A stretch of 64,000 bases of DNA from Methylovulum miyakonense HT12. Its GTDB lineage: Bacteria > Pseudomonadota > Gammaproteobacteria > Methylococcales > Methylomonadaceae. The notes under the pieces are model-generated. The model was not told the origin of the DNA and searched no databases. It saw only the letters and a program-made list of their open reading frames with translations. The stretch is from positions 4,472,187 through 4,536,186 of the forward strand of contig NZ_KB913025.1 of assembly GCF_000384075.1 (NCBI RefSeq), in the 5' to 3' direction. Made by a program: the position numbers and the translations under genes. Shown in pieces: positions 1-64,000 of this stretch. Each line of letters begins with the position of its first letter. Positions within the stretch are counted from its first letter, which is position 1.

Positions 1-1
1 C

Positions 2-541
2 GGCACCGTGCTAAACGTGGCCTACCAGGACACCCTGCGCCAAGCCGAGCTCGTGCACGGCGAAGCGCATTTCTCTGTGCAGCGCAACCCTGCACAACCG
101 TTCGTGGTGGGCAGCCACTATGCGACGGCCCGTGTGTTGGGGACGCGTTTTCTGGTCAGGCAAGGCCAACGCTCGGATACGGTCACGGTCATCAACGGGT
201 TGGTGGAGGTGAGCGGCAAGGCGCAACCGCCCATCCAATTGCGTGCCCATCAGCAAATCGTGGTCGGCCCGGGACAGCCAGGCACCCTACGGCCAGCGGG
301 TGCCGATGATGCCTGGCTTAAAGGCCATGCCCTGTTTGATAATGTGCCGTTGCCGGAAGTGCTTGCCGAGCTCAACCGTTACCGCCACGGCAAGATCGTG
401 ATAGCTAGCGCGCGGCTTAATTCGCTCAAGGTCAGCGGGCGCTTTGATATAGCCGACACCGACCATGCCTTGCAAGCCTTGCAGCAAACCTTGCCGGTCC
501 GCATGACTGCCATTTCCCCGTGGCTGGTGGTGGTTTACTGA
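2..541 (+). CDS. fecR: FecR-type anti-sigma/signal transducer, 5' part outside window
   Basis: C-terminal part of a FecR protein. Such proteins span the inner membrane, sense the ligand-loaded TonB-dependent receptor in the periplasm and control a cognate ECF sigma factor. The reading frame is open from the first bases, so the GTG at position 8 is internal, not a start. Visible motifs are HGEAHFSVQ and VLGTRFLVR of the FecR core and LAELNRYRHGKIVI of the C-terminal domain; the intact FecR at 9972-10946 has the same pattern (GEAEFEV, ALGTRFIVR, INRYRRGQI). The N-terminal cytoplasmic domain and membrane helix are not in the window. It is co-oriented with the receptor gene 170 bp downstream, the usual fecR-fecA order. 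Confidence 0.88.
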   Translation, partial: GTVLNVAYQDTLRQAELVHGEAHFSVQRNPAQPFVVGSHYATARVLGTRFLVRQGQRSDTVTVINGLVEVSGKAQPPIQLRAHQQIVVGPGQPGTLRPAGADDAWLKGHALFDNVPLPEVLAELNRYRHGKIVIASARLNSLKVSGRFDIADTDHALQALQQTLPVRMTAISPWLVVVY

Positions 542-710
542 ATGCGCTGGCCCACGCCCTAAAAATTTTCGCCTCCAAGCTGGGGGAAAAGCCGCACCAA
601 CCGTCTCCATAAGACCTCATCAAACAGCTGCCCACTAAAAAGCCAATTCAATGCCCGCTTAGTGGATGGCTTAAAAACCGAGGCATTTTGTTTAGCCCAT
701 GGAGACACCA

Positions 711-3170
711 ATGACACGAGTTCTTTTTCCGCCAGCCCCGCTATTTAGGCAACCCTCTACCCCACTGGCACGGCTGGCGTGCGCGGTCGCCTTTATCTTG
801 CATACGGCCGGCCCGATGGCGGAAAGCCGCAGCCAAGCCTTCAACATCCCTCCCCAGGCCTTAGGTAGCGCGCTGAATACCTACGCCGAGGCCGCCAATG
901 TGCAACTGAGCTATCCGGCGGCATTGGCGCAAGGTAAACAGTCACCCGGCATTTCCGGCCAATACACACCGGAACAGGCGTTGCGGAAATTGTTGGGTGG
1001 CAGCCTGATCGTCGCCCGTTCGACGGCAAACGGCACGGTGACCTTGGAGAAAGCGACGCAAGCGGCGCCTGCGGCAACGCCATCCAACCAAACCACTTTA
1101 CAGGCAGTAAAGGTGACGGGCGCGGCGGAATATGCCGCCGATGATCCGCGCAACACCGATTATGCGGTGCCCAGCGCCAGTAGTGCGGGCAGGACTGATA
1201 CGCCCATCATGGAAACGCCGATGGCCATACAAGTTGTGCCCAAGGCGGTGATCCACGACCAGCAAGCCATCCAGGTCGGCGACGCCATCAAAAACGTCAG
1301 CGGCGTGTTCCAAGGCCAATCCTTTGGCGGTTTTGCCGAAACTTTCCTAATCCGCGGTTTCAGCACCAATTTTAACAATTATCTGGATGGCTTTAGATGG
1401 CCGGCCAGCCGCCTGACGCTGGCCAATGCCGAGCGGGTTGAAGTGGTCAAGGGTGCCGCCGCCAACCTTTATGGACGTATCGAACCCGGAGGCATGATCA
1501 ATATTGTCACCAAGCGTCCGCAGGCCACGCCTTATTATGCACTGGAGCAACAGTTTGGTTCCTACGATCTATACCGCACCACCGCCGATGCGACGGGTGC
1601 ACTCAACAAAGACGGCTCGTTGCTGTACCGGCTGAATATAGAATCGCTTAACAAGAACTCGTTCCGTGATTTTGTTTTCACCGACCGCGTGTTTATCGCG
1701 CCATCCTTGACTTGGCTAATCAGCGACCGCACCCAGCTTGACCTGGATTTCATGTATTCCGATGAAGACACCCAGGAGGATTATGGCGTCGTGGCCAGCG
1801 CCTTGACACGCCGCCCCGCCAATATTCCCATTTCGCGCTATTTAAACGAACCCTCCACGGACAAGAGCAACACCACGTTCTATAACACCGCCGTGACGCT
1901 GAGCCATGCGTTTAACGATGACTGGAAAGTCAAAGCACGGTTTAATTATCTCAACCGGAACACCGTGGATCCGCAAATCTATGGCGTGTTTTGGGATGAC
2001 AACCCCAGCAGCCCGACTTACGGCGACATGACCCGCGATGCTTACGGTTCTTTCGCGGAATCGGAAACTTATTATGGCAATGTCAACCTGAGCGGACATT
2101 TTGAAACGCTAGGTGTTGACCACAAAACCTTGGTGGGCTGGGAGCATTACAGCGGCGACAGCACGCTGCACACGCAGTCTGACCCTGTTAATTGGGGCGG
2201 GTCCACGATCAATATTTTCCATCCGGTCTATCAGCCGACCGACTATTCAAAACTTCCCAATCACTATCAGGACGGCAGCGGCAGCCATTCTAACGGCGTG
2301 TATTTCCAAGACCAGATTACCCTGTTCGGCAAATTGCATATTTTGGGCGGCGGACGCTACGACTGGATATCCGATGCGGCTAGCGGGTTTGATGAGCCTT
2401 CTCCCGAAGTGGCCTACGCTAACCGGAAAACAACGAACGACGAAGGCTTTAGCCCCCGGGTCGGTGTGCTCTACCAGCCCTGGCATTGGTTATCGCTATA
2501 CGGCAATTATGTGGAATCAATGGGTAGCGCGAACGGGGCTACCGATATTAATAACAAGCGCCTCGACCCGCAAATGGGCGAACAATACGAAGCAGGCTTC
2601 AAAACGGCCTTTTTTGACGGGCGCATGACATCAAGCGTCGCGTTTTATCAATTGACCAAGAAAAATATGGCGGTTGGCGTACCCGGCAAGCCCTATTCGG
2701 AAGCGATTGGCGAAGCGCGTAGCCAAGGCGTGGAAATCGACATCAGCGGGCAAGTGACCGAAGGTTTGAGCCTGATAGGCAGTTATGCCTATACCGATGC
2801 GGTCATCTTAAAAGCGGACTTCAACGAAGGCAAGCAGCTCTGGAACGTTCCTAGGAACGCTGGCAGCCTGTGGGCCAAGTATGATCTACAGCAAGCCGCG
2901 CTACGCGGTTTGAGCGTGGGTGCCGGCGCTTATTTTCAGGATACGAAACAGGGCGACAATGCCAACACCTTCCAATTGCCAGGATGGGGTCGGATAGACG
3001 CCTTGGTGAAATACACCTTGCCGGTGGCGAGAGCCAAAACCACCTTGCAGTTTAATGTTGAAAACCTCCTGGACCACTCATATTACATAGCGAGTTCGCC
3101 ATTTATCACGACCTTTGTCATCCCAGGCCAGCCGCGCACCTTTATGGGCTCGGTTAAAGTGGAGTTTTAG
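711..3170 (+). CDS. TonB-dependent siderophore receptor with N-terminal STN signalling domain
   Basis: Outer-membrane beta-barrel receptor of the FecA/FpvA class that imports a ferric-siderophore using TonB energy and signals to FecR. I chose the ATG at 711 because a GGAGA ribosome site lies 6 nt before it; the in-frame ATG at 699 has none. The 819-residue product has a signal peptide (about 1-42), an STN domain (about 43-113: AFNIPPQALGSALNTYAEAA), a plug (about 140-265, with VEVVKGAAANLYGRIEPGG) and a barrel ending in aromatic Phe (KVEF). It is clearly paralogous to the receptor at 5201-7765: both have LEQQFGSYDLYRT and NSFRDFV.TDRV. The ligand cannot be told from sequence alone. Together with the upstream FecR it forms a surface-signalling module; the matching sigma factor would lie left of the window. 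Confidence 0.95.
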   Translation: MTRVLFPPAPLFRQPSTPLARLACAVAFILHTAGPMAESRSQAFNIPPQALGSALNTYAEAANVQLSYPAALAQGKQSPGISGQYTPEQALRKLLGGSLIVARSTANGTVTLEKATQAAPAATPSNQTTLQAVKVTGAAEYAADDPRNTDYAVPSASSAGRTDTPIMETPMAIQVVPKAVIHDQQAIQVGDAIKNVSGVFQGQSFGGFAETFLIRGFSTNFNNYLDGFRWPASRLTLANAERVEVVKGAAANLYGRIEPGGMINIVTKRPQATPYYALEQQFGSYDLYRTTADATGALNKDGSLLYRLNIESLNKNSFRDFVFTDRVFIAPSLTWLISDRTQLDLDFMYSDEDTQEDYGVVASALTRRPANIPISRYLNEPSTDKSNTTFYNTAVTLSHAFNDDWKVKARFNYLNRNTVDPQIYGVFWDDNPSSPTYGDMTRDAYGSFAESETYYGNVNLSGHFETLGVDHKTLVGWEHYSGDSTLHTQSDPVNWGGSTINIFHPVYQPTDYSKLPNHYQDGSGSHSNGVYFQDQITLFGKLHILGGGRYDWISDAASGFDEPSPEVAYANRKTTNDEGFSPRVGVLYQPWHWLSLYGNYVESMGSANGATDINNKRLDPQMGEQYEAGFKTAFFDGRMTSSVAFYQLTKKNMAVGVPGKPYSEAIGEARSQGVEIDISGQVTEGLSLIGSYAYTDAVILKADFNEGKQLWNVPRNAGSLWAKYDLQQAALRGLSVGAGAYFQDTKQGDNANTFQLPGWGRIDALVKYTLPVARAKTTLQFNVENLLDHSYYIASSPFITTFVIPGQPRTFMGSVKVEF

Positions 3171-3217
3171 CCAGGCAGGGCAATCTATTTCGCCCGACAT
3201 TTTGAAACGCCTTAGGT

Positions 3218-3242
3218 GGGGCGGGACTTCAAATCCCGCCCC
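3218..3242 (+). terminator. Hairpin downstream of receptor gene
   Basis: A perfect 9-bp stem, GGGGCGGGA/TCCCGCCCC, with a 7-nt loop (CTTCAAA), starts 47 bp after the receptor stop codon. There is no T-run, so it is a terminator-like or REP-like hairpin rather than a classical intrinsic terminator. Confidence 0.5.
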
Positions 3243-3284
3243 GAACGCCCCACACCACCTTTGGACATCACAAAACCTTGGGAA

Positions 3285-3307
3285 GGGGTTTATAAAACCC
3301 GTCCCGC
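3285..3307. repeat. Dispersed palindrome, GGGTTT-AAACCC-GTCCCGC type
   Basis: GGGTTT and AAACCC pair around a 3-nt ATA loop and are followed directly by GTCCCGC. The same arrangement is at 5091-5110 and in the palindrome split by the insertion sequence at 21357-22867, so this is a dispersed intergenic repeat. Confidence 0.55.
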
Positions 3308-3390
3308 ATCCACAGCAGATTTGCCGCCAGACAATACACCCAAACACAGTGCCGGACTTTAGTTGGTAGGGGTTCGCTGAGCAGGGCCAT

Positions 3391-3738
3391 TTACTGTTTA
3401 TCCAACTTCTTCTTAGCCGCATCCGCCGCTACGCCAATCGCTTCAACGCTTTTCCGGTAATCGGCCTGCCTTTTATTGGCGGTGTCGGCGATGATGGCAT
3501 TGTCGGTGTTCGCCTCTTTGATTAAGCATTCAAAATAAACCTTCGCTTGTTGTTGCCAGTTGTTGATTGCCGCGACGCTTTTGTTGAAAGCCTCAACATT
3601 ATCGTCAGCGATAGTCGGTTCGTCAGGCTTCACGCCGCAATTTTTCGGGCTCCAGCCGCCATTGGCAAGGGTTCCGGCATGGGCTAAGCCGGTGGCTTGC
3701 GCTAGCAATAGGCTAAAAATTAAAGCAAACAATTTCAT
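3391..3738 (-). CDS. Small secreted protein of unknown function
   Basis: Product of 115 residues that I do not recognise. It starts with a clear signal peptide (MKLFALIFSLLLAQATGLAHAG, cleavage near residue 21), and the mature part is soluble and helical with two cysteines (in PKNCGVKP and YFECLIKE) that could form a disulfide. The start has a good ribosome site: AGGAGA a few nt upstream. It is the last gene of the leftward run fecI, fecR, receptor, PepSY protein, 66 bp beyond the PepSY gene, so a periplasmic accessory role in the same iron-related process is possible, but this is only context. Confidence 0.72.
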   Translation of the reverse strand: MKLFALIFSLLLAQATGLAHAGTLANGGWSPKNCGVKPDEPTIADDNVEAFNKSVAAINNWQQQAKVYFECLIKEANTDNAIIADTANKRQADYRKSVEAIGVAADAAKKKLDKQ

Positions 3739-3804
3739 GGTTATCTCCTAAAGTTAAAAAATTCGCTAAAAATATACGCCCCCTTTCCTTGCGTCGTTAG
3801 CGTC

Positions 3805-5025
3805 TTAAAAACGGTTCCCCAGGCTTTGCCTAGCCCGGCGCTTTTGTTGCCAGCGTATGAATCCAGTAACAAATAGCAATGGACATGCCAACCCTGACAA
3901 AAACACCAAAATCCGCCCCGTCCAACCAAACGCCTGCCCTGAATGCAGCGGCCACTGCCAATGTGTGAAGACTTCGCCCGCCGTGCCGATAGCGGGGTCG
4001 TCCACATCCAAAATTTTGCCGCTGTATTGGTCTATCACCACACAGCGGCGATGCAAAAAACTACCGGTATCCGCCACGCCGTCTTTGCAGATGGTGTAAG
4101 TGCTGGTCGGCTGGGTTGCGCCGTAAATCCAGCCCGTCCGTCCGGTAGGATAACGCTTATCAGCTATCGCCACGGCTTCGGACATTGTGATGTGCTGGTT
4201 ATCGGCTTGTGGTGCCGAGCGGAACCAATAACGGTAAGTGACGGGCGAAAACACTTCCAACACGGGGACGACGCGCTCCGGTATGTCCATATACACACCG
4301 GAAAACAACACGGGAACCAGCACCACCGTGGCGTAAATCCCCGCCGTTTTGTGCAGGTCAAAATTCAGCCGTTCCGTGCTAGCCCTGGCCTTGATAGTCA
4401 ACGCCTGTCGCCATTTTCCGGCCAACGGCCACCAGACAATTAGCCCCGTCAACACCGAGATGATGAGCAACACGCCCATGATGCCGACCACCGTATAGCC
4501 CAACTCTTCACCCATCAGCAAGGCATAATGCAGCTCAAAAACAAAACCGATGAAGGTATAAGGGATGGGGTCGTCTGAACGGGACATCAGGCGTTTGCCC
4601 GTCACTTGGGCGGTGTAGGGGTTGACGTAAACTTCCCAACTTTCAGTGGCACCATTTGCCACTGGCAACGCATATATCAGCTTGAACGCCGCCGTTCCGT
4701 TGCGCGGGTAATTGGTAAAGGTGTGTCGGGCGGGTTCCGGCATCGCGGAGCTTCCGGCCTGAAAAATATTGGCCAAGGGTTGATAAACCGGATTCACTTT
4801 CGGCATTGTGACAGCCAGCAGTTGCGGGTTCAGCAGTTCGTTGATTTCGGCATGGAACACCAGAATGCTGCCCGTAATTCCAAAAACCGACAAAAACAAA
4901 CCCAAGGCCAGACCCAGACAGAGATGCACTGCCAGCCAGTTTTTGCGGCGGGCTTTCAGTTTGGCAAGATGCTGTTGTTTGGCATCGGGCTGGTTCTTTT
5001 TGGCCGGGTCAAAAAATCGGTCCAT
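3805..5025 (-). CDS. PepSY-associated transmembrane protein (PiuB-like)
   Basis: Inner-membrane protein of 406 residues of the PepSY_TM family, commonly found beside ferric-siderophore receptors and often thought to help reduce or release iron from the siderophore in the periplasm. Seen: a charged N-terminus, then a helix at about 31-56 (WLAVHLCLGLALGLFLSVFG), a long periplasmic segment, two helices around 150-205 including LHYALLMGEELGY, another near 235 and a C-terminal one (ILVFLSGLACPLLFVTGFIRW). It follows the receptor at 5201-7765 on the same strand, separated by 175 bp that hold two hairpin repeats. A TTGACA at 5055-5060 on the minus strand could be a promoter element, but no good -10 goes with it. 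Confidence 0.88.
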   Translation of the reverse strand: MDRFFDPAKKNQPDAKQQHLAKLKARRKNWLAVHLCLGLALGLFLSVFGITGSILVFHAEINELLNPQLLAVTMPKVNPVYQPLANIFQAGSSAMPEPARHTFTNYPRNGTAAFKLIYALPVANGATESWEVYVNPYTAQVTGKRLMSRSDDPIPYTFIGFVFELHYALLMGEELGYTVVGIMGVLLIISVLTGLIVWWPLAGKWRQALTIKARASTERLNFDLHKTAGIYATVVLVPVLFSGVYMDIPERVVPVLEVFSPVTYRYWFRSAPQADNQHITMSEAVAIADKRYPTGRTGWIYGATQPTSTYTICKDGVADTGSFLHRRCVVIDQYSGKILDVDDPAIGTAGEVFTHWQWPLHSGQAFGWTGRILVFLSGLACPLLFVTGFIRWQQKRRARQSLGNRF

Positions 5026-5090
5026 AGCGTGTCGTTACTTATCCAAAAATCCACTGTCAATTGCGGCATAAAATCAAACTATTAGAAAAA

Positions 5091-5110
5091 GGGTTACAAA
5101 CCCTGTCCCG
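5091..5110. repeat. Dispersed palindrome, GGGTT-AACCC-GTCCCG type
   Basis: GGGTT and AACCC pair around ACA, followed by TGTCCCG. It is a second copy of the repeat seen at 3285-3307 and the one split by the insertion sequence. Confidence 0.45.
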
Positions 5111-5128
5111 TTTGAAGCCCATAAAATC

Positions 5129-5155
5129 CGGTGGGCAATGCTTTTTTGCCCACCG
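5129..5155. terminator. Strong hairpin between receptor and PepSY genes
   Basis: A perfect 10-bp stem CGGTGGGCAA/TTGCCCACCG encloses a 7-nt T-rich loop. It lies just downstream of the leftward receptor stop codon (5201), so it may reduce read-through into the PepSY gene. Its GTGGGC arm resembles hairpins at 15977-15995 and 39121-39139. Confidence 0.5.
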
Positions 5156-5200
5156 TAATGAAGCGTTACTTCCTGTTGCCTCTATAATCCAACCTTTCTG

Positions 5201-7765
5201 CTAATACTCCACTTTAATCGAACCCACCGCCATTAAAGGGATGCCCGGTGCAATCGCCAAACGTGGGGTCACGTTAGAATCAGGATCAGTGGATTCGTAG
5301 TATTGCTTGTCCAGCAGATTGCGGATATTGAATTGCGCGGTGACGCGGGTTTTCTGGATATTCCAGCGGTAAGCCGCGAACGCATCCATTCTGACATAGC
5401 CCGGCAATTGGAAACTGTTAGCAAAATCGCCTTCGCGTTCGCCTGCCGCCACCCCGCCAACACCAAAGCTTAAGCCTTTCAATGCCGCATAACCGTTCAG
5501 GTCATACTTGAGCCACAAACTGCCGGAATGCTCAGGGACATTCGCCAAGCGGTTGCCAGCGGTATCGCCAGAGTAGTCTTTCAACACCCGCGCATCGGTA
5601 AAGGCATAACTGCCGATCAGGCTGAAGGCATCGGTCACATGTCCGGTCACGTCCAATTCAATGCCTTGGCTACGTTGTTGGTTGGCAATCTTATCGAAGG
5701 GGTTGGGGGTGTTGTTGTCAGGCACCAAAATATTGTCTTTGGTGAGGTGGTAGTAAGCCAAGGTTGCCAGTAATCGGTCATCAAACAACTGGGTTTTCAC
5801 GCCCGCTTCAAATTGCTCGCCAATTTGTGGGTCAAAGGTTGAGCCATCATCAGCTGGCGCATTATTAGCACCAAACGAAGTCGTCCAATTACCATAAACC
5901 CCTAGCTGTTTGATGGGTTGGTAGAGGATTCCGACCCTTGGGCTAAAGCCTTCGTCTTTACGCGACGGCATCGTGGCTTCAGCGGCGGCGAACGAAGCCA
6001 TGTAAGACGAGCCCGTTTCGGCCCAATCGTAGCGCCCGCCACCTAAGATGTGCAGATTGTCCCACAAGGTGATGTGGTCTTGAAAATAAGCGCCATACCA
6101 TTGGTTGTTAAACACCGCAAAGTTGCTGGTATCGCAGCACGCGGGGGGATTCGCCAAGGTTTGGCTAATCAGCGCCGGATCAATCCCATAACTGGGCCAC
6201 GGGTTATAAATATTGATGTCCAACGCCCGATTGGCATCATTGTATTCACCAAAATAATGGTAATTCATGCTGGCCTGAAAAAAGTCAAAGCCGACCAAGG
6301 TGTCGTGTTGGCTAAAGCCCAGCCGGAATTTTCCGGTCAAATCCAGATTGGTGGTATAGACCTCGGTATCGGCGGTCTGCCCGAATAGATTGCGTTTCAG
6401 TGTGCCGTCCGGCAGCAAGGCATCCTCGGCAGGGCCGAAAGCAGGCGCGGGGTTAGCCATAAAATCATGCGCTTCATTAAAGCTCGCCAGAAAACGGTTA
6501 TGTATCGCCCAATCGTTATTAATCCGGTGGTTGATCTCGGTGTTGACATGGGTTTTGGAGATGTGGCTTAACGGAATGTTCGGGTCATTCAGCGAGCGGC
6601 TGATGGGGATCGGCGCCGGGCGGTTGCCTATCGCCGGAATGCCAAAATCGGTGCGGTAATCCTGGTCGAAGCCTTCAACATTGACCATAATGTCGGTTTT
6701 ATCGCTAGGCCGCCAAGTAATGCTAGGATTAACCATCACCCTATCCGTCGGCACAAAATCCCTAAATGAATTATTGTTCTGATATGCGCCGCTAAAACGG
6801 TACAGGACTGATTTGTCCTGCGTCACCGGGCCAGTGGCATCCCATTGGGTACGGTACAAATCATAAGAGCCGAATTGCTGTTCCAAGGAATAATAAGGCG
6901 TATCCAGCGGCTTTTTGGTGGTGATATTGACCAGACCGCCAGGTTCGATACGCCCGAACAGCACGGCGGCAGGGCCTTTCAACACCTCCACGCTTTGCAG
7001 GTTGGCGGTATCCACTTCGGTCGGCTCACCATCCCGCATCGACAATAAGCCATTCCGGTAAACCCTGGCATTGTGGAATCCACGGATAATAAAACCATTG
7101 CCGTAGCCTAAAGACGGCTGCATACGCACACCGCTGACATTTTCCAGGACATCCCGCAACCGGGTGCTTTTCTGGTCATCCATCACCGCCCTGGGCACCA
7201 CTTGAACCGATACGGGGGTGTCAAAAATGGGTGTGTCGGTTTTGGTTGCGGTACTGCTGTTAATAACGGTATAGCTTTTACTACGGGGATTTGTCGGATC
7301 ATCGTCATAATTCTCGGTTTTCCCCGTCACCTTCACCGTCGGCAAATCCGCCGCCGATTGCGGCCTGTCCGCCCGTGTAGCCGCGACGGGTTTCAGCCAA
7401 TTTTGCAAAGTGACGGTATTGCCTTTGCCCAATTGATAGCCCAGCCCGGAACCCGCCAACAATTTAGTTAACGCCGCCGATAGCGAATAATTGCCGCTCA
7501 CCCCCGGCGAATCCAAGCCCTTGACCATTTCCGCGCTATAAACAAACTGCACCCCAGACTGCTCCGCCAAACGGTTGAGCGCGGAATACAAGGGTTGCGG
7601 GGCGATATTAAAACGCTGATTATGGCTAACGGCAGGGCTGTCGGCTTGGCTGGCTAGCGGCAGCGTTAAGGCAAGCAAGCCAACACATAAGGGTAAAGCC
7701 AGCAGCTCGGACGCTGGCTTGTTCTTGGGTTTGACTGTTTTGAAAGAAGTTTTCGATTTACGCAT
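5201..7765 (-). CDS. TonB-dependent siderophore receptor with STN domain
   Basis: Outer-membrane receptor of 854 residues for a ferric-siderophore. A signal peptide (about 1-41, ending PLASQADS) is followed by an STN domain (RFNIAPQPLYSALNRLAEQSG), a linker, a plug (DTPVSVQVVPRAV; VEVLKGPAAVLFGRIEPGG) and a 22-strand-type barrel ending in Tyr (KVEY). Length and order fit FecA/FpvA/FhuE relatives. The STN domain implies signalling through a FecR, and fecI and fecR lie upstream on the same strand (11679 to 9972) but are separated from it by the RloAB cassette. A Fur-like box lies 15 bp before the ATG. It is a diverged paralogue of the receptor at 711-3170. Confidence 0.96.
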   Translation of the reverse strand: MRKSKTSFKTVKPKNKPASELLALPLCVGLLALTLPLASQADSPAVSHNQRFNIAPQPLYSALNRLAEQSGVQFVYSAEMVKGLDSPGVSGNYSLSAALTKLLAGSGLGYQLGKGNTVTLQNWLKPVAATRADRPQSAADLPTVKVTGKTENYDDDPTNPRSKSYTVINSSTATKTDTPIFDTPVSVQVVPRAVMDDQKSTRLRDVLENVSGVRMQPSLGYGNGFIIRGFHNARVYRNGLLSMRDGEPTEVDTANLQSVEVLKGPAAVLFGRIEPGGLVNITTKKPLDTPYYSLEQQFGSYDLYRTQWDATGPVTQDKSVLYRFSGAYQNNNSFRDFVPTDRVMVNPSITWRPSDKTDIMVNVEGFDQDYRTDFGIPAIGNRPAPIPISRSLNDPNIPLSHISKTHVNTEINHRINNDWAIHNRFLASFNEAHDFMANPAPAFGPAEDALLPDGTLKRNLFGQTADTEVYTTNLDLTGKFRLGFSQHDTLVGFDFFQASMNYHYFGEYNDANRALDINIYNPWPSYGIDPALISQTLANPPACCDTSNFAVFNNQWYGAYFQDHITLWDNLHILGGGRYDWAETGSSYMASFAAAEATMPSRKDEGFSPRVGILYQPIKQLGVYGNWTTSFGANNAPADDGSTFDPQIGEQFEAGVKTQLFDDRLLATLAYYHLTKDNILVPDNNTPNPFDKIANQQRSQGIELDVTGHVTDAFSLIGSYAFTDARVLKDYSGDTAGNRLANVPEHSGSLWLKYDLNGYAALKGLSFGVGGVAAGEREGDFANSFQLPGYVRMDAFAAYRWNIQKTRVTAQFNIRNLLDKQYYESTDPDSNVTPRLAIAPGIPLMAVGSIKVEY

Positions 7766-7779
7766 GAAGTGTTCCCAGT

Positions 7780-7798
7780 GATGAAGATAATCACAATA
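7780..7798 (-). promoter_or_regulatory. Fur-box-like site upstream of siderophore receptor
   Basis: The 19-bp plus-strand sequence GATGAAGATAATCACAATA matches 14 of 19 positions of the classical Fur consensus (GATAATGATAATCATTATC) and contains an intact GATAATCA core. It ends 15 bp before the start codon of the leftward receptor gene, a plausible position for iron repression. Confidence 0.5.
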
Positions 7799-7894
7799 GG
7801 AACGGTTGGGATGGGGGGAAACCGTAGTGGTTTAGGGTGTGGCAAATTGTCGCGGGTAGGCTAGATAATTATCAACTAGGAAGAAAATTACGGC

Positions 7895-8572
7895 TTAATT
7901 TCCTTTTAGAGCAATCTCGTCAATTGCATCAAGCAATTTATAAACATCGGTATATGGATTCAACTGATAAGGTTTAGTTTGAGAAGAATTAGCACTTTGT
8001 TGAGTCTGTATGTTCATCCTATAAGCACGATCTCTAGCGTTCTTTATTTCCTCTTCACTAAAAAAATTGAATATATCTTCCGCGCCTTTATCGTAATCTT
8101 GGATGCCTCTGATTTTTAAATGTTTACGCAGTGAACTATTGCTTCGTAAATCATCGTAGCAACTATAGGGTGCAGTGGTGTCTTCCAAATGCAAAATTAA
8201 CCATATTTCAAAACAGACATTAGAAAGCGCAACAGAAACATTATGTTTTTGTGCGGTATCATATGCGTTGTGATGAAGGGCATCAGAATATTTTTGTTGC
8301 GATTCGCGGTCATAGACAACCCAAAATAAGTCACTTAAACCAGTTTTATTTGCGAGTTTCTTTGCATTAACTGCTACACCGACCAATTCTTTCGGCGTAT
8401 TCTTTTTTGTGTCCTCAATTTTCACAACTTTCAAGCGTCGATTGGTCGGGAAAAACTTGTCCAGGTATCCTTGAATATAATTAGGTTCAGTTTTTGCTCC
8501 TTCGCAATAAATACGTAAAAGCGGCTTTAATTGTTGTTCTGAACGGCCTTTCCTTGGTTTAGGCATTGGCAT
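7895..8572 (-). CDS. rloB: RloB-family protein (AbiLii-like), putative defence effector
   Basis: Product of about 225 residues of the RloB family, found next to RloA-type ATPases in restriction loci and in AbiL-like abortive-infection pairs. Motifs: RIYCEGAKTEPNYI near the N-terminus, DLFWVVYDRE in the middle, and SNVCFEIWLILHLED. The CEG..TE and D.E pattern recalls the acidic residues of TOPRIM-type nucleases; that is inference. I chose the ATG at 8572 over an earlier in-frame start at 8644, because the earlier start would overlap the ATPase gene by 86 bp; with 8572 the overlap is 14 bp, fitting translational coupling. The cassette is visibly AT-richer than the iron genes around it, suggesting transfer. 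Confidence 0.85.
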   Translation of the reverse strand: MPMPKPRKGRSEQQLKPLLRIYCEGAKTEPNYIQGYLDKFFPTNRRLKVVKIEDTKKNTPKELVGVAVNAKKLANKTGLSDLFWVVYDRESQQKYSDALHHNAYDTAQKHNVSVALSNVCFEIWLILHLEDTTAPYSCYDDLRSNSSLRKHLKIRGIQDYDKGAEDIFNFFSEEEIKNARDRAYRMNIQTQQSANSSQTKPYQLNPYTDVYKLLDAIDEIALKGN

Positions 8573-9863
8573 CACCGGATTGAAATAAATCAACGATTCC
8601 TTGATAGTTGATCGCCGGAATCCCTCCAAAGCGGCCTTCTGCATACCACTGGTTAAATGGACTTTGTGGCTTTACTTTCTTTTTATCGAAATCATCCAAC
8701 GAGAAAAAGCGGGTAACCCCTTCATATTTTTCAGTGAGCCAAATTTGATCGCGTCTTAACAGTTCTGGCGACATCAAGTTAATGTTATGCGTTGAAAAAA
8801 TAAGCTGTGCATTACCCTTATTTACCTTAGGGTCGTTGAAAAGCTTAATAATCAGCTCTGCTATAAACGGGTGCATACTGTTATCTAGCTCATCCATGAT
8901 AAGTACGCCACCGCTCGACAAAATATCTATAAAAATTGGAGCCAAGTTAAATAATTTTCGGGTTCCAGATGATTCTTGTGCTTCTTCAAAATATTCGTTT
9001 TTATCAGTATCCGTTAAATGGGCAAAAAACGGTTTATTTTTTATATCCTTAAGAATACGCATTTTGATTTCTTCAGGGATACCATCCGGTATATTAATAT
9101 CACTAGAATCGCCTGATTCTTGGAATCGAATGTTTGCAATGCCTGTATCAACTAATGACAAAAGGGCAGATACCTTTTCAACTAACATGGGTTCTTCAAA
9201 CCAATTTAATTTGACTTTACGTTCATTGATGCCGATGTGATGTAAATTCTTTCTAAAGTAATTGTAGACATTACGGATCATTTGAGGGGAGTCGGCACTA
9301 TCCCCTGCTTTAGATATATAAGCGTTGTTTTCAAAAAAAGGTAAGCGTTTTTTACCGCCTTTATACAAACTACCAAAGCGGATTGTTTGCCATGTATCAT
9401 TTCCCTTACGGTCGAAAACCAATGCTTCTTGCCCAGATGGATAAAAAACCAGATTTTCTTCGATGATTCTGTGCGCTGTAAACGCCACGGAGTAACGGTA
9501 ACGTACATTGCCATTTTGGCTGAGATCAGGGCTTGGGGCGTAAAACTCTATTTCAAATCGCGTAGGTGAAGATTTACTTTCTTCAGATAACAAATAGGGC
9601 TCATAACAAGGAATTTCGTCACCTTCTTTTAAATCATCTGAACCAACGATAATGAACTGTAAGGCATGAAACGCCAGTAATAAGTTGGATTTACCTGAGG
9701 CATTAGCTCCATATAAACCAGCAGACTTTAATACGCCCACTTTATCACCGGGAGGATAGGCGATATTACTTAACAGATAGCTACCTGGCGTTTCTGCATA
9801 CAAGCTAAAGATTTGTTCGTTTTTTATTGAACGAAAATTGCTGACAGTAAAATCTATAATCAT
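8559..9863 (-). CDS. rloA: RloA-like AAA ATPase (AbiLi-like)
   Basis: ATPase of 434 residues of the AAA_15/AAA_21 (SMC/ABC-like) class. Residues 1-20 begin MIIDFTVSNFRSIK, as usual for this group. Walker A GANASGKS is at 52-59, an ABC-signature-like SSGTRKLF at 298-305, Walker B GGVLIMDELD at 318-327 and the switch histidine STHN at 357-360. In known pairs such an ATPase is thought to sense infection and gate the RloB partner. The genes overlap and surely form one operon. Base composition is low in G+C compared with the flanking fec genes. A candidate promoter is listed upstream. Confidence 0.88.
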   Translation of the reverse strand: MIIDFTVSNFRSIKNEQIFSLYAETPGSYLLSNIAYPPGDKVGVLKSAGLYGANASGKSNLLLAFHALQFIIVGSDDLKEGDEIPCYEPYLLSEESKSSPTRFEIEFYAPSPDLSQNGNVRYRYSVAFTAHRIIEENLVFYPSGQEALVFDRKGNDTWQTIRFGSLYKGGKKRLPFFENNAYISKAGDSADSPQMIRNVYNYFRKNLHHIGINERKVKLNWFEEPMLVEKVSALLSLVDTGIANIRFQESGDSSDINIPDGIPEEIKMRILKDIKNKPFFAHLTDTDKNEYFEEAQESSGTRKLFNLAPIFIDILSSGGVLIMDELDNSMHPFIAELIIKLFNDPKVNKGNAQLIFSTHNINLMSPELLRRDQIWLTEKYEGVTRFFSLDDFDKKKVKPQSPFNQWYAEGRFGGIPAINYQGIVDLFQSGDANA

Positions 9864-9904
9864 AACGTATAATATTTTGGCTTATTTTGTTTAATTTTTA
9901 ACAA

Positions 9905-9933
9905 AAAGTAGCATTTTAATAGATTTTCGTCAA
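9905..9933 (-). promoter_or_regulatory. Candidate promoter of the rloA-rloB cassette
   Basis: On the minus strand TTGACG (9933-9928), a 17-bp spacer and TACTTT (9910-9905) lie 42 bp before the rloA start in very AT-rich DNA. The -10 match is weak, so this is only a candidate. Confidence 0.3.
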
Positions 9934-9971
9934 AATTTAATACAACCAGATTGTTCGTATTTTTCAGGGTT

Positions 9972-10946
9972 TTATCCCTTTCTGTGAACTTCACTCAACA
10001 AAACCCATCCCCCCAACCTTTCCACCTTAACCCCCATAGTCCTCTCCAAAGCCTCCAGCCAAGCGTCGATATGCTGAATATCAACGGCTATATTCACTTC
10101 TTTCTCGCCTAACTTATCGTCCAGCAAGCGGATTTGTCCGCGCCGATAGCGGTTGATTTCGGCGATGGCTTGTTTTAGCGGCACGAAATTCATCAGCAAA
10201 CGCCCGTGCCGCCAGGCTTCGGCGCTGTCCACGTCGGCGGTTTGCACGGTTCCTAAATCATCGGCATGAAAAGCGATTTGCTGGCCTGCGCTTAAGGTTG
10301 CCGTGGTGTTGGGCGCGGCGGTGCGGATTTTGCCTTGCAGCAAGGTGATGTTGCCGCCGTTGCCGTCGTAACGGACGATGAAGCGCGTGCCTAAGGCTTC
10401 GGTGGTGGTGTGTCCGGCGCAGACGCGGAACGGGCGGGTGCGGTCGTGGGCGACTTCAAATTCCGCTTCGCCGCCTAACAGTTCGATGCGCCGCTCCTTG
10501 TCGCTTAGGCTGACGTTAACAGCAGTGTCGGTGTTGAGATGAATAACGCTGCCGTCCGCCAGTTGGATGGATGTCTGCTCGCCGATATGGGTGCGGTAAT
10601 CGGCGAGCGGGTGGTGGAGATAATCAGGGAATAGCCCTGCCAGCACCAGCAATACCAACGACGCGGCAACGGCAAGCCCCAGCGTCCTGCTGCGGGTTTG
10701 ACGGCGACGTTGTTGCGTGGCGGCAAAGGCTAACCTGCGTTGGCGGTCGGCTTGCAAAGGGCTAGACAATTGTTGCCAAAGCTGGACGGCTTCTTGATAA
10801 GCCTGTTCATGCGCCGCGCTTTGTTGCCGCCAGTGGTCAAATTCGGCACGGGTGGCGTCGGACACATCGCCGGAAGACAAGCGCACTTGCCAAGCGACGG
10901 CGGCTTGGCTAAGGCGTTCGCGGATTTGTTGGGGTGTTTCGGTCAT
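9972..10946 (-). CDS. fecR: FecR-type anti-sigma factor / sensor
   Basis: Full-length FecR of 324 residues if started at the ATG at 10946 (MTETPQQIRERLSQAAVAWQ), where the typical cytoplasmic domain begins (DUF4880-like: FDHWRQQSAAHEQAYQEAVQLW). A longer reading to 11048 would translate a palindromic repeat and is rejected. One membrane helix follows (TLGLAVAASLVLLVLAGLF), then the periplasmic FecR core (LNTDTAVNV, GGEAEFEVAHD, ALGTRFIVRYD) and a C-terminal domain (INRYRRGQIRLLDD). It sits downstream of fecI with two large palindromes between them, and its expected partner receptor lies beyond the RloAB cassette. No strong ribosome site is seen before 10946. Confidence 0.9.
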   Translation of the reverse strand: MTETPQQIRERLSQAAVAWQVRLSSGDVSDATRAEFDHWRQQSAAHEQAYQEAVQLWQQLSSPLQADRQRRLAFAATQQRRRQTRSRTLGLAVAASLVLLVLAGLFPDYLHHPLADYRTHIGEQTSIQLADGSVIHLNTDTAVNVSLSDKERRIELLGGEAEFEVAHDRTRPFRVCAGHTTTEALGTRFIVRYDGNGGNITLLQGKIRTAAPNTTATLSAGQQIAFHADDLGTVQTADVDSAEAWRHGRLLMNFVPLKQAIAEINRYRRGQIRLLDDKLGEKEVNIAVDIQHIDAWLEALERTMGVKVERLGGWVLLSEVHRKG

Positions 10947-10973
10947 TGGCGGCGTGGCGTGGGTGGAAGGCGT

Positions 10974-11045
10974 ATTAATTATTTCATAAGTAATCGCACC
11001 ATAAATTTCAAAATAGGTCTTGCGATTACTTATGAAATAATTAAT
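10974..11045. repeat. Perfect 25-bp inverted repeat (palindrome 1)
   Basis: Arms at 10974-10998 and 11021-11045 are perfectly complementary over 25 bp and enclose a 22-nt loop. The element is AT-rich and lies between fecI and fecR, 28 bp before the fecR start. One arm plus loop (AATCGCACCATAAATTTC, from 10992) resembles the arm of palindrome 2, so the two are related. Confidence 0.85.
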
Positions 11046-11060
11046 CACCTTTGGATTGGA

Positions 11061-11135
11061 GATATTGATCGTCCCATAAATTCGCGCATAGCAGGATTAG
11101 GTTACTATGCGCGAATTTATGGGACGATTAATATC
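11061..11135. repeat. Long 31-bp inverted repeat (palindrome 2)
   Basis: Arms at 11061-11091 and 11105-11135 pair over 31 bp with a single G-T position and a 13-nt loop. It is only 15 bp from palindrome 1. An RNA copy would make a very stable hairpin between fecI and fecR; alternatively it is a small mobile repeat. Confidence 0.85.
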
Positions 11136-11169
11136 ACTATAACGAATCGGCGTGGCAGTCGCCACACTG

Positions 11170-11679
11170 TCAGTTTTTATCTAGCGATAATCGGCAATGG
11201 TTTAAGGCGCGGGCGAGTTGCTTTTCCACCCAACTGGTGGAAATGCCCAGTTGCGCGGCAATATCGGCATGGCTTAAGCCTTCAATGCGGCTTAAGTACA
11301 AAATATCCGCGCAAGCATCGGGCAATTCCGCCAAGGCGGCTTGGATGTGGAACAGTTGGTCTTGGGCTTGGGTGATGCGCTCCGGTTCGGCGCGGTGGTC
11401 GGCTTCGGTTTTATCATCGCCGTATTGGGCGAGCAATTCGCCATGACGTTTTTGGCTACGCAAATAATCAATCGACAAGTTCGACGCGACGGTGAACAAC
11501 CAAGCACGGATTTCCGTTTCGCTGCGGGGCGGCGGTGTCAACAAACGTAAGCGCAAATACACCTCTTGCAGCAAATCCGCCGTGGTGTCTTGGCAACGGA
11601 TACGCTGGCTGACAAACCGTTGGATTTGCGGGCGGGTGTCTAAAAAAATCAGGTAAATATCGTTTTCTGTAAAACTCAT
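11170..11679 (-). CDS. fecI: ECF sigma factor, FecI family
   Basis: Extracytoplasmic-function sigma factor of 169 residues that directs RNA polymerase to siderophore-uptake genes once released by FecR. Region 2 is seen in TTADLLQEVYLRLRLL and AWLFTVASNLSIDYLRSQKR; region 4 in LAELPDACADILYLSRIEGLSHADIAAQLGISTSWVEKQLARAL, a clear helix-turn-helix. Length is normal for FecI. It is first in the leftward run fecI, fecR, (rloA, rloB), receptor, PepSY, secreted protein. It may also serve the FecR/receptor at the left edge, but that pair probably has its own sigma factor outside the window. Confidence 0.93.
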   Translation of the reverse strand: MSFTENDIYLIFLDTRPQIQRFVSQRIRCQDTTADLLQEVYLRLRLLTPPPRSETEIRAWLFTVASNLSIDYLRSQKRHGELLAQYGDDKTEADHRAEPERITQAQDQLFHIQAALAELPDACADILYLSRIEGLSHADIAAQLGISTSWVEKQLARALNHCRLSLDKN

Positions 11680-12284
11680 GCACGAGAGGGTTCAAGCCAT
11701 ATTCCGAATGGATGTCGGGAAAACATAGGGCATGGTTTATGCCAAAGCCTAAAATTCTCTGCGCTGATGGCGGGCAAGCCGGGTTTTATAGGGACAGGGG
11801 GCGTGCTGGTAACGGCAGGGCAAAATGGACGGGCACAAAACCGGGTGAAATGCCGTATTTCATTGCGGCATTTCACCTAGAACGTGCCTTGAAGGATCGC
11901 AGGCAATTTGGATACGGCGCACGGAATGGAGAAACCGGAGGTGCCGGGTCACATGGGGATTCGGGCGTTGCGCAACCCTACCCAAGGCCAGCCTAAAGGT
12001 GGCCTATTATTTTGTAAGTGGCTGTACGGCGGCTAAATTTTAAGCTGCAAGAGCGGCGGCCAAGCCCGGCTTTACAAAGCAAGCACCGCACTTTTACACC
12101 CGAAATTATTGGACAAGATGCGGGCCTGGCCGTGTGGCGGCCAGGCCGATTTTGGTTTGGATAAAACAGTTATAAAAAAAACTTTCAATCCGTAGTGTGG
12201 TTTTTCCAATCTCAAACGTCTTATCCCATGAGAGGTAAAAAACGCTTTAGTTTTGAAAAACACACCATTTAACCGGGTTGAATT
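11680..12284. other. Gene-free stretch between fecI and the tonB cluster
   Basis: About 600 bp between divergent transcription units. Short open frames on both strands have no recognisable domain or convincing start, and I call none. It holds small hairpins, the strongest at 12123-12147. Promoters for fecI and for the tonB cluster should be here, but I could not identify clear -35/-10 pairs or a Fur box. Confidence 0.5.
12123..12147. repeat. Intergenic hairpin
   Basis: A perfect 9-bp stem GGCCTGGCC/GGCCAGGCC with a 7-nt loop, followed by ATTTTGG. No gene ends nearby on either strand, so it is more likely a REP-like element than a terminator. Confidence 0.4.
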
Positions 12285-12536
12285 GTGAACACACCAGAAC
12301 ATCACATCATGATGGTACCAAAACGCCGCCCCCAGAAAAATCAAAATGCGGGTAAAGAGGCCAGCCAACCTAAGTTCCCATCGGCGCGGTATTTCCAAAT
12401 CCACTTCCAGCACATGGAATCCCAGCTTGACCTTACCCACCGTAGCCTTGAGGCATTGCAACAGCAACTGACCGAATTGCAGGCGCGTTTCGGAAATGCC
12501 CATACCGGACCTGACCTTTCCAAAACTGAAGAATGA
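12285..12536 (+). CDS. Small hypothetical protein preceding tonB
   Basis: Product of 83 residues that I do not recognise. The N-terminus is basic (VPKRRPQKNQNAGK) and the second half looks like a short coiled coil (MESQLDLTHRSLEALQQQLTELQ). Its stop overlaps the tonB start in an ATGA, a strong sign of co-translation and the best reason to believe it is real. The GTG at 12285 has no good ribosome site; an ATG at 12309 is an alternative start. It has no signal peptide, so it would be cytoplasmic. Confidence 0.5.
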   Translation: MNTPEHHIMMVPKRRPQKNQNAGKEASQPKFPSARYFQIHFQHMESQLDLTHRSLEALQQQLTELQARFGNAHTGPDLSKTEE

Positions 12537-13315
12537 AAGTTTTTTTTGTTAAAGCGGCCCAAGCCGAACCGATCCGTTTACCTTTTGAAAACATGGCGAT
12601 GGCCGGGAATTGGCTGCGCCCATTGGCGGTCGCCATTGCCGCCGCCTTGACCGCGCTGCTGCATGGCTTGTTGTTCGTTTGGTATCTGGATCGTCCGGCG
12701 CCCCCCGTGGTGACCGAGGCGGCGCCCTTGCCGATGATTGATATTGCCCTGGCCGCACCGAACCCTGGCGCACCCGCCAAAACCTTGCCGCCGCCGGAAC
12801 CGCCCAAACCTGAGCTTAAGCCACCTGAGAAAAAACAACGGCCCAAAGCAAAACCCAAACCCGTTGCCAAACCCAAAGCCCCAAGCGAAATCAAAAAGAA
12901 GCTAGTGAAACCGGAAACCAAACCGGAAGCGACGGCGCAACCGGCAGCCCCGGCCGCCAGCCAGCCCGTTCCGGCCACCCCGGCGCCAGCCGCGCAAACC
13001 CAAAGCAAAGCCCAAACCAGTCCGGCGGTTAAGGATAGCCCGGCCCATGCCAACGCGGATTACCTGAATAACCCTAAGCCTGACTATCCGCGCATGGCCA
13101 GGCAACGGCATTGGGAAGGCAGGGTGGTGTTGCGTGTCTATGTCACGGCGGACGGGCGTTGTGGCGACTTGTCGGTGTACCGCAGCAGCGGCCATGATGT
13201 GCTGGATGAGGCGGCAGTGGACGCCGTCAGGCAATGGCGCTTCGTGCCGGGCAGGCATGGCGACAACCCCGTTGCCAGCTGGGTGAATGTGCCGATTGAG
13301 TTTGCGTTGGAATGA
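12533..13315 (+). CDS. tonB: Energy transducer TonB
   Basis: TonB of 260 residues, which spans the periplasm and passes proton-motive energy from ExbB-ExbD to outer-membrane receptors such as the two in this window. One N-terminal membrane anchor (PLAVAIAAALTALLHGLLFVW, about 29-49) is followed by a long Pro/Lys/Ala-rich spacer (EPPKPELKPPEKKQRPK and more) and a C-terminal TonB domain (about 180-260: NPKPDYPRMARQRHWEGRV, DEAAVDAVRQWRFVP). It begins inside the stop of the preceding small ORF. The start is followed by a run of eight T's near 12540. exbB and exbD follow after a hairpin. Confidence 0.96.
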   Translation: MKVFFVKAAQAEPIRLPFENMAMAGNWLRPLAVAIAAALTALLHGLLFVWYLDRPAPPVVTEAAPLPMIDIALAAPNPGAPAKTLPPPEPPKPELKPPEKKQRPKAKPKPVAKPKAPSEIKKKLVKPETKPEATAQPAAPAASQPVPATPAPAAQTQSKAQTSPAVKDSPAHANADYLNNPKPDYPRMARQRHWEGRVVLRVYVTADGRCGDLSVYRSSGHDVLDEAAVDAVRQWRFVPGRHGDNPVASWVNVPIEFALE

Positions 13316-13339
13316 TGGCTTGCCCAAGCACAGCCATAG

Positions 13340-13360
13340 GCCGGGTTAGCGTAACCCGGC
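13340..13360. terminator. Hairpin between tonB and exbB
   Basis: A perfect 9-bp stem GCCGGGTTA/TAACCCGGC with a 3-nt GCG loop lies 25 bp after the tonB stop. It has no T-run, so it may be an mRNA-processing or partial attenuation site inside the cluster rather than a full stop. Confidence 0.45.
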
Positions 13361-13414
13361 AGGGCTTCGCGTGATTAAGCATAAAAACATAATAATTATT
13401 TTGAGGAGAAAACC

Positions 13415-14083
13415 TTGGACATGTCAGAAACCGGTATCGTCAACGGTACGCTTTGTTTGTTGGGCTGTTTTTCACTGTTGACCTGGAGCGTCATCCTGCT
13501 TAAGGCGGGTGAGGCCGTTTGGAACGCCTTCCGCAACCACCGCTTTATCAAACAATTTGGCGATAACAGCAAGCCGATTGATTTACAGCCAAGCTCGCAG
13601 GCGACAAGGGTTTATCAGGCAGGCTTGAACACGCTGAAACGTTTGCCCAAAAACCAATTGTTACCCGTTGGCCAATACCAAGCTTGGCACGAATTGCTGG
13701 AACGCACCATGCGCCAACAACTGCAAAAAGAAAAGGCCAAAATGGAATCCGGTTTGGGCTGGTTGGCGAGCTTCGGTAGCACCTCGCCATTTGTCGGCCT
13801 GTTCGGCACGGTTTGGGGCATCATGCACGCGCTGAAAGACATCGGCACCAAAGGCTCCGCCAGCCTGGACGTGGTCGCCGGCCCTATCGGCGAAGCCTTG
13901 ATCGCCACGGGTTTGGGCATCGCGGTGGCGATCCCGGCGGTGCTGGCCTACAACTTTTTCCTCCGCCAGAACCGCGCCACCTTGGCGTCGCTAGAACATT
14001 TCGCCAGCGATTTCCTGCACGACACCATGCAACATCATCTTCTACAGCATACGGAAAACGAAAATGTCCATGCACATATCTAG
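13415..14083 (+). CDS. exbB: Biopolymer transporter ExbB (MotA/TolQ/ExbB proton channel)
   Basis: Inner-membrane proton-channel subunit of 222 residues that with ExbD energises TonB. Three membrane helices are visible: an N-terminal one (NGTLCLLGCFSLLTWSVILL) and two in the C-terminal half (WLASFGSTSPFVGLFGTVWGI, EALIATGLGIAVAIPAVLAYNFF), which hold the conserved family core. A TTG start at 13415 is placed 6 nt after AGGAG; the ATG at 13421 is an alternative 12 nt away. exbD starts 20 bp before its end. Confidence 0.95.
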   Translation: MDMSETGIVNGTLCLLGCFSLLTWSVILLKAGEAVWNAFRNHRFIKQFGDNSKPIDLQPSSQATRVYQAGLNTLKRLPKNQLLPVGQYQAWHELLERTMRQQLQKEKAKMESGLGWLASFGSTSPFVGLFGTVWGIMHALKDIGTKGSASLDVVAGPIGEALIATGLGIAVAIPAVLAYNFFLRQNRATLASLEHFASDFLHDTMQHHLLQHTENENVHAHI

Positions 14084-14474
14084 CAACGACGAAGACGGCG
14101 AATTGAGCGAGATCAACGTCACGCCCTTGGTGGACGTGATGCTGGTGTTGTTGGTGGTGTTCATCGTCACCGCGCCCTTGTTGACCCAAGTGGTGCGCGT
14201 CAAACTACCGAAAACCGAACAGACCGAACCCGCACCGGACCAGCATGTCGCCATTTTAAGCGTCGGCGCCGATGGCCAAGCGCAATTGGATGAACGTCCG
14301 GTGGCCCTGGAAGCCTTGGAAACGGAACTGAAAGCCCTGCAGGCAAAAGACCCGGACATCAGCCTGCAATTGCAAGCCGACCGCGGCGCGGTATTTGATG
14401 CGGTCGCAAAAGTCATGGCCAGCGCGCAACGTTCCGGCATCGGCAAATTATCGTTCGTGACGGTGCAGCAATAA
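14064..14474 (+). CDS. exbD: Biopolymer transporter ExbD
   Basis: Partner of ExbB, 136 residues, with one N-terminal membrane helix carrying the essential aspartate (INVTPLVDVMLVLLVVFIVTAPLL, Asp in PLVDVML) and a periplasmic domain (ISLQLQADRGAVFDAVAKVMASAQ). It overlaps exbB by 20 bp, so the two are translationally coupled. The efflux genes begin only 4 bp after its stop, putting the TonB energising complex and a tripartite pump in one transcript. Confidence 0.95.
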   Translation: MSMHISSNDEDGELSEINVTPLVDVMLVLLVVFIVTAPLLTQVVRVKLPKTEQTEPAPDQHVAILSVGADGQAQLDERPVALEALETELKALQAKDPDISLQLQADRGAVFDAVAKVMASAQRSGIGKLSFVTVQQ

Positions 14475-14478
14475 CCTG

Positions 14479-15912
14479 GTGAAAACGTCCGGATATTTTT
14501 TGCTGATGGCGCTGGCTTTGCCCGCATGGATGCTGCCCGGCTGCCAAGCCTTTCCTGAACGTGACGCTAAAGCCAACGGCATTATGCCACCCCCCCATTG
14601 GCAAGCTGGAAATCCCCCTGCACTAAAGCAAAAACTGGTGGGGGTGGACGCCCGGCTCCCCCCCCAAAGGATAGAAAAAATTCAGAACCAACCTTGGCTG
14701 GGCACTTTTTCCGACCCGTTGCTGACCGCCTTGGTGCATACCGCACTGGCCCAAAATTATGATTTGCAAGCGGCGGCGGCACGGGTGCAAGCCGCCCGCG
14801 CTTCGGCGGGCATTGCCGGGGCGGGGCGTTTGCCGCAACTGTCATTATCCTCCCTTTACCAGCACAGCGATGATGTGGCTTCGGGCCGGTTTGACGCATT
14901 CGAGGCCCTCTTCAGCCTCAGTTGGGAAATTGACTTATGGGGGCGTATCCGTTCCTCGCAACAGGCCGCCCGACAAGAAGCCGAAGCGGCCTCCGCCGAT
15001 TGGCGCGGCGCACGCTTGTCGTTGGCGGCGCGCACCGCACAAACTTATTTCGAATTGGCCGAAGCCAAGCTTCAGGTACAAGTCGCCGAACAATCCGTTA
15101 AGGACCGCCGCGCCATCGGCGACTTAGTGCGCAGCCGCTTTAAGCTGGGTTTAACGGGCGGCTTGGATGTGCGCCTGGTGTTGACCGATTTGGCGAACGC
15201 CGAAGCCCGGCTTGCCGACGCGCATAACCAAGTGCAACTGATCACCCGTAGGCTGGAAACCTTACTAGGCCGTTATCCCGAAGGCAACCGCTTGGCAACC
15301 GTGCAACTGCCCGTCCCCCCCGCCACGTTGGCGTCAGGCCTGCCGTCGCAATTGCTGCTGAGGCGGCCCGACCTTGTCGCGGCGTTCAGGCGTCTGCGCT
15401 CGGCGGATGCCCGTCTGGCCAGCGCGCAACAGGCCTTGTTGCCGCGCCTGACCCTAAGCGCCAGCGGCGGCACGGCAAGCCCGGCCTTGGCGGAACTTAT
15501 AGACCCCCGCGCCGCCGCCTGGAACCTCGCGGCGGGCCTGACGCAGCCGCTGTTCACCGGCGGGCGCCTGCAAGGCGATATCCGTCTGCAAAAAGCCCTG
15601 GTGGCGGAAGCCCTGAACAATTACCGCAGCACCGCGCTGAATGCCTTCCGCGAAGTCGAACAGGCCTTAGCGGCGGAGCAATGGCTGCAAAAACAGGAGC
15701 AATCGTTGCGTGAAGCTGTCGCACAGACCCAGGAAAGCCGCAAGCTGGCGGTGTATTCCTACCGCCAAGGCCTCATCCAAATCCTCACCTTACTGGACAG
15801 TTACCGTAGCACCCTAGACGCGCAAAGCACCCATCTTGCGGTACAGCGGCAATTGTTGAACAACCGGATCAACCTTTATTTGGCTTTAGGGGGGGATGTC
15901 GATGGTGGTTGA
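14479..15912 (+). CDS. Outer-membrane efflux lipoprotein, NodT/OprM family
   Basis: Outer-membrane channel of 477 residues for an RND pump. A lipoprotein signal is visible (LPAWMLPGCQAF, lipid-modified Cys at about 22), and the body has the two OEP repeats with long helices (LVHTALAQNYDLQAAAARVQAARAS; LFTGGRLQGDIRLQKALVAEAL). It begins with GTG right after exbD. The membrane-fusion and RND genes follow, giving a complete tripartite set. The substrate is unknown; the link to tonB-exbBD hints at metal or siderophore export, but this is inferred from context only. Confidence 0.92.
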   Translation: MKTSGYFLLMALALPAWMLPGCQAFPERDAKANGIMPPPHWQAGNPPALKQKLVGVDARLPPQRIEKIQNQPWLGTFSDPLLTALVHTALAQNYDLQAAAARVQAARASAGIAGAGRLPQLSLSSLYQHSDDVASGRFDAFEALFSLSWEIDLWGRIRSSQQAARQEAEAASADWRGARLSLAARTAQTYFELAEAKLQVQVAEQSVKDRRAIGDLVRSRFKLGLTGGLDVRLVLTDLANAEARLADAHNQVQLITRRLETLLGRYPEGNRLATVQLPVPPATLASGLPSQLLLRRPDLVAAFRRLRSADARLASAQQALLPRLTLSASGGTASPALAELIDPRAAAWNLAAGLTQPLFTGGRLQGDIRLQKALVAEALNNYRSTALNAFREVEQALAAEQWLQKQEQSLREAVAQTQESRKLAVYSYRQGLIQILTLLDSYRSTLDAQSTHLAVQRQLLNNRINLYLALGGDVDGG

Positions 15913-15976
15913 CGCCAACCTTCATAGGACGGGCACACCGCCTGACCGTTTGCCCGGCTTTTGCCTTATAAGCGGC

Positions 15977-15995
15977 GGGCAGAAAAGCCCTGCCC
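15977..15995. repeat. Hairpin in gap between efflux genes
   Basis: GGGCAG and CTGCCC pair around a 7-nt loop in the 114-bp gap, with ACCC following. Its arms resemble the GTGGGC hairpins at 5129-5155 and 39121-39139. Confidence 0.35.
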
Positions 15996-16026
15996 ACCCT
16001 ACCCTTGCCCTTAACATTGTGGGTTT

Positions 16027-17232
16027 ATGCGCCATCATAAGCAGCTAAAAACTATTTTGCCGATTGCCGTACTCTTGCTAGGCATCGCAACAGCCTGGGG
16101 CTTGCTGGCCAATAAACCCGCCATGCCCACGCAAGCCCCCGTCAGCGAACCGCCACTGGTGACGGTGCTTATTGCGGCGCCACAAACCTTGCGCTTGGAC
16201 GTGCAGACGCAAGGTGTGGCTCAACCGCGTACCGAAATTGACTTGGTGCCGGAAGTGGCGGGCAAAATCATTTTTGTGCATCCGCAATTGAATGCAGGCG
16301 GTTTTTTCGCCAAAAACGACTTGTTGGTCGCCATCGAACCGCGTGATTACGATTACGCCGTCGCCGAAGCGCAGGCCCGCATTGCCGAAGCCAAACGCCT
16401 GTTGATTGCCGAGCAGGCACAGGCCGAGCAAGCGCGTAACGAATGGCGGACGTTGGGGGAAGGCCAGCCCACCGCTTTGGCGATGCGTGAACCGCAATTG
16501 GCGGAAGCACGGGCAAAATTGCAAGCCGCCGAAGCCGACCTGGCGAAAGCCCGGCTCAAACGCAGCCGCTGTGAATTACGGGCGCCTTTTGCCGGACGGA
16601 TTAAGGAAAAAGCCAGCGGCTTGGGGCAATCCGTCCAGCCGGGTGAAAAGCTGGCACGGATTTATGCCACCGATGTGGCCGAAATCCGCTTGCCGATTAA
16701 TATCGAACAATTGGCGTTTGCCGATTTGCCGCTAGGCAAACCGGAGGCGGGCAAGCTGCCCCTCGTCAATTTGACCACCGGGCTGGCTGGCCAGATGGCT
16801 AGCTGGGAAGGGCGTATCGTGCGCACCGAAGGCATTATGAATGAAGCCAACGGCCAGCTATACGCCGTCGCCGAAGTCGCCAGCCCCTACGCGCAACGCA
16901 ACGGGCAACCGCCGCTGCTCACGGGCCTGTTCGTGCAAGCCACCATCCACGGTAAAACGCGGCAAGGCCTGTTCGTGCTGCCGCCGACCGCCATCAACGC
17001 CAGCCAAGAAGTCTTGCTGGTCGATGCCCGGCAACGCCTGCATATCCAAAAAGTGGACATACTGCGGCAAGAGCCGGAACGGGCCGTGGTGTCAGGGGGC
17101 CTAAAAGCGGGGGACAAGGTCGTCACCTCCGGCATTCAAGTGCCGATAGCCGGGATGCAAGTGAAGTTGGCCGCCCCAGCTGAAAAGGCACGCACAGCAT
17201 CCCCTACAAACTTCAGCAATGACCCGTCTTAA
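16027..17232 (+). CDS. RND efflux periplasmic adaptor (membrane fusion protein)
   Basis: Adaptor of 401 residues linking the RND pump to the outer-membrane channel. It has an N-terminal membrane anchor (TILPIAVLLLGIATAWGLLA), a lipoyl-type barrel (LVPEVAGKIIFVHPQLNAGG and the return half LRAPFAGRIKEKASGLGQ), an alpha-hairpin between them (AEAQARIAEAKRLLIAEQAQ), and beta-barrel and membrane-proximal domains to the end. Its 3' end overlaps the pump gene by 14 bp, so the pair is co-translated. Confidence 0.93.
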   Translation: MRHHKQLKTILPIAVLLLGIATAWGLLANKPAMPTQAPVSEPPLVTVLIAAPQTLRLDVQTQGVAQPRTEIDLVPEVAGKIIFVHPQLNAGGFFAKNDLLVAIEPRDYDYAVAEAQARIAEAKRLLIAEQAQAEQARNEWRTLGEGQPTALAMREPQLAEARAKLQAAEADLAKARLKRSRCELRAPFAGRIKEKASGLGQSVQPGEKLARIYATDVAEIRLPINIEQLAFADLPLGKPEAGKLPLVNLTTGLAGQMASWEGRIVRTEGIMNEANGQLYAVAEVASPYAQRNGQPPLLTGLFVQATIHGKTRQGLFVLPPTAINASQEVLLVDARQRLHIQKVDILRQEPERAVVSGGLKAGDKVVTSGIQVPIAGMQVKLAAPAEKARTASPTNFSNDPS

Positions 17233-20200
17233 ATCCCACCCTACCGGCATCCTGGCTTGGTTTGCCGGCAACCCTGTCGCCGCCAACCTGTTGATGCTGT
17301 TTATTTTGGCCGGCGGCGTATCCAGTTATGCGCTGATAGACACCGAAGTGTTCCCGCGTTTTAGCCCGCAACAAATCGACATCACCGCCTTCTATCCGGG
17401 TGCCGGGCCTTTGGAACTCGAAAGCGCGGTGTGCGCCCGCATTGAAGAAGCCATTTTCGACGTGCCGGGCGTCAAACGCCTAAACACCGAAATCACCCAA
17501 GCCGAATGCCAAATCAAAGCCTCGGTGCAGCCCGATTATGACAAAGAACAAGTCATGAATACGCTGCGTAGCCGGGTGCTAGCCATCCAGCGCCTGCCCA
17601 AGGGTTTGGAGAAAATAGAAGTGCGAGCCGCCACCCGCGATAACGACGACGGCGTGATCTGGGTGGCCCTGCATGGCGCGACGGACGCGTTGACGCTTAA
17701 ACGCTACGGCGAACAAATCCAGCAACAACTGGCCGCCATCCCTGGTGTGACCCAGGTAAACAATTATGGCGACATCCCGTATGAAATCGCCGTTGAAGTG
17801 TCGTCCGCCAAACTGCACCAATACCGTCTGGCCTTAAGCGATGTCGCCGCCGCGATGCGCCGCGCGTCGATTGACCTGCCCGCCGGCGTGGTCAAAAACC
17901 CGGCGGGCGAACTGATGCTCAAGGTCAATGGCAAAGCCGCCGACACCTCGGCTGTCGCGGCCTTGGTCTTACGTACCGATACCGACGGCACACGGGTATT
18001 GCTGGGCGATGTCGCCACCATCAAAGACGGCTTCCAGGAATCCCTCTCCGAATGGCACCACAACGGCGAAACCGCCCAAGGTTGGGAAATCCGCGCCGAC
18101 CACAACACCGTCGACGTCGCACACCACGTCAATGCCTATGTCAAGGAAAAACAAGCGCAAATACCCGAAGGCCTGACCCTAAAAACGTGGTGGGACGACT
18201 CACAAGCTTATGAAGAACGCATCAACACCTTGGTCGAGGACGGCCTTAGCGGTTTTGTGCTGGTGTGCCTGGTGCTGACGCTGTTTTTGCGCCTTAAAGT
18301 CGCGCTCTGGGCAAGCATGGGGATCTTAACGTCAATTCTGGGGGCGCTGTGGCTGATGCCGTTGCTGGACGTGTCGCTGAACATGCTGTCGCTGTTCGGA
18401 TTTTTGCTGGCGATGGGGATTTTGGTGGACGACGCCATCATCATCGGCGACAGCATCCATAGCCAACAAAGCCAAGGCAACGCCACCAGCCTGGACGCCG
18501 CCATCAGCGGTGTGCGGCAGGTCGCCGTCCCGGTGACGCTGGCGGTGCTGGTGGCTTTGGTGGCGTTCCTGCCGGGCTTATTTTTGTCCGGCTGGGTCGG
18601 GCAAATGATGCGGCCTATCTGTATGGTGATGCTGTTGACACTGGTGTTTTCCTTGGTTGAAGCCATGCTGATTTTGCCCGCGCACTTGGCGACAGCCTCC
18701 CCTATCCCGGCCACGCCGTCGCGCTTGGACCGCTTACGGGCCTGGCTTAATCAAGGTCTGGACGGGGCCGTTGACCGTTATTACCGCCCGTTCCTAAACC
18801 TCGCGTTGGAATGGCGTTATCTCACGGTGACCTGCTTCCTGTCGGTGTTGCTCATCAGCGGCGCACTGGTAGGCAGTGACCGGATCCGCCAATCGCTACA
18901 ACCGGATGTCACAAAGGACAGTTTTTGGGTCAATTTGACCGTCCCGGAAGGGGCGCCATACAGCGAAATAAGCACCCTGGCCCGGCAAGTGGAACAGGCG
19001 TTTTTTGCCTTGCGTGATGAATTGGACGCACAGCAGCCGGAAAACCAAGCCCCGTTATTCGGGGAGGCGCCTAAAAAAACCAGCCTCATCGCCGGATTGG
19101 AAACGATGTTCTGGGCACAGCAAGCCGGATTTTGGACGGAATTCACCGCAACCGGACGGCAGCGCATCGTTGTTGAAGATTTTATCCGCGAATGGCGACG
19201 GCGTATCGGCGATATTGGGCGCGGCAAAATCGACTTTTTGTATAAGGAAGGCGATGTGCCGTATGACTTGGAATTTGACTTGGAAGCGTCCGACCCGGCC
19301 ACGCTCTCGGCGGCTGCCGGGCCGTTCAAACAAATGATCGCCGCTTACCCCGGGGTCTCTGATATTGTCGATTCTGCCGAACCCGGCAAACCGGAACTCC
19401 AGCTTAGCTTAAAACCCACTGCGGAACGCTTGGGCTTGCGTTTGGAAGATTTGGCGGAACAAGTGCGCGGGGCCTATTACGGCGAGGAAGTGCATCGGCT
19501 GCAACGCGGGCGTAGCGAAGTGAAAGTGCTGGTACGCTTGCCCATAGAAGAGCGGCGTTCCTTGGATACCTTAAAAACCTTGCCTGTGCGGCTTGCCGAT
19601 GGCGTGTCCGCGCCGTTGGGGACGTTGGCGGAAATGACCCAAGTCCCCGGTTACGCCAGGCTAGTCCGCCAAAACCGCCAGCGCGTGTTGAAAGTGCAGG
19701 CCCGGGTCGACCCCAAACTGGCGGACGTCAATAGCCTTTATGCCGATATAAAAAACCGCGCCTTACCTAAATTCCAGCAAGATCACCATGGCCTCAGCGT
19801 GGCTGAGGGCCAAAGCCGGCAGGAACAGGAAGCCACCACCGCCTCTTTGGGCCGCAACACCTTAGTCGCCCTGTTCGTCATTTACGCGTTGATCGCCATC
19901 CCGTTCCGGTCATATCTAAAGCCCTTGATCTTCCTGCTCGCCGCCCCCGTGGCGTGGAGCGGCGGCGTGCTGGCGCATGGCTTGCTGGGTTTGCCGTTGT
20001 CGATGGAATCCTTGGTCGGCATGGTCGCCGCCAGCGGCGTGGTCATCAACGACAGCCTCGTGCTGCTGGACAGCATCCGGGAACACGAGGGCTCGGAGCG
20101 CCCTATCACAGAACTGATCAGCGAGGCTTGCACCTCGCGTTTCCGGCCTATTTTGTTGGCGTTCCTGACCAACTTCGCGGGCTTCTTGCCCACTTTGCTG

Positions 20201-20326
20201 GAAACCAGCCCGCAAGCGCAATTTTTAATACCGATGACGCTATCATTATCCGCAGGGTTGCTGTTTGGCATGGCGGCAAGTTTGGTCCTGACCCCGGTGT
20301 GTTACGCGATTGCCGGCAAGACCTGA
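17219..20326 (+). CDS. RND efflux transporter permease subunit (AcrB/HAE-like)
   Basis: Proton-driven inner-membrane pump of 1035 residues with the usual twelve-helix RND layout: helix 1 (NPVAANLLMLFILAGGV), a large periplasmic porter domain, helices 2-6 from about 335 (GLSGFVLVCLVLTLFLRLKVALW), a second porter domain, and helices 8-12 near the end. The proton-relay Asp pair is present in MGILVDDAIIIGDSI. Porter sequence FYPGAGPLELESAVCARIEEAI is typical of the HAE-like branch rather than the metal-specific CzcA branch. The gene closes the tonB-to-RND cluster. Confidence 0.94.
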   Translation: MTRLKSHPTGILAWFAGNPVAANLLMLFILAGGVSSYALIDTEVFPRFSPQQIDITAFYPGAGPLELESAVCARIEEAIFDVPGVKRLNTEITQAECQIKASVQPDYDKEQVMNTLRSRVLAIQRLPKGLEKIEVRAATRDNDDGVIWVALHGATDALTLKRYGEQIQQQLAAIPGVTQVNNYGDIPYEIAVEVSSAKLHQYRLALSDVAAAMRRASIDLPAGVVKNPAGELMLKVNGKAADTSAVAALVLRTDTDGTRVLLGDVATIKDGFQESLSEWHHNGETAQGWEIRADHNTVDVAHHVNAYVKEKQAQIPEGLTLKTWWDDSQAYEERINTLVEDGLSGFVLVCLVLTLFLRLKVALWASMGILTSILGALWLMPLLDVSLNMLSLFGFLLAMGILVDDAIIIGDSIHSQQSQGNATSLDAAISGVRQVAVPVTLAVLVALVAFLPGLFLSGWVGQMMRPICMVMLLTLVFSLVEAMLILPAHLATASPIPATPSRLDRLRAWLNQGLDGAVDRYYRPFLNLALEWRYLTVTCFLSVLLISGALVGSDRIRQSLQPDVTKDSFWVNLTVPEGAPYSEISTLARQVEQAFFALRDELDAQQPENQAPLFGEAPKKTSLIAGLETMFWAQQAGFWTEFTATGRQRIVVEDFIREWRRRIGDIGRGKIDFLYKEGDVPYDLEFDLEASDPATLSAAAGPFKQMIAAYPGVSDIVDSAEPGKPELQLSLKPTAERLGLRLEDLAEQVRGAYYGEEVHRLQRGRSEVKVLVRLPIEERRSLDTLKTLPVRLADGVSAPLGTLAEMTQVPGYARLVRQNRQRVLKVQARVDPKLADVNSLYADIKNRALPKFQQDHHGLSVAEGQSRQEQEATTASLGRNTLVALFVIYALIAIPFRSYLKPLIFLLAAPVAWSGGVLAHGLLGLPLSMESLVGMVAASGVVINDSLVLLDSIREHEGSERPITELISEACTSRFRPILLAFLTNFAGFLPTLLETSPQAQFLIPMTLSLSAGLLFGMAASLVLTPVCYAIAGKT

Positions 20327-20595
20327 ACACCCACAAAAATCCCCTCCGCCGCAACAAACCAGCAAAACACCCAAAACCATGCCGTATCCTCAGCGCTTAA
20401 AACAGCCGGGGTAACTGGCGTGCCGCCTTCAAAAGGGGGAATGGCCAAACCCAATTGCCGTTTGCTGGAGGCATTGCCCATGGCCGCGCTATAATCGGAA
20501 GCTAGGCTGGCGTCTTGATAAATCCAGCCTAAGCCCTTATCTTCGGCCTGCTGACACCCCGGGCAACTACCCACCACCCCATTAAGGAAAAACCA

Positions 20596-21333
20596 TTGAC
20601 CAAGCACAAATTCGCCAACCGGCTCGTCGTACTCGATACAGAAACCACCGGGCTTAACCCGCAAGAAGGCCACCGCGTCATTGAAATAGGCTGCGTGGAA
20701 CTGGTCAACCGCCGGCTGACAAACCGGCATTTCCACTATTACCTTAACCCTGGCCGTAAGATTGATGACGGCGCGGTGGCCGTCCACGGCATCACCCACG
20801 ATTTTTTGCAGGACAAGCCACGTTTTGAAGAAATTGCCGAGGAATTTATCGCGTTTATTGACGGGGCTGAACTGATTATCCACAACGCGCCATTTGACGT
20901 GGGCTTCCTTAACCATGAACTGGGTTTATTGAAAGATGCCGGCAAACCCAAACTTGAAAGCTATTGCAAAATTTTTGACACATTGGCCTTTGCACGGAAG
21001 AAACATCCCGGCCAACGCAATAGCTTGGATGCGCTATGCAAGCGTTATAGCATAGACAACAGCCACCGCGAATTGCACGGCGCGCTATTGGACTCGGAGA
21101 TCCTTGCCGATGTGTTTTTGCTGATGACAGGAGGGCAAGCCTCGTTATTGGACGAACCTACCGCACCCAGCCACTCCGAAACCGCCTCGCAGCCGCAACA
21201 AACCCGCCAGCGTATGGCTACCGAACGCCCGGCCTTGGCCGTGCTTGCTTGCAATGATGATGAACTGGCCGCGCATGAACAGCGTTTGGATGCGGTCGCC
21301 AAAGCTGGCGGCGCGTGCCTTTGGCGGCAATGA
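20596..21333 (+). CDS. dnaQ: DNA polymerase III epsilon subunit (proofreading exonuclease)
   Basis: 3'-5' exonuclease of 245 residues that proofreads for the replicative polymerase. Exo motifs: DTETTG (Asp14, Glu16), HNAPFDVGFLNHEL and HGALLDSEILADVFLL with the catalytic His-Asp. The C-terminal region (about 175-245) is the alpha-subunit-binding tail and contains a beta-clamp-like QASLLDE. A TTG start follows AAGGA with 7 nt spacing. A TATAAT at 20490-20495 upstream lacks a good -35. It is convergent with deaD; their shared intergenic palindrome has been split by an insertion sequence. Confidence 0.94.
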   Translation: MTKHKFANRLVVLDTETTGLNPQEGHRVIEIGCVELVNRRLTNRHFHYYLNPGRKIDDGAVAVHGITHDFLQDKPRFEEIAEEFIAFIDGAELIIHNAPFDVGFLNHELGLLKDAGKPKLESYCKIFDTLAFARKKHPGQRNSLDALCKRYSIDNSHRELHGALLDSEILADVFLLMTGGQASLLDEPTAPSHSETASQPQQTRQRMATERPALAVLACNDDELAAHEQRLDAVAKAGGACLWRQ

Positions 21334-21374
21334 CCCGGAGATACCCATAAAAAAGCGGGGCGGGGTTTTGCAAC

Positions 21375-22848
21375 CTGTCTCTTGATCACAACCCATCCAA
21401 ATTTGATTTACTGAGCCGGTAACCCTGAAGTCGTTCTTGTAACCGAAACCAACCGTGCCACAGGGTGTCCCAACCGACGCGCCCTGTGCGCTTGGTGTCG
21501 GAAAAGCCACCCAGCCTTGCAATGGCGTAATACGCCCAGCGGATGGGGGGCGCGGCTTCTGGCAAGGGCTTATCGGGCTCGGTTGACAGCCAGAGGACTT
21601 TCCATTCGTCTTCCGCCAATACCGCCCCGCTGGTTGTCCCCTGCACATCCAGCCGTTCCCGCAATTGCAGCAGCCTGACCGCCAAAAATGCCGTGATGGC
21701 CAGCATCCGTTCCAAGTTGCCTACGCTCTGGAAGCGTTGCCGCTCGACACCCACGCCACTTTTCCAGGCCTTATGGTAGTCTTCGATGCGCCAGCGCAGT
21801 TCATAATAGCGGACGATTTGCAGGGCGGCTTCCGCGCCATCAAGGGCTTCGGTCGTCAGCAACACCCAATGCAGGGGTTCGGACCCGGCGGGCGGGCCAA
21901 TCTCCTCCGCCAGGAGGACGTTGACCCGCAGGCTTTCTTCCGGCACGGCCGACCCTTCCGGCACAAGGAAATCGAAGGTCGCGCCGCGCAACAGGACTTT
22001 GGCGCGGCGGGCTTTGCGGCCACCCCGCTGCGGGATGTCCACAATGTAACCACAAAACGCGGTTGCGTCCTGCCGCAGGGCGTCAAACAGTTTGGCTTCG
22101 CTGTCTTTGAGCCTGCGGTTGGCTTGGGCTCGCACGACAAAGCGTTGGCCGTGGCTGCACTTGTACCACAGGTAGTCATAAATGTCCGATTCGCGGTCGC
22201 ACACTGACAGGGTGCGCGGCATCGCAGGGCCCAACCGCTTGGCCACTTCCCTTGAGGCTTGTTCCCATTTGTGGCTCTCTCGGCCCGGGTAGGCCCGTTT
22301 CTTGCGGGTGCGGCTCTTGCCGTAGCTGGCGGGGTCGCGTTGCCAGTGTTGCTGCTCGATGAGGCCAAGCGTGTGCCCGCTTTCCGCATCCAGCAACAAC
22401 ACCGAGTGCACCATAAAGCCATTCCGCTTGGCGGCTTTCTTGCCTCCCGTCAGGCCCAGCTGGGCGGCCACGGCATGTTCGTAGCTGACACAGGTGGTGT
22501 CTTCAATGGCCAGGAGGCATTGGGCTTCCTGCACCGATTTGGCGGTGCCCGCGAAGCCGCTTGCCCTGATCGCCTCAGGCTTGACCGCGCCGTTACGCAT
22601 CAGACGGTAGCCGCCCAACAGGGCGGCCTGGTCCGGCCCGCAGCTTTTGGCCAATGAGCTGCCCATGTGTTTTGCCATGCGCGAAGCCACATTGACTAAC
22701 CGGGCAGAACGCCTTGCATCGCCTAAATCACTTTCTCCGAATAGTTGCTGCGCCCACTCCAGTTCATCTGTTGGAATCATAATTGGCTATAACCCTGTGT
22801 CTATAAAGTTATAGTCTATTTATTGGACAAATTGTGATCAAGAGACAG
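21375..22848 (-). mobile_element. IS4-family, IS50/Tn5-like insertion sequence
   Basis: Complete element of 1474 bp. Its ends are perfect 17-bp inverted repeats: CTGTCTCTTGATCACAA at 21375-21391 and its complement at 22832-22848. The first 14 bases equal the known Tn5/IS50 inside end (CTGTCTCTTGATCA). Both sides are flanked by GTTTTGCAAC (21365-21374 and 22849-22858), a 10-bp target duplication. With intact ends, an intact transposase and an unaltered duplication, the insertion looks recent and possibly still active. Confidence 0.95.
21386..22780 (-). CDS. IS4-family transposase (Tn5/IS50 type)
   Basis: DDE transposase of 464 residues aligning by motif with Tn5 transposase. The N-terminal DNA-binding part begins with EWAQQLFGESDLGDARRSAR; the catalytic acids are Asp94 in IEDTTCVSY, Asp195 in SVCDRESDIYDYL and Glu333 in RWRIEDYHKAWKSG (the YREK-like signature). 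The gene fills almost the whole element and is uninterrupted; its stop lies inside the left terminal repeat. Confidence 0.96.
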   Translation of the reverse strand: MIPTDELEWAQQLFGESDLGDARRSARLVNVASRMAKHMGSSLAKSCGPDQAALLGGYRLMRNGAVKPEAIRASGFAGTAKSVQEAQCLLAIEDTTCVSYEHAVAAQLGLTGGKKAAKRNGFMVHSVLLLDAESGHTLGLIEQQHWQRDPASYGKSRTRKKRAYPGRESHKWEQASREVAKRLGPAMPRTLSVCDRESDIYDYLWYKCSHGQRFVVRAQANRRLKDSEAKLFDALRQDATAFCGYIVDIPQRGGRKARRAKVLLRGATFDFLVPEGSAVPEESLRVNVLLAEEIGPPAGSEPLHWVLLTTEALDGAEAALQIVRYYELRWRIEDYHKAWKSGVGVERQRFQSVGNLERMLAITAFLAVRLLQLRERLDVQGTTSGAVLAEDEWKVLWLSTEPDKPLPEAAPPIRWAYYAIARLGGFSDTKRTGRVGWDTLWHGWFRLQERLQGYRLSKSNLDGL

Positions 22849-22904
22849 GTTTTGCAACCCCGTCCCGCCCGTTTGCCACGGCCTACCCTGGCATTATCCA
22901 AATG

Positions 22905-22933
22905 GCCTTCCAGATCCCAACAACCTGGAAGGC
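22905..22933 (-). terminator. Candidate terminator of deaD
   Basis: A perfect 9-bp stem GCCTTCCAG/CTGGAAGGC with an 11-nt loop lies 15 bp beyond the leftward deaD stop codon. No strong T-run follows. Confidence 0.5.
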
Positions 22934-22947
22934 TTATCGCCTAAGGC

Positions 22948-24753
22948 TCAATCTTCCGCTTTCGGCTTGGCCCGTCTGGATGGTGAACTCAAGCGTTTTT
23001 TGCTTTTGTCAATTTTTTTCGCGCCGTCATCCGCACCGCGCCTGGCACTGCCGCCTTCCACTTTAGAAATGTTCAAAGGCTGGCCGGCAACGCGCACCCT
23101 ACGCAAATCTTGGATCAATTCCTTCGGCATGCCCGCCGGCAATTCAACGGTGCTGTAATCGTCTTCGATTTTAATTCTGGCGATATGCTTGCCATCAATG
23201 CCCGCTTCGTTGGCAATGGCGCCAACGATGTTGCCAGGTTTGACACCGTGGGCGTGGCCTACTTCAATGCGGAACAATTCCATTTCAATGTCCGGGCCGC
23301 CGAAATCACGGCGCGAAGGGCTACGTTCACGGTCGCCGCGCTCACCACGGTCACGTCTAGGACGGTCTTCCCGCTCGCCCCTTGATGGGGACATTTCATC
23401 CCTGGAATCACGGGCTTTTTTCGGCAAGTTTTGGATCAGCAATGGCGTGTCACCTTGCACTAACTTTGCCAAGGCCGCCGCAATTTCCGCCGCCGAGACA
23501 TTATGTTCTTGCTGGTATTGCTCGACCAATTGGCTGAAAAAACTCAATTCTTCCGCCGCCAACGTATCGGTGATGTTTTGCTTGAAACGGGCGATACGTT
23601 TGTTGTTGATGACTTCCGTGGATGGCAGGCCCATTTCCTCAACTTTTTGCTTGGTTGCCTTTTCAATGTTCATCAGCAACTTGCGCTCACGCGGGGCGAT
23701 GAACAAAATCGCATCGCCAGTACGGCCTGCACGTCCGGTACGGCCGATACGGTGGACGTAAGATTCGGTGTCGTAAGGGATGTCGTAGTTGACGACATGG
23801 GTGATACGGTCAACGTCCAAACCACGGGCGGCAACGTCTGTGGCAATCAGGATGTCCAACTTGCCGTTTTTCAGGTTGTTGATGGAGCGTTCCCTTAAAG
23901 CCTGGGACATGTCCCCGTTAATCGCCGCGGCGGAATAACCACGGGCCTCTAACTTTTCCGCCAGTTCGACTGTCGCGGTCTTAGTCCTAACGAAAATAAT
24001 CATGCCGTCAAAAGTTTCCACTTCAAGGATGCGTGTCAAGGCATCCAGTTTGTGGACACCACTGACCACCCAATAACGTTGGCGGATGTTTTCTGCCGTG
24101 GCGGTGGTGACTTTAATGGTGATTTGTTCGGGTTCGTGCAGATATTCATTGGCGATTTTGCGGATCACCGTCGGCATGGTCGCGGAGAACAACGCGATTT
24201 GGCGTTCATCTGGGGTTTGTTCCAGGATCCATTCCACATCGTCAATAAAACCCATGCGCAGCATCTCGTCGGCTTCATCCAACACTAGCGTGGCGAGTCC
24301 GTCGAGGTTCAAAGTACCTTTACGCATGTGGTCCATCACACGGCCCGGCGTGCCGACCACGACATGCGCACCGCGTTTTAATTGCCGCAACTGGGTGCTG
24401 TAATCTTGCCCACCGTAAATGGGCAGGACATGGAAACCTTTTAAATGGGCGGCATAACGTTGAAAAGCTTCGGCTACTTGGATAGCCAGTTCACGGGTCG
24501 GAGCTAACACCAGCACTTGTGGATCTTTTTGCTTAAGATCAATACGCGATAAAATTGGCAACGCGAACGCTGCGGTTTTACCTGTCCCTGTTTGTGCTTG
24601 TCCCAATACATCCTTTCCTGCGAGCATGTGTGGGATAACTTGTGCCTGAATCGGCGAAGGTGTTTCATAACCGACATCTTCCAGTGCCTTAAGCACCGAG
24701 TCTGTCAGTGCCAAATCACGGAAAGAGGGTAATGTAGAAACATCATTGAGCAT
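22948..24753 (-). CDS. deaD: DEAD-box ATP-dependent RNA helicase DeaD/CsdA
   Basis: RNA helicase of 601 residues involved in ribosome assembly and mRNA turnover, notably in the cold. Seen in order: Q-motif region (YETPSPIQAQVIPHML), AQTGTGKTAAF, PTRELA, DEADEML, SAT, then the second RecA domain ending HRIGRTGRAGRTG. After about residue 440 comes a charged Arg/Asp-rich linker (RGEREDRPRRDRGERGDRER) and a DbpA-type RNA-binding domain (IEVGHAHGVKPGNIVGAIAN), then a Lys/Arg-rich tail. This architecture and length are standard for DeaD. Confidence 0.96.
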   Translation of the reverse strand: MLNDVSTLPSFRDLALTDSVLKALEDVGYETPSPIQAQVIPHMLAGKDVLGQAQTGTGKTAAFALPILSRIDLKQKDPQVLVLAPTRELAIQVAEAFQRYAAHLKGFHVLPIYGGQDYSTQLRQLKRGAHVVVGTPGRVMDHMRKGTLNLDGLATLVLDEADEMLRMGFIDDVEWILEQTPDERQIALFSATMPTVIRKIANEYLHEPEQITIKVTTATAENIRQRYWVVSGVHKLDALTRILEVETFDGMIIFVRTKTATVELAEKLEARGYSAAAINGDMSQALRERSINNLKNGKLDILIATDVAARGLDVDRITHVVNYDIPYDTESYVHRIGRTGRAGRTGDAILFIAPRERKLLMNIEKATKQKVEEMGLPSTEVINNKRIARFKQNITDTLAAEELSFFSQLVEQYQQEHNVSAAEIAAALAKLVQGDTPLLIQNLPKKARDSRDEMSPSRGEREDRPRRDRGERGDRERSPSRRDFGGPDIEMELFRIEVGHAHGVKPGNIVGAIANEAGIDGKHIARIKIEDDYSTVELPAGMPKELIQDLRRVRVAGQPLNISKVEGGSARRGADDGAKKIDKSKKRLSSPSRRAKPKAED

Positions 24754-25014
24754 GGATTTACCTTGTTGTGGAATGAGAATGCGCGGAATGCGCGGGGGAA
24801 ATGTTTGTTTAATATGAAATTATATCTGATTACGGTAAAAATTGCAGTAAATTGATAGTGATTTGATTGGATATAGGCACTAATTTAAATTGCCCGCCAA
24901 TTAACACATCCCTGTAAATTTTATGGCTGGCGTTTGGACAAACACTAGAACCTAGCTGGCCTTGGCTTCTGTAAGCGAACCATTGCGGGGGCTTTTATAG
25001 CCGAAAACACCCTG

Positions 25015-25045
25015 GCTGAAGCCAGCAAAATCAGCTGGCTTCAGC
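25015..25045. repeat. Strong hairpin upstream of mrcB
   Basis: A perfect 12-bp stem GCTGAAGCCAGC/GCTGGCTTCAGC with a 7-nt AAAATCA loop. It is upstream of the presumed mrcB promoter and so probably not in its leader; it could be a protein-binding site or a repeat. Confidence 0.5.
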
Positions 25046-25100
25046 AACCATTCATCTGGCAAATGCATCATCAACAGCCATTCCTGCCACATTATCCGTG

Positions 25101-25106
25101 TATAAT
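25101..25106 (+). promoter_or_regulatory. Candidate -10 element for mrcB
   Basis: A consensus TATAAT, preceded by GTG, 41 bp before the mrcB start. No good -35 is seen at 17 bp. Confidence 0.4.
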
Positions 25107-25147
25107 GAACAGGATAGACGTTTAATCCCTTATTTTGACCAGGTGCT

Positions 25148-27496
25148 ATGGCAGAAAAACCCACTAGAAGAAGTGTTAGATACGCTACAAAAAAGCCCGC
25201 AAAAAAAGCGGGCTTCCACTGGTTTAGAAACCTTTTACTGATCGGTTTTGTCGCAGGCGGCTTTGTGCTGATGAGTTATCTAGGCTATCTGGATTACAAT
25301 GTCCGCAACCAATTTGACGGCAAACGTTGGGCGATACCCGCACGCGTTTATGCTGATCCGGTGGAACTTTATACTGGATACAATATCTCGGCTGAAAAAT
25401 TAGAGGAATTGTTACAAACCTTAAACTACCGCAAAGACGCCCAACTGTCCCTGGAAGGGTCTTATTTTCGGACTGAACAGCAAATCCTCATCAAAACCCG
25501 TCAATTTGAATTCTGGGACGAATTGCAAGAAAGCCGATCCGTCAAGCTGACCTTCAATGAAACCGGTATCGGCTCGATTGTCGCGCTGGGCCCGTTTGAA
25601 AATGGCGGCCCGGCAGCAGAAATCCCCATCATCCGCATGGATCCGGTACAAATCGGCAACTTTTACCCCACCATCAAAGAAGACCGCATCCTGATCAAGT
25701 TAAGCGATGCCCCGGATGCCTTGGTCAAGGGCTTGCTGGCTTCCGAAGACCGTGATTTTTACCAACATTTTGGCGTCTCCATGCGGGGCATCGCGCGGGC
25801 CATGTGGGCCAATGTCCGGGCAGGCGACATGGTGCAAGGTGGCAGCACCATCACCCAACAATTGGCCAAAAACTTTTATTTAAGCTCCGAGCGCAAGCTT
25901 TCGCGCAAGCTCAAAGAAATGCTCATGGCCTTAATTTTGGAATACCGCTACCCCAAAGACGCGATCATGGAAGCTTATCTTAATGAAATTTATCTTGGGC
26001 AAGATGGCGCAAACGGTGTGCATGGCTTTGGCTTGGCGAGTGAATTTTATTTCGGCAACACCTTAAAAGATTTGCCGTTGGACCAAGTGGCATTGCTGGT
26101 CGCTTTGGTGCGCGGGCCATCCGAATACGACCCGCGCCGCTATCCGGACCGCGCCCTGCAACGGCGTAATCTGGTGCTTGATGAAATGGCCATGCAAAAA
26201 TACATAACCGAAGGCGAGGCCATGTCAGCCAAAGCCAAACCGTTAAGCGTGATACCCCGTAAACGCCGTACCCATAACCGCTATCCAGGTTTTTTGGAAC
26301 TGGTGAAAAGGCAACTCAAAGCCGATTACCGGGAAGAAGATTTTACCTCGGAAGGCCTGAAAATTTTCACCACGCTGGATACGCAAATCCAGGAAACCGT
26401 AGAAAAAACTGCCGCCGCCAAATTGCGGGAACTGGAAAAGCTACCTAAGGCAAACGACTTGGAAACCGCGATTATCGTCACCCGCAAAGACAGCGGTGAA
26501 ATTGTCGCGCTGGTTAGCGGCAGGGAAAATGCCGAAGGCGGTTTTAACCGGGCCCTGGATGCCGTGCGGCCTATCGGCTCTTTGATCAAGCCCGCCGTGT
26601 ATTTGACTGCGCTGGAAGACCCGAAAAAATACACCATCACCACGCGTGTCAGCGACAGCTCCATTACCGTCAGGGGGCAAAACGGCACGGATTGGACACC
26701 CAAAAACTATGACCACCGCGAACACGGCAGCGTCCCGTTGCATAAGGCATTAGCCAAATCTTATAACTTGGCGACCGTACGCATAGGCATGGATATCGGC
26801 ATCGCCAAAACCGCGAAGACGCTCAAACAACTGGGCGTCAACAAAGAAGTCGATTTGTACCCGTCATTGCTGCTAGGCGCATCATCGCTGACGCCAATGG
26901 ATGTCACGCAAATGTACCAGACCATTGCGGGCGGCGGTTTCTTGACCCCGATCAAGGCCATCCGCGCCGTCATTTCATCGGATGCCAAACATCTGCAAAG
27001 CTACCCGTTCAATGTTAAAGAGACGGTGGATCCTGATGCGACTTACATCGTCAATACGATACTGCAAGAAGTCATGCGCGAAGGCACGGGCAACTCGGCT
27101 TACAATGCCTTTCCGAAAGATTATGGCTTGGCGGGCAAAACCGGCACGACCAACGACGCCAAAGACAGTTGGTTTGCTGGATACACAGGTGATTACTTGT
27201 CCGTGGTTTGGGTCGGGCGGGATGACAACAAACCAATAGGCTTGACCGGGGCGACTGGCGCATTGCCGATCTGGACGGCATTGATGCGGCAAATTTCAAC
27301 CCAACCGGTGACTCTGGACCAACCCGAAAATATCAGGATGCTTGCCGTTGACGCTTGCGGCCATGGCCGTGAATACCCCTATATCGCAGGGTCGGAGCCA
27401 GGGATACGCCCCTGCGAAAAACAAACGGACGGGGCCGCTTCTGAAGACGAGGAAAAACCCTGGTTCGAACCCTTTGAACGTTTTATCCCTGATTAA
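25148..27496 (+). CDS. mrcB: Penicillin-binding protein 1B (bifunctional peptidoglycan synthase)
   Basis: Class A PBP of 782 residues that polymerises and crosslinks peptidoglycan. A short basic cytoplasmic tail leads to one membrane helix (NLLLIGFVAGGFVLMSYLGYL), then a UB2H-like region (about 70-160) marking it as PBP1B rather than 1A. The glycosyltransferase domain shows ASEDRDFYQHFGV, GGSTITQQLAKNFYL and EAYLNEIYLGQDG. The transpeptidase domain shows the Ser-x-x-Lys motif in RPIGSLIKPA, the SxN motif in SYNLAT and KTGTTND. Separate transcription unit, divergent from deaD. Confidence 0.95.
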   Translation: MAEKPTRRSVRYATKKPAKKAGFHWFRNLLLIGFVAGGFVLMSYLGYLDYNVRNQFDGKRWAIPARVYADPVELYTGYNISAEKLEELLQTLNYRKDAQLSLEGSYFRTEQQILIKTRQFEFWDELQESRSVKLTFNETGIGSIVALGPFENGGPAAEIPIIRMDPVQIGNFYPTIKEDRILIKLSDAPDALVKGLLASEDRDFYQHFGVSMRGIARAMWANVRAGDMVQGGSTITQQLAKNFYLSSERKLSRKLKEMLMALILEYRYPKDAIMEAYLNEIYLGQDGANGVHGFGLASEFYFGNTLKDLPLDQVALLVALVRGPSEYDPRRYPDRALQRRNLVLDEMAMQKYITEGEAMSAKAKPLSVIPRKRRTHNRYPGFLELVKRQLKADYREEDFTSEGLKIFTTLDTQIQETVEKTAAAKLRELEKLPKANDLETAIIVTRKDSGEIVALVSGRENAEGGFNRALDAVRPIGSLIKPAVYLTALEDPKKYTITTRVSDSSITVRGQNGTDWTPKNYDHREHGSVPLHKALAKSYNLATVRIGMDIGIAKTAKTLKQLGVNKEVDLYPSLLLGASSLTPMDVTQMYQTIAGGGFLTPIKAIRAVISSDAKHLQSYPFNVKETVDPDATYIVNTILQEVMREGTGNSAYNAFPKDYGLAGKTGTTNDAKDSWFAGYTGDYLSVVWVGRDDNKPIGLTGATGALPIWTALMRQISTQPVTLDQPENIRMLAVDACGHGREYPYIAGSEPGIRPCEKQTDGAASEDEEKPWFEPFERFIPD

Positions 27497-27631
27497 ATCT
27501 GCTTGGCGGCGCACCAGGCTTTTCTGGATTGAAAGGCTTGGCAACACCGTCCTATAACCCGAACACAACAGACGCGCGCTATCCCCTAAACATCAGAAAC
27601 ATTGCGCCACTTTCCCCAACCTAATTTATCC

Positions 27632-28276
27632 ATGAGTATTGCCATGATGACTTCCTTTTTCCGTACCACGGCTATTGCCATCTGCCTGATAACCAGCAGC
27701 GCGGCGGCATTTGCCGAAACCAAACCCGTAGAGCAACTGAAAACCTTCCTCGCCAACACCCGCTCGCTCACCGCCGATTTCAAACAAATTTTGCTGAACG
27801 AAGCAGGCAACCCCGCGCAAACCAGCTACGGCTTGCTGTATCTGCAACGCCCTGGCAAATTCCGCTGGGATTACCAAAAACCCTTCCAACAACAAATCAT
27901 CGCCACTGGCGGCAAAGTATGGTTCTACGACACCGAACTGGAACAAGTCACGATCAAGAAATTGGATGAATCGGTGGGCTCCACCCCCGCCCTGCTGTTA
28001 AGCGGCGACATCAACCTAGAAGACAATTACACCATGGAAGGGCAAGGTACCGAAGGCGATATGCAATGGATAAAATTACTGCCCAAAAACCAGGACAGCA
28101 GCTTCAAATACTTGGTGATCGGTTTGGAAAAAGGCCAACTCAGCGGCATGGAGCTGAGCGACAATTTCGGGCAATTGACGCGCATTTATTTCTCCAACAT
28201 CAAAAACAACCCGCCAGTAGATCCTAAGCTCTTCAACTTCCAAGCCCCCAAAGGCGCGGACGTTTTTTCCGAATAA
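27632..28276 (+). CDS. lolA: Outer-membrane lipoprotein carrier protein LolA
   Basis: Periplasmic chaperone that ferries lipoproteins from LolCDE to LolB. From the ATG at 27632 the product has 214 residues; an upstream in-frame TTG (27602) is less likely because it would put a tail before the signal peptide (FFRTTAIAICLITSSAAAFAE). Mature features include LTADFKQ, GLLYLQRPGKFRWDYQKPF and VWFYDTELEQVTIKKL, all typical of LolA. It is followed by rarA after only 15 bp, a common gammaproteobacterial pairing. Confidence 0.95.
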   Translation: MSIAMMTSFFRTTAIAICLITSSAAAFAETKPVEQLKTFLANTRSLTADFKQILLNEAGNPAQTSYGLLYLQRPGKFRWDYQKPFQQQIIATGGKVWFYDTELEQVTIKKLDESVGSTPALLLSGDINLEDNYTMEGQGTEGDMQWIKLLPKNQDSSFKYLVIGLEKGQLSGMELSDNFGQLTRIYFSNIKNNPPVDPKLFNFQAPKGADVFSE

Positions 28277-28291
28277 GCCCCGGATAGCCCC

Positions 28292-29602
28292 ATGTTTGAC
28301 CATTCCCTACAACCCCTGGCAGACCGGATGCGCCCCCGTGTCCTCAGCGAATATATTGGACAGGCACATCTGCTAAAACCCGGCAAACCGCTGTACGAAG
28401 CGATTTTGTCAGGCCGTTTGCATTCGATGATCTTCTGGGGGCCGCCTGGAACGGGCAAAACCACCCTGGCGAGGCTGATTGCGCAACATTCCGATGCCGT
28501 GCTGTTGCCCTTGTCCGCCGTATTGTCGGGCGTGAAAGAAATCCGCGCCGCCGTCGACGAAGCGAAAAAGCTCCAGCAAACGCAAAACAAACGCACTGTG
28601 CTGTTTGTTGACGAAGTGCATCGCTTCAACAAAGCCCAACAAGATGCGTTTTTGCCGCATGTCGAAGACGGCACGGTCTACTTTGTCGGTGCGACCACCG
28701 AAAACCCCTCGTTCGCACTCAACAACGCGTTATTGTCACGCGCCCGTGTTTACGTCCTCAACGCCCTCACCCCAGACGATTTGCTGCAAGTGCTGGAACA
28801 AGCCCTCACCGACACCGAACGCGGCTTAGGGCAACTCGCCATAGCCATGGACGGCACCATCAAACAGCAATTTGCCCGTGTCGCCGACGGCGACGCCAGA
28901 CGCTTGTTGAATTTGCTGGAAATCGCCGTGGAACTCGCCGCCGCCCAACAACGCCAAGACATAGACGAGGGCATCGCCCAAGAAGTGCTGTCCGGCGGGG
29001 TGCGGCGGTTTGACAAACAAGGCGATGATTTTTATGACCAAATCTCCGCGCTGCACAAGTCCGTGCGCGGCAGTTCGCCCGATGCGTCGTTATATTGGCT
29101 ATGCCGCATGATCGACGGCGGTTGTGATTTGAGCTACCTGGCACGGCGCATCGTGCGCATGGCCTCGGAAGACATCGGCAACGCCGACCCCCGCGCCCTG
29201 CAAATCGCCATCAACGCCTGGGAAGCGCAAGAACGACTGGGCAGCCCCGAAGGCGAACTGACCTTGGCGCAAGCCGTGGTGTACTTGGCTTGCGCCCCGA
29301 AAAGCAACGCCGTCTACAAAGCCTACAAAGCCGCCATGCACGATGCCGCCCAACACGGCAGCCTGCCCGTGCCCCTGCACTTGCGCAATGCCCCCACCAA
29401 ATTGATGAAATCGCTGGACTACGGCAAAGCCTACCGCTATGCCCACAACGAACCGGAAGCCTATGCCGCCGGGGAGCATTATTTCCCCGATGGTTTTCCC
29501 GAAACCCGCTATTACGAACCTGCCACACGCGGACTGGAAATAAAAATCAGCGAAAAACTTAAGCATTTGCGGGAACTGGATAGGGGATGGGATGGAAAAT
29601 AA
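28292..29602 (+). CDS. rarA: Replication-associated recombination protein A
   Basis: AAA+ ATPase of 436 residues (RarA/MgsA) acting at stalled replication forks. Walker A GPPGTGKTTLARL is near residues 50-60 and Walker B with the family signature VLFVDEVHRFNKAQQDAFLP near 110-125; sensor 1 is in GATTENPSFALNNALLSR. The C-terminal tetramerisation part includes RGSSPDASLYWLCRMIDGG. It is co-transcribed with lolA. Confidence 0.96.
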   Translation: MFDHSLQPLADRMRPRVLSEYIGQAHLLKPGKPLYEAILSGRLHSMIFWGPPGTGKTTLARLIAQHSDAVLLPLSAVLSGVKEIRAAVDEAKKLQQTQNKRTVLFVDEVHRFNKAQQDAFLPHVEDGTVYFVGATTENPSFALNNALLSRARVYVLNALTPDDLLQVLEQALTDTERGLGQLAIAMDGTIKQQFARVADGDARRLLNLLEIAVELAAAQQRQDIDEGIAQEVLSGGVRRFDKQGDDFYDQISALHKSVRGSSPDASLYWLCRMIDGGCDLSYLARRIVRMASEDIGNADPRALQIAINAWEAQERLGSPEGELTLAQAVVYLACAPKSNAVYKAYKAAMHDAAQHGSLPVPLHLRNAPTKLMKSLDYGKAYRYAHNEPEAYAAGEHYFPDGFPETRYYEPATRGLEIKISEKLKHLRELDRGWDGK

Positions 29603-29788
29603 CGGCATAAATCGCCGCCAAGCAAATATATCAACCCAATACAACCACCTTCCCCCTAGCTTGAACATCGTAACTTAAAGGCATAGGCCAAAAACTACGG
29701 CCGGCGTTGCCAGGCCTTTAGTTTCAGGATCCGCCAGCCCTCGCGGCAAGGCTTATTTCCCCCAAAACCATAGAAATACATTACGGCA

Positions 29789-29818
29789 TTGTTAATCTCA
29801 GTTTTTTTCTTTTATACT
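29789..29818 (+). promoter_or_regulatory. Candidate promoter of the mtdB pair
   Basis: TTGTTA (29789-29794), an 18-bp spacer with a T-run and TATACT (29813-29818) precede the first dehydrogenase gene by about 40 bp, in a region clearly AT-richer than the genes around it. Confidence 0.45.
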
Positions 29819-29857
29819 TGCTAGCTAACTACAAGCCAATTATCACAGGGAGCCCTC

Positions 29858-30766
29858 ATGGAAAAACCATTTATCTTACACATGCTGACCACAGCAAAAA
29901 ACCTTAGCCCATTTGACGTTAACATGGCATTGGATGCCGGTTGGGTTTCCGCTTTACCTTATATAAACGTTGAACCTAGCGAAGTGCAGGGATTGGTTCA
30001 AGACGCAATCTTTTCACGCAGCACCAAAAATTTGAAGCGCACCGGGATTTTCATCGGCGGACGTGACACCAAACAAGCGATGGACATGTTGAAAACCGCG
30101 AAACGCTCGATGGTGCCCCCGTTTGAAGTGTCCGTGTTTGCCGATCCCAGCGGCGCCTTCACCACGGCGGCGGGCATGGTTGCCGCCGTGGAACATGAGT
30201 TGATCACAAAATTCAACACCACGCTGGAAGGCAAAACTATCTTGGCTTTGGGCGGCACCGGGCCGGTCGGCCAAGCGGCTGCGGTGATCTCGGCGCAAGC
30301 GGGCGCAAACGTGCGCATCATTGGCAGACAATTGGAAAAAGCCCAAGCCATCGCGGATTTATGCAGCAATGAATTCGGTGACGGTAAAATCACCATCACC
30401 GCAGGCGCGGACGCCGATAAGGCCGAGTATATGAAAACCGCCGACGTGGTGTTCGCCACCGGTGCGGCGGGCATTGAACTATTAAGCGCGGAACTGGTGG
30501 CTTCCGCACCGCAATTGAAAGTCGCGGCGGACGTCAACGCCGTCCCACCAGCGGGCATTGCGGGTGTCGATGCGTTCCATAATGGCACACCGATAGCGGG
30601 CTCCAACAGTGGTGCAGTCGGCATCGGCGCGTTGGCTATCGGCAATATCAAATATCAGGCGCAAAATTTACTGCTAAAAAGCATGCTCAATACTGACAAA
30701 CCCCTGTACCTGCATTTTGAACATGCGTTTGCCGTCGCCAGGGATTACATAAAATCAAAAGCGTAA
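29858..30766 (+). CDS. mtdB: Methylene-tetrahydromethanopterin dehydrogenase (MtdB family), copy 1
   Basis: Dehydrogenase of 302 residues oxidising methylene-H4MPT to methenyl-H4MPT in formaldehyde oxidation. The N-terminal pterin-binding domain has SPFDVNMALDAG, GLVQDAIFSR, TGIFIGGRD and PPFEVSVFADPSGAFTTAA; the nucleotide-binding domain has GGTGPVGQAA (132-141). At the end of the second Rossmann strand it has IIGRQLEKAQ, with Gly156-Arg157, a pattern that usually favours NADP and also occurs in MtdA. The C-terminal half has DVNAVPPAGIAG and IGALAIGNIKYQ. GGGAG lies 5 nt before the ATG. A close paralogue follows 36 bp later. Confidence 0.9.
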   Translation: MEKPFILHMLTTAKNLSPFDVNMALDAGWVSALPYINVEPSEVQGLVQDAIFSRSTKNLKRTGIFIGGRDTKQAMDMLKTAKRSMVPPFEVSVFADPSGAFTTAAGMVAAVEHELITKFNTTLEGKTILALGGTGPVGQAAAVISAQAGANVRIIGRQLEKAQAIADLCSNEFGDGKITITAGADADKAEYMKTADVVFATGAAGIELLSAELVASAPQLKVAADVNAVPPAGIAGVDAFHNGTPIAGSNSGAVGIGALAIGNIKYQAQNLLLKSMLNTDKPLYLHFEHAFAVARDYIKSKA

Positions 30767-30802
30767 TTATCAAACCACTCCGTCACCCATTGAGGATGCC
30801 TA

Positions 30803-31708
30803 ATGGAAAAACGTAGCATTTTACACATGCTTGACCCTATGCCGCACAACAGTCCGTTTGACATCAATATGGCGATGGATGCCGGTTTTGATGTGCTGAT
30901 GCCGTACAGCAACGTCAAATTGGATAGCGTCAATGGCCTAACCCAAGACGCTATCTTTTCCCGTGGCCCCGCCGGTGTCAAACGTACCGGTATTTTCATC
31001 GGCGGACGTGATTTGGCCTTGGCGATGGATATGCTCAATGCCAGCCAACGGGCGATGGTGCCGCCGTTCGAAGTGTCGGTGTTTGCCGACCCCAGCGGCG
31101 CATTCACGACGGCGGCGGCCTTGGTTGCTTGCGTTGAAAAGGAATTGCAAAACAAACATGGCAAAACTTTGGCGGATTGCAAAGCCTTGGTGTTTGGCGG
31201 CACCGGGCCGGTTGGCATTGCCACTGGCGTGATCGCTTCGCTGGCGGGTGCGCAAACCGCTTTGGTTGACCATTTGTCGGCTGAAACAGCCGACGATGTC
31301 GCCAAAGCTTATAACCGCCGTTTCTCCTGCCATCTGACAGGTGCGGTTGGGGGCAACGATGCAGAAAAAGCTGGCTTGTTACGGGATGCCGATATTATTT
31401 TCTGCACGGCAAAAGCAGGCATCCAGGTGCTGAACGCCGCGACCTTAAAAGCCGCTTTGCAATTGAAAGTCGCTGGCGATGTCAACGCCGTGCCACCTGC
31501 TGGCATTGAAGGCATCAAGCGCAATGATTTTGGCGTACCGTTGGCCCATGCCGCCGAAGGCACTGGAGCGGTCGGAGTCGGCGCGTTGGCGGTTGGCAAT
31601 GTCAAATACCAACTGCAAAACGAAATGTTAAGGCTCATGCTGGAAACTGACAAACCATTATATTTGGATTTTCGTGCAGCTTTTACCAAAGCCAGAGAGA
31701 TTGTTTAG
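30803..31708 (+). CDS. mtdB: Methylene-tetrahydromethanopterin dehydrogenase (MtdB family), copy 2
   Basis: Paralogue of the preceding gene, 301 residues, with the same blocks (SPFDINMAMDAG, GLTQDAIFSR, TGIFIGGRD, PPFEVSVFADPSGAFTTAA, GGTGPVG, DVNAVPPAGIEG, GALAVGNVKYQ). The end of the second Rossmann strand differs: LVDHLSAET, with Asp156 where copy 1 has Gly-Arg, a pattern that favours NAD. Which copy is orthologous to the characterised MtdB, and whether either belongs to the MtdC class, needs a tree; by eye this copy looks more MtdB-like (RSILHML, MPY, GLTQDAIFSR). GAGG lies 7 nt before the ATG. The two genes form one operon. Confidence 0.88.
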   Translation: MEKRSILHMLDPMPHNSPFDINMAMDAGFDVLMPYSNVKLDSVNGLTQDAIFSRGPAGVKRTGIFIGGRDLALAMDMLNASQRAMVPPFEVSVFADPSGAFTTAAALVACVEKELQNKHGKTLADCKALVFGGTGPVGIATGVIASLAGAQTALVDHLSAETADDVAKAYNRRFSCHLTGAVGGNDAEKAGLLRDADIIFCTAKAGIQVLNAATLKAALQLKVAGDVNAVPPAGIEGIKRNDFGVPLAHAAEGTGAVGVGALAVGNVKYQLQNEMLRLMLETDKPLYLDFRAAFTKAREIV

Positions 31709-31724
31709 ATAATTTTCACCCCAT

Positions 31725-31750
31725 GGACCGTCGCCCAAAGGCGACTGTCC
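31725..31750 (+). terminator. Hairpin after the mtdB pair
   Basis: GGAC-c-GTCGCC pairs with GGCGAC-t-GTCC around a 4-nt CAAA loop (ten pairs, one mismatch), beginning 17 bp after the second stop codon. No T-run follows. Confidence 0.45.
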
Positions 31751-31854
31751 ACCCAGACCACTATACTTGAGGACATATAAACCCACGGGCAATAACGGCG
31801 ATCACACTCTGTTATTTTTGGCATTAGGGTTAATACCACAGACGGTGTAACAAC

Positions 31855-32535
31855 ATGAGCCAATATGACAAAATTTTATTTGCTGGCGACCCCCACGGGA
31901 ATTTTAACGCCCTGATAGCGGCAGTGCACAAGCACAAGCCTGAAGCCGTGGTGATGCTCGGTGATTACGATTTGGACAAGCCGCTGGAAGAATATCTTGC
32001 GGACATTATTGGTTCGACTGAAATCTGGTGGATCGCAGGCAACCACGACTTTGAAACCCCTAACAAATACCATAACCTGTTCCATTCCGCCCTAGCCCAT
32101 AAAAGCTTGCATTTGAAAGTCGCTGAAGTCGCAGGCATACGGATCGCCGGCCTGGGCGGCATCTTCCTAGGCCGCGTCTGGTATCCGCCACAGCCACCCA
32201 AATGGCAAAACAAACAGCACTATCTCGACTACCAGTCCGCCCATATCAAAAATGCGGAAATGTCGCTCAAATACCGGTCAGCCATCTGGCATGACGAATT
32301 TGAATCCTTAAAAAACCAGAAAGCCGACATTCTGGTGACCCATGAAGCCCCTGGCTCGCATCGCCACGGCTTCCCAATCATTGGCGAATTGGCGGCCGCT
32401 ATGGGCGTAAAACATATTTTTCATGGCCATCTCCATGAAAATTATACCCGCACCATCAAGCAACAGATCAGCGTCATCGGCGTCGCAAACCGGGCTGTCA
32501 CCAATTTACGCGGACACATCCTTAGTGATTTATAA
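31855..32535 (+). CDS. Calcineurin-like metallophosphoesterase
   Basis: Metal-dependent phosphoesterase of 226 residues with the family's ligands in order: GDPHGN, GDYDLD, GNHDFE, THEAPGSH and HGHLHE. No signal peptide or membrane segment, so it is cytoplasmic. The substrate is unknown. It follows the mtdB pair on the same strand but with 146 bp and a hairpin between, so it is probably its own unit; it ends at a strong intrinsic terminator. Confidence 0.88.
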   Translation: MSQYDKILFAGDPHGNFNALIAAVHKHKPEAVVMLGDYDLDKPLEEYLADIIGSTEIWWIAGNHDFETPNKYHNLFHSALAHKSLHLKVAEVAGIRIAGLGGIFLGRVWYPPQPPKWQNKQHYLDYQSAHIKNAEMSLKYRSAIWHDEFESLKNQKADILVTHEAPGSHRHGFPIIGELAAAMGVKHIFHGHLHENYTRTIKQQISVIGVANRAVTNLRGHILSDL

Positions 32536-32566
32536 GCAAGTCTGGTAAGCCTATCGTAACCTTCAG

Positions 32567-32605
32567 GCATAAAAAAACCGGCCACATGAGCCGGTTTTTT
32601 TATGC
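32567..32605. terminator. Intrinsic bidirectional terminator
   Basis: A perfect 16-bp stem: GCAT, seven A's, CCGGC pairing with GCCGG, seven T's, ATGC, with a 7-nt loop (CACATGA). It works as a U-tract terminator in both directions, serving the phosphoesterase gene from the left and the leftward tRNA genes from the right. Confidence 0.92.
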
Positions 32606-32615
32606 TGCTTATTCA

Positions 32616-32691
<76 letters not shown>

Positions 32692-32739
32692 TTTATATTC
32701 GGTAAACAACCCCAGTTCCGGGAATTGCTAGTTTTGTAG

Positions 32740-32815
<76 letters not shown>

Positions 32816-32836
32816 GGGGGTCTACAAAAGACGGCT

Positions 32837-32865
32837 ATTAGACCCTATTTCGGCTGCTTAGTCAA
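32837..32865 (-). promoter_or_regulatory. Promoter of the tRNA-Phe genes
   Basis: On the minus strand TTGACT (32865-32860), exactly 17 bp of spacer, then TCTAAT (32842-32837); each hexamer matches five of six consensus bases. It lies 21 bp before the first tRNA gene. Confidence 0.75.
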
Positions 32866-32902
32866 GGCCATTTAACGTTTATTGCATTACGTATGACCTT
32901 GT

Positions 32903-33055
32903 TCATTTCACCACAGACAGTTTTTCTTGCTGGGATGCGGCTTCCAGTTTGTTTTGTTCGGATAAAAGCGTCCCAACAACCAGGAATGCCAAGACTAACA
33001 AATAAACAACCGACAGCGTATACCGGACTGTTTTGCTTTGTTTATACCCGTCCAT
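32903..33055 (-). CDS. 50-residue single-pass membrane protein downstream of tatC
   Basis: Small protein I do not recognise: a short basic N-terminus (MDGYKQSKTVRY), one membrane helix (TLSVVYLLVLAFLVVGTLL) and a polar tail (SEQNKLEAASQQEKLSVVK). Its ATG comes one base after the tatC stop and is preceded by AAAAGGGG, a fair ribosome site overlapping the end of tatC, so it is translationally coupled to the Tat genes. A longer in-frame reading inside tatC is unlikely. Function unknown. Confidence 0.68.
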   Translation of the reverse strand: MDGYKQSKTVRYTLSVVYLLVLAFLVVGTLLSEQNKLEAASQQEKLSVVK

Positions 33056-33056
33056 A

Positions 33057-33854
33057 CTAACCCCTTTTATTCTGTTGATGGATACTGTTGACAGCAACCG
33101 GAAGGTTATCGTCATCCTCGGTTTTGCGCACAAATAGCCGCGAAAACAGCAGCCCTATCTCGAACAACATCCACATTGGCACCGCCAGCAACGTTTGCGA
33201 GAGCGCGTCAGGGGGCGTCAGGAACATGGCGATGACAAACACGCCGACAATCACATAAGGGCGCTTTTCCGCCAAATCAGCGGGCGAAATGAAACCCGTC
33301 CAAACCAGGACAATGGTGAATATCGGTATTTCAAAGCATACGCCAAAGGCAAAAAAGAGCGCCAAGACAAAATCCAGATATTGGGCAATGTCGGTCATGA
33401 CGGTGACACCCACAGGTGCGGCGGCGGTCAAGAAGCCAAAAATCAACGGGAAGACAATAAAATAGGCAAAGGCCACACCCGTGTAAAAAAGCAAGGTGCT
33501 AGCGATCAGCAAGGGAAACACCAAACGCTGTTCGTGCTTATACAACCCCGGGGCGACAAATGCCCAGAATTGATAAAGGATGACAGGAATTGAGGCAAAA
33601 ACGGCAACAATAAAAGCCAATTTGAAGGGGGTAAAAAAAGGCGAAGCCACTTCAATGGCGATCATGGTGCTATTTTTCGGCAGGTGCTGTAGCAAAGGCC
33701 CTGCCAAAAAACTGTAAATTTCGTTGGCGTAAGAGGCCAGGCCGATAAAAACCATCAGCACGCACAGGATGACCTTCAACAGGCGGTCACGCAATTCGAC
33801 AAGGTGGCTGATAAACGATTGGCCTACCGATTCTTCAAAATCGCTCTCATTCAT
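33057..33854 (-). CDS. tatC: Twin-arginine translocase subunit TatC
   Basis: Multi-pass inner-membrane receptor for folded proteins with twin-arginine signals, 265 residues with six helices. Family markers include [14 protein letters not shown] at the N-terminus, [18 protein letters not shown] in the middle and the loop [10 protein letters not shown]. It overlaps tatB by 8 bp. Confidence 0.97.
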
Positions 33855-34161
33855 GTGGATTGCTTTGTTTGATGCTATCTTCCAGCTCTTCTGAAGACGC
33901 TTTGACGCTATGGATGGTATGGGTAAACTCTTCTTGCAAATTTTGCAGTTCTTCCAAACCCGATTGGGATTTTACCAGTTGGCGCATTTCTTCGGCCTGT
34001 AATTCGGAATGGATTTCGGCTTTGACGTTTGCCACCATCGCACGGGTTTTTCCTATCCAAAAACCTGCCAGACGCGCCATTTTGGGCAACTTTTCAGGCC
34101 CTATCACCAGCAAGGCCACCAAACCTATCATGCAAAGTTCTGAAAATCCAACCTCAAACAT
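33847..34161 (-). CDS. tatB: Sec-independent translocase subunit TatB
   Basis: Product of 104 residues: an N-terminal membrane helix with the TatB Glu ([26 protein letters not shown]), an amphipathic helix ([23 protein letters not shown]), then an acidic tail. The Glu at position 8 and GPEKLP separate it from TatA. Gap to tatA is only 7 bp. Confidence 0.95.
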
Positions 34162-34168
34162 GGTTCAA

Positions 34169-34384
34169 CTACACCTTGTCATTTTTTTTGAGGGTGACTT
34201 CGCCATCAATCACTTGGCCATCATCATCGTCGAGTTTTTTACCTTCTTCGCCATCTTTGATCGCGGTACGGAAGCCTTTGATCGCCCCGCCCAAATCGGC
34301 GCCCAAATTACGTAAGCGTTTAGTCCCAAAGACAACAATGACAATCGCTAATACAACCAATAAATGAGGGATACTAAAGCCCAT
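34169..34384 (-). CDS. tatA: Sec-independent translocase subunit TatA
   Basis: Pore-forming Tat subunit, 71 residues: a hydrophobic helix ([20 protein letters not shown]), the [20 protein letters not shown] amphipathic segment and a short acidic tail (DDDDGQ). First gene of tatABC, 26 bp after hisE, so the his and tat genes probably share a transcript, as in several gammaproteobacteria. Confidence 0.96.
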
Positions 34385-34410
34385 GTTTAAACTCCGCTAT
34401 GTGTTTTTGT

Positions 34411-34731
34411 TTATTTATTTTGGCGTTGCGCCTTTTCTTCTAGTCCAGACAGGCCAAAACGCCGTTGTAATTCCGTCAATACATCATCAGGATGCAAGCC
34501 CTGGTCCGCCAGCATCACCATGCAATGAAACCATAAATCGGCGGTTTCATAAACGATTTGTTGTTTTTCGCCATTTTTCGCCGCTATCACGGTTTCGGTG
34601 GCTTCTTCACCGATTTTTTTCAGGATGGTGTCCAAGCCTTTTGCGTACAAACTGGCGACGTAGGATTTGTCGGCAGATTGTTGTTTGCGTTGTTCGAGGA
34701 CGTCTGCGAGTTGGCTTAAGGTGTCGTTCAT
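34411..34731 (-). CDS. hisE: Phosphoribosyl-ATP pyrophosphatase
   Basis: Second step of histidine synthesis: hydrolysis of phosphoribosyl-ATP to phosphoribosyl-AMP and pyrophosphate. 106 residues with [16 protein letters not shown] and [16 protein letters not shown], the metal-binding Glu/Asp motifs of the MazG-like fold. It is separate from hisI here, not fused as in E. coli, and overlaps it by 4 bp. Confidence 0.95.
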
Positions 34732-35114
34732 AGCTTTTTATAAATGGTTTCAGGATCTTTAATAACCGCTTCCACCGCTTGCCATTGCCCGTCAACCAAC
34801 TGCCGATAAAAACAACTTTCGCGCCCGGTGTGACAAGCAATGCCGCCTTCTTGTTCAATCTCCAGCAAAATCACGTCTCCATCGCAATCCAGCTGGATGC
34901 TGATAACTTTCTGCCGATGGCCGGATTCTTCACCTTTGCGCCAGAGTTTATTGCGTGAGCGTGACCAATACACGGCATAGCCTTCTTGGGCGGTCAATGC
35001 CAAGGATTCGCGGTTCATCCAGGCGAACATCACCACCCTGCCATTGCCTGCTTGTTGGGCGATGACGGGGACTAAGCCCTCTGGCGTCCAACGGATTTCA
35101 TCTAGCCAGCTCAT
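34728..35114 (-). CDS. hisI: Phosphoribosyl-AMP cyclohydrolase
   Basis: Third step of histidine synthesis, 128 residues. Markers are [33 protein letters not shown] and the metal-ligand region [15 protein letters not shown] with [13 protein letters not shown]. It overlaps hisF by 4 bp, showing tight coupling. Confidence 0.96.
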
Positions 35115-35884
35115 AAGCGCACCTCAATTCCGCGGGCGCGCATGTGTTCTTTGGCCTGCTGTATCGTATATTCGGCAAAATGAAAAATGCTCGCCGCCAA
35201 CACCGCGTCGGCTTTGCCATTGATCACACCATCCGCCAAATGATCCAAGTTACCAACCCCGCCTGATGCAATGACTGGCACGGCAACAGCTTCGCTGATG
35301 GCACGGGTCAATGGCAGGTCAAACCCTTCGCGGGTCCCATCCCTGTCCATACTGGTCAAAAGGATTTCCCCTGCCCCATAAGCGACCATTTTCTCCGCCC
35401 ATTCGATGGCGTCTATACCGGTGGCTTTGCGCCCTCCATGGGTAAAAATTTCCCATCTGGCTACTTCGCCGTCTTGGCTAGTTTTTTTCGCGTCAATGGC
35501 GACCACGATACATTGCGAACCGAAGCGTCCGGCAGCTTCTTGGACAAATTCAGGGCGGAACACCGCCGCACTGTTGATACCGACCTTGTCAGCGCCCGCA
35601 TTCAGCATCCGGCGGATGTCATCCAAAGTTCGGATGCCGCCGCCGACGGTCAAGGGGATGAAGACTTCACTGGCGACTTGCTCGACAACATGGATAATGG
35701 TGTCACGGTTGTCATGGGTGGCGGTGATGTCCAAAAAGGTAATTTCATCGGCCCCTTCGCGGTCATAACGGCGGGCGATTTCAACCGGGTTACCGGCATC
35801 GCGGATGTCCACAAATTTTACGCCTTTAACGACGCGGCCGTTATCGACGTCAAGGCAAGGGATGATACGTTTGGCTAGGCTCAT
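35111..35884 (-). CDS. hisF: Imidazole glycerol phosphate synthase subunit HisF
   Basis: Cyclase subunit, 257 residues, a TIM barrel that joins ammonia from HisH with PRFAR to give IGP and AICAR. Catalytic Asp residues are in [14 protein letters not shown] (Asp11) and [14 protein letters not shown]; phosphate loops are in [10 protein letters not shown] and [11 protein letters not shown]. It lies 2 bp after hisA. Confidence 0.97.
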
Positions 35885-35886
35885 AG

Positions 35887-36618
35887 TTAAAAAGATTCGG
35901 CAAGTTTTTCGCCTTCAGCAAAATCCAGCGTACCTTCATAAATGGCGCGTCCGGTAATCGCGCCCATAATGCCTTCATGGGCAAAAGCCCCTAAGGCCCG
36001 AATATCATCAAGGTTAGTGATACCACCCGAAGCGATCACCGGAATTTTTATCGCCCGTGCCAACCTTGCAGTGGCTTCAACATTGACACCCTGCATCATG
36101 CCATCACGGGCAATATCCGTGTAAATAATCGCTTCCACGCCATCGGCTTCAAAATGCTGGGCCAGATCGATCACATCATGCTTTGACAGTTTCGACCAGC
36201 CATCCACGGCAACTTTACCGTCTTTGGCATCCAAACCAACAATAATACGGCGCGGGTATTCCATCGCCACATCGCGGACAAAATGGGGTTCATTGACCGC
36301 TTTGGTGCCGATAATCACATACTCGACACCTGCGTTCAGGTATGCTTCAACCGTTTCTTCGTCACGGATGCCGCCACCGATTTGGATGATCAAATCAGGG
36401 TAGGCCTCAACTATCGCGTGGATCACTTCGGCATTGCGGGGTTTGCCCGCAAATGCACCGTCCAAATCGACCAAATGTAAACGCTTCGCCCCCGCATCCA
36501 CCCAACGCCCCGCCACGGCGACAGGATCATCGGAAAATATCGTGTCATCTTCCATGCGGCCTTGGCGCAAGCGCACACATTTGCCTTCTTTTAAATCAAT
36601 AGCGGGGATTAACAGCAT
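35887..36618 (-). CDS. hisA: ProFAR isomerase HisA
   Basis: Isomerase of 243 residues, homologous to HisF, acting on ProFAR. Half-barrel motifs: [54 protein letters not shown] and [13 protein letters not shown]. Catalytic Asp8 and the second Asp in the TDIARDG loop are present. Confidence 0.97.
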
Positions 36619-36681
36619 AACAAGTGGTTCCTCAACTCAATAAAGACATGACCGGAATTAAGAGGTGCGCCTATCACGGCT

Positions 36682-37317
36682 CTACACGTCCCAGTGCAAA
36701 AAATTGTTCAGCAATTGCAAGCCTACGGCTTGGCTTTTTTCGGGGTGGAATTGTACGGCAAAAACATTGTCTTGCGCCAATGCGCAGGCAAACGGTTCTG
36801 GATAATCGGTTGTCGCCGCGACAATGGACGCATCATCCGGTTGTGCGTAATAACTATGGACAAAATAAAACCGGCTGTCTTGGGGAATGCCTTGCCATAA
36901 GGGATGTCGATTTTGCCTGACTTGATTCCAACCCATGTGGGGAATTTTCAGGCGAGTTCCTTCATGATCGTGTAAATCTTCAGGAAAACGGACAACGTGG
37001 CCTGAGAAAATATTCAGGCAGAGGTTATGCCCATTTTCTGCACTGTCCGTCAATAAGGCCTGCATCCCTAAACAAATACCCAATAAGGGCTTGGTTTTGG
37101 CAACCGTTTGGATAACCTCATCCAAACCGGCTTGTTTCAGGGCGTGCATACAATCGCGTATCGCCCCCACGCCGGGGAACACCACACGGTCGGCTTGCAA
37201 AATCGCTAGTGCATCGGCTGTGACGGTGACCGACACATCAGGTGCGGCGTGTTGCAAGGCTTTGGCAATTGAATGCAAATTGCCCATTCCATAATCAATT
37301 ACAGCAACAGAAGACAT
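36682..37317 (-). CDS. hisH: Imidazole glycerol phosphate synthase glutaminase subunit HisH
   Basis: Class I glutamine amidotransferase of 211 residues feeding ammonia to HisF. The nucleophile is in LLGICLGMQALL, and the His-Glu pair is in VFAVQFHPEKSQAVG. Start motif VAVIDYGMGNLHSIAKAL is typical. It lies 63 bp before hisA; a 128-bp inverted-repeat region separates it from hisB. Confidence 0.97.
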   Translation of the reverse strand: MSSVAVIDYGMGNLHSIAKALQHAAPDVSVTVTADALAILQADRVVFPGVGAIRDCMHALKQAGLDEVIQTVAKTKPLLGICLGMQALLTDSAENGHNLCLNIFSGHVVRFPEDLHDHEGTRLKIPHMGWNQVRQNRHPLWQGIPQDSRFYFVHSYYAQPDDASIVAATTDYPEPFACALAQDNVFAVQFHPEKSQAVGLQLLNNFLHWDV

Positions 37318-37351
37318 AAAAATTCAGTAAAGATGATGTTATAAATCATTT

Positions 37352-37479
37352 TTGTCCACGAAAGGCACGAAATCAATCCGTTTTAAGTATTCACATAAAT
37401 GTTGGCGTAGGATTAATCTCAAGCAATCTTACTATTATGCAAATTACTTTTTCGTGCTTTTCGTATCTTTCGTGGACAA
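37352..37479. repeat. Inverted repeat between hisB and hisH
   Basis: Perfect 13-bp arms TTGTCCACGAAAG (37352-37364) and CTTTCGTGGACAA (37467-37479) lie at the edges of the 172-bp gap. Next to each arm are further degenerate copies of a TTCGTG/CACGAA unit (GGCACGAAA; TTCGTGCTTTTCGTA). The inside is AT-rich and non-coding. It resembles a small MITE-like or iterated repeat inserted in the operon. Confidence 0.6.
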
Positions 37480-37489
37480 TTAACTTAGC

Positions 37490-38083
37490 TTAAAGCGTAC
37501 CTTTGGTGGAAGGCATAATGCCCGCCATGCGTTCGTCGGCAGTCATCGCCATCCGCAAAGCACGCCCGAAAGCCTTAAAAACTGTTTCGGCGATATGATG
37601 GGCGTTGACACCTTTAAGATTATCAATGTGTAACGTTAAGCCCGCATGGTTGACAAAACCTTGGAAAAATTCGCGGAACAAATCGACATCAAACGAGCCG
37701 ATCATGCCACGCGGAAAGGTGACATTGTAAAACAAGCCAGGACGGCCGGAAAAATCCACCACCACCCGCGACAAGGCTTCATCCAGTGGCACATAAGAAT
37801 GCCCGTAACGGACGATGCCTTTTTTATCGCCAATGGCTTTAGCCACCGCTTGGCCTAAGGTGATGCCGACATCTTCGACGGTGTGGTGCGCATCTATCTG
37901 CAAATCGCCGTGGGCGACAATATCCATGTCGATTAAACCATGCCGGGCGATCTGGTCGAGCATGTGGTCGAGGAACGGCACGCCCGTAGTAAAACTGGCT
38001 TGGCCTGTGCCATCCACATTAATGGATATCTTGATTTGGGTTTCGAGCGTGTTGCGCTCTACGGTGGCGGTGCGTGGGGTCAT
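37490..38083 (-). CDS. hisB: Imidazoleglycerol-phosphate dehydratase
   Basis: Dehydratase of 197 residues, monofunctional (no phosphatase domain). Metal-binding motifs are in [14 protein letters not shown] and [11 protein letters not shown], and repeated in [11 protein letters not shown] and GVNAHHIAE. It is the first his gene in the leftward run hisB, H, A, F, I, E, tatABC. Confidence 0.97.
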
Positions 38084-38109
38084 AGTTTGGGGTTAAAACT
38101 CATTTTTAA

Positions 38110-38269
38110 TTAAAACAATTGTTGCAACAGTTCATCACGGCTGATTGAAAAATGCTTGGCAACATCATTCAATATTGCCGAAAAAGTGCCTACCTTTAAG
38201 GCTATGTCACCGTTAATTGTGGAAGCCTTAAATGACGCGGCTTTGAGCGAAAGCCGCAATCCGCATTAA
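38110..38269. pseudogene. Inverted hicA-like fragment
   Basis: On the plus strand the frame reading KVPTFKAMSPLIVEALNDAAL (from 38186, stop at 38267-38269) resembles the end of the HicA-type protein encoded on the other strand just beside it (KMAMSPLVVEKILCSAQ). The two share an identical 16-bp stretch in opposite orientation (38200-38215 and 38308-38323). On the minus strand the same DNA has an open frame ending FSISRDELLQQLF with no start. It looks like debris from rearrangement in the toxin-antitoxin region. Confidence 0.4.
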
Positions 38270-38481
38270 ATAAGGCTTTGCGCCGAACATAAAATTTTTT
38301 CAACAACTAACGGTGACATAGCCATCTTTAATGGATCATGTTTCGGCACAGTAATATGATGCTCATCATTTTGCTGAGTCGTTAAGCGGATATGGCTACC
38401 ATTCTGGCGAGTGACTTCATAACCTAATACTGACAATTTGTTTGCCAATTCCAAGCCGGACACATCACAGGGCAATTTCAC
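38266..38481 (-). CDS. hicA: HicA-type toxin (YcfA-like mRNA interferase), module 2
   Basis: Product of 71 residues with the HicA core: LELANKLSVLGYEVTRQNGSHIRLT carries the catalytic His in GSH, followed by HITVPKHDPLKMAMSPLVVEKIL. HicA toxins are small dsRBD-fold RNases that block translation. Its start overlaps the preceding antitoxin-like gene by 4 bp. It is the second of two tandem modules. Confidence 0.72.
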   Translation of the reverse strand: MKLPCDVSGLELANKLSVLGYEVTRQNGSHIRLTTQQNDEHHITVPKHDPLKMAMSPLVVEKILCSAQSLI

Positions 38482-38684
38482 GCCGCAATCACTTCTTCAC
38501 GGACAAAATGTAAACGGATGATTTTTGGTTTATCCATCGGTTCGAAATGACAATCTATGGCTTCGCGCAAGCTTTGATGCAACTCGCTTATATCATCAGC
38601 TTGTGTGAAAATGGATGCACCTAAAGCTTTAGCAATAAAGCCGCCTTCGGGTGCTTCTTCAACTAGGAAAATAATTTCGTTCAT
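38478..38684 (-). CDS. HicB-like antitoxin, short form, module 2
   Basis: Product of 68 residues (MNEIIFLVEEAPEGGFIAKALG) with the single half of a HicB-like fold: an EEAPEGGF..KA strand-turn and LHQSLREAIDCHF helix. No DNA-binding domain is present, so it is the short type. It precedes and overlaps the HicA-like gene, which supports an antitoxin role. It lies 10 bp after the first module. Confidence 0.62.
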   Translation of the reverse strand: MNEIIFLVEEAPEGGFIAKALGASIFTQADDISELHQSLREAIDCHFEPMDKPKIIRLHFVREEVIAA

Positions 38685-38694
38685 GGTTCACCGA

Positions 38695-38901
38695 CTAGAA
38701 ATCTTCTTCAACGATACCAACCACTTTCATAAAATGCTTTAGCAGCCCGATTTTTAAATCTTCATTGCCATGTACAGGTATTGAAAGCCGAATAGGATTG
38801 CCTGTTTGCATGTAAACATGGTGGCTACCGTTTATTCTCACCAAACGCCAGCCGCGCTTTTCAATCAACTTGGCAAATGCTTTACCTGAAATCGACTTCA
38901 A
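38695..38901 (-). CDS. hicA: HicA-type toxin, module 1
   Basis: Product of 68 residues: [30 protein letters not shown] with the catalytic-His motif GSHH, then [19 protein letters not shown], the standard HicA pattern. It overlaps the preceding HicB-type gene by 4 bp. Confidence 0.85.
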
Positions 38902-39101
38902 ACAGCCAGCTCCATGATCCTGTCGTGTTCTGTCAGTTCTAACGTATCAAGATCAACACTTAAGCAAGCCTCGACCGCTTCATAAATATTGGCAATCAAT
39001 TGTTCATAAGTATCGCCTTGGGTCGCGCAGCCAAGAATGGCGGGGACTTCCGCCCAATAACCACCTTCTTCGGCATCATGGATAACGACTTTTAATTTCA
39101 T
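38898..39101 (-). CDS. hicB: HicB-type antitoxin, module 1
   Basis: Product of 67 residues: [41 protein letters not shown], the partial RNase-H-like fold of HicB (EEGGYWA, PGC-like GCATQGDT). It lacks a C-terminal DNA-binding domain, so autoregulation through this protein is not evident. First gene of the tandem hicBA-hicBA run. Confidence 0.82.
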
Positions 39102-39120
39102 AGCAGCATGACCTCTTCAT

Positions 39121-39139
39121 GTGGGCGAAAATCGCCCAC
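39121..39139 (-). terminator. Hairpin between typA and the hicBA genes
   Basis: A perfect 8-bp stem GTGGGCGA/TCGCCCAC with an AAA loop lies 20 bp after the leftward typA stop codon. No T-run follows. The arms resemble those at 5129-5155. Confidence 0.5.
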
Positions 39140-39158
39140 ACTGGCTTTTCAAACGGAC

Positions 39159-40970
39159 TTAGCTTTTCGCCGCGCGTTTCCGCTCGTTTTCTGTCAGTAA
39201 TTTCTTACGCAAACGAATCGACTTAGGCGTCACCTCAACCAACTCGTCTTCACCAATAAATTCCAAGGCCTGTTCCAAAGTCATTTTTTGGATGGGCACT
39301 AAAATCAAGTTTTCGTCAGTACCGGCGGCGCGGATGTTGGTGAGCTGTTTGGCTTTGGTTGGGTTAACCACCAAGTCATTGGCGCGGGAATGGATACCGA
39401 CCAACATGCCTTCGTAAACTTCATCAGCATGGACCAAGAACAATTCGCCACGTTCTTGCAAGGCAAACAACGCATAAGCCAAGGCTTTACCTTGCACCAT
39501 AGACACCAATACGCCACGCTTACGGACGCCAATTTCGCCTTTTTTCATCGGGCCGTAATGGTCGAATACGTGGTACAGCAAACCGGAACCGGAAGTGGCG
39601 GTCATGAATTCAGTTTGGAAACCGATCAGGCCGCGTGATGGCATCATGTATTCCAAACGGATACGGCCTTTGCCATCAGGGACCATATTGACCAAATCGC
39701 CTTTACGGTCGCCCAATTTTTCCATGATCGAACCTTGGTGGATTTCTTCCACCTCGATGGTCACCATCTCAAACGGTTCATGCTTTTCGCCATCCACTTC
39801 CTTGATGATCACTTCCGGCCTTGACACGCCCAGCTCAAAACCTTCGCGGCGCATGTTTTCGATCAATACCGACAAATGCAGCTCGCCACGACCAGAGACT
39901 TTAAATTTGTCTGGATCCCCAGTGTCTTCAACTTTCAGGGCGACGTTGTGTTGCAGTTCCTTTTCCAGACGGTCACGGATTTGCCGTGAAGTCAGGAATT
40001 TGCCTTCCTTGCCGGCAAACGGTGAGTTGTTGACTTGGAAAGTCATGGTCACGGTGGGTTCGTCCACGGTCAGCGGGGTCATCACTTCGACCGCATCGGG
40101 ATGGCAAAGGGTATCGGAAATTTCCAGTTTTTCAATCCCTGTGAAGGCGATAATGTCACCCGCGCGGGCTGATTCAACTTCCACACGCTCCAAGCCGTGG
40201 AAACCGAACAATTGCAACATGCGGCCTTTGCGCTCCACGCCTTCGCGGTTGACGATGACCAGCGGCTGGTTTGCTTTGATGGCGCCGCGTTGGATACGGC
40301 CGACACCGATAACGCCCACATAAGTATTGTAATCCAAGCTGGTGACTTGCATTTGGAACGGGCCGTCCAAATCCACTTTAGGTGGGCTAACCCTTTCGAC
40401 GATGGTCTCAAACAAAGGGGTCATGTCACCGCCAGTCACTGAGGTGTCCAATCCTGCATAACCATTTAATGCCGATGCGTAAACGATGGGGAAATCCAAC
40501 TGTTCGTCAGTTGCGCCTAAGCGGTCGAATAAGTCAAAAGTTTGGTCAACCACCCAATCAGGGCGCGCGCCTGGACGGTCAATTTTATTGATGACGACAA
40601 TGGGTTTCAACCCTAAGGCAAACGCTTTTTGGGTGACGAACCGGGTTTGTGGCATCGGGCCGTCAACGGCATCGACTAACAATAGAACCGAATCGACCAT
40701 CGACAAGACACGCTCGACTTCGCCGCCAAAGTCGGCATGGCCTGGGGTGTCGACGATGTTAATATGGTAATCACGCCAATCCAATGCCGTGTTTTTGGCA
40801 AGGATGGTAATGCCGCGCTCTTTTTCCAAATCGTTGGAATCCATGATCCGCTCAGTGACCTTGGAATGCGCGGCGAAGGTGCCAGATTGTTGGAGCAACT
40901 TGTCAACCAAGGTCGTTTTACCGTGGTCAACGTGGGCAATAATGGCAATATTTCTTAATTTTTCAATCAC
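39159..40970 (-). CDS. typA: Ribosome-associated GTPase TypA/BipA
   Basis: Translational GTPase of 603 residues that binds ribosomes and aids assembly and stress adaptation. G-domain motifs: [40 protein letters not shown]. Later come domain II ([17 protein letters not shown]), EF-G-like domains III and V ([33 protein letters not shown]) and the TypA-specific C-terminal domain. Length is standard. Monocistronic by appearance. Confidence 0.97.
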
Positions 40971-41093
40971 TTTGGATGTACTCTGGAGGTTAAATAAACA
41001 GGCTTGCCCGATTTAAGCAGAATCTGGCTTGTGTTAGGTAATAAGATGGTTGTTTACCATCAATAATTGGTAGCGTGGGGGGTTAGTGTGGCC

Positions 41094-41486
41094 CTAGCTT
41101 TGCTGCCACGGTAGGCCATGAAACCGCCAACCGCCGATGTTGCCACGGTGCTTATCATTATCCAAAGGGCCTTCAAAGCCGCCCTCGATATTAATAAGCC
41201 GGATATAACCCACTTGTTGCAAGGTGTTGGCGGCGTCCAAGGAACGTTGTCCGCTCCGGCACAATAATAAAATGGGGGTGTCGCGTTCTGGCACGGCTTC
41301 GACCACTAAAGGGACGAATTCAGGGTTCAACAACCAATCCGGCAGTTCTTTCCAAGGGATATTAAGCGCGCCAGGAGGATGCCCGATAAAGGTATGCTCT
41401 ATTTTTGTCCTGACATCAATTAACACAGCCCGTGGTTGCTTCTGCATTAATTCCCAAGCCTGGAGCGGGGAAAGGTTATTTATCAT
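41094..41486 (-). CDS. Rhodanese-like sulfurtransferase domain protein
   Basis: Single-domain rhodanese of 130 residues: LSPLQAWELMQKQPRAVLIDVRTKIEH at the start and the active-site loop LLLCRSGQRSLDAANTL with catalytic Cys (CRSGQRS). No signal peptide, so cytoplasmic; such proteins carry persulfide sulfur, but the acceptor is unknown. It precedes typA on the same strand with a 123-bp gap. Confidence 0.9.
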   Translation of the reverse strand: MINNLSPLQAWELMQKQPRAVLIDVRTKIEHTFIGHPPGALNIPWKELPDWLLNPEFVPLVVEAVPERDTPILLLCRSGQRSLDAANTLQQVGYIRLINIEGGFEGPLDNDKHRGNIGGWRFHGLPWQQS

Positions 41487-41674
41487 TGACCGTTCGGTAA
41501 GTAGGTTAAATCTTACAATTCATTTAGGATGGTAAGCTTTTGGGCCGCCAAAAGCCTAGTTGTCGGTGACAAGTCCGCCTATTATCGCATCCAGACAGGC
41601 AGGGTCAAGCAATCTGCTGATAAACCTAAGAATTGGCAATCATTTTTATGGATAAGAAAGCCTGCGCCAGGCGT

Positions 41675-42583
41675 TTATTCTGAGCCGGGCATGGTGACTT
41701 GGGGGCCTAGCCATTCCTGCAAAAAATCCAGGAAACGCCGGACCTTGGCAGATAAATATTTCCGGTGCGGATACACGGCATGAATGTCTAAAGGCGGCAA
41801 GGTGTAATTTTCCAATACGGCTTTTAACTTGCCTTTTTCGATGTCCCTTGCGACCACATAGGAAGCCAGCATCACCAGGCCTAAGCCATCAATTGCAGCC
41901 ACCCGGATTGCATCGGCCACATTGGCCTGCATACGTCCTGAAACGGCAATAACCGTATGGCCGGCCTCGCTTTTAAACTGCCATCTGTTTCTAGGGGAAC
42001 TGGCCCAATTAACCAAACAGCTATGTTGGAGCAAATCCTCGGGGGTCTTGGGAATGCCGTAACGGGCCAAATAATCGGGCGAGCCGCAAACCACCATGGA
42101 TGAACTGGCCAATTTCCGCGCCACCATACTCGTGTCATCCAATGTCCCCAAATAAATGGCCACGTCTATCCCTTCATCAATCAAATCCCCCGGGCTGCTT
42201 TGCAAAATCAAATCCACGGTCAAATCCGGGTGCATCTTCAAAAACTGTGAGATCGCACGGGTAATGTGGCTGGCCCCGATCACTGGCGGCGCACTGATTT
42301 TTAACACCCCGCGCGGCTCGGTTTGCAAATGGGTGACCGCCGATTCCATCTCTTCAACATCGAGCAAAACTTGTTGGCAACGCTCGAGATAAGAGGCACC
42401 GACATCGGTCAGGCTTAAGCTGCGTGTCGTCCGGTTAAATAACCGCGTCCCCAGGCTGCCCTCTAGCTGCATAATATGCTTGGTCGCCATGGCCCTGGAA
42501 ATCCCAAGTTCACGGGCGCCACCCGCAAAGCTTCCGGCTCTCGCGACCCGAACAAAAACATTCATACTGGTTAACTTGTCCAC
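41675..42583 (-). CDS. LysR-family transcriptional regulator
   Basis: Regulator of 302 residues with an N-terminal winged helix-turn-helix (FVRVARAGSFAGGARELGISRAMATKHIMQLEGSLGTRLFNRTTRSLSLT split over about residues 9-58) and a C-terminal effector-binding domain (from about 90, GVLKISAPPVIG, with PSGSPD-like VCGSPDYLARYG). It belongs by eye to the DmlR/CrgA-like branch. The target genes are unclear: no divergent metabolic gene lies beside it, only the small ORF at 42883 on the opposite strand. Confidence 0.92.
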   Translation of the reverse strand: MDKLTSMNVFVRVARAGSFAGGARELGISRAMATKHIMQLEGSLGTRLFNRTTRSLSLTDVGASYLERCQQVLLDVEEMESAVTHLQTEPRGVLKISAPPVIGASHITRAISQFLKMHPDLTVDLILQSSPGDLIDEGIDVAIYLGTLDDTSMVARKLASSSMVVCGSPDYLARYGIPKTPEDLLQHSCLVNWASSPRNRWQFKSEAGHTVIAVSGRMQANVADAIRVAAIDGLGLVMLASYVVARDIEKGKLKAVLENYTLPPLDIHAVYPHRKYLSAKVRRFLDFLQEWLGPQVTMPGSE

Positions 42584-42882
42584 TTCATTTCCTCAAGATC
42601 CTGAAAATACATTTTTTGGTGTTTTATCACACACTTTATAACCGCTATCCTTAGTCATTTTCATGAATTTTGTGTCTAAATTTATAAAAATGGCAACCAT
42701 TCTATCAAGAAAACGATTGACACCAGCATTGTTTCACAAATGAGATCAATCCATTTAGTATTTGATATATTGTATCCAAAATTTATCTCTGTATAGTAAG
42801 CACCAATTCAGTGAAAAAGCAAAAACATCGGTAACCCCCGGCACTGTATGAATATTTTTATTTATTTTACAGGAACAAAACA
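42584..42882. promoter_or_regulatory. AT-rich divergent regulatory region
   Basis: About 300 bp between the leftward LysR gene and the rightward small membrane protein. A candidate rightward promoter is TTGTAT (42770-42775), a 16-bp spacer and TATAGT (42792-42797). The presumed leader of about 80 nt contains CAGTG (42809-42813) and CACTG (42842-42846) that could pair. No gene is seen here. Confidence 0.45.
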
Positions 42883-43035
42883 ATGAACGAATTTAAGAAA
42901 GAGATACTGATAGGTTTACTGTTTATTGCCGGTATTTGGAGTTTTATTTCCGGTCAATTTATTGTTTCAACGATATTATTTGCAACAGCCGCTATTTATA
43001 GCAACATTGCGACAAGAACCCAACTAAAAAATTGA
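42883..43035 (+). CDS. 50-residue hydrophobic membrane protein
   Basis: Small protein I do not recognise: MNEFKKEI, then one or two hydrophobic segments (LIGLLFIAGIWSFI and FIVSTILFATAAIY) and a polar end (SNIATRTQLKN). AGGAAC lies 6 nt before the ATG. It has its own apparent promoter and a strong terminator and is isolated from other genes, which argues that it is a real, separately transcribed small gene. The base composition is AT-rich. Confidence 0.62.
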   Translation: MNEFKKEILIGLLFIAGIWSFISGQFIVSTILFATAAIYSNIATRTQLKN

Positions 43036-43071
43036 GTTCTATCAGATTAACGACCTCCTGGTGTTATACCT

Positions 43072-43143
43072 CAAGCAGTTACTCCTCATAACTCCTGCTT
43101 GAACTTCGGCCTCCCTTCGTGCAAACGATGGGAGGTTTTTTTT
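43072..43143 (+). terminator. Two-hairpin intrinsic terminator
   Basis: Stem 1 is CAAGCAG (43072-43078) with CTGCTTG (43095-43101). Stem 2 is CCTCCC-t-TCG (43110-43119) with CGA-t-GGGAGG (43126-43135), followed by eight T's. It ends the transcript of the small membrane protein gene; the leftward glycan cluster ends just beyond. Confidence 0.88.
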
Positions 43144-43149
43144 ATCCTG

Positions 43150-45108
43150 TCAAAAACCCCCGTTCCGTCCCGCCTTTTTCCACAATACATCGCTTATTTC
43201 ACACTGGGGGACAAAGCCTGCGACCGCGCCCGTCAAAACCTTCCTAACTTGTTCAAAATCGCCACTTTCGGTTGCACGCTCCAATAAACCCAGCATGGCT
43301 TGCAACTCAGCCCAAGCAATGACGGGCTCTTTAGCCCTCATTATCCTGGGGTGGTCGGTTTCTGACACATGGTCGCCGATCAACAATTCCTCATACAATT
43401 TTTCCCCGGGCCTTAACCCGATAAAACTAATTTCAATCTCACCATTTGGATGGTCTTCGTCCTTCACTTCCAAACCGCTCAGATGCACCATGCGTTTAGC
43501 CAAATCAAGAATACGGATCGGCTCCCCCATATCCAACACAAACACATCCCCGCCCTGCCCCATGGCCCCCGCCTGGATCACCAACTGGGCGGCTTCGGGT
43601 ATGGTCATAAAATACCGGATGACACGGGCATCAGTGACTGTCACAGGCCCGCCCCGGGCAATTTGTTCCCTGAATAGCGGAACGACAGAGCCGGAAGAAT
43701 CCAGGACATTACCAAAACGGACCATCGTAAAACAAGTTTGTTGGCTATCCTCTGCATTGGCGCTCAGGGCCTGGAGGATCAATTCCGCAAAACGTTTGGA
43801 CGCCCCCATCGTATTGGTCGGCCTGACGGCTTTGTCGGTGGAAATCAGCACAAATTTTTCAACATGGGCGGCAATGGCGGCCTGGGCGGTCTGAAGCGTA
43901 CCGAAAATATTATTCCTGATAGCCTCGCCGGGATTCCGTTCCACCATAGGGACATGCTTATAACCGGCTGTATGGTAAAGCGTTTGCACCTTAAAGGCCT
44001 GGCATATTTTTTCCACCCGTCCGCGGTCACATACCGAACCCAACACGGCGGCCAGCTCAACCGTATTTGCCCCATTTGTTTTAGATAACAAATGGTTCAA
44101 TTCCTTTTCTATCGAATAAAGGGCGAATTCGCAGACCTCAAACAGGATCAGGACGGTAGGTTGCAGACGGATAATTTGGCGGCATATTTCCGAACCAATG
44201 GAACCTCCAGCACCAGTGACCATAACAACTTTACCGCTAATCGTGGAATGGATGAGCGCAGGATCGGGGTCAATACAAATACGCCCCAAAAGATCGGCAA
44301 TATCCACTTCTTGCAAAGTGTCAAAGGTCACTTTACCTTGGGCAATATCGGCCAGCCCCGGCATTGTCCTGACATGGACCGCATAAGGCTCAAGCAAGCG
44401 GATAATTTCACTTCTGCGTGACCGGCTCACCGATGGCATGGCCAAGAGAATATCGGAAACCTTATGGTGCTTTATCACGTAACTTAGCAAACTGAGCGGA
44501 TAGATCTTGATGCCATTGATTTTCTGCTTATGCAACAACCGGTCATCATCAATAAAGGCGACCGGATTGTATTCACGGCCATGGATCAACGCCGCCGCCA
44601 ACTGTACACCGGCACTTCCTGCCCCATAAATCACGACATTTTTTTTCTGGCAATTGGCCGAACCGCGTATTCCAGGCAGGCGGCCATACGTATCCGCCAA
44701 CCACCACCGCGCAAAAAAACGGCTGCTGCCCACCAGCAACATCATTAACAGGCCGTTCAACGGGGCTACCGTCCGGGGAATAATGGGGATGCTGGATTGA
44801 TAGATCACAAATGCAAAAATCAACGCGTACAGCGTGGCGGCCTGGACAATTGTCAATAAGGCGCGCATCTCGATATAACGGACGATAGCACGGTACAAGC
44901 CCATCTTGATAAAGATGGGCACCGCAAGAAACGGCGCCACGGCAAATAAATACCATTCCTGGCCATGGGGCACATACCAAACCCCCCAGCGTAATGAGAA
45001 TGCCAGCCAAAAAGCCAGCACGGCAAACACTGCGTCGGTCGCCATAAGGATACATACTTTTTTAGGTCTGGATAATCCTGTCATCCACTGCGCCAGCCTA
45101 ACTTTCAC
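43150..45108 (-). CDS. UDP-GlcNAc 4,6-dehydratase-like membrane protein (WbpM/PglF/CapD family)
   Basis: Polysaccharide biosynthesis protein of 652 residues. The N-terminal half has four membrane helices (from VCILMATDAVFAVLAFWLAFSLRW) and a first Rossmann-like domain (YGAGSAGVQLAAAL); the C-terminal half is an SDR dehydratase with VTGAGGSIGSE and STDKAVRPTNTMGASKR, in which the catalytic Tyr is replaced by Met as usual for this family. Likely product: UDP-2-acetamido-2,6-dideoxy-hexos-4-ulose. The GTG at 45108 overlaps the previous stop in GTGA and follows AAGGAAG. Last gene of the glycan cluster. Confidence 0.92.
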   Translation of the reverse strand: MKVRLAQWMTGLSRPKKVCILMATDAVFAVLAFWLAFSLRWGVWYVPHGQEWYLFAVAPFLAVPIFIKMGLYRAIVRYIEMRALLTIVQAATLYALIFAFVIYQSSIPIIPRTVAPLNGLLMMLLVGSSRFFARWWLADTYGRLPGIRGSANCQKKNVVIYGAGSAGVQLAAALIHGREYNPVAFIDDDRLLHKQKINGIKIYPLSLLSYVIKHHKVSDILLAMPSVSRSRRSEIIRLLEPYAVHVRTMPGLADIAQGKVTFDTLQEVDIADLLGRICIDPDPALIHSTISGKVVMVTGAGGSIGSEICRQIIRLQPTVLILFEVCEFALYSIEKELNHLLSKTNGANTVELAAVLGSVCDRGRVEKICQAFKVQTLYHTAGYKHVPMVERNPGEAIRNNIFGTLQTAQAAIAAHVEKFVLISTDKAVRPTNTMGASKRFAELILQALSANAEDSQQTCFTMVRFGNVLDSSGSVVPLFREQIARGGPVTVTDARVIRYFMTIPEAAQLVIQAGAMGQGGDVFVLDMGEPIRILDLAKRMVHLSGLEVKDEDHPNGEIEISFIGLRPGEKLYEELLIGDHVSETDHPRIMRAKEPVIAWAELQAMLGLLERATESGDFEQVRKVLTGAVAGFVPQCEISDVLWKKAGRNGGF

Positions 45109-46124
45109 TCTGAAACTTCCTTTGAACCCGCCTTGAAAATTAAAGCCAATATGAAAAGCGGGCAATACGCCAACAACAGCCCTAGCAGGCCATTCAAACC
45201 ACCCTTACCTACCCATAATGCCACCGGTAACAACCAAAACAAGTTGATCATAACGACCGCCAATGATACTGGCTTATGTGCGCCAAACCGGCGGGCAGCC
45301 CTCTGGTAAGCATGGCTACGATGGGCTTCGTAAAATTTTTCCCCGCCTAGCAACCTGTGCAACAAAGTCCACGTCGCATCGACAATAAACACGCCTAACA
45401 AAATCAGCCAACTCCAAAAAAATTGCGGCGCGGACCACGCCGCCTGAATAGAAAACAGCCCTAACACCAAACCCAAAAAACCACTACCGGCATCACCCAT
45501 AAATATTTTCGCGGGCGGAAAATTCCAACATAAAAAACCTGCCACGGCCATCGCCAGTATCGCCAGAGGCCAATAGTGGGCGTTGTTTCCTGCCAGCCAA
45601 TATAATAATCCACCACCGGCGCAAACACTAATGGCTTCAATCCCTGCCAGCCCATCAATACCATCCATGAAATTATATAAGTTCAATAGCCAAACCAGAT
45701 AAAAGAGCCCCAAAACGCTTCCCATACCGGGCACCTGCACCAGGTTGATCATCGGTAGCGCAGGCATTCCGCCCAACCAAAACAAGCCCCAAGCGGCGGC
45801 AAGAAAATGCGCGGCTAAGCGCAGAGGTGCCGGAATATGACGACGGTCATCCATAAAACCTACCACGGCAACTAATGCGCCAGATCCTAAAAATGCGCAC
45901 AACTCCCCACTGGTCATCAAGCCCATTAAAAAAAACACCGGCACACTGAAGAGGAAAACGCACACGACCGCCAACCCGCCGCCACGGGGTGTGGGCTGAT
46001 GATGGGAGCTGCGGGCATTGGGAATATCAAGAAGACGGGTGGCAATGGCGTAGTGGCGAAACCACCCGGTCAAAATAAGCGAAGCAAGGAACGCCAACAC
46101 CAGGAAAACGGCCATCATAACCAT
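45105..46124 (-). CDS. Polyprenyl-phosphate sugar-1-phosphate transferase (WecA/WbpL/MraY family)
   Basis: Integral membrane enzyme of 339 residues with about ten helices. It starts glycan assembly by moving a HexNAc-1-phosphate from UDP to undecaprenyl phosphate. Motifs: ARSSHHQPTPRGGG, GFMDDRRHIPA (the DD pair), NLYNFMDGIDGLAG, FMGDAGSGFLG and the C-terminal HRSHAYQRA. By context with a WbpV-like reductase and a WbpM-like dehydratase it is most like WbpL, which uses UDP-QuiNAc or UDP-FucNAc. It shares one base with the upstream stop codon. Confidence 0.93.
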   Translation of the reverse strand: MVMMAVFLVLAFLASLILTGWFRHYAIATRLLDIPNARSSHHQPTPRGGGLAVVCVFLFSVPVFFLMGLMTSGELCAFLGSGALVAVVGFMDDRRHIPAPLRLAAHFLAAAWGLFWLGGMPALPMINLVQVPGMGSVLGLFYLVWLLNLYNFMDGIDGLAGIEAISVCAGGGLLYWLAGNNAHYWPLAILAMAVAGFLCWNFPPAKIFMGDAGSGFLGLVLGLFSIQAAWSAPQFFWSWLILLGVFIVDATWTLLHRLLGGEKFYEAHRSHAYQRAARRFGAHKPVSLAVVMINLFWLLPVALWVGKGGLNGLLGLLLAYCPLFILALIFKAGSKEVSE

Positions 46125-47083
46125 TAACGGGACCCCTGATAATGCCGGGCGGTTTCCCCTAATGCCTCATCAAGACCCACCCGTGGGGCCCACGCCAGCA
46201 ACTCCCGGGCCTTGGCAATATCAACTTGCAAATTGCCGCACAAACGCTGCGCCACGGCACCTTTGCCTGACAACCGCAAACCACCCGCCAATAACCCAAC
46301 CGGGACGGGAAACAGCAGCGCGGGTTTATTTAAGGCCATGGCAAGGCGGCGGAGCAAATCAGCCGTGGAGACATCGTGGCCGTCGCTGACCAAAAAAGTC
46401 TGGTTAGCCGCGGCAGGATGGGACAGGCAGAGGGTGACCATATCGACCAGGTTGTCCAGGGCGACCAGGCTACGTTTATTGTCTATCAAGGCAAACGGCA
46501 GCGGCACCCTTTTATCCACATACCGCATCAGCGTCCGGAAATTAGCCTTAACACCAGGGCCATACACCAACGGCGGGCGGATGATGACCACTTCCATGCC
46601 TGTTTCAAGGGCTAATTGACGTAACCCAGCTTCGGCTTCACATTTGGACATCCCATAGGCATCAAGCGGTGCCGGGGCGGCATCTTCCGTAAAAGGCTGG
46701 CCCGAAGGGGTATTTTCCCCATTGACCTTAACTGAACTGACAAAAACAAAGCGTTTCACACCCATGGCCGCCGCTTGCCGGGCAAGGTTCAATGTCCCCG
46801 CCACATTAATGTTGCGGTATTCGGCCAAGGCGTCGGCCGCCGTATCATGCAGGACATGGGTACGCGCCGCAAGATGCACGACACTGCCAGTATGGCCCAA
46901 CACCTGGCGCCAAACGGTCTGGCCATTAATGTCCCCGATAACAAGCTGGCCCATAGCGCCAGGCCAACCGCTGGCCACAGGCTTACGGGCAATGCCATTG
47001 ACACTAAAACCTTTTGCCATCAGTTCGGAACATAAGGCTTTGCCGACAAAGCCCGTTGCCCCCGTTACCAGCACTGTATCCAT
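46124..47083 (-). CDS. NAD-dependent epimerase/reductase (WbpV/WbpK-like SDR)
   Basis: Extended SDR of 319 residues: VTGATGFVGKALC for the dinucleotide, HLAARTHV, FVSSVKVNGE and the catalytic YGMSKCEAE (Tyr-x-x-x-Lys). Its position before a WbpL-like transferase and a WbpM-like dehydratase suggests reduction of the 4-keto sugar to UDP-QuiNAc or UDP-FucNAc, as WbpV or WbpK do in Pseudomonas. The exact product cannot be read from sequence. Confidence 0.88.
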   Translation of the reverse strand: MDTVLVTGATGFVGKALCSELMAKGFSVNGIARKPVASGWPGAMGQLVIGDINGQTVWRQVLGHTGSVVHLAARTHVLHDTAADALAEYRNINVAGTLNLARQAAAMGVKRFVFVSSVKVNGENTPSGQPFTEDAAPAPLDAYGMSKCEAEAGLRQLALETGMEVVIIRPPLVYGPGVKANFRTLMRYVDKRVPLPFALIDNKRSLVALDNLVDMVTLCLSHPAAANQTFLVSDGHDVSTADLLRRLAMALNKPALLFPVPVGLLAGGLRLSGKGAVAQRLCGNLQVDIAKARELLAWAPRVGLDEALGETARHYQGSR

Positions 47084-47127
47084 TGAAATAAAAACTTATC
47101 CAGAAAAACCGTCATTTAGGCCACCCT

Positions 47128-47967
47128 TCAATACAGGCGATAGCCCCATTTATTAAAATACTTCAGCGCACTGACGGACATCACCCAAGCCATACGCCAG
47201 CTTTTATGCGCCGCCCTCTCCCACAGATGGACGACGCTCGCATCGGGATAATAAACCGTCCTATAACCCGCCCCATGGATTTTCCGGCACAAATCGGCAT
47301 CTTCAAAATATAGGAAATAGCGTCCGTCAAAACCGCCGACCTGCTTTAAAACGGCTGTCCGGCAAAACATAAAGGCACCGGAAACAAATGGCACGTCACA
47401 GATATTCTCGTATCCGACATCTAACATGATGTAGGCATCCATTCTTTGTTGTAAGCGCCTTTGCAGCCATGCCGGGGCTATCCGCCGCAACACCAAATCC
47501 AACAGCGTGGGGAGCTTATGGTTATTGGGCTGGAGGCTACCATCGGCATTAGTCAGCCTGGGGCAGAGGATGGCTATATCGGGATGTTGGCCCATATAAT
47601 CCGCGAGGGCGGTTATAGTTTGGCCATTAATGACAATATCAGGGTTGCAAATAATATGGTAATCACTGTCCGCTTGCCCTATGGCCACATTATGACCACG
47701 GCCAAATCCAGCATTGCAAGCGTTTTGGATGACCTGGAATTGGGGGTTTTGCTCTGCGAAGTGCCTTAAGATGGCGACAGTCTCGTCCTGTGATTGGTTA
47801 TCAATTAATTGTATTGTTTTTTCATAACCGCGATGCTCAAAATGGGCTGCTAGCGACGCCAAGCAGGCGCCGATAATATGTTCACTATTATAAGTGACGA
47901 TGGATATTGAAATTTTTTTCACGATATTAAACAAACCAAACAACCGCCATAGGGCCCGCAATGCCAT
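47128..47967 (-). CDS. Family 2 glycosyltransferase (rhamnosyltransferase-like)
   Basis: GT-A glycosyltransferase of about 279 residues. The domain starts with KKISISIVTYNSEHIIGACL, has IQLIDNQSQDETV, NAGFGRGHNVAIG, the DxD-like NPDIVING, and ends with GGFDGRYFLYFEDADLCRKIHGAG, a WbbL-type signature. The start is uncertain: ATG at 47967 (used), GTG at 47922 and TTG at 48027 are all possible and none has a good ribosome site. Confidence 0.85.
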   Translation of the reverse strand: MALRALWRLFGLFNIVKKISISIVTYNSEHIIGACLASLAAHFEHRGYEKTIQLIDNQSQDETVAILRHFAEQNPQFQVIQNACNAGFGRGHNVAIGQADSDYHIICNPDIVINGQTITALADYMGQHPDIAILCPRLTNADGSLQPNNHKLPTLLDLVLRRIAPAWLQRRLQQRMDAYIMLDVGYENICDVPFVSGAFMFCRTAVLKQVGGFDGRYFLYFEDADLCRKIHGAGYRTVYYPDASVVHLWERAAHKSWRMAWVMSVSALKYFNKWGYRLY

Positions 47968-48030
47968 CTGCCCGTTAAATAAAACGGAAACGGCCCCGTC
48001 AGGCGCATTGACACATCCGCAACCCAAGCG

Positions 48031-49143
48031 TCATACAAGTATTCCGCTGGCATCAAAACGTGTGGCCCAGGAATTTGCCGCCCTGAATGCCGCAATGTCA
48101 CTTAAGCCACTCCCGTATGAAAGCGCGTCCTTCACCTGGCTAACAAGATCGGCAGCCCCGTCCAAAAAAAACACCCCCGCCTCTTCGCTGCGCCTGGCCA
48201 TTTCCCCAAAGCGCGTGGAAAGTACGGGCAAGCCCAGGGCCCGATATTCGTAAAACTTAATGGGGTCGACCGAAGCGGTGAGATCGGTGCATTTGAAAGG
48301 TATCAGGCCTACCGAAAACTCCTGCATAGCCCTGATCGCCGCGGCATGGTCACAAGCCGCCAACAATTCTACATTACCTGGCAGTGGCGTAGGCGGCGTT
48401 GAGTAGACTGGGCCGATCAGGCGGATACAGAAGGCTGGGTTGGCCTGTGCCAAAGCCACCACCAGAGGCCAATCAAACCAATGCCCGATAGTGCCGACAT
48501 ACCCCAGGACAGGCTTGTCCGGCCTGTTGGGCAAGGTGGCTGGCGGAAGCCCGCTGGTTTCGCAGGCGTTAAGGGTAAGGGCCCGTTTGGCGTGGTGACC
48601 GGCAAACCGGGACGCTAACAGGGTAGATGAAACCAACAACCGAGAGACCAAGGCAACAATTTTTCGCTCCCGCTCCGCCATTGCCGCCCGCGACCAGCCT
48701 TGGTAAAACGCCGGAAAATCATCCATGGCATCGTAAACCGAGGGGATGCCGGGATGCCGCGCCAACACCTGCAAGGCCAATTCGGAGGGTTTGCCTATGC
48801 CCAGCCAGCATTCCCCCTGATCAACAAAGGCTTTGACCGCCTGTAAGATACCGTTCCAAAGCCAACGGTTAAGCAACCCGGAACCCGGCAAAGGCTCGAT
48901 GGGCAAGGGACGCGGGCTTAGGATGGATAGCCACTCAGGGGTGGCTTTTGCCATTACAGGCTGGCTTCCGGCCTGATTCCCCGGCCTTTTCCTTTGCAAA
49001 TCCGCCAGCATCGGCAAGCGCGTCGGGTAAGGTTCCAGCCAAAGCACCTCGGCACCGGTACGCGCATGGAACCAATTGACAAATTGGTGCGGGCGTTGGG
49101 TGAAGCTATGCCAAGGCACCGGGGAGAAATACACCAAGCGCAT
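48031..49143 (-). CDS. GT-B glycosyltransferase (TuaH-like)
   Basis: Product of 370 residues. It begins MRLVYFSPVPWHSFTQRPHQFVNWF, the QRPHQ signature of TuaH-type transferases, has VYDAMDDFPAF in the middle and a GT-B donor-site half with LGYVGTIGHWFDWPLV, RLIGPV and FYEYRALGLPVLSTRFGE. Acceptor and donor are unknown. It starts directly after wecB and shares its last base. Confidence 0.85.
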   Translation of the reverse strand: MRLVYFSPVPWHSFTQRPHQFVNWFHARTGAEVLWLEPYPTRLPMLADLQRKRPGNQAGSQPVMAKATPEWLSILSPRPLPIEPLPGSGLLNRWLWNGILQAVKAFVDQGECWLGIGKPSELALQVLARHPGIPSVYDAMDDFPAFYQGWSRAAMAERERKIVALVSRLLVSSTLLASRFAGHHAKRALTLNACETSGLPPATLPNRPDKPVLGYVGTIGHWFDWPLVVALAQANPAFCIRLIGPVYSTPPTPLPGNVELLAACDHAAAIRAMQEFSVGLIPFKCTDLTASVDPIKFYEYRALGLPVLSTRFGEMARRSEEAGVFFLDGAADLVSQVKDALSYGSGLSDIAAFRAANSWATRFDASGILV

Positions 49144-50243
49144 CAGGCAAAATGTTTCCGCAGCACGCCTATAACCCGTCCGGCGGCCTGGCCATCACCG
49201 TAAGGAGAAATCCCCCGCGCCATCGCTTGGTATGCTTCCTTATCATCCAACAACTTTTGCGCTTCCTGCACAATGCGCAAGCAATCAGTCCCAACCAGTT
49301 TCACCACGCCCATTTCCACGGCTTCCGGCCTTTCGGTCTCTTCGCGCAGCACCAATACTGGCTTGCCTAAAGCCGGGGCTTCTTCCTGCACGCCGCCAGA
49401 ATCGCTGATGATGAGGTATGCAAGCTTCATAGCGGCAACAAAAGGCGCGTAATCCAAAGGTTCGCAAAGCAACATATTTTGCTGGCTTGCCAGCATCCGA
49501 TGGGCGACATCCTTCACGTTCGGGTTAGGGTGCACCGGATATAAAAACTGCACGTCCGGGTTTTGTTTCGCCAGCGTTTGCAAGGCCAAGCAAATATTCT
49601 CGAACGGTTCGCCGAAATTCTCACGGCGATGGCAAGTGATTAACACCAGGCGCCGCGTAGGGTCAAGACCAATGCCAACGTCCAGTTCTTTGGCGGCGGT
49701 CATCAGCAAGGCATCAATCACGGTATTGCCGGTCACGCTAATGTCACCATCGGCGATGCCTTCGCGGAGCAAATTCTGCCGCGACCCTTCAGTAGGGGCG
49801 AAATGCCAACGCGCCAATTTTCCCGCTATCACCCGGTTGGCTTCTTCCGGAAAAGGGTTTTGCATGTCCCACGTCCGCAAGCCCGCCTCGACATGGCCGA
49901 TGGGGATACGCTGGTAAAAACAGGCCAAAGCCACGGTCATCACTGTCGTGGTGTCGCCTTGGACTAGCACGACATCTGGTTTTTCCGTCGCCAGCACCGT
50001 ATCCAACTCCAACAGCAGACGTGCGGTCAATGTTGTCAGCGATTGGTTCGGGCGCATGATGTCCAAATCAATATCCGGCCGGATACCGAAAAACCCCAAC
50101 ACTTGATCCAACATCTGGCGGTGCTGCGCCGTGGCCAAAACCCGGACTTCCGCCCAAGGCTCATTTTTTAACCCTAAAATCACTGGAGCCATTTTGATGG
50201 CTTCAGGCCGGGTGCCGACAACACTCAAAATACGTTTTTTCAT
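49143..50243 (-). CDS. wecB: UDP-N-acetylglucosamine 2-epimerase (non-hydrolysing)
   Basis: Enzyme of 366 residues that makes UDP-ManNAc. Markers: SVVGTRPEAIKMAPVI, VLVQGDTTTVMTVALACFY, HVEAGLRTWDMQNPFPEEANR, ITCHRRENFGEPF, SDSGGVQEEAPALGKPVLVLRE. I chose the ATG at 50243; ATG at 50255 and a start further upstream are in frame but less like the family N-terminus. No wecC is near, so ManNAc itself may be used. Confidence 0.95.
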   Translation of the reverse strand: MKKRILSVVGTRPEAIKMAPVILGLKNEPWAEVRVLATAQHRQMLDQVLGFFGIRPDIDLDIMRPNQSLTTLTARLLLELDTVLATEKPDVVLVQGDTTTVMTVALACFYQRIPIGHVEAGLRTWDMQNPFPEEANRVIAGKLARWHFAPTEGSRQNLLREGIADGDISVTGNTVIDALLMTAAKELDVGIGLDPTRRLVLITCHRRENFGEPFENICLALQTLAKQNPDVQFLYPVHPNPNVKDVAHRMLASQQNMLLCEPLDYAPFVAAMKLAYLIISDSGGVQEEAPALGKPVLVLREETERPEAVEMGVVKLVGTDCLRIVQEAQKLLDDKEAYQAMARGISPYGDGQAAGRVIGVLRKHFA

Positions 50244-50265
50244 TTTATGTTCCATTTTTATAAAG

Positions 50266-51513
50266 CTACTGCCGCAACACCTCAAGATAGGCCTCGGCCC
50301 GCAAGTCCCAGGTGTTCAGGTTTGCCAATTTAAGGACGGCTTCCCGGTAGCTTGGCGTTTCACCAGCGTGGGCTGCCGCCCTAATCGCCGATATGAGCGT
50401 CGGTAAATCCGCACCTGAAAAAACTTCGGCAAACGCCGTGCATTCTTGCATTTCGGCCGTCACGACCACCGGCTTCTCCAAGGCAAAGTATTCATACAGC
50501 TTAAGCGGCGAGGTTGACCGGGCAATTGTACCGGGCGAGAAAGGGATAAAACAAACGTCGAACTGGTCGGCGTAAGCGGGCAGGACGTTATAATCAACAG
50601 CCCCCATGTACAGGACATTGGGGCTACGGGGCAGTTTGCCGGCACAGCCACCGTAGTCCGGGCCGATATAAACAAAACCAAATTCCGGCATCTGTCCGGC
50701 CAATTGCGACATCATGTCGAACCACAACCACGGGGCGACCGCGCCGAAATAGCCGACCAACGTCCGATAGCGCCCACGGAACCCGACAAAACGTTCCGGC
50801 AACGCCGCCGCCCTGTCCCGGCCATCACGGAAATGGCCAACGTCAACACCATTGGCAATGTAGGCGACAGCTTTATCCGGTGCCAAGGCGCTGAGTTCCT
50901 CATACAACACCCGGGCGCTCGCGACCAGATAATCAGCCTGGCCGGAGCAGGCGGCGGTTTTCAGCGCCAGCAAGCGCTGGACTTCCGCCTGGCTGCCGGA
51001 AATCGCGGCGTCAATGTGGTCGATGTATTCGTACACAACCCGGCCGTGTTGACGGTGTCCGGCCATTTGTGCAGGCGAGGAGAGGCTGGCGGTGCTGTAA
51101 ACACACCAGACCGCCCCTTCTAACGCGGTTATCTCCGGCGTCCCCACCAGCCAAACGTTCGGCGCGATAGCCCGCACCCCGCCAACACCATCGCCAGTTG
51201 TCCGATACAGCACGATACAACCCTTACGGCCTAAAGCCATCGCCATGTGCTGCGGACGCTGGAACAGCGTCACCCCCCAATCAATGGTCGGTTCAAACAC
51301 CAGGACGATTACCGACGGGTCACGGCAATCCAACACTTCCGCACAAAAATCGGCCCAAGCCATGTCCGCACTGGTAGCTGGTGAAAGCGAGGCAAGCCGG
51401 GTACGCCATAACCTCACTAACTGGTGCCGGACACCATGAAGGCGTTCCCTAAGCGGCCCCGGAAGCGCCCAAAAAGCCGCTTTAGCCAACTCATAGGGAT
51501 TAACCCGTGGCAC
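50266..51513 (-). CDS. GT-B glycosyltransferase
   Basis: Product of 415 residues related by motif to the transferase at 48031: it has WGVTLFQRPQHMAMALG near residue 80, VYEYIDHID, and a C-terminal donor half with VGYFGAVAPWLWFDMM, FVYIGPDYGG and LYEYFALEKPVVVTAEM. Its 5' end overlaps the preceding large gene by 14 bp. Specificity unknown. Confidence 0.83.
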   Translation of the reverse strand: MPRVNPYELAKAAFWALPGPLRERLHGVRHQLVRLWRTRLASLSPATSADMAWADFCAEVLDCRDPSVIVLVFEPTIDWGVTLFQRPQHMAMALGRKGCIVLYRTTGDGVGGVRAIAPNVWLVGTPEITALEGAVWCVYSTASLSSPAQMAGHRQHGRVVYEYIDHIDAAISGSQAEVQRLLALKTAACSGQADYLVASARVLYEELSALAPDKAVAYIANGVDVGHFRDGRDRAAALPERFVGFRGRYRTLVGYFGAVAPWLWFDMMSQLAGQMPEFGFVYIGPDYGGCAGKLPRSPNVLYMGAVDYNVLPAYADQFDVCFIPFSPGTIARSTSPLKLYEYFALEKPVVVTAEMQECTAFAEVFSGADLPTLISAIRAAAHAGETPSYREAVLKLANLNTWDLRAEAYLEVLRQ

Positions 51514-54500
51514 GGCTACGCCCTGTGGCTAGCGATGCAAACTGATTGGTCCAGGCATCAGGGAAATCCTTGCCCTGCACCTCCTTGCCTTGCAGCAAAT
51601 CCCCGACCAATCTGACATAGCAACGGTAGGCGTTGGCTTTATCAAACGCATCCAGCACCTCAGCCGGCAAATCGGGGCAGCGGCGGCTTCCGTATAGCTT
51701 AAGCATGGCCGTCGCCACCCGGCTTTCAAACTCCGGTGTGGAAGCCAGTTGCCAGATGGCGCCCTTAAATTCTGCAATGTCCAGCGGAGGCGGGACGATT
51801 TCACAACCGGGCCGGTCTTTGAAATATCCGGCAAAACCAACATCCGTCATGACGCAAGGCAAATTTGCCCTCAACGCCTCCAATTGGTTCAATGGCCCGC
51901 CCTCAAAGAAGGCCGTGCTGACAAAAGCGTCCGCCATGGCATAGTACTTTTGCGCCCCCGGCACGGCACCGACATACAATATCCGCCCGTCCAAATGTTG
52001 CGCCGCAATCCACTGCCTGATCTCTTCCAGCAAACCTGTTTCATAGGGCGGCCCAAGGATCACCAGCTTGGCCTCAGGCATTTCCCCGGCTATAGCCGAG
52101 AAGGCACGGACGGCGGCGATATGGTTTTTCTGATGGTTGATGGCGCCGACGCCCACAAACACGAAGTCATTATCACTTAAACCATGCCGGGTGCGGATTT
52201 CCTGCCGCGCCCCGGCTTTGTCGATAGCATCGAAAGCGCGGTTGTCAATGCCATTTGGAATGACCAGGCAACTATTCCCATCAATGCCTAGCCGGCGGAT
52301 GCTGTAACGCTTGGCATATTCCGAGACTGCGACAAAAATGCTGGTGTAGCGGGCCGCGTTGGCGAATGCCGCCCGCTGTGCGTCATCGAACCACATATAA
52401 GTGTTGTGTATGACTTGCACAAAGGGGATGTTCAATTCGTGGCACAATTCGGCACCGTGCAAGGAATAATGCGCAAGCACTAAACGCGGTTTGAGGCTTT
52501 TGATGAGCTCCCGATACAGCTTCGGTTCCTCGGAACTGACAATCACCGGAATGCCCTGTGCCCGCGCCCGTTGCACGCTGGCGCCCGCTATGCCAAGCAC
52601 CAATAGCACGACCTTGTGGCCTGCCGCGATCAGCGTGCCATTCAGGTCGATGACCACATTTTCAAGGCCTCCCGCTTCGAAGTTGTCGACCTGGACCAGC
52701 ACGTCACACTCAGGTGAAACTAACGCGATGACCTGCGCCAAGACTTCCGCCTCCGTCGTTGCCCGCGGCGAAACGCTGCCAACGGCTCTCCGGGCGGATG
52801 CCTTCATGCCCCGCCAGATCGAACGGGCCAGCCAACCTTGGCGCGTATTGGGCGGCAAGAGCTTTTTGATCCGGGCCAACAAAGTGGGCTGCCAACACCC
52901 CCCAGCCAGGACGGCGCATATATCCTTGGCGCCTTGCCTGCGCACCTCGCGCATCCGTTCATAGATCGTAAAATTTTGTTTCGCCATCGCCGTGCGCTGT
53001 TCTTCGCTCGGCAGATTCCCCCGTAACAGTTCCTCCAAAGCCAAAAACTGCATGCCCATCGCTTTGAAATCGCCAACGTCCTCACAATCAACCACGGGGA
53101 CGATGCCCATTGCCAGATACTCGACCAACTTGGTCGGACAAGCGACATGGTTGACGATAATGTCTTCACGCAAGATAAAGCCGTAATGGCACTCGGCATA
53201 AAGGCTGACCAATTCGTCATGGGCTTTACAATCAACCACCACCTGGGAACGGACCGCTTCGGGCAACATCGCGCGAAAAACTTCAGGTTCCGGACAATAA
53301 AAAAGGTGTGTGCAGATTGACGCGGTGCGGCTGATGGCGTCGACCATTTTGGGGACTTGTTGCCATTTTTGCAGGCCGCCCGCATAAACCACCACGGGTT
53401 TGCCATCGGCATACGGGCGTGCCGCAAGCGTCGGGTGAATATTCGGGAACATGGGGAAAAGGGTGGTTTGGCCTTTCAATTCATCCCGATATTTCTGCCG
53501 CAAATAGTTTTTCATCGCCTCGGTGACCACCACCACCAAATTGCTTTTGCGCACCGCCAAACGTTCTTGGCGTTCATAAAGCAACGCGCTATAAAAATCA
53601 TTATGGAAACGGAATTCTTCGGGAACCACGCCATGGATGTCGATTATCTTAGTCAGGCCAGGCACATGCATCAGGAGGCCAAACCCGTTGTGGGGCATCC
53701 TAAGGACGCTATGGAAATAGATTTTCCGGCACTTGAGCACGGCAAGCAGCACCAAAGCGGCCCCTAACATCCGGCGGCGCGGCCCTCCCCACGTCGTCAA
53801 CACCAACACCTTGGGTTGCGGCAGATCAAACCAACGGCTACGATGGCCAGGCAACTCGCCGCTTTCCACATATACCCGCCAATATTCCGGGAACAAGCCA
53901 TCGACAATTTGGATGCGTTGGAAATAACCATCGCTTTGCCGTTCCGGATAAGGGTAGCCACCAAAAAAGACAATGCCGCGCAGCTTAAGCAAAAAAGGCA
54001 AGCCCTTTTTCAATAGCCACCATAGCTTGCTCAGCCGGCTATGCCCGGCGGTGGGCGGCAATGCCGATTCCAGGGAAAAATCCTCGGGCCCGTCCTCAGT
54101 TTGGAACAGCAAGGCATGCATCGCGAAATTACATTCGACCCGTGCCCGGACACCTTTAGCAATCTGCCCAAGCTGGGCGCATAAATCATCGGCAAGGGAT
54201 TGGTGGCCGGGGGCATGGCTAAAAACGGCCTCCGTACCCGCAACGATATGCTGCCAGATAGCCATCAAATCGCCGAAACTGCTGGCCAGATCGATTTTGT
54301 CGCGTAACTCCGAATCCACCGGCAAATCTGAATCAGCCAACATCTGGCTCAAGTTCCTAAATTCGTACTCAAAATGCCCAAGCACGGCACCCAATTGGGC
54401 GACGTAAAGGGCGTTGAACCGTTGCCGCCCGGCGCTGCCACGGCTTTGGGCGCCCGTAAACGCCAGATCCATCAGGTAAGAGATAAAAGGCTTCTCATGC

Positions 54501-55312
54501 CTTGGCTGCCAAATAATCCCATGTTTTTTCTCAAGGTAATCCCGGTTACGTTGGGCGCTGCTGTTGAAGTAACCATATTGCAGCTTACCGAAAGAAGCCG
54601 ATCCCCAGTGATGGATAAACACATCGCGGGCCAAATGGATACGGAAACCCAGCTGGCGTGCCCGCAAACAGTAATCATCGTCTTCATAGCCCCCGGGGAA
54701 AAAAGTTTCATCGAGCAAGCCAACTTTTTCGATCACCTGTTTGACCAACAGCACACAAAAGAATGTGGCGTCAGCCTCGACCAGATTGCCCGCCCATGCC
54801 TCATGCCAATCCTTGGCGAAATGTTGGACATTAGCTAACAGTTTTGGCGGGATGCTTTCAGTTTGCCCATCCAGGCACTGGTCGAATTCAAAGGCGTAAT
54901 CAATGGGGACGCATTGTTCGCTTTCGGCCTTGTTGGTGACGGCGCTGATGATGTCGCACCGGTGTTGCACCAGGTAATCCAGCCAATGGTCAGTGACCAC
55001 CACATCGCTGTTGAGCAGGCAGATGCCGGTAATTTCAGGGTCATCCAGGAAATGCCGGATACCGACGTTATTGCCGCCAGAAAAACCGAGGTTCTTGTCC
55101 TGTTCCAGATATTCCCAAGGCAAAGCGGCTTCCCTGAGATGCCTTTCGAACGCGGCACGGATTTCTTCACGCTCCAGATCGTCCGACGCATTGTCTATGA
55201 GCAAGACCTTGGACGGCGTCTCATTTTTTGCCTCGCGAAGGGACGCAAGCGTTATCCGGACTGCCGTTGATGCATTGTGCGACACAATGACAATGCCTAT
55301 TTGCTGATTCAT
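51500..55312 (-). CDS. Three-module glycosyltransferase (GT2 + GT-B + GT4)
   Basis: Very large transferase of 1270 residues. Module 1 (about 1-290) is GT2: IGIVIVSHNASTAVRITLASL, LLIDNASDD, NLGFSGGNNVG, LLNSDVVV, GGYEDDDYCLRARQLG. Module 2 (about 430-800) is GT-B-like: GIVFFGGYPYPERQSDGYF, IDIHGVVPEE, VYAGGLQKWQQVPKMV, CPTKLVEYLAMGIVPVVD. Module 3 (about 880-1260) is GT4: FEAGGLENVVIDLNGTL, IPNGIDNRAFD, VGAINHQKNHIAAVRAFS, FFEGGPLNQLEALRANLPCVMT. Three catalytic units on one chain could add several sugars of a repeat processively, as WbdA-type enzymes do. It overlaps its neighbours by 4 and 14 bp. Confidence 0.88.
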   Translation of the reverse strand: MNQQIGIVIVSHNASTAVRITLASLREAKNETPSKVLLIDNASDDLEREEIRAAFERHLREAALPWEYLEQDKNLGFSGGNNVGIRHFLDDPEITGICLLNSDVVVTDHWLDYLVQHRCDIISAVTNKAESEQCVPIDYAFEFDQCLDGQTESIPPKLLANVQHFAKDWHEAWAGNLVEADATFFCVLLVKQVIEKVGLLDETFFPGGYEDDDYCLRARQLGFRIHLARDVFIHHWGSASFGKLQYGYFNSSAQRNRDYLEKKHGIIWQPRHEKPFISYLMDLAFTGAQSRGSAGRQRFNALYVAQLGAVLGHFEYEFRNLSQMLADSDLPVDSELRDKIDLASSFGDLMAIWQHIVAGTEAVFSHAPGHQSLADDLCAQLGQIAKGVRARVECNFAMHALLFQTEDGPEDFSLESALPPTAGHSRLSKLWWLLKKGLPFLLKLRGIVFFGGYPYPERQSDGYFQRIQIVDGLFPEYWRVYVESGELPGHRSRWFDLPQPKVLVLTTWGGPRRRMLGAALVLLAVLKCRKIYFHSVLRMPHNGFGLLMHVPGLTKIIDIHGVVPEEFRFHNDFYSALLYERQERLAVRKSNLVVVVTEAMKNYLRQKYRDELKGQTTLFPMFPNIHPTLAARPYADGKPVVVYAGGLQKWQQVPKMVDAISRTASICTHLFYCPEPEVFRAMLPEAVRSQVVVDCKAHDELVSLYAECHYGFILREDIIVNHVACPTKLVEYLAMGIVPVVDCEDVGDFKAMGMQFLALEELLRGNLPSEEQRTAMAKQNFTIYERMREVRRQGAKDICAVLAGGCWQPTLLARIKKLLPPNTRQGWLARSIWRGMKASARRAVGSVSPRATTEAEVLAQVIALVSPECDVLVQVDNFEAGGLENVVIDLNGTLIAAGHKVVLLVLGIAGASVQRARAQGIPVIVSSEEPKLYRELIKSLKPRLVLAHYSLHGAELCHELNIPFVQVIHNTYMWFDDAQRAAFANAARYTSIFVAVSEYAKRYSIRRLGIDGNSCLVIPNGIDNRAFDAIDKAGARQEIRTRHGLSDNDFVFVGVGAINHQKNHIAAVRAFSAIAGEMPEAKLVILGPPYETGLLEEIRQWIAAQHLDGRILYVGAVPGAQKYYAMADAFVSTAFFEGGPLNQLEALRANLPCVMTDVGFAGYFKDRPGCEIVPPPLDIAEFKGAIWQLASTPEFESRVATAMLKLYGSRRCPDLPAEVLDAFDKANAYRCYVRLVGDLLQGKEVQGKDFPDAWTNQFASLATGRSRATG

Positions 55313-57678
55313 TTTCTCTTAACCTGTTCTAATATTCGTCGCCATAACGGTTTATGTTGCCCCGGCAATCGGCCGTGCCCTGTACCGTTTTTAGTTTTTA
55401 GTGTTTCCAATTCAATACGGGCCACCTTTATTTCTTCCCTTAAGTGCCTCACCTCTTGGGCAAGCACTTGCGCCTGCCTGTCTTTCTCCCCCACTTCCCG
55501 AGCCAAGGCCTGGGCATGGGCATCCAGACGGGTGACTTCACGGGCAAGCTCTTGGGCATTGCTGTATTGATGGGCCACATCACGCGCCAGCTGCTGGTTG
55601 GCATAGTCCAAACCCGCTATCCGTCCGTTGAGGGCAATAACCGCAGCCTCCTTGCTTGCCTGTTCTTGGGCCAGCCCCGTCAGTTGCCGTTCAAAAAAAC
55701 CTGAAGCTTGGGCAAGGAAGGCCTTAGGGCGGCAGTTGTAATGATCTAGCCCTTCAAGCATATAAGCCGCCCTGCTGCCTTTATCCATCAATTGCGCCAT
55801 CTCCGCGTAACCGAACGGAAGCGGATGCTTGGCGTCGCCGCTAATGTTTAACCAAGATCCGGAACTCAGGCGTTGGCACTCGCTAACCGCACGCAAGAGG
55901 GACGACCTGGCCTGTTCAAGGTCGCCAGCGCCAATCGCCAACATGGCCGACCAATGCAGGGCATCCAGGACACGGTTACCCAGCAGGGGGCTGTAGGCCA
56001 TCACGTCTTTGCCGGCACAGGCTTCATATAAAGACCTCGCCTCGGAAAAATTCCCGTGCAAACGCGCCAGTTCGCCCCCCGCAAACAACAGGGAAACTTG
56101 CCAACGTAGCTGGTGTGGCGTCGGGTTAGCTATACGGGCATAGTCCTGTAACCGTCCTATCAGGGCTTCATAGTCTTCCTGCCCGATATAAGGTTGGGCC
56201 AATTTCCCATAGACTAGGCCGCATAATGCGGCGCCAAAATCGGCGCTTTCATTGCCCTGCGTAGCGAGGACGGAGTGCTGGAGTTTTTCAAGCACCCGGG
56301 CGGATTGGTTGCGGAAACCGATGGCCACCATGCCCTTCACCAGCCATGGGTTGGCATAGTCACGGGCAAAAGCCGAGACATGGAAATCCTCGGATCCGGG
56401 CAATTGCCATACCGTCTCGTCATAGGGGACATCGGCGCCTTCAAGCGGATCCTGCATGCACAGGAATAAGGCCCACTCGGCTTCATCCGGTGGATTGGTG
56501 TAGGGGTCGACTTCTTGCCAGCGTCTTGGCGAGTGGTGGCACTTCATCGCGCCCCCGGCTATTTGGAGGAAGCTTTTTTCAACCAGGAATTTCCCGCTGC
56601 ACTCCTCCCTTAAGCGGTCCCACGTATAGACGTGCAGGTGGTGGGGGTTCGGGTCTTTGCCGGTTTCGTCCGCCCAATAATTAGGGGCGCACACCATTAC
56701 CCGGCCTGAAGGCTTGAGGATACGTTTTAACTCACTCAGATAATCCAGGGGATTCGGGACATGTTCTATCGTTTCAAATGCGGCGATAAAATCGACGCTG
56801 TTATCAGCGATAAACGCCAGGTTCTCCGCGTCGCCGGCCCGGAACCCTATATGGCCTGGAATGGCATAATTGGATTCCGCATACGCTATGGCACCGGCAC
56901 TCAGGTCAACGCCCAACACGGAACGCGCCTGCGAGTTGTGATGGAGGAGATGGCTACCGTAGCCTAGCCCGCAGGCGACATCAAGGACGGTATCGCCAGG
57001 CCGGATATACTCGGCCGCCATGACATACCGGATACAGTGCGCATCACTCCGGCGACCGGTTTCGCGCAACATATCCCTATGCAAAAGATGCTCGCTTTCC
57101 AATGCCGGATCCAAAAAACTGGCCTCAGGTATTTTTTCCAGCAGGATGGACAGTTGCGGCGGTTCGCCATTTAGGGATTCGTAAGGGTTTGCCTGGTAAT
57201 AGGCGGGATGCTTCCGGAACCTTGCCGCAAAACAGCGATCTTCCCACCAAGCCCGGCCTTCAACAATCAGGCGGCCCTGCCCGTCCGGTTCTGATGTGGT
57301 CGCGATTTGCAGGAAAACGAACTGTGAGCTGACACGGTACATCTCGCTAAGGGCGGAATTGACATCCATAGGCCCAAGGCGCTCCAGACAACCGGCGGCC
57401 ACCAACGTTTGAAATTGCCCGTCAGCATAAGGCAACGCAAGCACCGTACCTGACCGGAAACGCCCAGGCCATTTGAGGTTGCTACGGGCCACCAAGGCTT
57501 CCGAGCCATCAACCCCGGAAGCGTCAACACCATATCTAAGCAGCCCCCCAACCAAGTGGCCTTCACCGCTGCCAATAACGAGCGTGGCGCCTATCCCGCA
57601 AGTTTGGGCGACTAGTCTTGCCACGGCGGCTATATCACCGGAGCCGCCGGTCTGGCCAGACTGTGTTTCAACGCCCAT
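55309..57678 (-). CDS. Dual methyltransferase with C-terminal coiled coil; possible glycan-chain capping protein
   Basis: Protein of 789 residues. Domain 1 (about 25-130) is a Rossmann methyltransferase (LVIGSGEGHLVGGL; SGVDGSEALV). Domain 2 (about 195-360) is a second, canonical one (VLDVACGLGYGSHLL, VLGVDLSAGAIAYA, FETIEHVPNP). A helical, TPR-like region follows (about 480-650), then a coiled coil (about 665-760) with four 14-residue repeats, and a basic amphipathic end (PLWRRILEQVKRK) that could touch the membrane. Context (before a Wzt with a C-terminal glycan-binding domain) and layout recall WbdD, which methyl-caps O-antigen and uses a coiled coil as a length ruler; no kinase domain is seen here. 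Function is inferred. Confidence 0.8.
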   Translation of the reverse strand: MGVETQSGQTGGSGDIAAVARLVAQTCGIGATLVIGSGEGHLVGGLLRYGVDASGVDGSEALVARSNLKWPGRFRSGTVLALPYADGQFQTLVAAGCLERLGPMDVNSALSEMYRVSSQFVFLQIATTSEPDGQGRLIVEGRAWWEDRCFAARFRKHPAYYQANPYESLNGEPPQLSILLEKIPEASFLDPALESEHLLHRDMLRETGRRSDAHCIRYVMAAEYIRPGDTVLDVACGLGYGSHLLHHNSQARSVLGVDLSAGAIAYAESNYAIPGHIGFRAGDAENLAFIADNSVDFIAAFETIEHVPNPLDYLSELKRILKPSGRVMVCAPNYWADETGKDPNPHHLHVYTWDRLREECSGKFLVEKSFLQIAGGAMKCHHSPRRWQEVDPYTNPPDEAEWALFLCMQDPLEGADVPYDETVWQLPGSEDFHVSAFARDYANPWLVKGMVAIGFRNQSARVLEKLQHSVLATQGNESADFGAALCGLVYGKLAQPYIGQEDYEALIGRLQDYARIANPTPHQLRWQVSLLFAGGELARLHGNFSEARSLYEACAGKDVMAYSPLLGNRVLDALHWSAMLAIGAGDLEQARSSLLRAVSECQRLSSGSWLNISGDAKHPLPFGYAEMAQLMDKGSRAAYMLEGLDHYNCRPKAFLAQASGFFERQLTGLAQEQASKEAAVIALNGRIAGLDYANQQLARDVAHQYSNAQELAREVTRLDAHAQALAREVGEKDRQAQVLAQEVRHLREEIKVARIELETLKTKNGTGHGRLPGQHKPLWRRILEQVKRK
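55432..55599 (-). repeat. Four 14-residue coiled-coil repeats (42-bp coding repeats)
   Basis: Residues 694-749 of the dual methyltransferase are four units in exact 14-residue register: NQQLARDVAHQYSN, AQELAREVTRLDAH, AQALAREVGEKDRQ, AQVLAQEVRHLREE. Each is two heptads with Leu and Val at core positions. Confidence 0.85.
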
Positions 57679-57711
57679 GGTATGTGACCGGATGATTCAC
57701 TGGCTGCCTTT

Positions 57712-59103
57712 TCATTGCCCCGCCCACTTGGCTGTCATCTGCAAGTCCGTGCTGCCACCAAAAAAATATTCTTTCTGGCGCATGAGCACCTGGAAAAAAG
57801 CGGCCTCATCCACCCAATGGAGCATCCGTTGCTCCGTGTAATCGGGCTTGCCTTCATAGGATAGGGAGGCCTGAATTTCATACAGGTTGACCCCCAAGAT
57901 GGAGGCAAACTCGAACCACACGCTAAATTTTTCGCCCGCCCGGATGTGCCTCCCCCAATAAAGCGGCCCTTGTTGCAAACCTGCAAGCACTTGCATGTCC
58001 TGATTCAAGGTCCCCCACGAGTAAACCTTGATCCCTTCGCGGCTGCGGATACGGATGGCGACATTGATCTTGTCGGTGTCAATCCCGGAAAGGCTTTCCA
58101 CGCAAATGCGGACCGTGTCACCGGGATAGAATACCGCGCACGGGTTGCCTTCCTGGTCGAAAGTACCGACGCTGGTAATCTCCATCCCGCCGTCACCAAA
58201 GGACATCGAATCTGAACGCCCAAGCACTTCACCGACATTGTCGGCGCTATTGTTTTTGCCAATAACCGCGGCCGCGCCTTGTTTTTTCTTTTCCTCAATA
58301 TTGCCCGCGATCGCGCTGAAATAAGCGGATTCCTCTTCGTGCAATAACTTACGGTAGGCAAGGATCGCCTCTGACGACGGGCCACAAAAAACTGGTTTCC
58401 CGCGATGCAATAAAATCGAGCGGTGGGTCAGGGTCCGGACAGATTCCTGGTCATGCGAGACGAACATCAATGTCACGCCATCGGCCAACAGGCGCTCGAT
58501 CCGTTCATAACAGCGTTTCTGGAATAAGGCGTCCCCTACGGCAAGCGCCTCATCGACGATAAGGATATCCGGCTCGACCTGGACTTGGACTGCGAAAGCC
58601 AGCCTCACCAACATGCCGCTCGAATAGGTTTTCACCGGCTGTTCCAGATATTCGCCAATATCGGCAAAAGCGGCAATGGCGTCAAAGCGTTGCTCTATTT
58701 CCGCTTGGGACATACCCAGCAACATGCCGTTGAGGAACACGTTTTCGCGGCCGGTATAATCAGGGTTAAACCCTGAACCCAGTTCCAATAAGGCGGCAAT
58801 CCGCCCTTGGGTAAAAATGGTCCCGGTTGTGGGGGCTAAAGTGCCCGTCACCAGTTGCAACAAGGTGCTTTTGCCGCTGCCGTTGCGCCCGACCACGCCA
58901 AACGACTCGCCGCGCTTGATTTCGAATGAAATGTCCCGCAACGCCCAATATTCCTTGAAGTAGTCCTTGCCCGTAGAACCCAAAACATTGCGGATAGGCG
59001 GAATGATAAACTGCTTTAGCCTATTCCTCGGACTGTCATAAACTTCGTACCTTTTGCCCAAGTTTTCAACACGGACGGCTATTTCGTTAGAGGACATCTG
59101 CAA
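57712..59103 (-). CDS. wzt: ABC transporter ATPase for glycan export with Wzt C-terminal domain
   Basis: ATPase of 463 residues. The nucleotide-binding half has GRNGSGKSTLLQLV (Walker A), KTYSSGMLVRLAFAV (signature) and ILIVDEALAVGDALF (Walker B). After about residue 290 a beta-sandwich Wzt_C-like domain follows (MEITSVGTFDQEGN, FYPGDTVRICVE, FSVWFEFASILGVNLYEI), which in O9a-type systems binds the capped end of the glycan before export. It overlaps wzm by 17 bp. Confidence 0.94.
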   Translation of the reverse strand: MQMSSNEIAVRVENLGKRYEVYDSPRNRLKQFIIPPIRNVLGSTGKDYFKEYWALRDISFEIKRGESFGVVGRNGSGKSTLLQLVTGTLAPTTGTIFTQGRIAALLELGSGFNPDYTGRENVFLNGMLLGMSQAEIEQRFDAIAAFADIGEYLEQPVKTYSSGMLVRLAFAVQVQVEPDILIVDEALAVGDALFQKRCYERIERLLADGVTLMFVSHDQESVRTLTHRSILLHRGKPVFCGPSSEAILAYRKLLHEEESAYFSAIAGNIEEKKKQGAAAVIGKNNSADNVGEVLGRSDSMSFGDGGMEITSVGTFDQEGNPCAVFYPGDTVRICVESLSGIDTDKINVAIRIRSREGIKVYSWGTLNQDMQVLAGLQQGPLYWGRHIRAGEKFSVWFEFASILGVNLYEIQASLSYEGKPDYTEQRMLHWVDEAAFFQVLMRQKEYFFGGSTDLQMTAKWAGQ

Positions 59104-59905
59104 AGCCTTTACGAGTTTTCTGGAACCACGCGAACCCTAACCAAGCGACCAAGAGCGAGACCAGCATATAAACAGACCAAGCCAGCCAATCCATACCCTT
59201 ACCCCAGATCATCACGTCGCGGGCCCACTCAACCACTAGCGTCAGCGGGCTGAATTGCATTAATGGCCGATAGGATGCCGGAAGCGATTCGATAGGATAA
59301 AAAATGGGGGACAAAAACATGAGCGCGGAGGTCATTACGCCAATAACTTGGGTAATGTCGCGCATATACACCCCAAGCGACACCAGGAACCAACTGAACC
59401 CTAAAGTCAGCAAGACTAGCGGCAGCAAAGCCAGCGGGAACAGCACGATAGTGGCGGGCGGTATGCCAAATAAGACAAGATGGAAAAGTAACCACACCGT
59501 AAAGCTGACTAGCATGTGAAATGTGGCGGAACCTAATGCGACCATCGGCAATATTTCCAACGGGAACACGACTTTTTTTACGTAATTGATATTACCAAGC
59601 ACTAGGCTGGGCGCACGGTTAATGCATTCTGCAAATAAATTAAACGTCATCAGACCGACAAAAAGCACTAGGGCAAACTCCGCCTTCGAACTCGAACCGC
59701 CCGGCCATCGCGCCTTTAAGACCACGCTAAGGAAGAAGGTGTACACCAACAACATGAAGAAAGGGGTGAAGAAAGACCAGAGCATGCCTAGGAATGTGCC
59801 TTTATAGCGTCCGGTCACTTCCCGGACGACAAGCGCCTTGATTAAGCCCCGGTTGCGCCAAAAGCCGCCCACCATCGCTTTCGGTGAAATTGAAAAACGC
59901 TGCAT
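59087..59905 (-). CDS. wzm: ABC transporter permease for glycan export
   Basis: Integral membrane subunit of 272 residues, ABC2 type, six helices. It begins with an amphipathic segment (GLIKALVVREVTGRYKGTFLGMLWSFFTPFFMLLVYTFF) split by the usual RY-GT-LG pattern and continues with INYVKKVVFPLEILPMVALG and FLSPIFYPIESLP. With Wzt it exports a polyprenyl-linked glycan to the periplasm. It is the first gene of the cluster; an AGTATA (TATACT on the minus strand, 59965-59970) upstream may be a -10. Confidence 0.94.
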   Translation of the reverse strand: MQRFSISPKAMVGGFWRNRGLIKALVVREVTGRYKGTFLGMLWSFFTPFFMLLVYTFFLSVVLKARWPGGSSSKAEFALVLFVGLMTFNLFAECINRAPSLVLGNINYVKKVVFPLEILPMVALGSATFHMLVSFTVWLLFHLVLFGIPPATIVLFPLALLPLVLLTLGFSWFLVSLGVYMRDITQVIGVMTSALMFLSPIFYPIESLPASYRPLMQFSPLTLVVEWARDVMIWGKGMDWLAWSVYMLVSLLVAWLGFAWFQKTRKGFADVL

Positions 59906-60122
59906 CAGGCGGATGCCCCCGCTTGATGCGATAAGACGGCTTGGGGGGCTGTTGTTAAAATCAAAGTATAACGGGCGGCTTGCCAGTTGTTTTCGTGCAT
60001 TGGGATGGGTCCATATTGTACGTCGCCGGCATTCAAGCCGCCAGCTGCTGCTTTTTTAAGCAAAATATTCCAAGTTTATTAAGGGCATTGCTGGTAAAAA
60101 CCGCAACCCATAAACAGACATA

Positions 60123-61538
60123 TCATTTCTTTATATAGAGGTCAGTGATCGTGCCGGTGACCATTTCCGCCGCAAACGCAAACGTTTCAGATAAAGTCGG
60201 ATGCGGATGGATGGTTAGGCTGATGTCTTCCGCGTCGGCCCCCATTTCCAGAGCCAACACCGCTTCGGCAATCAACTCGCCCGCATTCGGGCCGACCATG
60301 CCCGCGCCCAGAATCCTGCCGGTTTCCTTATCGCATAGGATCTTGGTGATGCCTTCTTTACGGCCCATGCTCAAAGAGCGGCCACTGGCGGCCCATGGGA
60401 AGGCGGCTTTGTCGTAGGCTATACCTTGTTGTTTGGCCTGGCTTTCGGTCAAGCCCATCCAAGCAATTTCAGGGTCGGTGTAAGCGACGGACGGGATGGT
60501 CAGCGCATCGAACCCGGCTTTGTGCCCGGCGATGACTTCGGCGGCGATTTTGCCTTCATGCACGGCCTTATGCGCCAGCATCGGGTTACCGACAATATCG
60601 CCAATGGCGAAAATATGCGGGACATTGGTGCGTTGTTGTTTATCCACGGGGATAAAGCCTTGTTCGTTGACGTTGACACCCGCCTGTTCGGCGGCGACCA
60701 GCTTGCCGTTCGGGCGGCGGCCTACGGCCACCAGCACGGCATCAAACAGTCCCGATTCCGGTGCGCCTTTGCCTTCGAAAGACACTTTCAAGCCATCGTC
60801 TTGCGCTTCAATCGCCGTGACGCGGGTTTCCAGCCAGATGTCTTGGTATTGTTTTTTGATGCGGCGGAACAGCGGCGTGATCAAATCTTTATCGCAACCC
60901 GGAATGATTTGGTCCATCAACTCAACCACACTGATTTCCGAGCCAAAGGCATGGTAAACCGTCGCCATTTCCAGGCCGATGATACCGCCACCGACAATTA
61001 GCAATTTTTTGGGGATTTGGCTCAAAGCCAACGCATCGGTGGAATCCCATAAACGCGGGTCATCATGCGGGAAAGCAGGAATTTTGGTCGGTTGGGATCC
61101 GGCGGCGATAATCGCATTTTGGAAGTTGACCACAGTGGCTCCCGCTTCGCCTTGCACCGACAAAGAGTTGGCTGACGTGAATTGCCCTATGCCATGGACT
61201 ACGGTGACTTTGCGTTGTTTGGCAAGGGCTGACAGGCCGCCATTTAACGTTTTGGTCACGCTTTCTTTCCAAGCGCGGATTTTGTCCAAATCCAGCTCCG
61301 GCTTGTTGAAGCTAATGCCATGTTCCGCCATTTCCTCGGCTTCGTGGATAACCAAGGCGGTATGCAGCAAGGCCTTGGACGGGATACAGCCGACATTCAG
61401 ACAAACGCCGCCCAACACAGGCTCGCGCTCGACCAGCACCACTTGTTTGCCTAAGTCCGCCGCACGGAACGCGGCACTGTAACCACCGGGGCCGCCGCCC
61501 AATACTAAAACTTCTGCGTTCAGAACTGTTTCACTCAT
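60123..61538 (-). CDS. lpdA: Dihydrolipoyl dehydrogenase (E3)
   Basis: FAD enzyme of 471 residues that reoxidises lipoyl groups of the pyruvate dehydrogenase complex. FAD site VLGGGPGGYSAAFRAADLG, redox-active pair in GGVCLNVGCIPSKALL, NAD site LLIVGGGIIGLEMATVYHAFG, second FAD motif IFAIGDI, and the catalytic His-Glu in SLTIHPHPTLSET. The start at 61538 (MSETVLNAEVLVLGG) is chosen over a longer in-frame reading into aceF sequence. It follows aceF by 16 bp. Confidence 0.96.
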   Translation of the reverse strand: MSETVLNAEVLVLGGGPGGYSAAFRAADLGKQVVLVEREPVLGGVCLNVGCIPSKALLHTALVIHEAEEMAEHGISFNKPELDLDKIRAWKESVTKTLNGGLSALAKQRKVTVVHGIGQFTSANSLSVQGEAGATVVNFQNAIIAAGSQPTKIPAFPHDDPRLWDSTDALALSQIPKKLLIVGGGIIGLEMATVYHAFGSEISVVELMDQIIPGCDKDLITPLFRRIKKQYQDIWLETRVTAIEAQDDGLKVSFEGKGAPESGLFDAVLVAVGRRPNGKLVAAEQAGVNVNEQGFIPVDKQQRTNVPHIFAIGDIVGNPMLAHKAVHEGKIAAEVIAGHKAGFDALTIPSVAYTDPEIAWMGLTESQAKQQGIAYDKAAFPWAASGRSLSMGRKEGITKILCDKETGRILGAGMVGPNAGELIAEAVLALEMGADAEDISLTIHPHPTLSETFAFAAEMVTGTITDLYIKK

Positions 61539-61554
61539 GTCTAATTCTCTTAAA

Positions 61555-62868
61555 TTAAAGTAACAAACGGCGGATATCGCTGAGGTTTTGCCTGATGGCC
61601 GCCATAAACCGCGCGCCTTCGGCACCATCTATCACACGGTGGTCATAAGTCAGGTCTAGCGGCAACATCAGCCGTGGCACAAATTCCTTGCCGTTCCAGA
61701 CGGGCTGCATTTTGGCGCGGGTCACGCCTAAAATAGCGACTTCCGGCGCGTTGACTATCGGTGTGAACGCCGTCCCGCCAATGCCGCCTAAGCTGGAAAT
61801 GGTGATGCAACCGCCTTGCATGTCGGCAGGCATCAACTTACCTAGCCTCGCTTTCGCACTTTTTTCCGCCAGTTCAGCCGCCAATTGGCTGATGCTTTTG
61901 GTGTCGACATCACGCAAAACCGGGACGACCAGGCCATTCGGGGTATCGACGGCGATGCCGATATTGAAGTATTTTTTCAGGATCAAGCTTTCGCCATCAC
62001 TGGACAACGAAGCGTTAAAGCTAGGGAATTGGCGCATTCCCGCAACCAAGGCTTTGATGATGAACATCAGCCCGGTGACCTTGACCTCGTCCTTGCCTTT
62101 TTCGGCGTTCAGCGCATTACGGAAGGCTTCCATGTCAGTAATGTCGGCTTCGTCATGATAGGTGACCATGGGCAAATTCAACCAGACCCGGGTCAGGTTT
62201 TGGCCAGTCAGGCGTTTGATTTTGCTCAGCTTCTGGACTTCGGTTTCGCCGAACACGGAAAAATCCACGGCGGGTATCGAAGGGATACCGGCAACTGTGG
62301 CGGGCGCGCCTTCCGCCATGACTTTTTTGACGAAATTTTTCACATCATCTTTCAGTATCCGGCCTTTGCGTCCGCTACCCGCTGATACTTTACTGATGTC
62401 CACGCCCAATTCACGGGCGAATAGGCGCACCGAAGGTGAGGCGTGGGCTTTCACACCCGTACTCGCCGCCACTGGCTCGGCGGCGGCCGTTACGGCTTTG
62501 GCGGCAGATGCTGCTGGAGCCTCAACCACAGGAGCCTTAGGCGCAGTGTCAACAGGTGGCGCGGCAACCAGTGCCGGCGCTGCGGGTTTGTCCGCGTCCC
62601 CCTGCCCTGCATCGGCCACAATCACGGTGGCGATCAATGCGCCTTCGGAGACTTTATCCCCCGCTTTGATAAACACTTCTTTTACCGTGCCTGCGGCGCT
62701 GGACGGCAGTTCCATGGACGCCTTATCCGTTTCCAACGTGGCGACCGTTTGTTCGATTTCAATGACATCGCCGACTTTAATCAGCACTTCAACGACATCA
62801 ATGGACGGCACGTTACCGACGTCGGGAACCTTAATTTCACACAACCCAGATTTATTATTATCGGTCAT
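61555..62868 (-). CDS. aceF: Pyruvate dehydrogenase E2, dihydrolipoamide acetyltransferase
   Basis: E2 core of 437 residues. It has one N-terminal lipoyl domain (lysine in ATLETDKASMELPSS), an Ala/Pro/Val-rich linker (about 95-150), an E3/E1-binding domain (ASPSVRLFARELGVDISKVSGS-like; GRILKDDV) and the catalytic domain with the active-site DHRVIDGAEGARFM. E. coli AceF has three lipoyl domains; here there is one. The gene sits 15 bp after aceE and 16 bp before lpdA. Confidence 0.96.
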   Translation of the reverse strand: MTDNNKSGLCEIKVPDVGNVPSIDVVEVLIKVGDVIEIEQTVATLETDKASMELPSSAAGTVKEVFIKAGDKVSEGALIATVIVADAGQGDADKPAAPALVAAPPVDTAPKAPVVEAPAASAAKAVTAAAEPVAASTGVKAHASPSVRLFARELGVDISKVSAGSGRKGRILKDDVKNFVKKVMAEGAPATVAGIPSIPAVDFSVFGETEVQKLSKIKRLTGQNLTRVWLNLPMVTYHDEADITDMEAFRNALNAEKGKDEVKVTGLMFIIKALVAGMRQFPSFNASLSSDGESLILKKYFNIGIAVDTPNGLVVPVLRDVDTKSISQLAAELAEKSAKARLGKLMPADMQGGCITISSLGGIGGTAFTPIVNAPEVAILGVTRAKMQPVWNGKEFVPRLMLPLDLTYDHRVIDGAEGARFMAAIRQNLSDIRRLLL

Positions 62869-62883
62869 CTTCTTATCCTTGGA

Positions 62884-64000
62884 TTAGATTAGCCATGGTG
62901 CTTTGACATCCGCCGACAGGCCATATTTGGCAATCGCCACTTCGACCTTGGCCAGGTCGAACTGGCCCATGTCCGCCAAACCCTTCAACGCGGCGACGGC
63001 CACATGGTAACGGTCCACTTCGAAAAAGCGGCGCAGGTTCTCGCGGGTGTCGGAACGGCCAAAACCATCCGTACCCAAAACGGTGTAAGGCGCCTTAACC
63101 AAGCTGCGGATTTGTTCGGCAAACGCACGGGTATAATCGGTGGCGGCGATGACGGGGCCGACGGCATTCGCCAGGCAATGTGCGACATGTGATTGTTTGG
63201 GCGGTTCGGTGGGATGCAAACGGTTCCAACGTTCACAAAAGTTCCCGTCACGCGCCAATTCGGTGAAACTTGGGCAGCTCCACAAATCCGCTTCCACACC
63301 CCAATCATCCCGTAACAGCCCGGCGGCAAATTCGACTTCACGGAAAATGCTGCCGGAACCCAACAATTGCACACGCGGGGCTTGGCTTTGGGCGCCTTGG
63401 CGGAAGCTGTACATGCCTTTAAGGATGTTTTGCTCCTCCCCTTTTGGCAACGCAGGATGTTCGTAGTTTTCATTCATCACCGTGATGTAATAGAACACGT
63501 CTTCCTGTTCGACATACATGCGGCGTAAGCCGTCTTGGATGATGATTGCCAATTCATAGGAATAGGTCGGGTCGTAAGACACGCAATTCGGCACGGTCGC
63601 CGCTATCAAATGGCTATGGCCGTCTTCATGCTGCAAGCCTTCCCCGTTCAGCGTCGTGCGGCCTGCCGTGCCGCCCATCAGGAACCCCCGGGTACGTTGG
63701 TCGGCCGCCGCCCAAATCAAATCGCCGACACGTTGGAAGCCGAACATCGAGTAATAAATGAAGAACGGGATCATCGGCACATTGTTGGTGGAATAAGACG
63801 TGCCCGCCGCAATCCAGTCACACAAGCCGCCCGCTTCGTTAATGCCTTCCTGCAGGATTTGCCCATGTTTGTCTTCTTTATAAAACATCAGCTCTTTGGC
63901 GTCTTGCGGGGTATATAACTGCCCGACTTGCGACCAAATCCCCAATTGCCGGAACATGCCTTCCATGCCAAACGTCCGCGATTCATCAGGCACGATAGGC
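62884..64000 (-). CDS. aceE: Pyruvate dehydrogenase E1 component, 3' part
   Basis: C-terminal 372 codons of the homodimeric E1; the 5' part lies beyond the window, and the frame runs open to its last base (IVPDESRTFGMEGMFRQ). Recognisable blocks: GINEAGGLCDWIAAGTSYSTNN, MIPFFIYYSMFGFQRVGDL, GRTTLNGEGLQHEDGHSH, YYITVMNENY, LGSGSI and LGTDGFGRSDTRENLRRFFEV, matching AceE closely. E1 decarboxylates pyruvate with thiamine diphosphate and hands the acetyl group to AceF. Order aceE-aceF-lpdA is the classical operon. Confidence 0.96.
   Translation of the reverse strand, partial: PIVPDESRTFGMEGMFRQLGIWSQVGQLYTPQDAKELMFYKEDKHGQILQEGINEAGGLCDWIAAGTSYSTNNVPMIPFFIYYSMFGFQRVGDLIWAAADQRTRGFLMGGTAGRTTLNGEGLQHEDGHSHLIAATVPNCVSYDPTYSYELAIIIQDGLRRMYVEQEDVFYYITVMNENYEHPALPKGEEQNILKGMYSFRQGAQSQAPRVQLLGSGSIFREVEFAAGLLRDDWGVEADLWSCPSFTELARDGNFCERWNRLHPTEPPKQSHVAHCLANAVGPVIAATDYTRAFAEQIRSLVKAPYTVLGTDGFGRSDTRENLRRFFEVDRYHVAVAALKGLADMGQFDLAKVEVAIAKYGLSADVKAPWLI

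Follow-up and report, generated by a model that had tools for sequence, protein, structure and literature searches.

Within the 64,000 nucleotides of Methylovulum miyakonense HT12 DNA analysed here (the window), a protein with two methyltransferase-like domains and a coiled coil is encoded between a glycosyltransferase and an ABC exporter, which raises the question of whether it ends a glycan chain and also measures it. A sequence-only reading had proposed such a terminator and ruler beside a cap-reading Wzt. This proposal is supported by gene context, fusions in relatives, the association of the coiled coil with Wzt, and variation in repeat copy number; because of these, we consider that the protein probably terminates the chains of a surface glycan of the O-antigen type, exported by an ABC transporter, and sets their length.

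The locus and the predicted architecture

The genes and domains concerned are as follows, with the basis of each assignment in brackets.

43150..51513 (-): remainder of the same-strand cluster (Pfam)
51500..55312 (-): 1270-aa glycosyltransferase, GT2 N-terminal and GT4 C-terminal (Pfam)
55309..57678 (-): candidate terminator gene, D1-D2-TPR-coiled coil-basic tail, 789 aa (ORF, Pfam, AlphaFold2 model)
55315..55353 (-): basic C-terminal helix, residues 776-788 (AlphaFold2, low confidence)
55390..55698 (-): coiled coil, one helix, residues 661-763 (103 residues), proposed ruler (AlphaFold2, heptad score, self-identity)
55741..56370 (-): TPR-like helical domain, residues 437-646 (AlphaFold2, profile match)
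56455..57054 (-): D2, second methyltransferase domain, residues about 209-408, motif VLDVACGLGYGS (Pfam, AlphaFold2, motif survey)
57133..57633 (-): D1, first Rossmann methyltransferase domain, residues about 16-182 (AlphaFold2, profile, motif survey)
57712..59103 (-): Wzt, ATPase and predicted C-terminal cap-binding domain (Pfam, structure model)
57757..58203 (-): Wzt_C domain, a distinct subtype accompanying the terminator family (Pfam PF14524, subtype searches)
59087..59905 (-): Wzm permease (ABC2_membrane)

The candidate terminator ORF starts with ATG, and its stop codon overlaps the ATG of the 1270-aa glycosyltransferase gene (ATGA). The latter is likely the chain polymerase. The position first described for the gene, between a multi-module glycosyltransferase and a Wzt with Wzt_C, is confirmed by Pfam (GT2...GT4 on one side, PF14524 at E 1.9e-17 on the other). 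The rest of the cluster encodes a Polysacc_synt_2 protein, a polyprenyl-type initiating transferase (Glycos_transf_4), an epimerase, a GT2 and a UDP-GlcNAc 2-epimerase; ORFs 48031-49143 and 50266-51513 have no Pfam match at 1e-6 and look like glycosyltransferases.

AlphaFold2, run on the protein alone with a 36-row alignment (35 relatives), gives a mean pLDDT of 88.2 and a pTM of 0.82, and agrees with the two Rossmann domains, helical middle, coiled coil and basic tail seen earlier, the C-terminal helix being of low confidence. Methyltransf_11 of Pfam matches in two stretches (E 1.7e-31; the better one 232-328), and the alignment profile matches SAM methyltransferases across D1 and D2. The helical middle was said to hold no kinase, and indeed both model and profile make it TPR-like, which rules a kinase out there. 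Consensus TPR proteins match profile positions ~535-613 only when summed over short stretches, none of which passes alone; a Photobacterium relative has a TPR_8 match (E 2.6e-7). The final 30 residues carry a net charge of +8, and the modelled basic helix could possibly contact the membrane or the polymerase, as the C-terminal amphipathic helix does in WbdD of the O9a type. It is not a family-wide trait, being found in only some Wzt-linked relatives.

The coiled coil, the exporter and the length of the proposed ruler

The family is patchy. At 1e-20 the single protein, used as query, detects it in 4 of 201 family genomes, and at 1e-40 the alignment detects it in 2 of 369 class genomes, own genome included in both. 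An initial scan of genomes using only this protein gave 24 pattern matches and no relatives, and phages gave a single partial match (residues 202-358, one record). Of 78 family rows, 35 were scored Wzt-linked by BLAST inside the fetched stretch, entered by hand. This scoring misses a more distant Wzt, such as that of L011, which lies ~8 kb off. Wzm and Wzt are also directly upstream in relatives from Pseudomonas, Pandoraea, Photobacterium, Nitrospiraceae, Phycisphaerales and Paenibacillus, among others.

The TPR domain is followed by a coiled coil of 60 aa or more in 29 of 30 Wzt-linked rows vs 1 of 32 unlinked rows. Fisher's test on this table, like the binomial test applied to the repeat arrays below, counts related rows as independent. 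This comparison covers 62 of the 78 rows, 16 having been dropped for short flank, poor TPR coverage or a contig end; L011 and the window's own short locus (Wzt-linked, 108-aa run) are among those dropped. The two exceptions are L028, Wzt-linked without a coiled coil and 462 bp from a contig end, and L064, with a 69-aa coiled coil and no Wzt link. On a tree from which L010 was omitted and to which the window protein was added, there are 4 independent contrasts on supported branches, of which 3.9 on average go in the same direction (median p 0.125, underpowered). In the second Wzt_C locus of the same genome, no heptad run above 50 aa was found among 12 ORFs of at least 200 aa.

Fusions point the same way. 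All six long Wzt-linked relatives scanned (L016, L025, L031, L034, L035 and L045) carry a GT4-type domain C-terminal to the coiled coil. In L016 GT2 is followed by GT4, the same order as in the window's separate glycosyltransferase, whose residues 871-1232 it matches at 32% identity (E 8e-49).

Against the terminator reading, D1-D2-TPR relatives also occur away from Wzt. Seven of the 32 unlinked relatives have genes for flagellin, FliD, FliS or hook/rod proteins within the stretch fetched, and one relative adjoins ABC and HlyD genes. With relatives that lack the coiled coil occurring in such settings, D1-D2-TPR is probably a core that also serves other purposes in glycan metabolism. The window protein itself could be an internal methyltransferase that acts along the chain or on a sugar-nucleotide, the coiled coil merely assembling an enzyme complex. 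However, the coiled coil tracks Wzt, its length changes in whole heptad blocks, and six relatives carry a glycosyltransferase fused beyond it, so that we hold internal methylation to be a poor explanation here.

The heptad score on the window protein gives a run of 108 aa, against a longest run of 52 aa in 40 shuffles, with a home-made score whose threshold was set after shuffling this protein. The coiled coil consists of decayed 14-aa repeats; self-identity at offset 14 is 33%, a value reached by 0 of 2000 shuffles. In relatives the repeats are visible in the DNA. Arrays with a period of at least 42 bp lie within the coiled coil of 15 rows, all Wzt-linked, and the period is a multiple of 21 bp in 13 of them. 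A single period per gene was taken where TRF reported several, and the count leaves out L005 and L006, whose arrays belong to proteins of a different architecture, as well as a 13-bp match of two copies in the coiled coil of L027. In seven P. aeruginosa plasmids a 28-residue repeat is present in 4, 4, 4, 6, 7, 7 and 9 copies, residues 2-669 being identical among the seven proteins. Thus the coiled coil changes length by whole heptad blocks, and some relatives stretch or shrink it by gain or loss of repeat copies at the DNA level. Among the literature matches listed, in which subscription journals are thinly covered, there was no report of varying repeat number in terminator coiled coils.

The cap and its recognition

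The SAM motif of D2 is intact in 76 of the 78 rows, so methyl transfer is the default reading of the cap, and D2 is likely the essential catalytic domain. D1 is more variable: its motif is kept in about a third of the 78 rows (17 of the 35 Wzt-linked ones by a loose pattern), and it has decayed in the near relatives L079 and L033. In the window protein, D1 is modelled with the methyltransferase fold and keeps the glycine motif GxGxG (as GSGEG) and, following strand 2, the acidic Asp57, but the acid of motif I is replaced by Val34. Because D1 has decayed in many relatives and D2 has not, a cap made by two methyltransferases, as suggested from the sequence, is unproven, and two active methyltransferases are not upheld as the defining trait of the family. 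The two domains might still methylate different hydroxyls to give a di-O-methylated terminal sugar. Both folds are predicted, the Wzt-linked relatives that keep the D1 motif fit, and the best fold matches are the tandem methyltransferases of phosphoethanolamine methylation, whose two domains each perform a separate step. With Val34 and the decay in near relatives on the other side, a two-step cap seems to us somewhat unlikely.

The partner Wzt bears on the nature of the cap. Its Wzt_C subtype is present in 1 of 369 class genomes, whereas any Wzt_C is present in 81. The Wzt model aligns with Aquifex WzmWzt over ~440 columns at an rmsd of ~15 A, the domains being placed differently. The Aquifex cap-binding domain binds 3-O-methyl-mannose (PMC9445017). 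Arg351 and Gln411 of the window Wzt_C align with Leu300 and Thr346 of the Aquifex methyl pocket, and are more polar, although the alignment is weak (19.5 bits). All 34 Wzt_C of the subtype share R351, Q411, E409, D369 and W430 without exception. Among generic loci, 8 of 22 yielded segments >100 aa; R351, E409 and Q411 are absent from all 8, but all 8 have Trp at the site of Trp430, which refutes this residue as a methyl-specific mark.

The 34 include E. coli L010, which has the TPR domain and coiled coil and yet has lost both SAM motifs, so the subtype is no simple readout of a methyl cap. The protein might accordingly terminate and measure the chain with an acidic or special terminal sugar, perhaps methylated, that a basic Wzt_C pocket reads, the D1-D2 chemistry possibly being changed as in GT137. 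The invariant pocket favours such a sugar, as does the Kdo added by Klebsiella O4 ORF7 (below), a protein of the same layout. However, nearly all rows keep the D2 motif and the pocket mapping depends on that weak alignment, making a special sugar unlikely in our view. It is less likely still that Wzt_C binds the TPR scaffold itself, instead of or along with the cap. The subtype does accompany the TPR-coiled coil protein where SAM motifs are lost, but among its invariant positions are the ones that align with the Aquifex sugar pocket, and the TPR domain also occurs in relatives without Wzt linkage.

Relation to known terminators and a possible mechanism

As in coiled-coil terminators generally, the predicted catalytic cap domain is N-terminal to an extended coiled coil, and the gene lies beside Wzm and a Wzt with a C-terminal cap-binding domain. 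WbdD of E. coli O9a/O8 similarly has an N-terminal methyltransferase, a coiled coil and a Wzt with a cap-reading domain. However, O9a WbdD combines a single methyltransferase with a kinase, whereas the window protein has two methyltransferases and a TPR-like domain. WbdD is absent from the 60 PDB sequences matching the window protein (E up to 1) and from the best 60 of 94 PDB matches to the alignment profile. Methyl-only caps from coiled-coil terminators are described for E. coli O8 (PMC3482155 and PMC11231755) and O101/O162 (PMC13168486). By description, the O101/O162 MT is also a methyltransferase with a coiled coil and is required for O-methyl on the glycan, but has a single predicted methyltransferase domain (PMC13168486). 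Aquifex aeolicus WzmWzt (8DKU, 7K2T) likewise has a Wzt with a cap-binding domain and 3-O-methyl caps (PMC9445017); the window Wzt_C is a distinct subtype, its pocket residues differing from those of the Aquifex Wzt.

A close likeness, by the description in PMC11231755, is to Klebsiella pneumoniae O4 ORF7 (GT137), a demonstrated Kdo transferase within an ABC-transporter O-antigen locus: both proteins have two methyltransferase-like Rossmann domains, a TPR-like bundle and a coiled coil. No domain is recognisable from the sequence of ORF7, whereas D2 of the window protein has an intact SAM motif and a strong Pfam match. With this likeness and the methyl-only caps above, the "candidate new type" of the sequence-only reading is too strong. 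No other dual-methyltransferase TPR layout was found among the literature matches listed, with subscription journals thinly covered. In the same source, K. pneumoniae O7 ORF6 and O12 WbbB are described as single polypeptides that combine a terminator, a coiled coil and a polymerase module, which is also the plan of the fused relatives, but the O7 terminator is a methyltransferase-kinase and WbbB a Kdo transferase, unlike those relatives (PMC11231755).

E. coli L010, taken as a proxy for O4 ORF7, matches residues 406-622 of the window protein (28.7%, E 2e-24). Against the profile of the methyltransferase half, its N-terminus matches across 26 columns with a probability of 43% and an E of 2.4e-4, where 10 shuffles of L010 and L011 gave no E better than 0.016 and three unrelated controls none better than 0.078. 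The probability is 39% for a profile of L010 and L011 together, and 96.6%, across 198 columns, for L011 alone. By these sequence comparisons, the evidence that the N-terminus is of methyltransferase origin is good for L011 and suggestive only for L010.

For the window protein as terminator and ruler, we infer the following course. The coiled coil, ~150 A if a single straight helix, would space D1-D2-TPR from the membrane, so that only a sufficiently long chain could reach D2; coil length may in this way set chain length. D2 would methylate the non-reducing end of an acceptor sugar with SAM and growth would stop; the Wzt C-terminal domain would then recognise the capped end, and Wzm/Wzt export the chain. 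D1 may be another methyltransferase, or else a scaffold that binds SAM and is dispensable in many relatives.

The most promising leads are the proposed ruler, encoded in DNA repeats, and the possible link to GT137. The P. aeruginosa plasmids with 4, 6, 7 or 9 units are natural variants for testing the ruler hypothesis, with different modal glycan lengths expected. More tentatively, and short of an even chance, one ancient scaffold of tandem methyltransferase fold, TPR and coiled coil may serve as a swappable terminator, most members capping with methyl and SAM-motif-less ones (the L010 type, probably GT137) with another group such as Kdo, while heptad-block DNA repeats set ruler length and a dedicated Wzt_C subtype travels along. 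In that case, the GT137 glycosyltransferase fold, proposed as new, would be a double methyltransferase put to another use, and gain or loss of heptad-block repeats a natural dial for glycan length. The family, which crosses phyla and has the coiled coil beside an ABC exporter and almost never elsewhere, points to a possible origin of the unexplained GT137 fold.

Domains and setting of the probable terminator gene

The 789-aa protein of the window is predicted to be a chain terminator and length ruler, a role that is likely. On the minus strand the order is Wzm, Wzt, terminator gene, a 1270-aa GT2...GT4 protein and then the remaining glycan genes:

59087-59905, (-), Wzm
57712-59103, (-), Wzt with a Wzt_C domain
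55309-57678, (-), terminator gene, ORF of 789 aa
after the terminator gene, (-), 1270-aa GT2...GT4 protein, its ATG overlapping the terminator stop
on to about 43150, (-), further glycosyltransferase and sugar-nucleotide genes

The gene thus sits between Wzt and the glycosyltransferase, as the sequence-only reading had it. A tandem pair of tRNA genes with equal scores is found at 32619-32691 and 32743-32815. An AlphaFold2 model of the protein, made from a 36-row alignment (mean pLDDT 88.2, pTM 0.82), has these parts:

residues about 16-182, first Rossmann domain (D1)
residues about 209-408, second Rossmann domain (D2)
residues 437-646, helix bundle
residues 661-763, single helix
residues 776-788, low-confidence helix

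The two methyltransferase domains, helical middle and coiled coil proposed earlier are all present in the model. Methyltransf_11 is matched in two stretches (Pfam, E 1.7e-31), both D1 and D2 match SAM methyltransferases in a profile built from the alignment, and the top PDB structural matches are tandem methyltransferases, the plant phosphoethanolamine methyltransferases (Foldseek). Consensus TPR proteins match profile positions ~535-613, summed over short stretches, and a Photobacterium relative has TPR_8 at 2.6e-7, indicating that the middle domain is TPR-like and bearing out the claim that there is no kinase. The coiled coil has a heptad-score run of 108 aa (longest in 40 shuffles, 52) and consists of decayed 14-aa repeats, with 33% self-identity at offset 14 (0/2000 shuffles).

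In six long Wzt-linked relatives scanned (L016, L025, L031, L034, L035, L045), a GT4-type domain invariably follows the coiled coil. L016 has GT2 then GT4, and over residues 871-1232 the window glycosyltransferase matches its tail at 32% identity (E 8e-49); for the remaining five, nothing matched this glycosyltransferase at 1e-3. The fusions, whose layout agrees with published descriptions of K. pneumoniae O7 and O12 (PMC11231755), argue that terminator and transferase are working partners.

The probable cap and its reader

The window protein as a single query found no relative in genome contigs. The alignment as query found 68 loci there; with additional loci from plasmids and genome searches, 78 rows were compared. 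The SAM motif of D2 is intact in 76 of them, the exceptions being E. coli L010 and R. leguminosarum L011. By a loose pattern, the D1 motif is intact in 17/35 Wzt-linked versus 10/43 other rows; it is decayed in the near relatives L079 and L033 and kept in L014. In the window protein, D1 retains GSGEG and Asp57, while the motif-I acid is replaced by Val34. Since the D2 motif is near-universal and D1 often decayed, the required activity most plausibly lies in D2, and the methyl cap is probably added by this predicted methyltransferase. Of the earlier proposal that two methyltransferases make the cap, the two predicted folds stand; D1 and D2 may act together, but the decay of D1 in many relatives speaks against it. 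The family ORF of L011 stops within the TPR part and has lost both SAM motifs; a Wzt ~8 kb off has a C domain with 33% identity to that of the window Wzt.

The window Wzt_C is, by sequence comparison, a distinct subtype. Against the window Wzt, the mean identity of 33 partner Wzt is 64% for the ATPase part and 47.5% for the C domain, whereas generic Wzt (the 20 best-scoring PF14524 loci and two others) show 41-57% and 20-29% or no match, respectively. Some Wzt_C occurs in 81 of 369 class genomes, the window subtype (E 1e-5) in the window's genome only. That genome has a second Wzm/Wzt_C locus (L091, C1 about 1656000), of another subtype and without a long coiled-coil protein. Among plasmid records matching the subtype, 18/22 also hold the TPR protein; four Azospirillum records, matching at 28%, fall outside the 19-record TPR-protein set.

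The model of the window Wzt (pLDDT 82.6) and Aquifex aeolicus WzmWzt share an alignment of ~440 columns that takes in the cap-binding domain, with differing domain placement. Aquifex Wzt_C is described as binding 3-O-methyl-mannose, the methyl pocket being Leu300, Thr346, Ala348 and Trp362 (PMC9445017). In a weak alignment (19.5 bits), with a one-residue numbering shift that we infer, these correspond to window Arg351, Gln411, Ser413 and Trp430. Arg351, Gln411 and Trp430 are invariant in 34/34 Wzt_C of the subtype; Trp430 is general (8/8 generic Wzt_C), whereas Arg351 and Gln411 distinguish the subtype (0/8). All three are kept in the partner of L010, whose SAM motifs are lost, which counts against the subtype reading the methyl group alone; it may read something other than, or besides, this group.

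The coiled coil as a likely ruler

Coiled coil and exporter go together. In the 62/78 rows with TPR well covered, sufficient flank and a complete gene, the TPR is followed by a coiled coil 60 aa or more in length in 29/30 Wzt-linked versus 1/32 other rows (Fisher 3e-15, kinship of rows ignored). A D2 + TPR tree requires no fewer than 6 changes in Wzt linkage and no fewer than 8 in the coiled coil; supported branches give four independent contrasts, agreeing in 3.9 on average, with significance out of reach (median p 0.125). Among the 32 rows without Wzt, seven (L009, L061-L063, L070, L071, L078) have flagellin, FliD, FliS or hook/rod genes within the fetched stretch, a Bradyrhizobium row adjoins ABC and HlyD genes, and an Alteromonas row adjoins sugar-nucleotide genes. 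We infer a general role in glycan modification for the methyltransferase-TPR core, which has a coiled coil when partnered to an ABC exporter.

The coiled coil varies by repeats. In seven P. aeruginosa plasmid records found with the terminator, residues 2-669 are identical in all, and the 28-aa (84-bp) repeat is present in 4, 4, 4, 6, 7, 7 and 9 copies; the adjoining Wzt gene is identical across the six records compared. In these plasmids (L007, L085-L090) the ABC-type glycan cluster is plasmid-borne; ISPpu21 copies lie near it in L007, and in L085 one directly follows the terminator gene. Coiled-coil DNA arrays with a period of at least 42 bp occur in 15 family rows, every one Wzt-linked; the period is 42, 84, 105 or 168 bp in 13, and in two Burkholderia rows (L041, L043) 369 bp, which unlike the others is not a heptad multiple. 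In two Nitrospiraceae relatives the coiled coils differ by 14-aa gaps at two places, with substitutions besides, and the E. coli plasmid copy L010 has one 14-aa coiled-coil unit fewer than chromosomal L082, with four further differences. A separate methyltransferase-coiled coil family (L005, L006; L006 adjoins Wzt) holds 42-bp arrays in its coiled coil.

In E. coli O9a WbdD, coiled-coil insertions are reviewed as raising, and truncations as lowering, modal chain length (PMC5082667). The natural series of copy numbers thus lends itself to testing the proposed ruler. Among the matches listed in literature searches, none reported natural repeat-number variation in terminator coiled coils.

Relation to GT137 and known caps

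A new type of terminator had been proposed. The likely terminator and ruler role stands, but not the novelty of the cap: methyl-only caps are described for E. coli O8 (PMC3482155, PMC11231755) and O101/O162 (PMC13168486), and are known in Aquifex too. K. pneumoniae O4 ORF7 (GT137) is described as a proven Kdo-transferring terminator that combines a pair of methyltransferase-like domains with a TPR-like bundle and a coiled coil (PMC11231755), a layout shared by the window protein.

The L010 gene is found in 189/5426 complete E. coli genomes, at 188 chromosomal places and on one plasmid (29-kb record); in the one genome examined, the chromosomal copy (L082) is on an island beside tRNA-Sec. Its six-gene cluster (GT4, Wzm, Wzt, L010 protein, glycosyltransferase and a protein with a weak HAD match only, E 0.023) resembles that of K. 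pneumoniae O4 in make-up. L010 matches the window protein over residues 406-622 (28.7% identity); the N-terminus of L010 aligns with tandem methyltransferases weakly, that of L011 clearly. By way of L010, L011 and the description of ORF7 rather than its sequence, GT137 may be a tandem methyltransferase that has lost this activity. The family offers two testable openings: a ruler encoded in repeats, and where GT137 came from.
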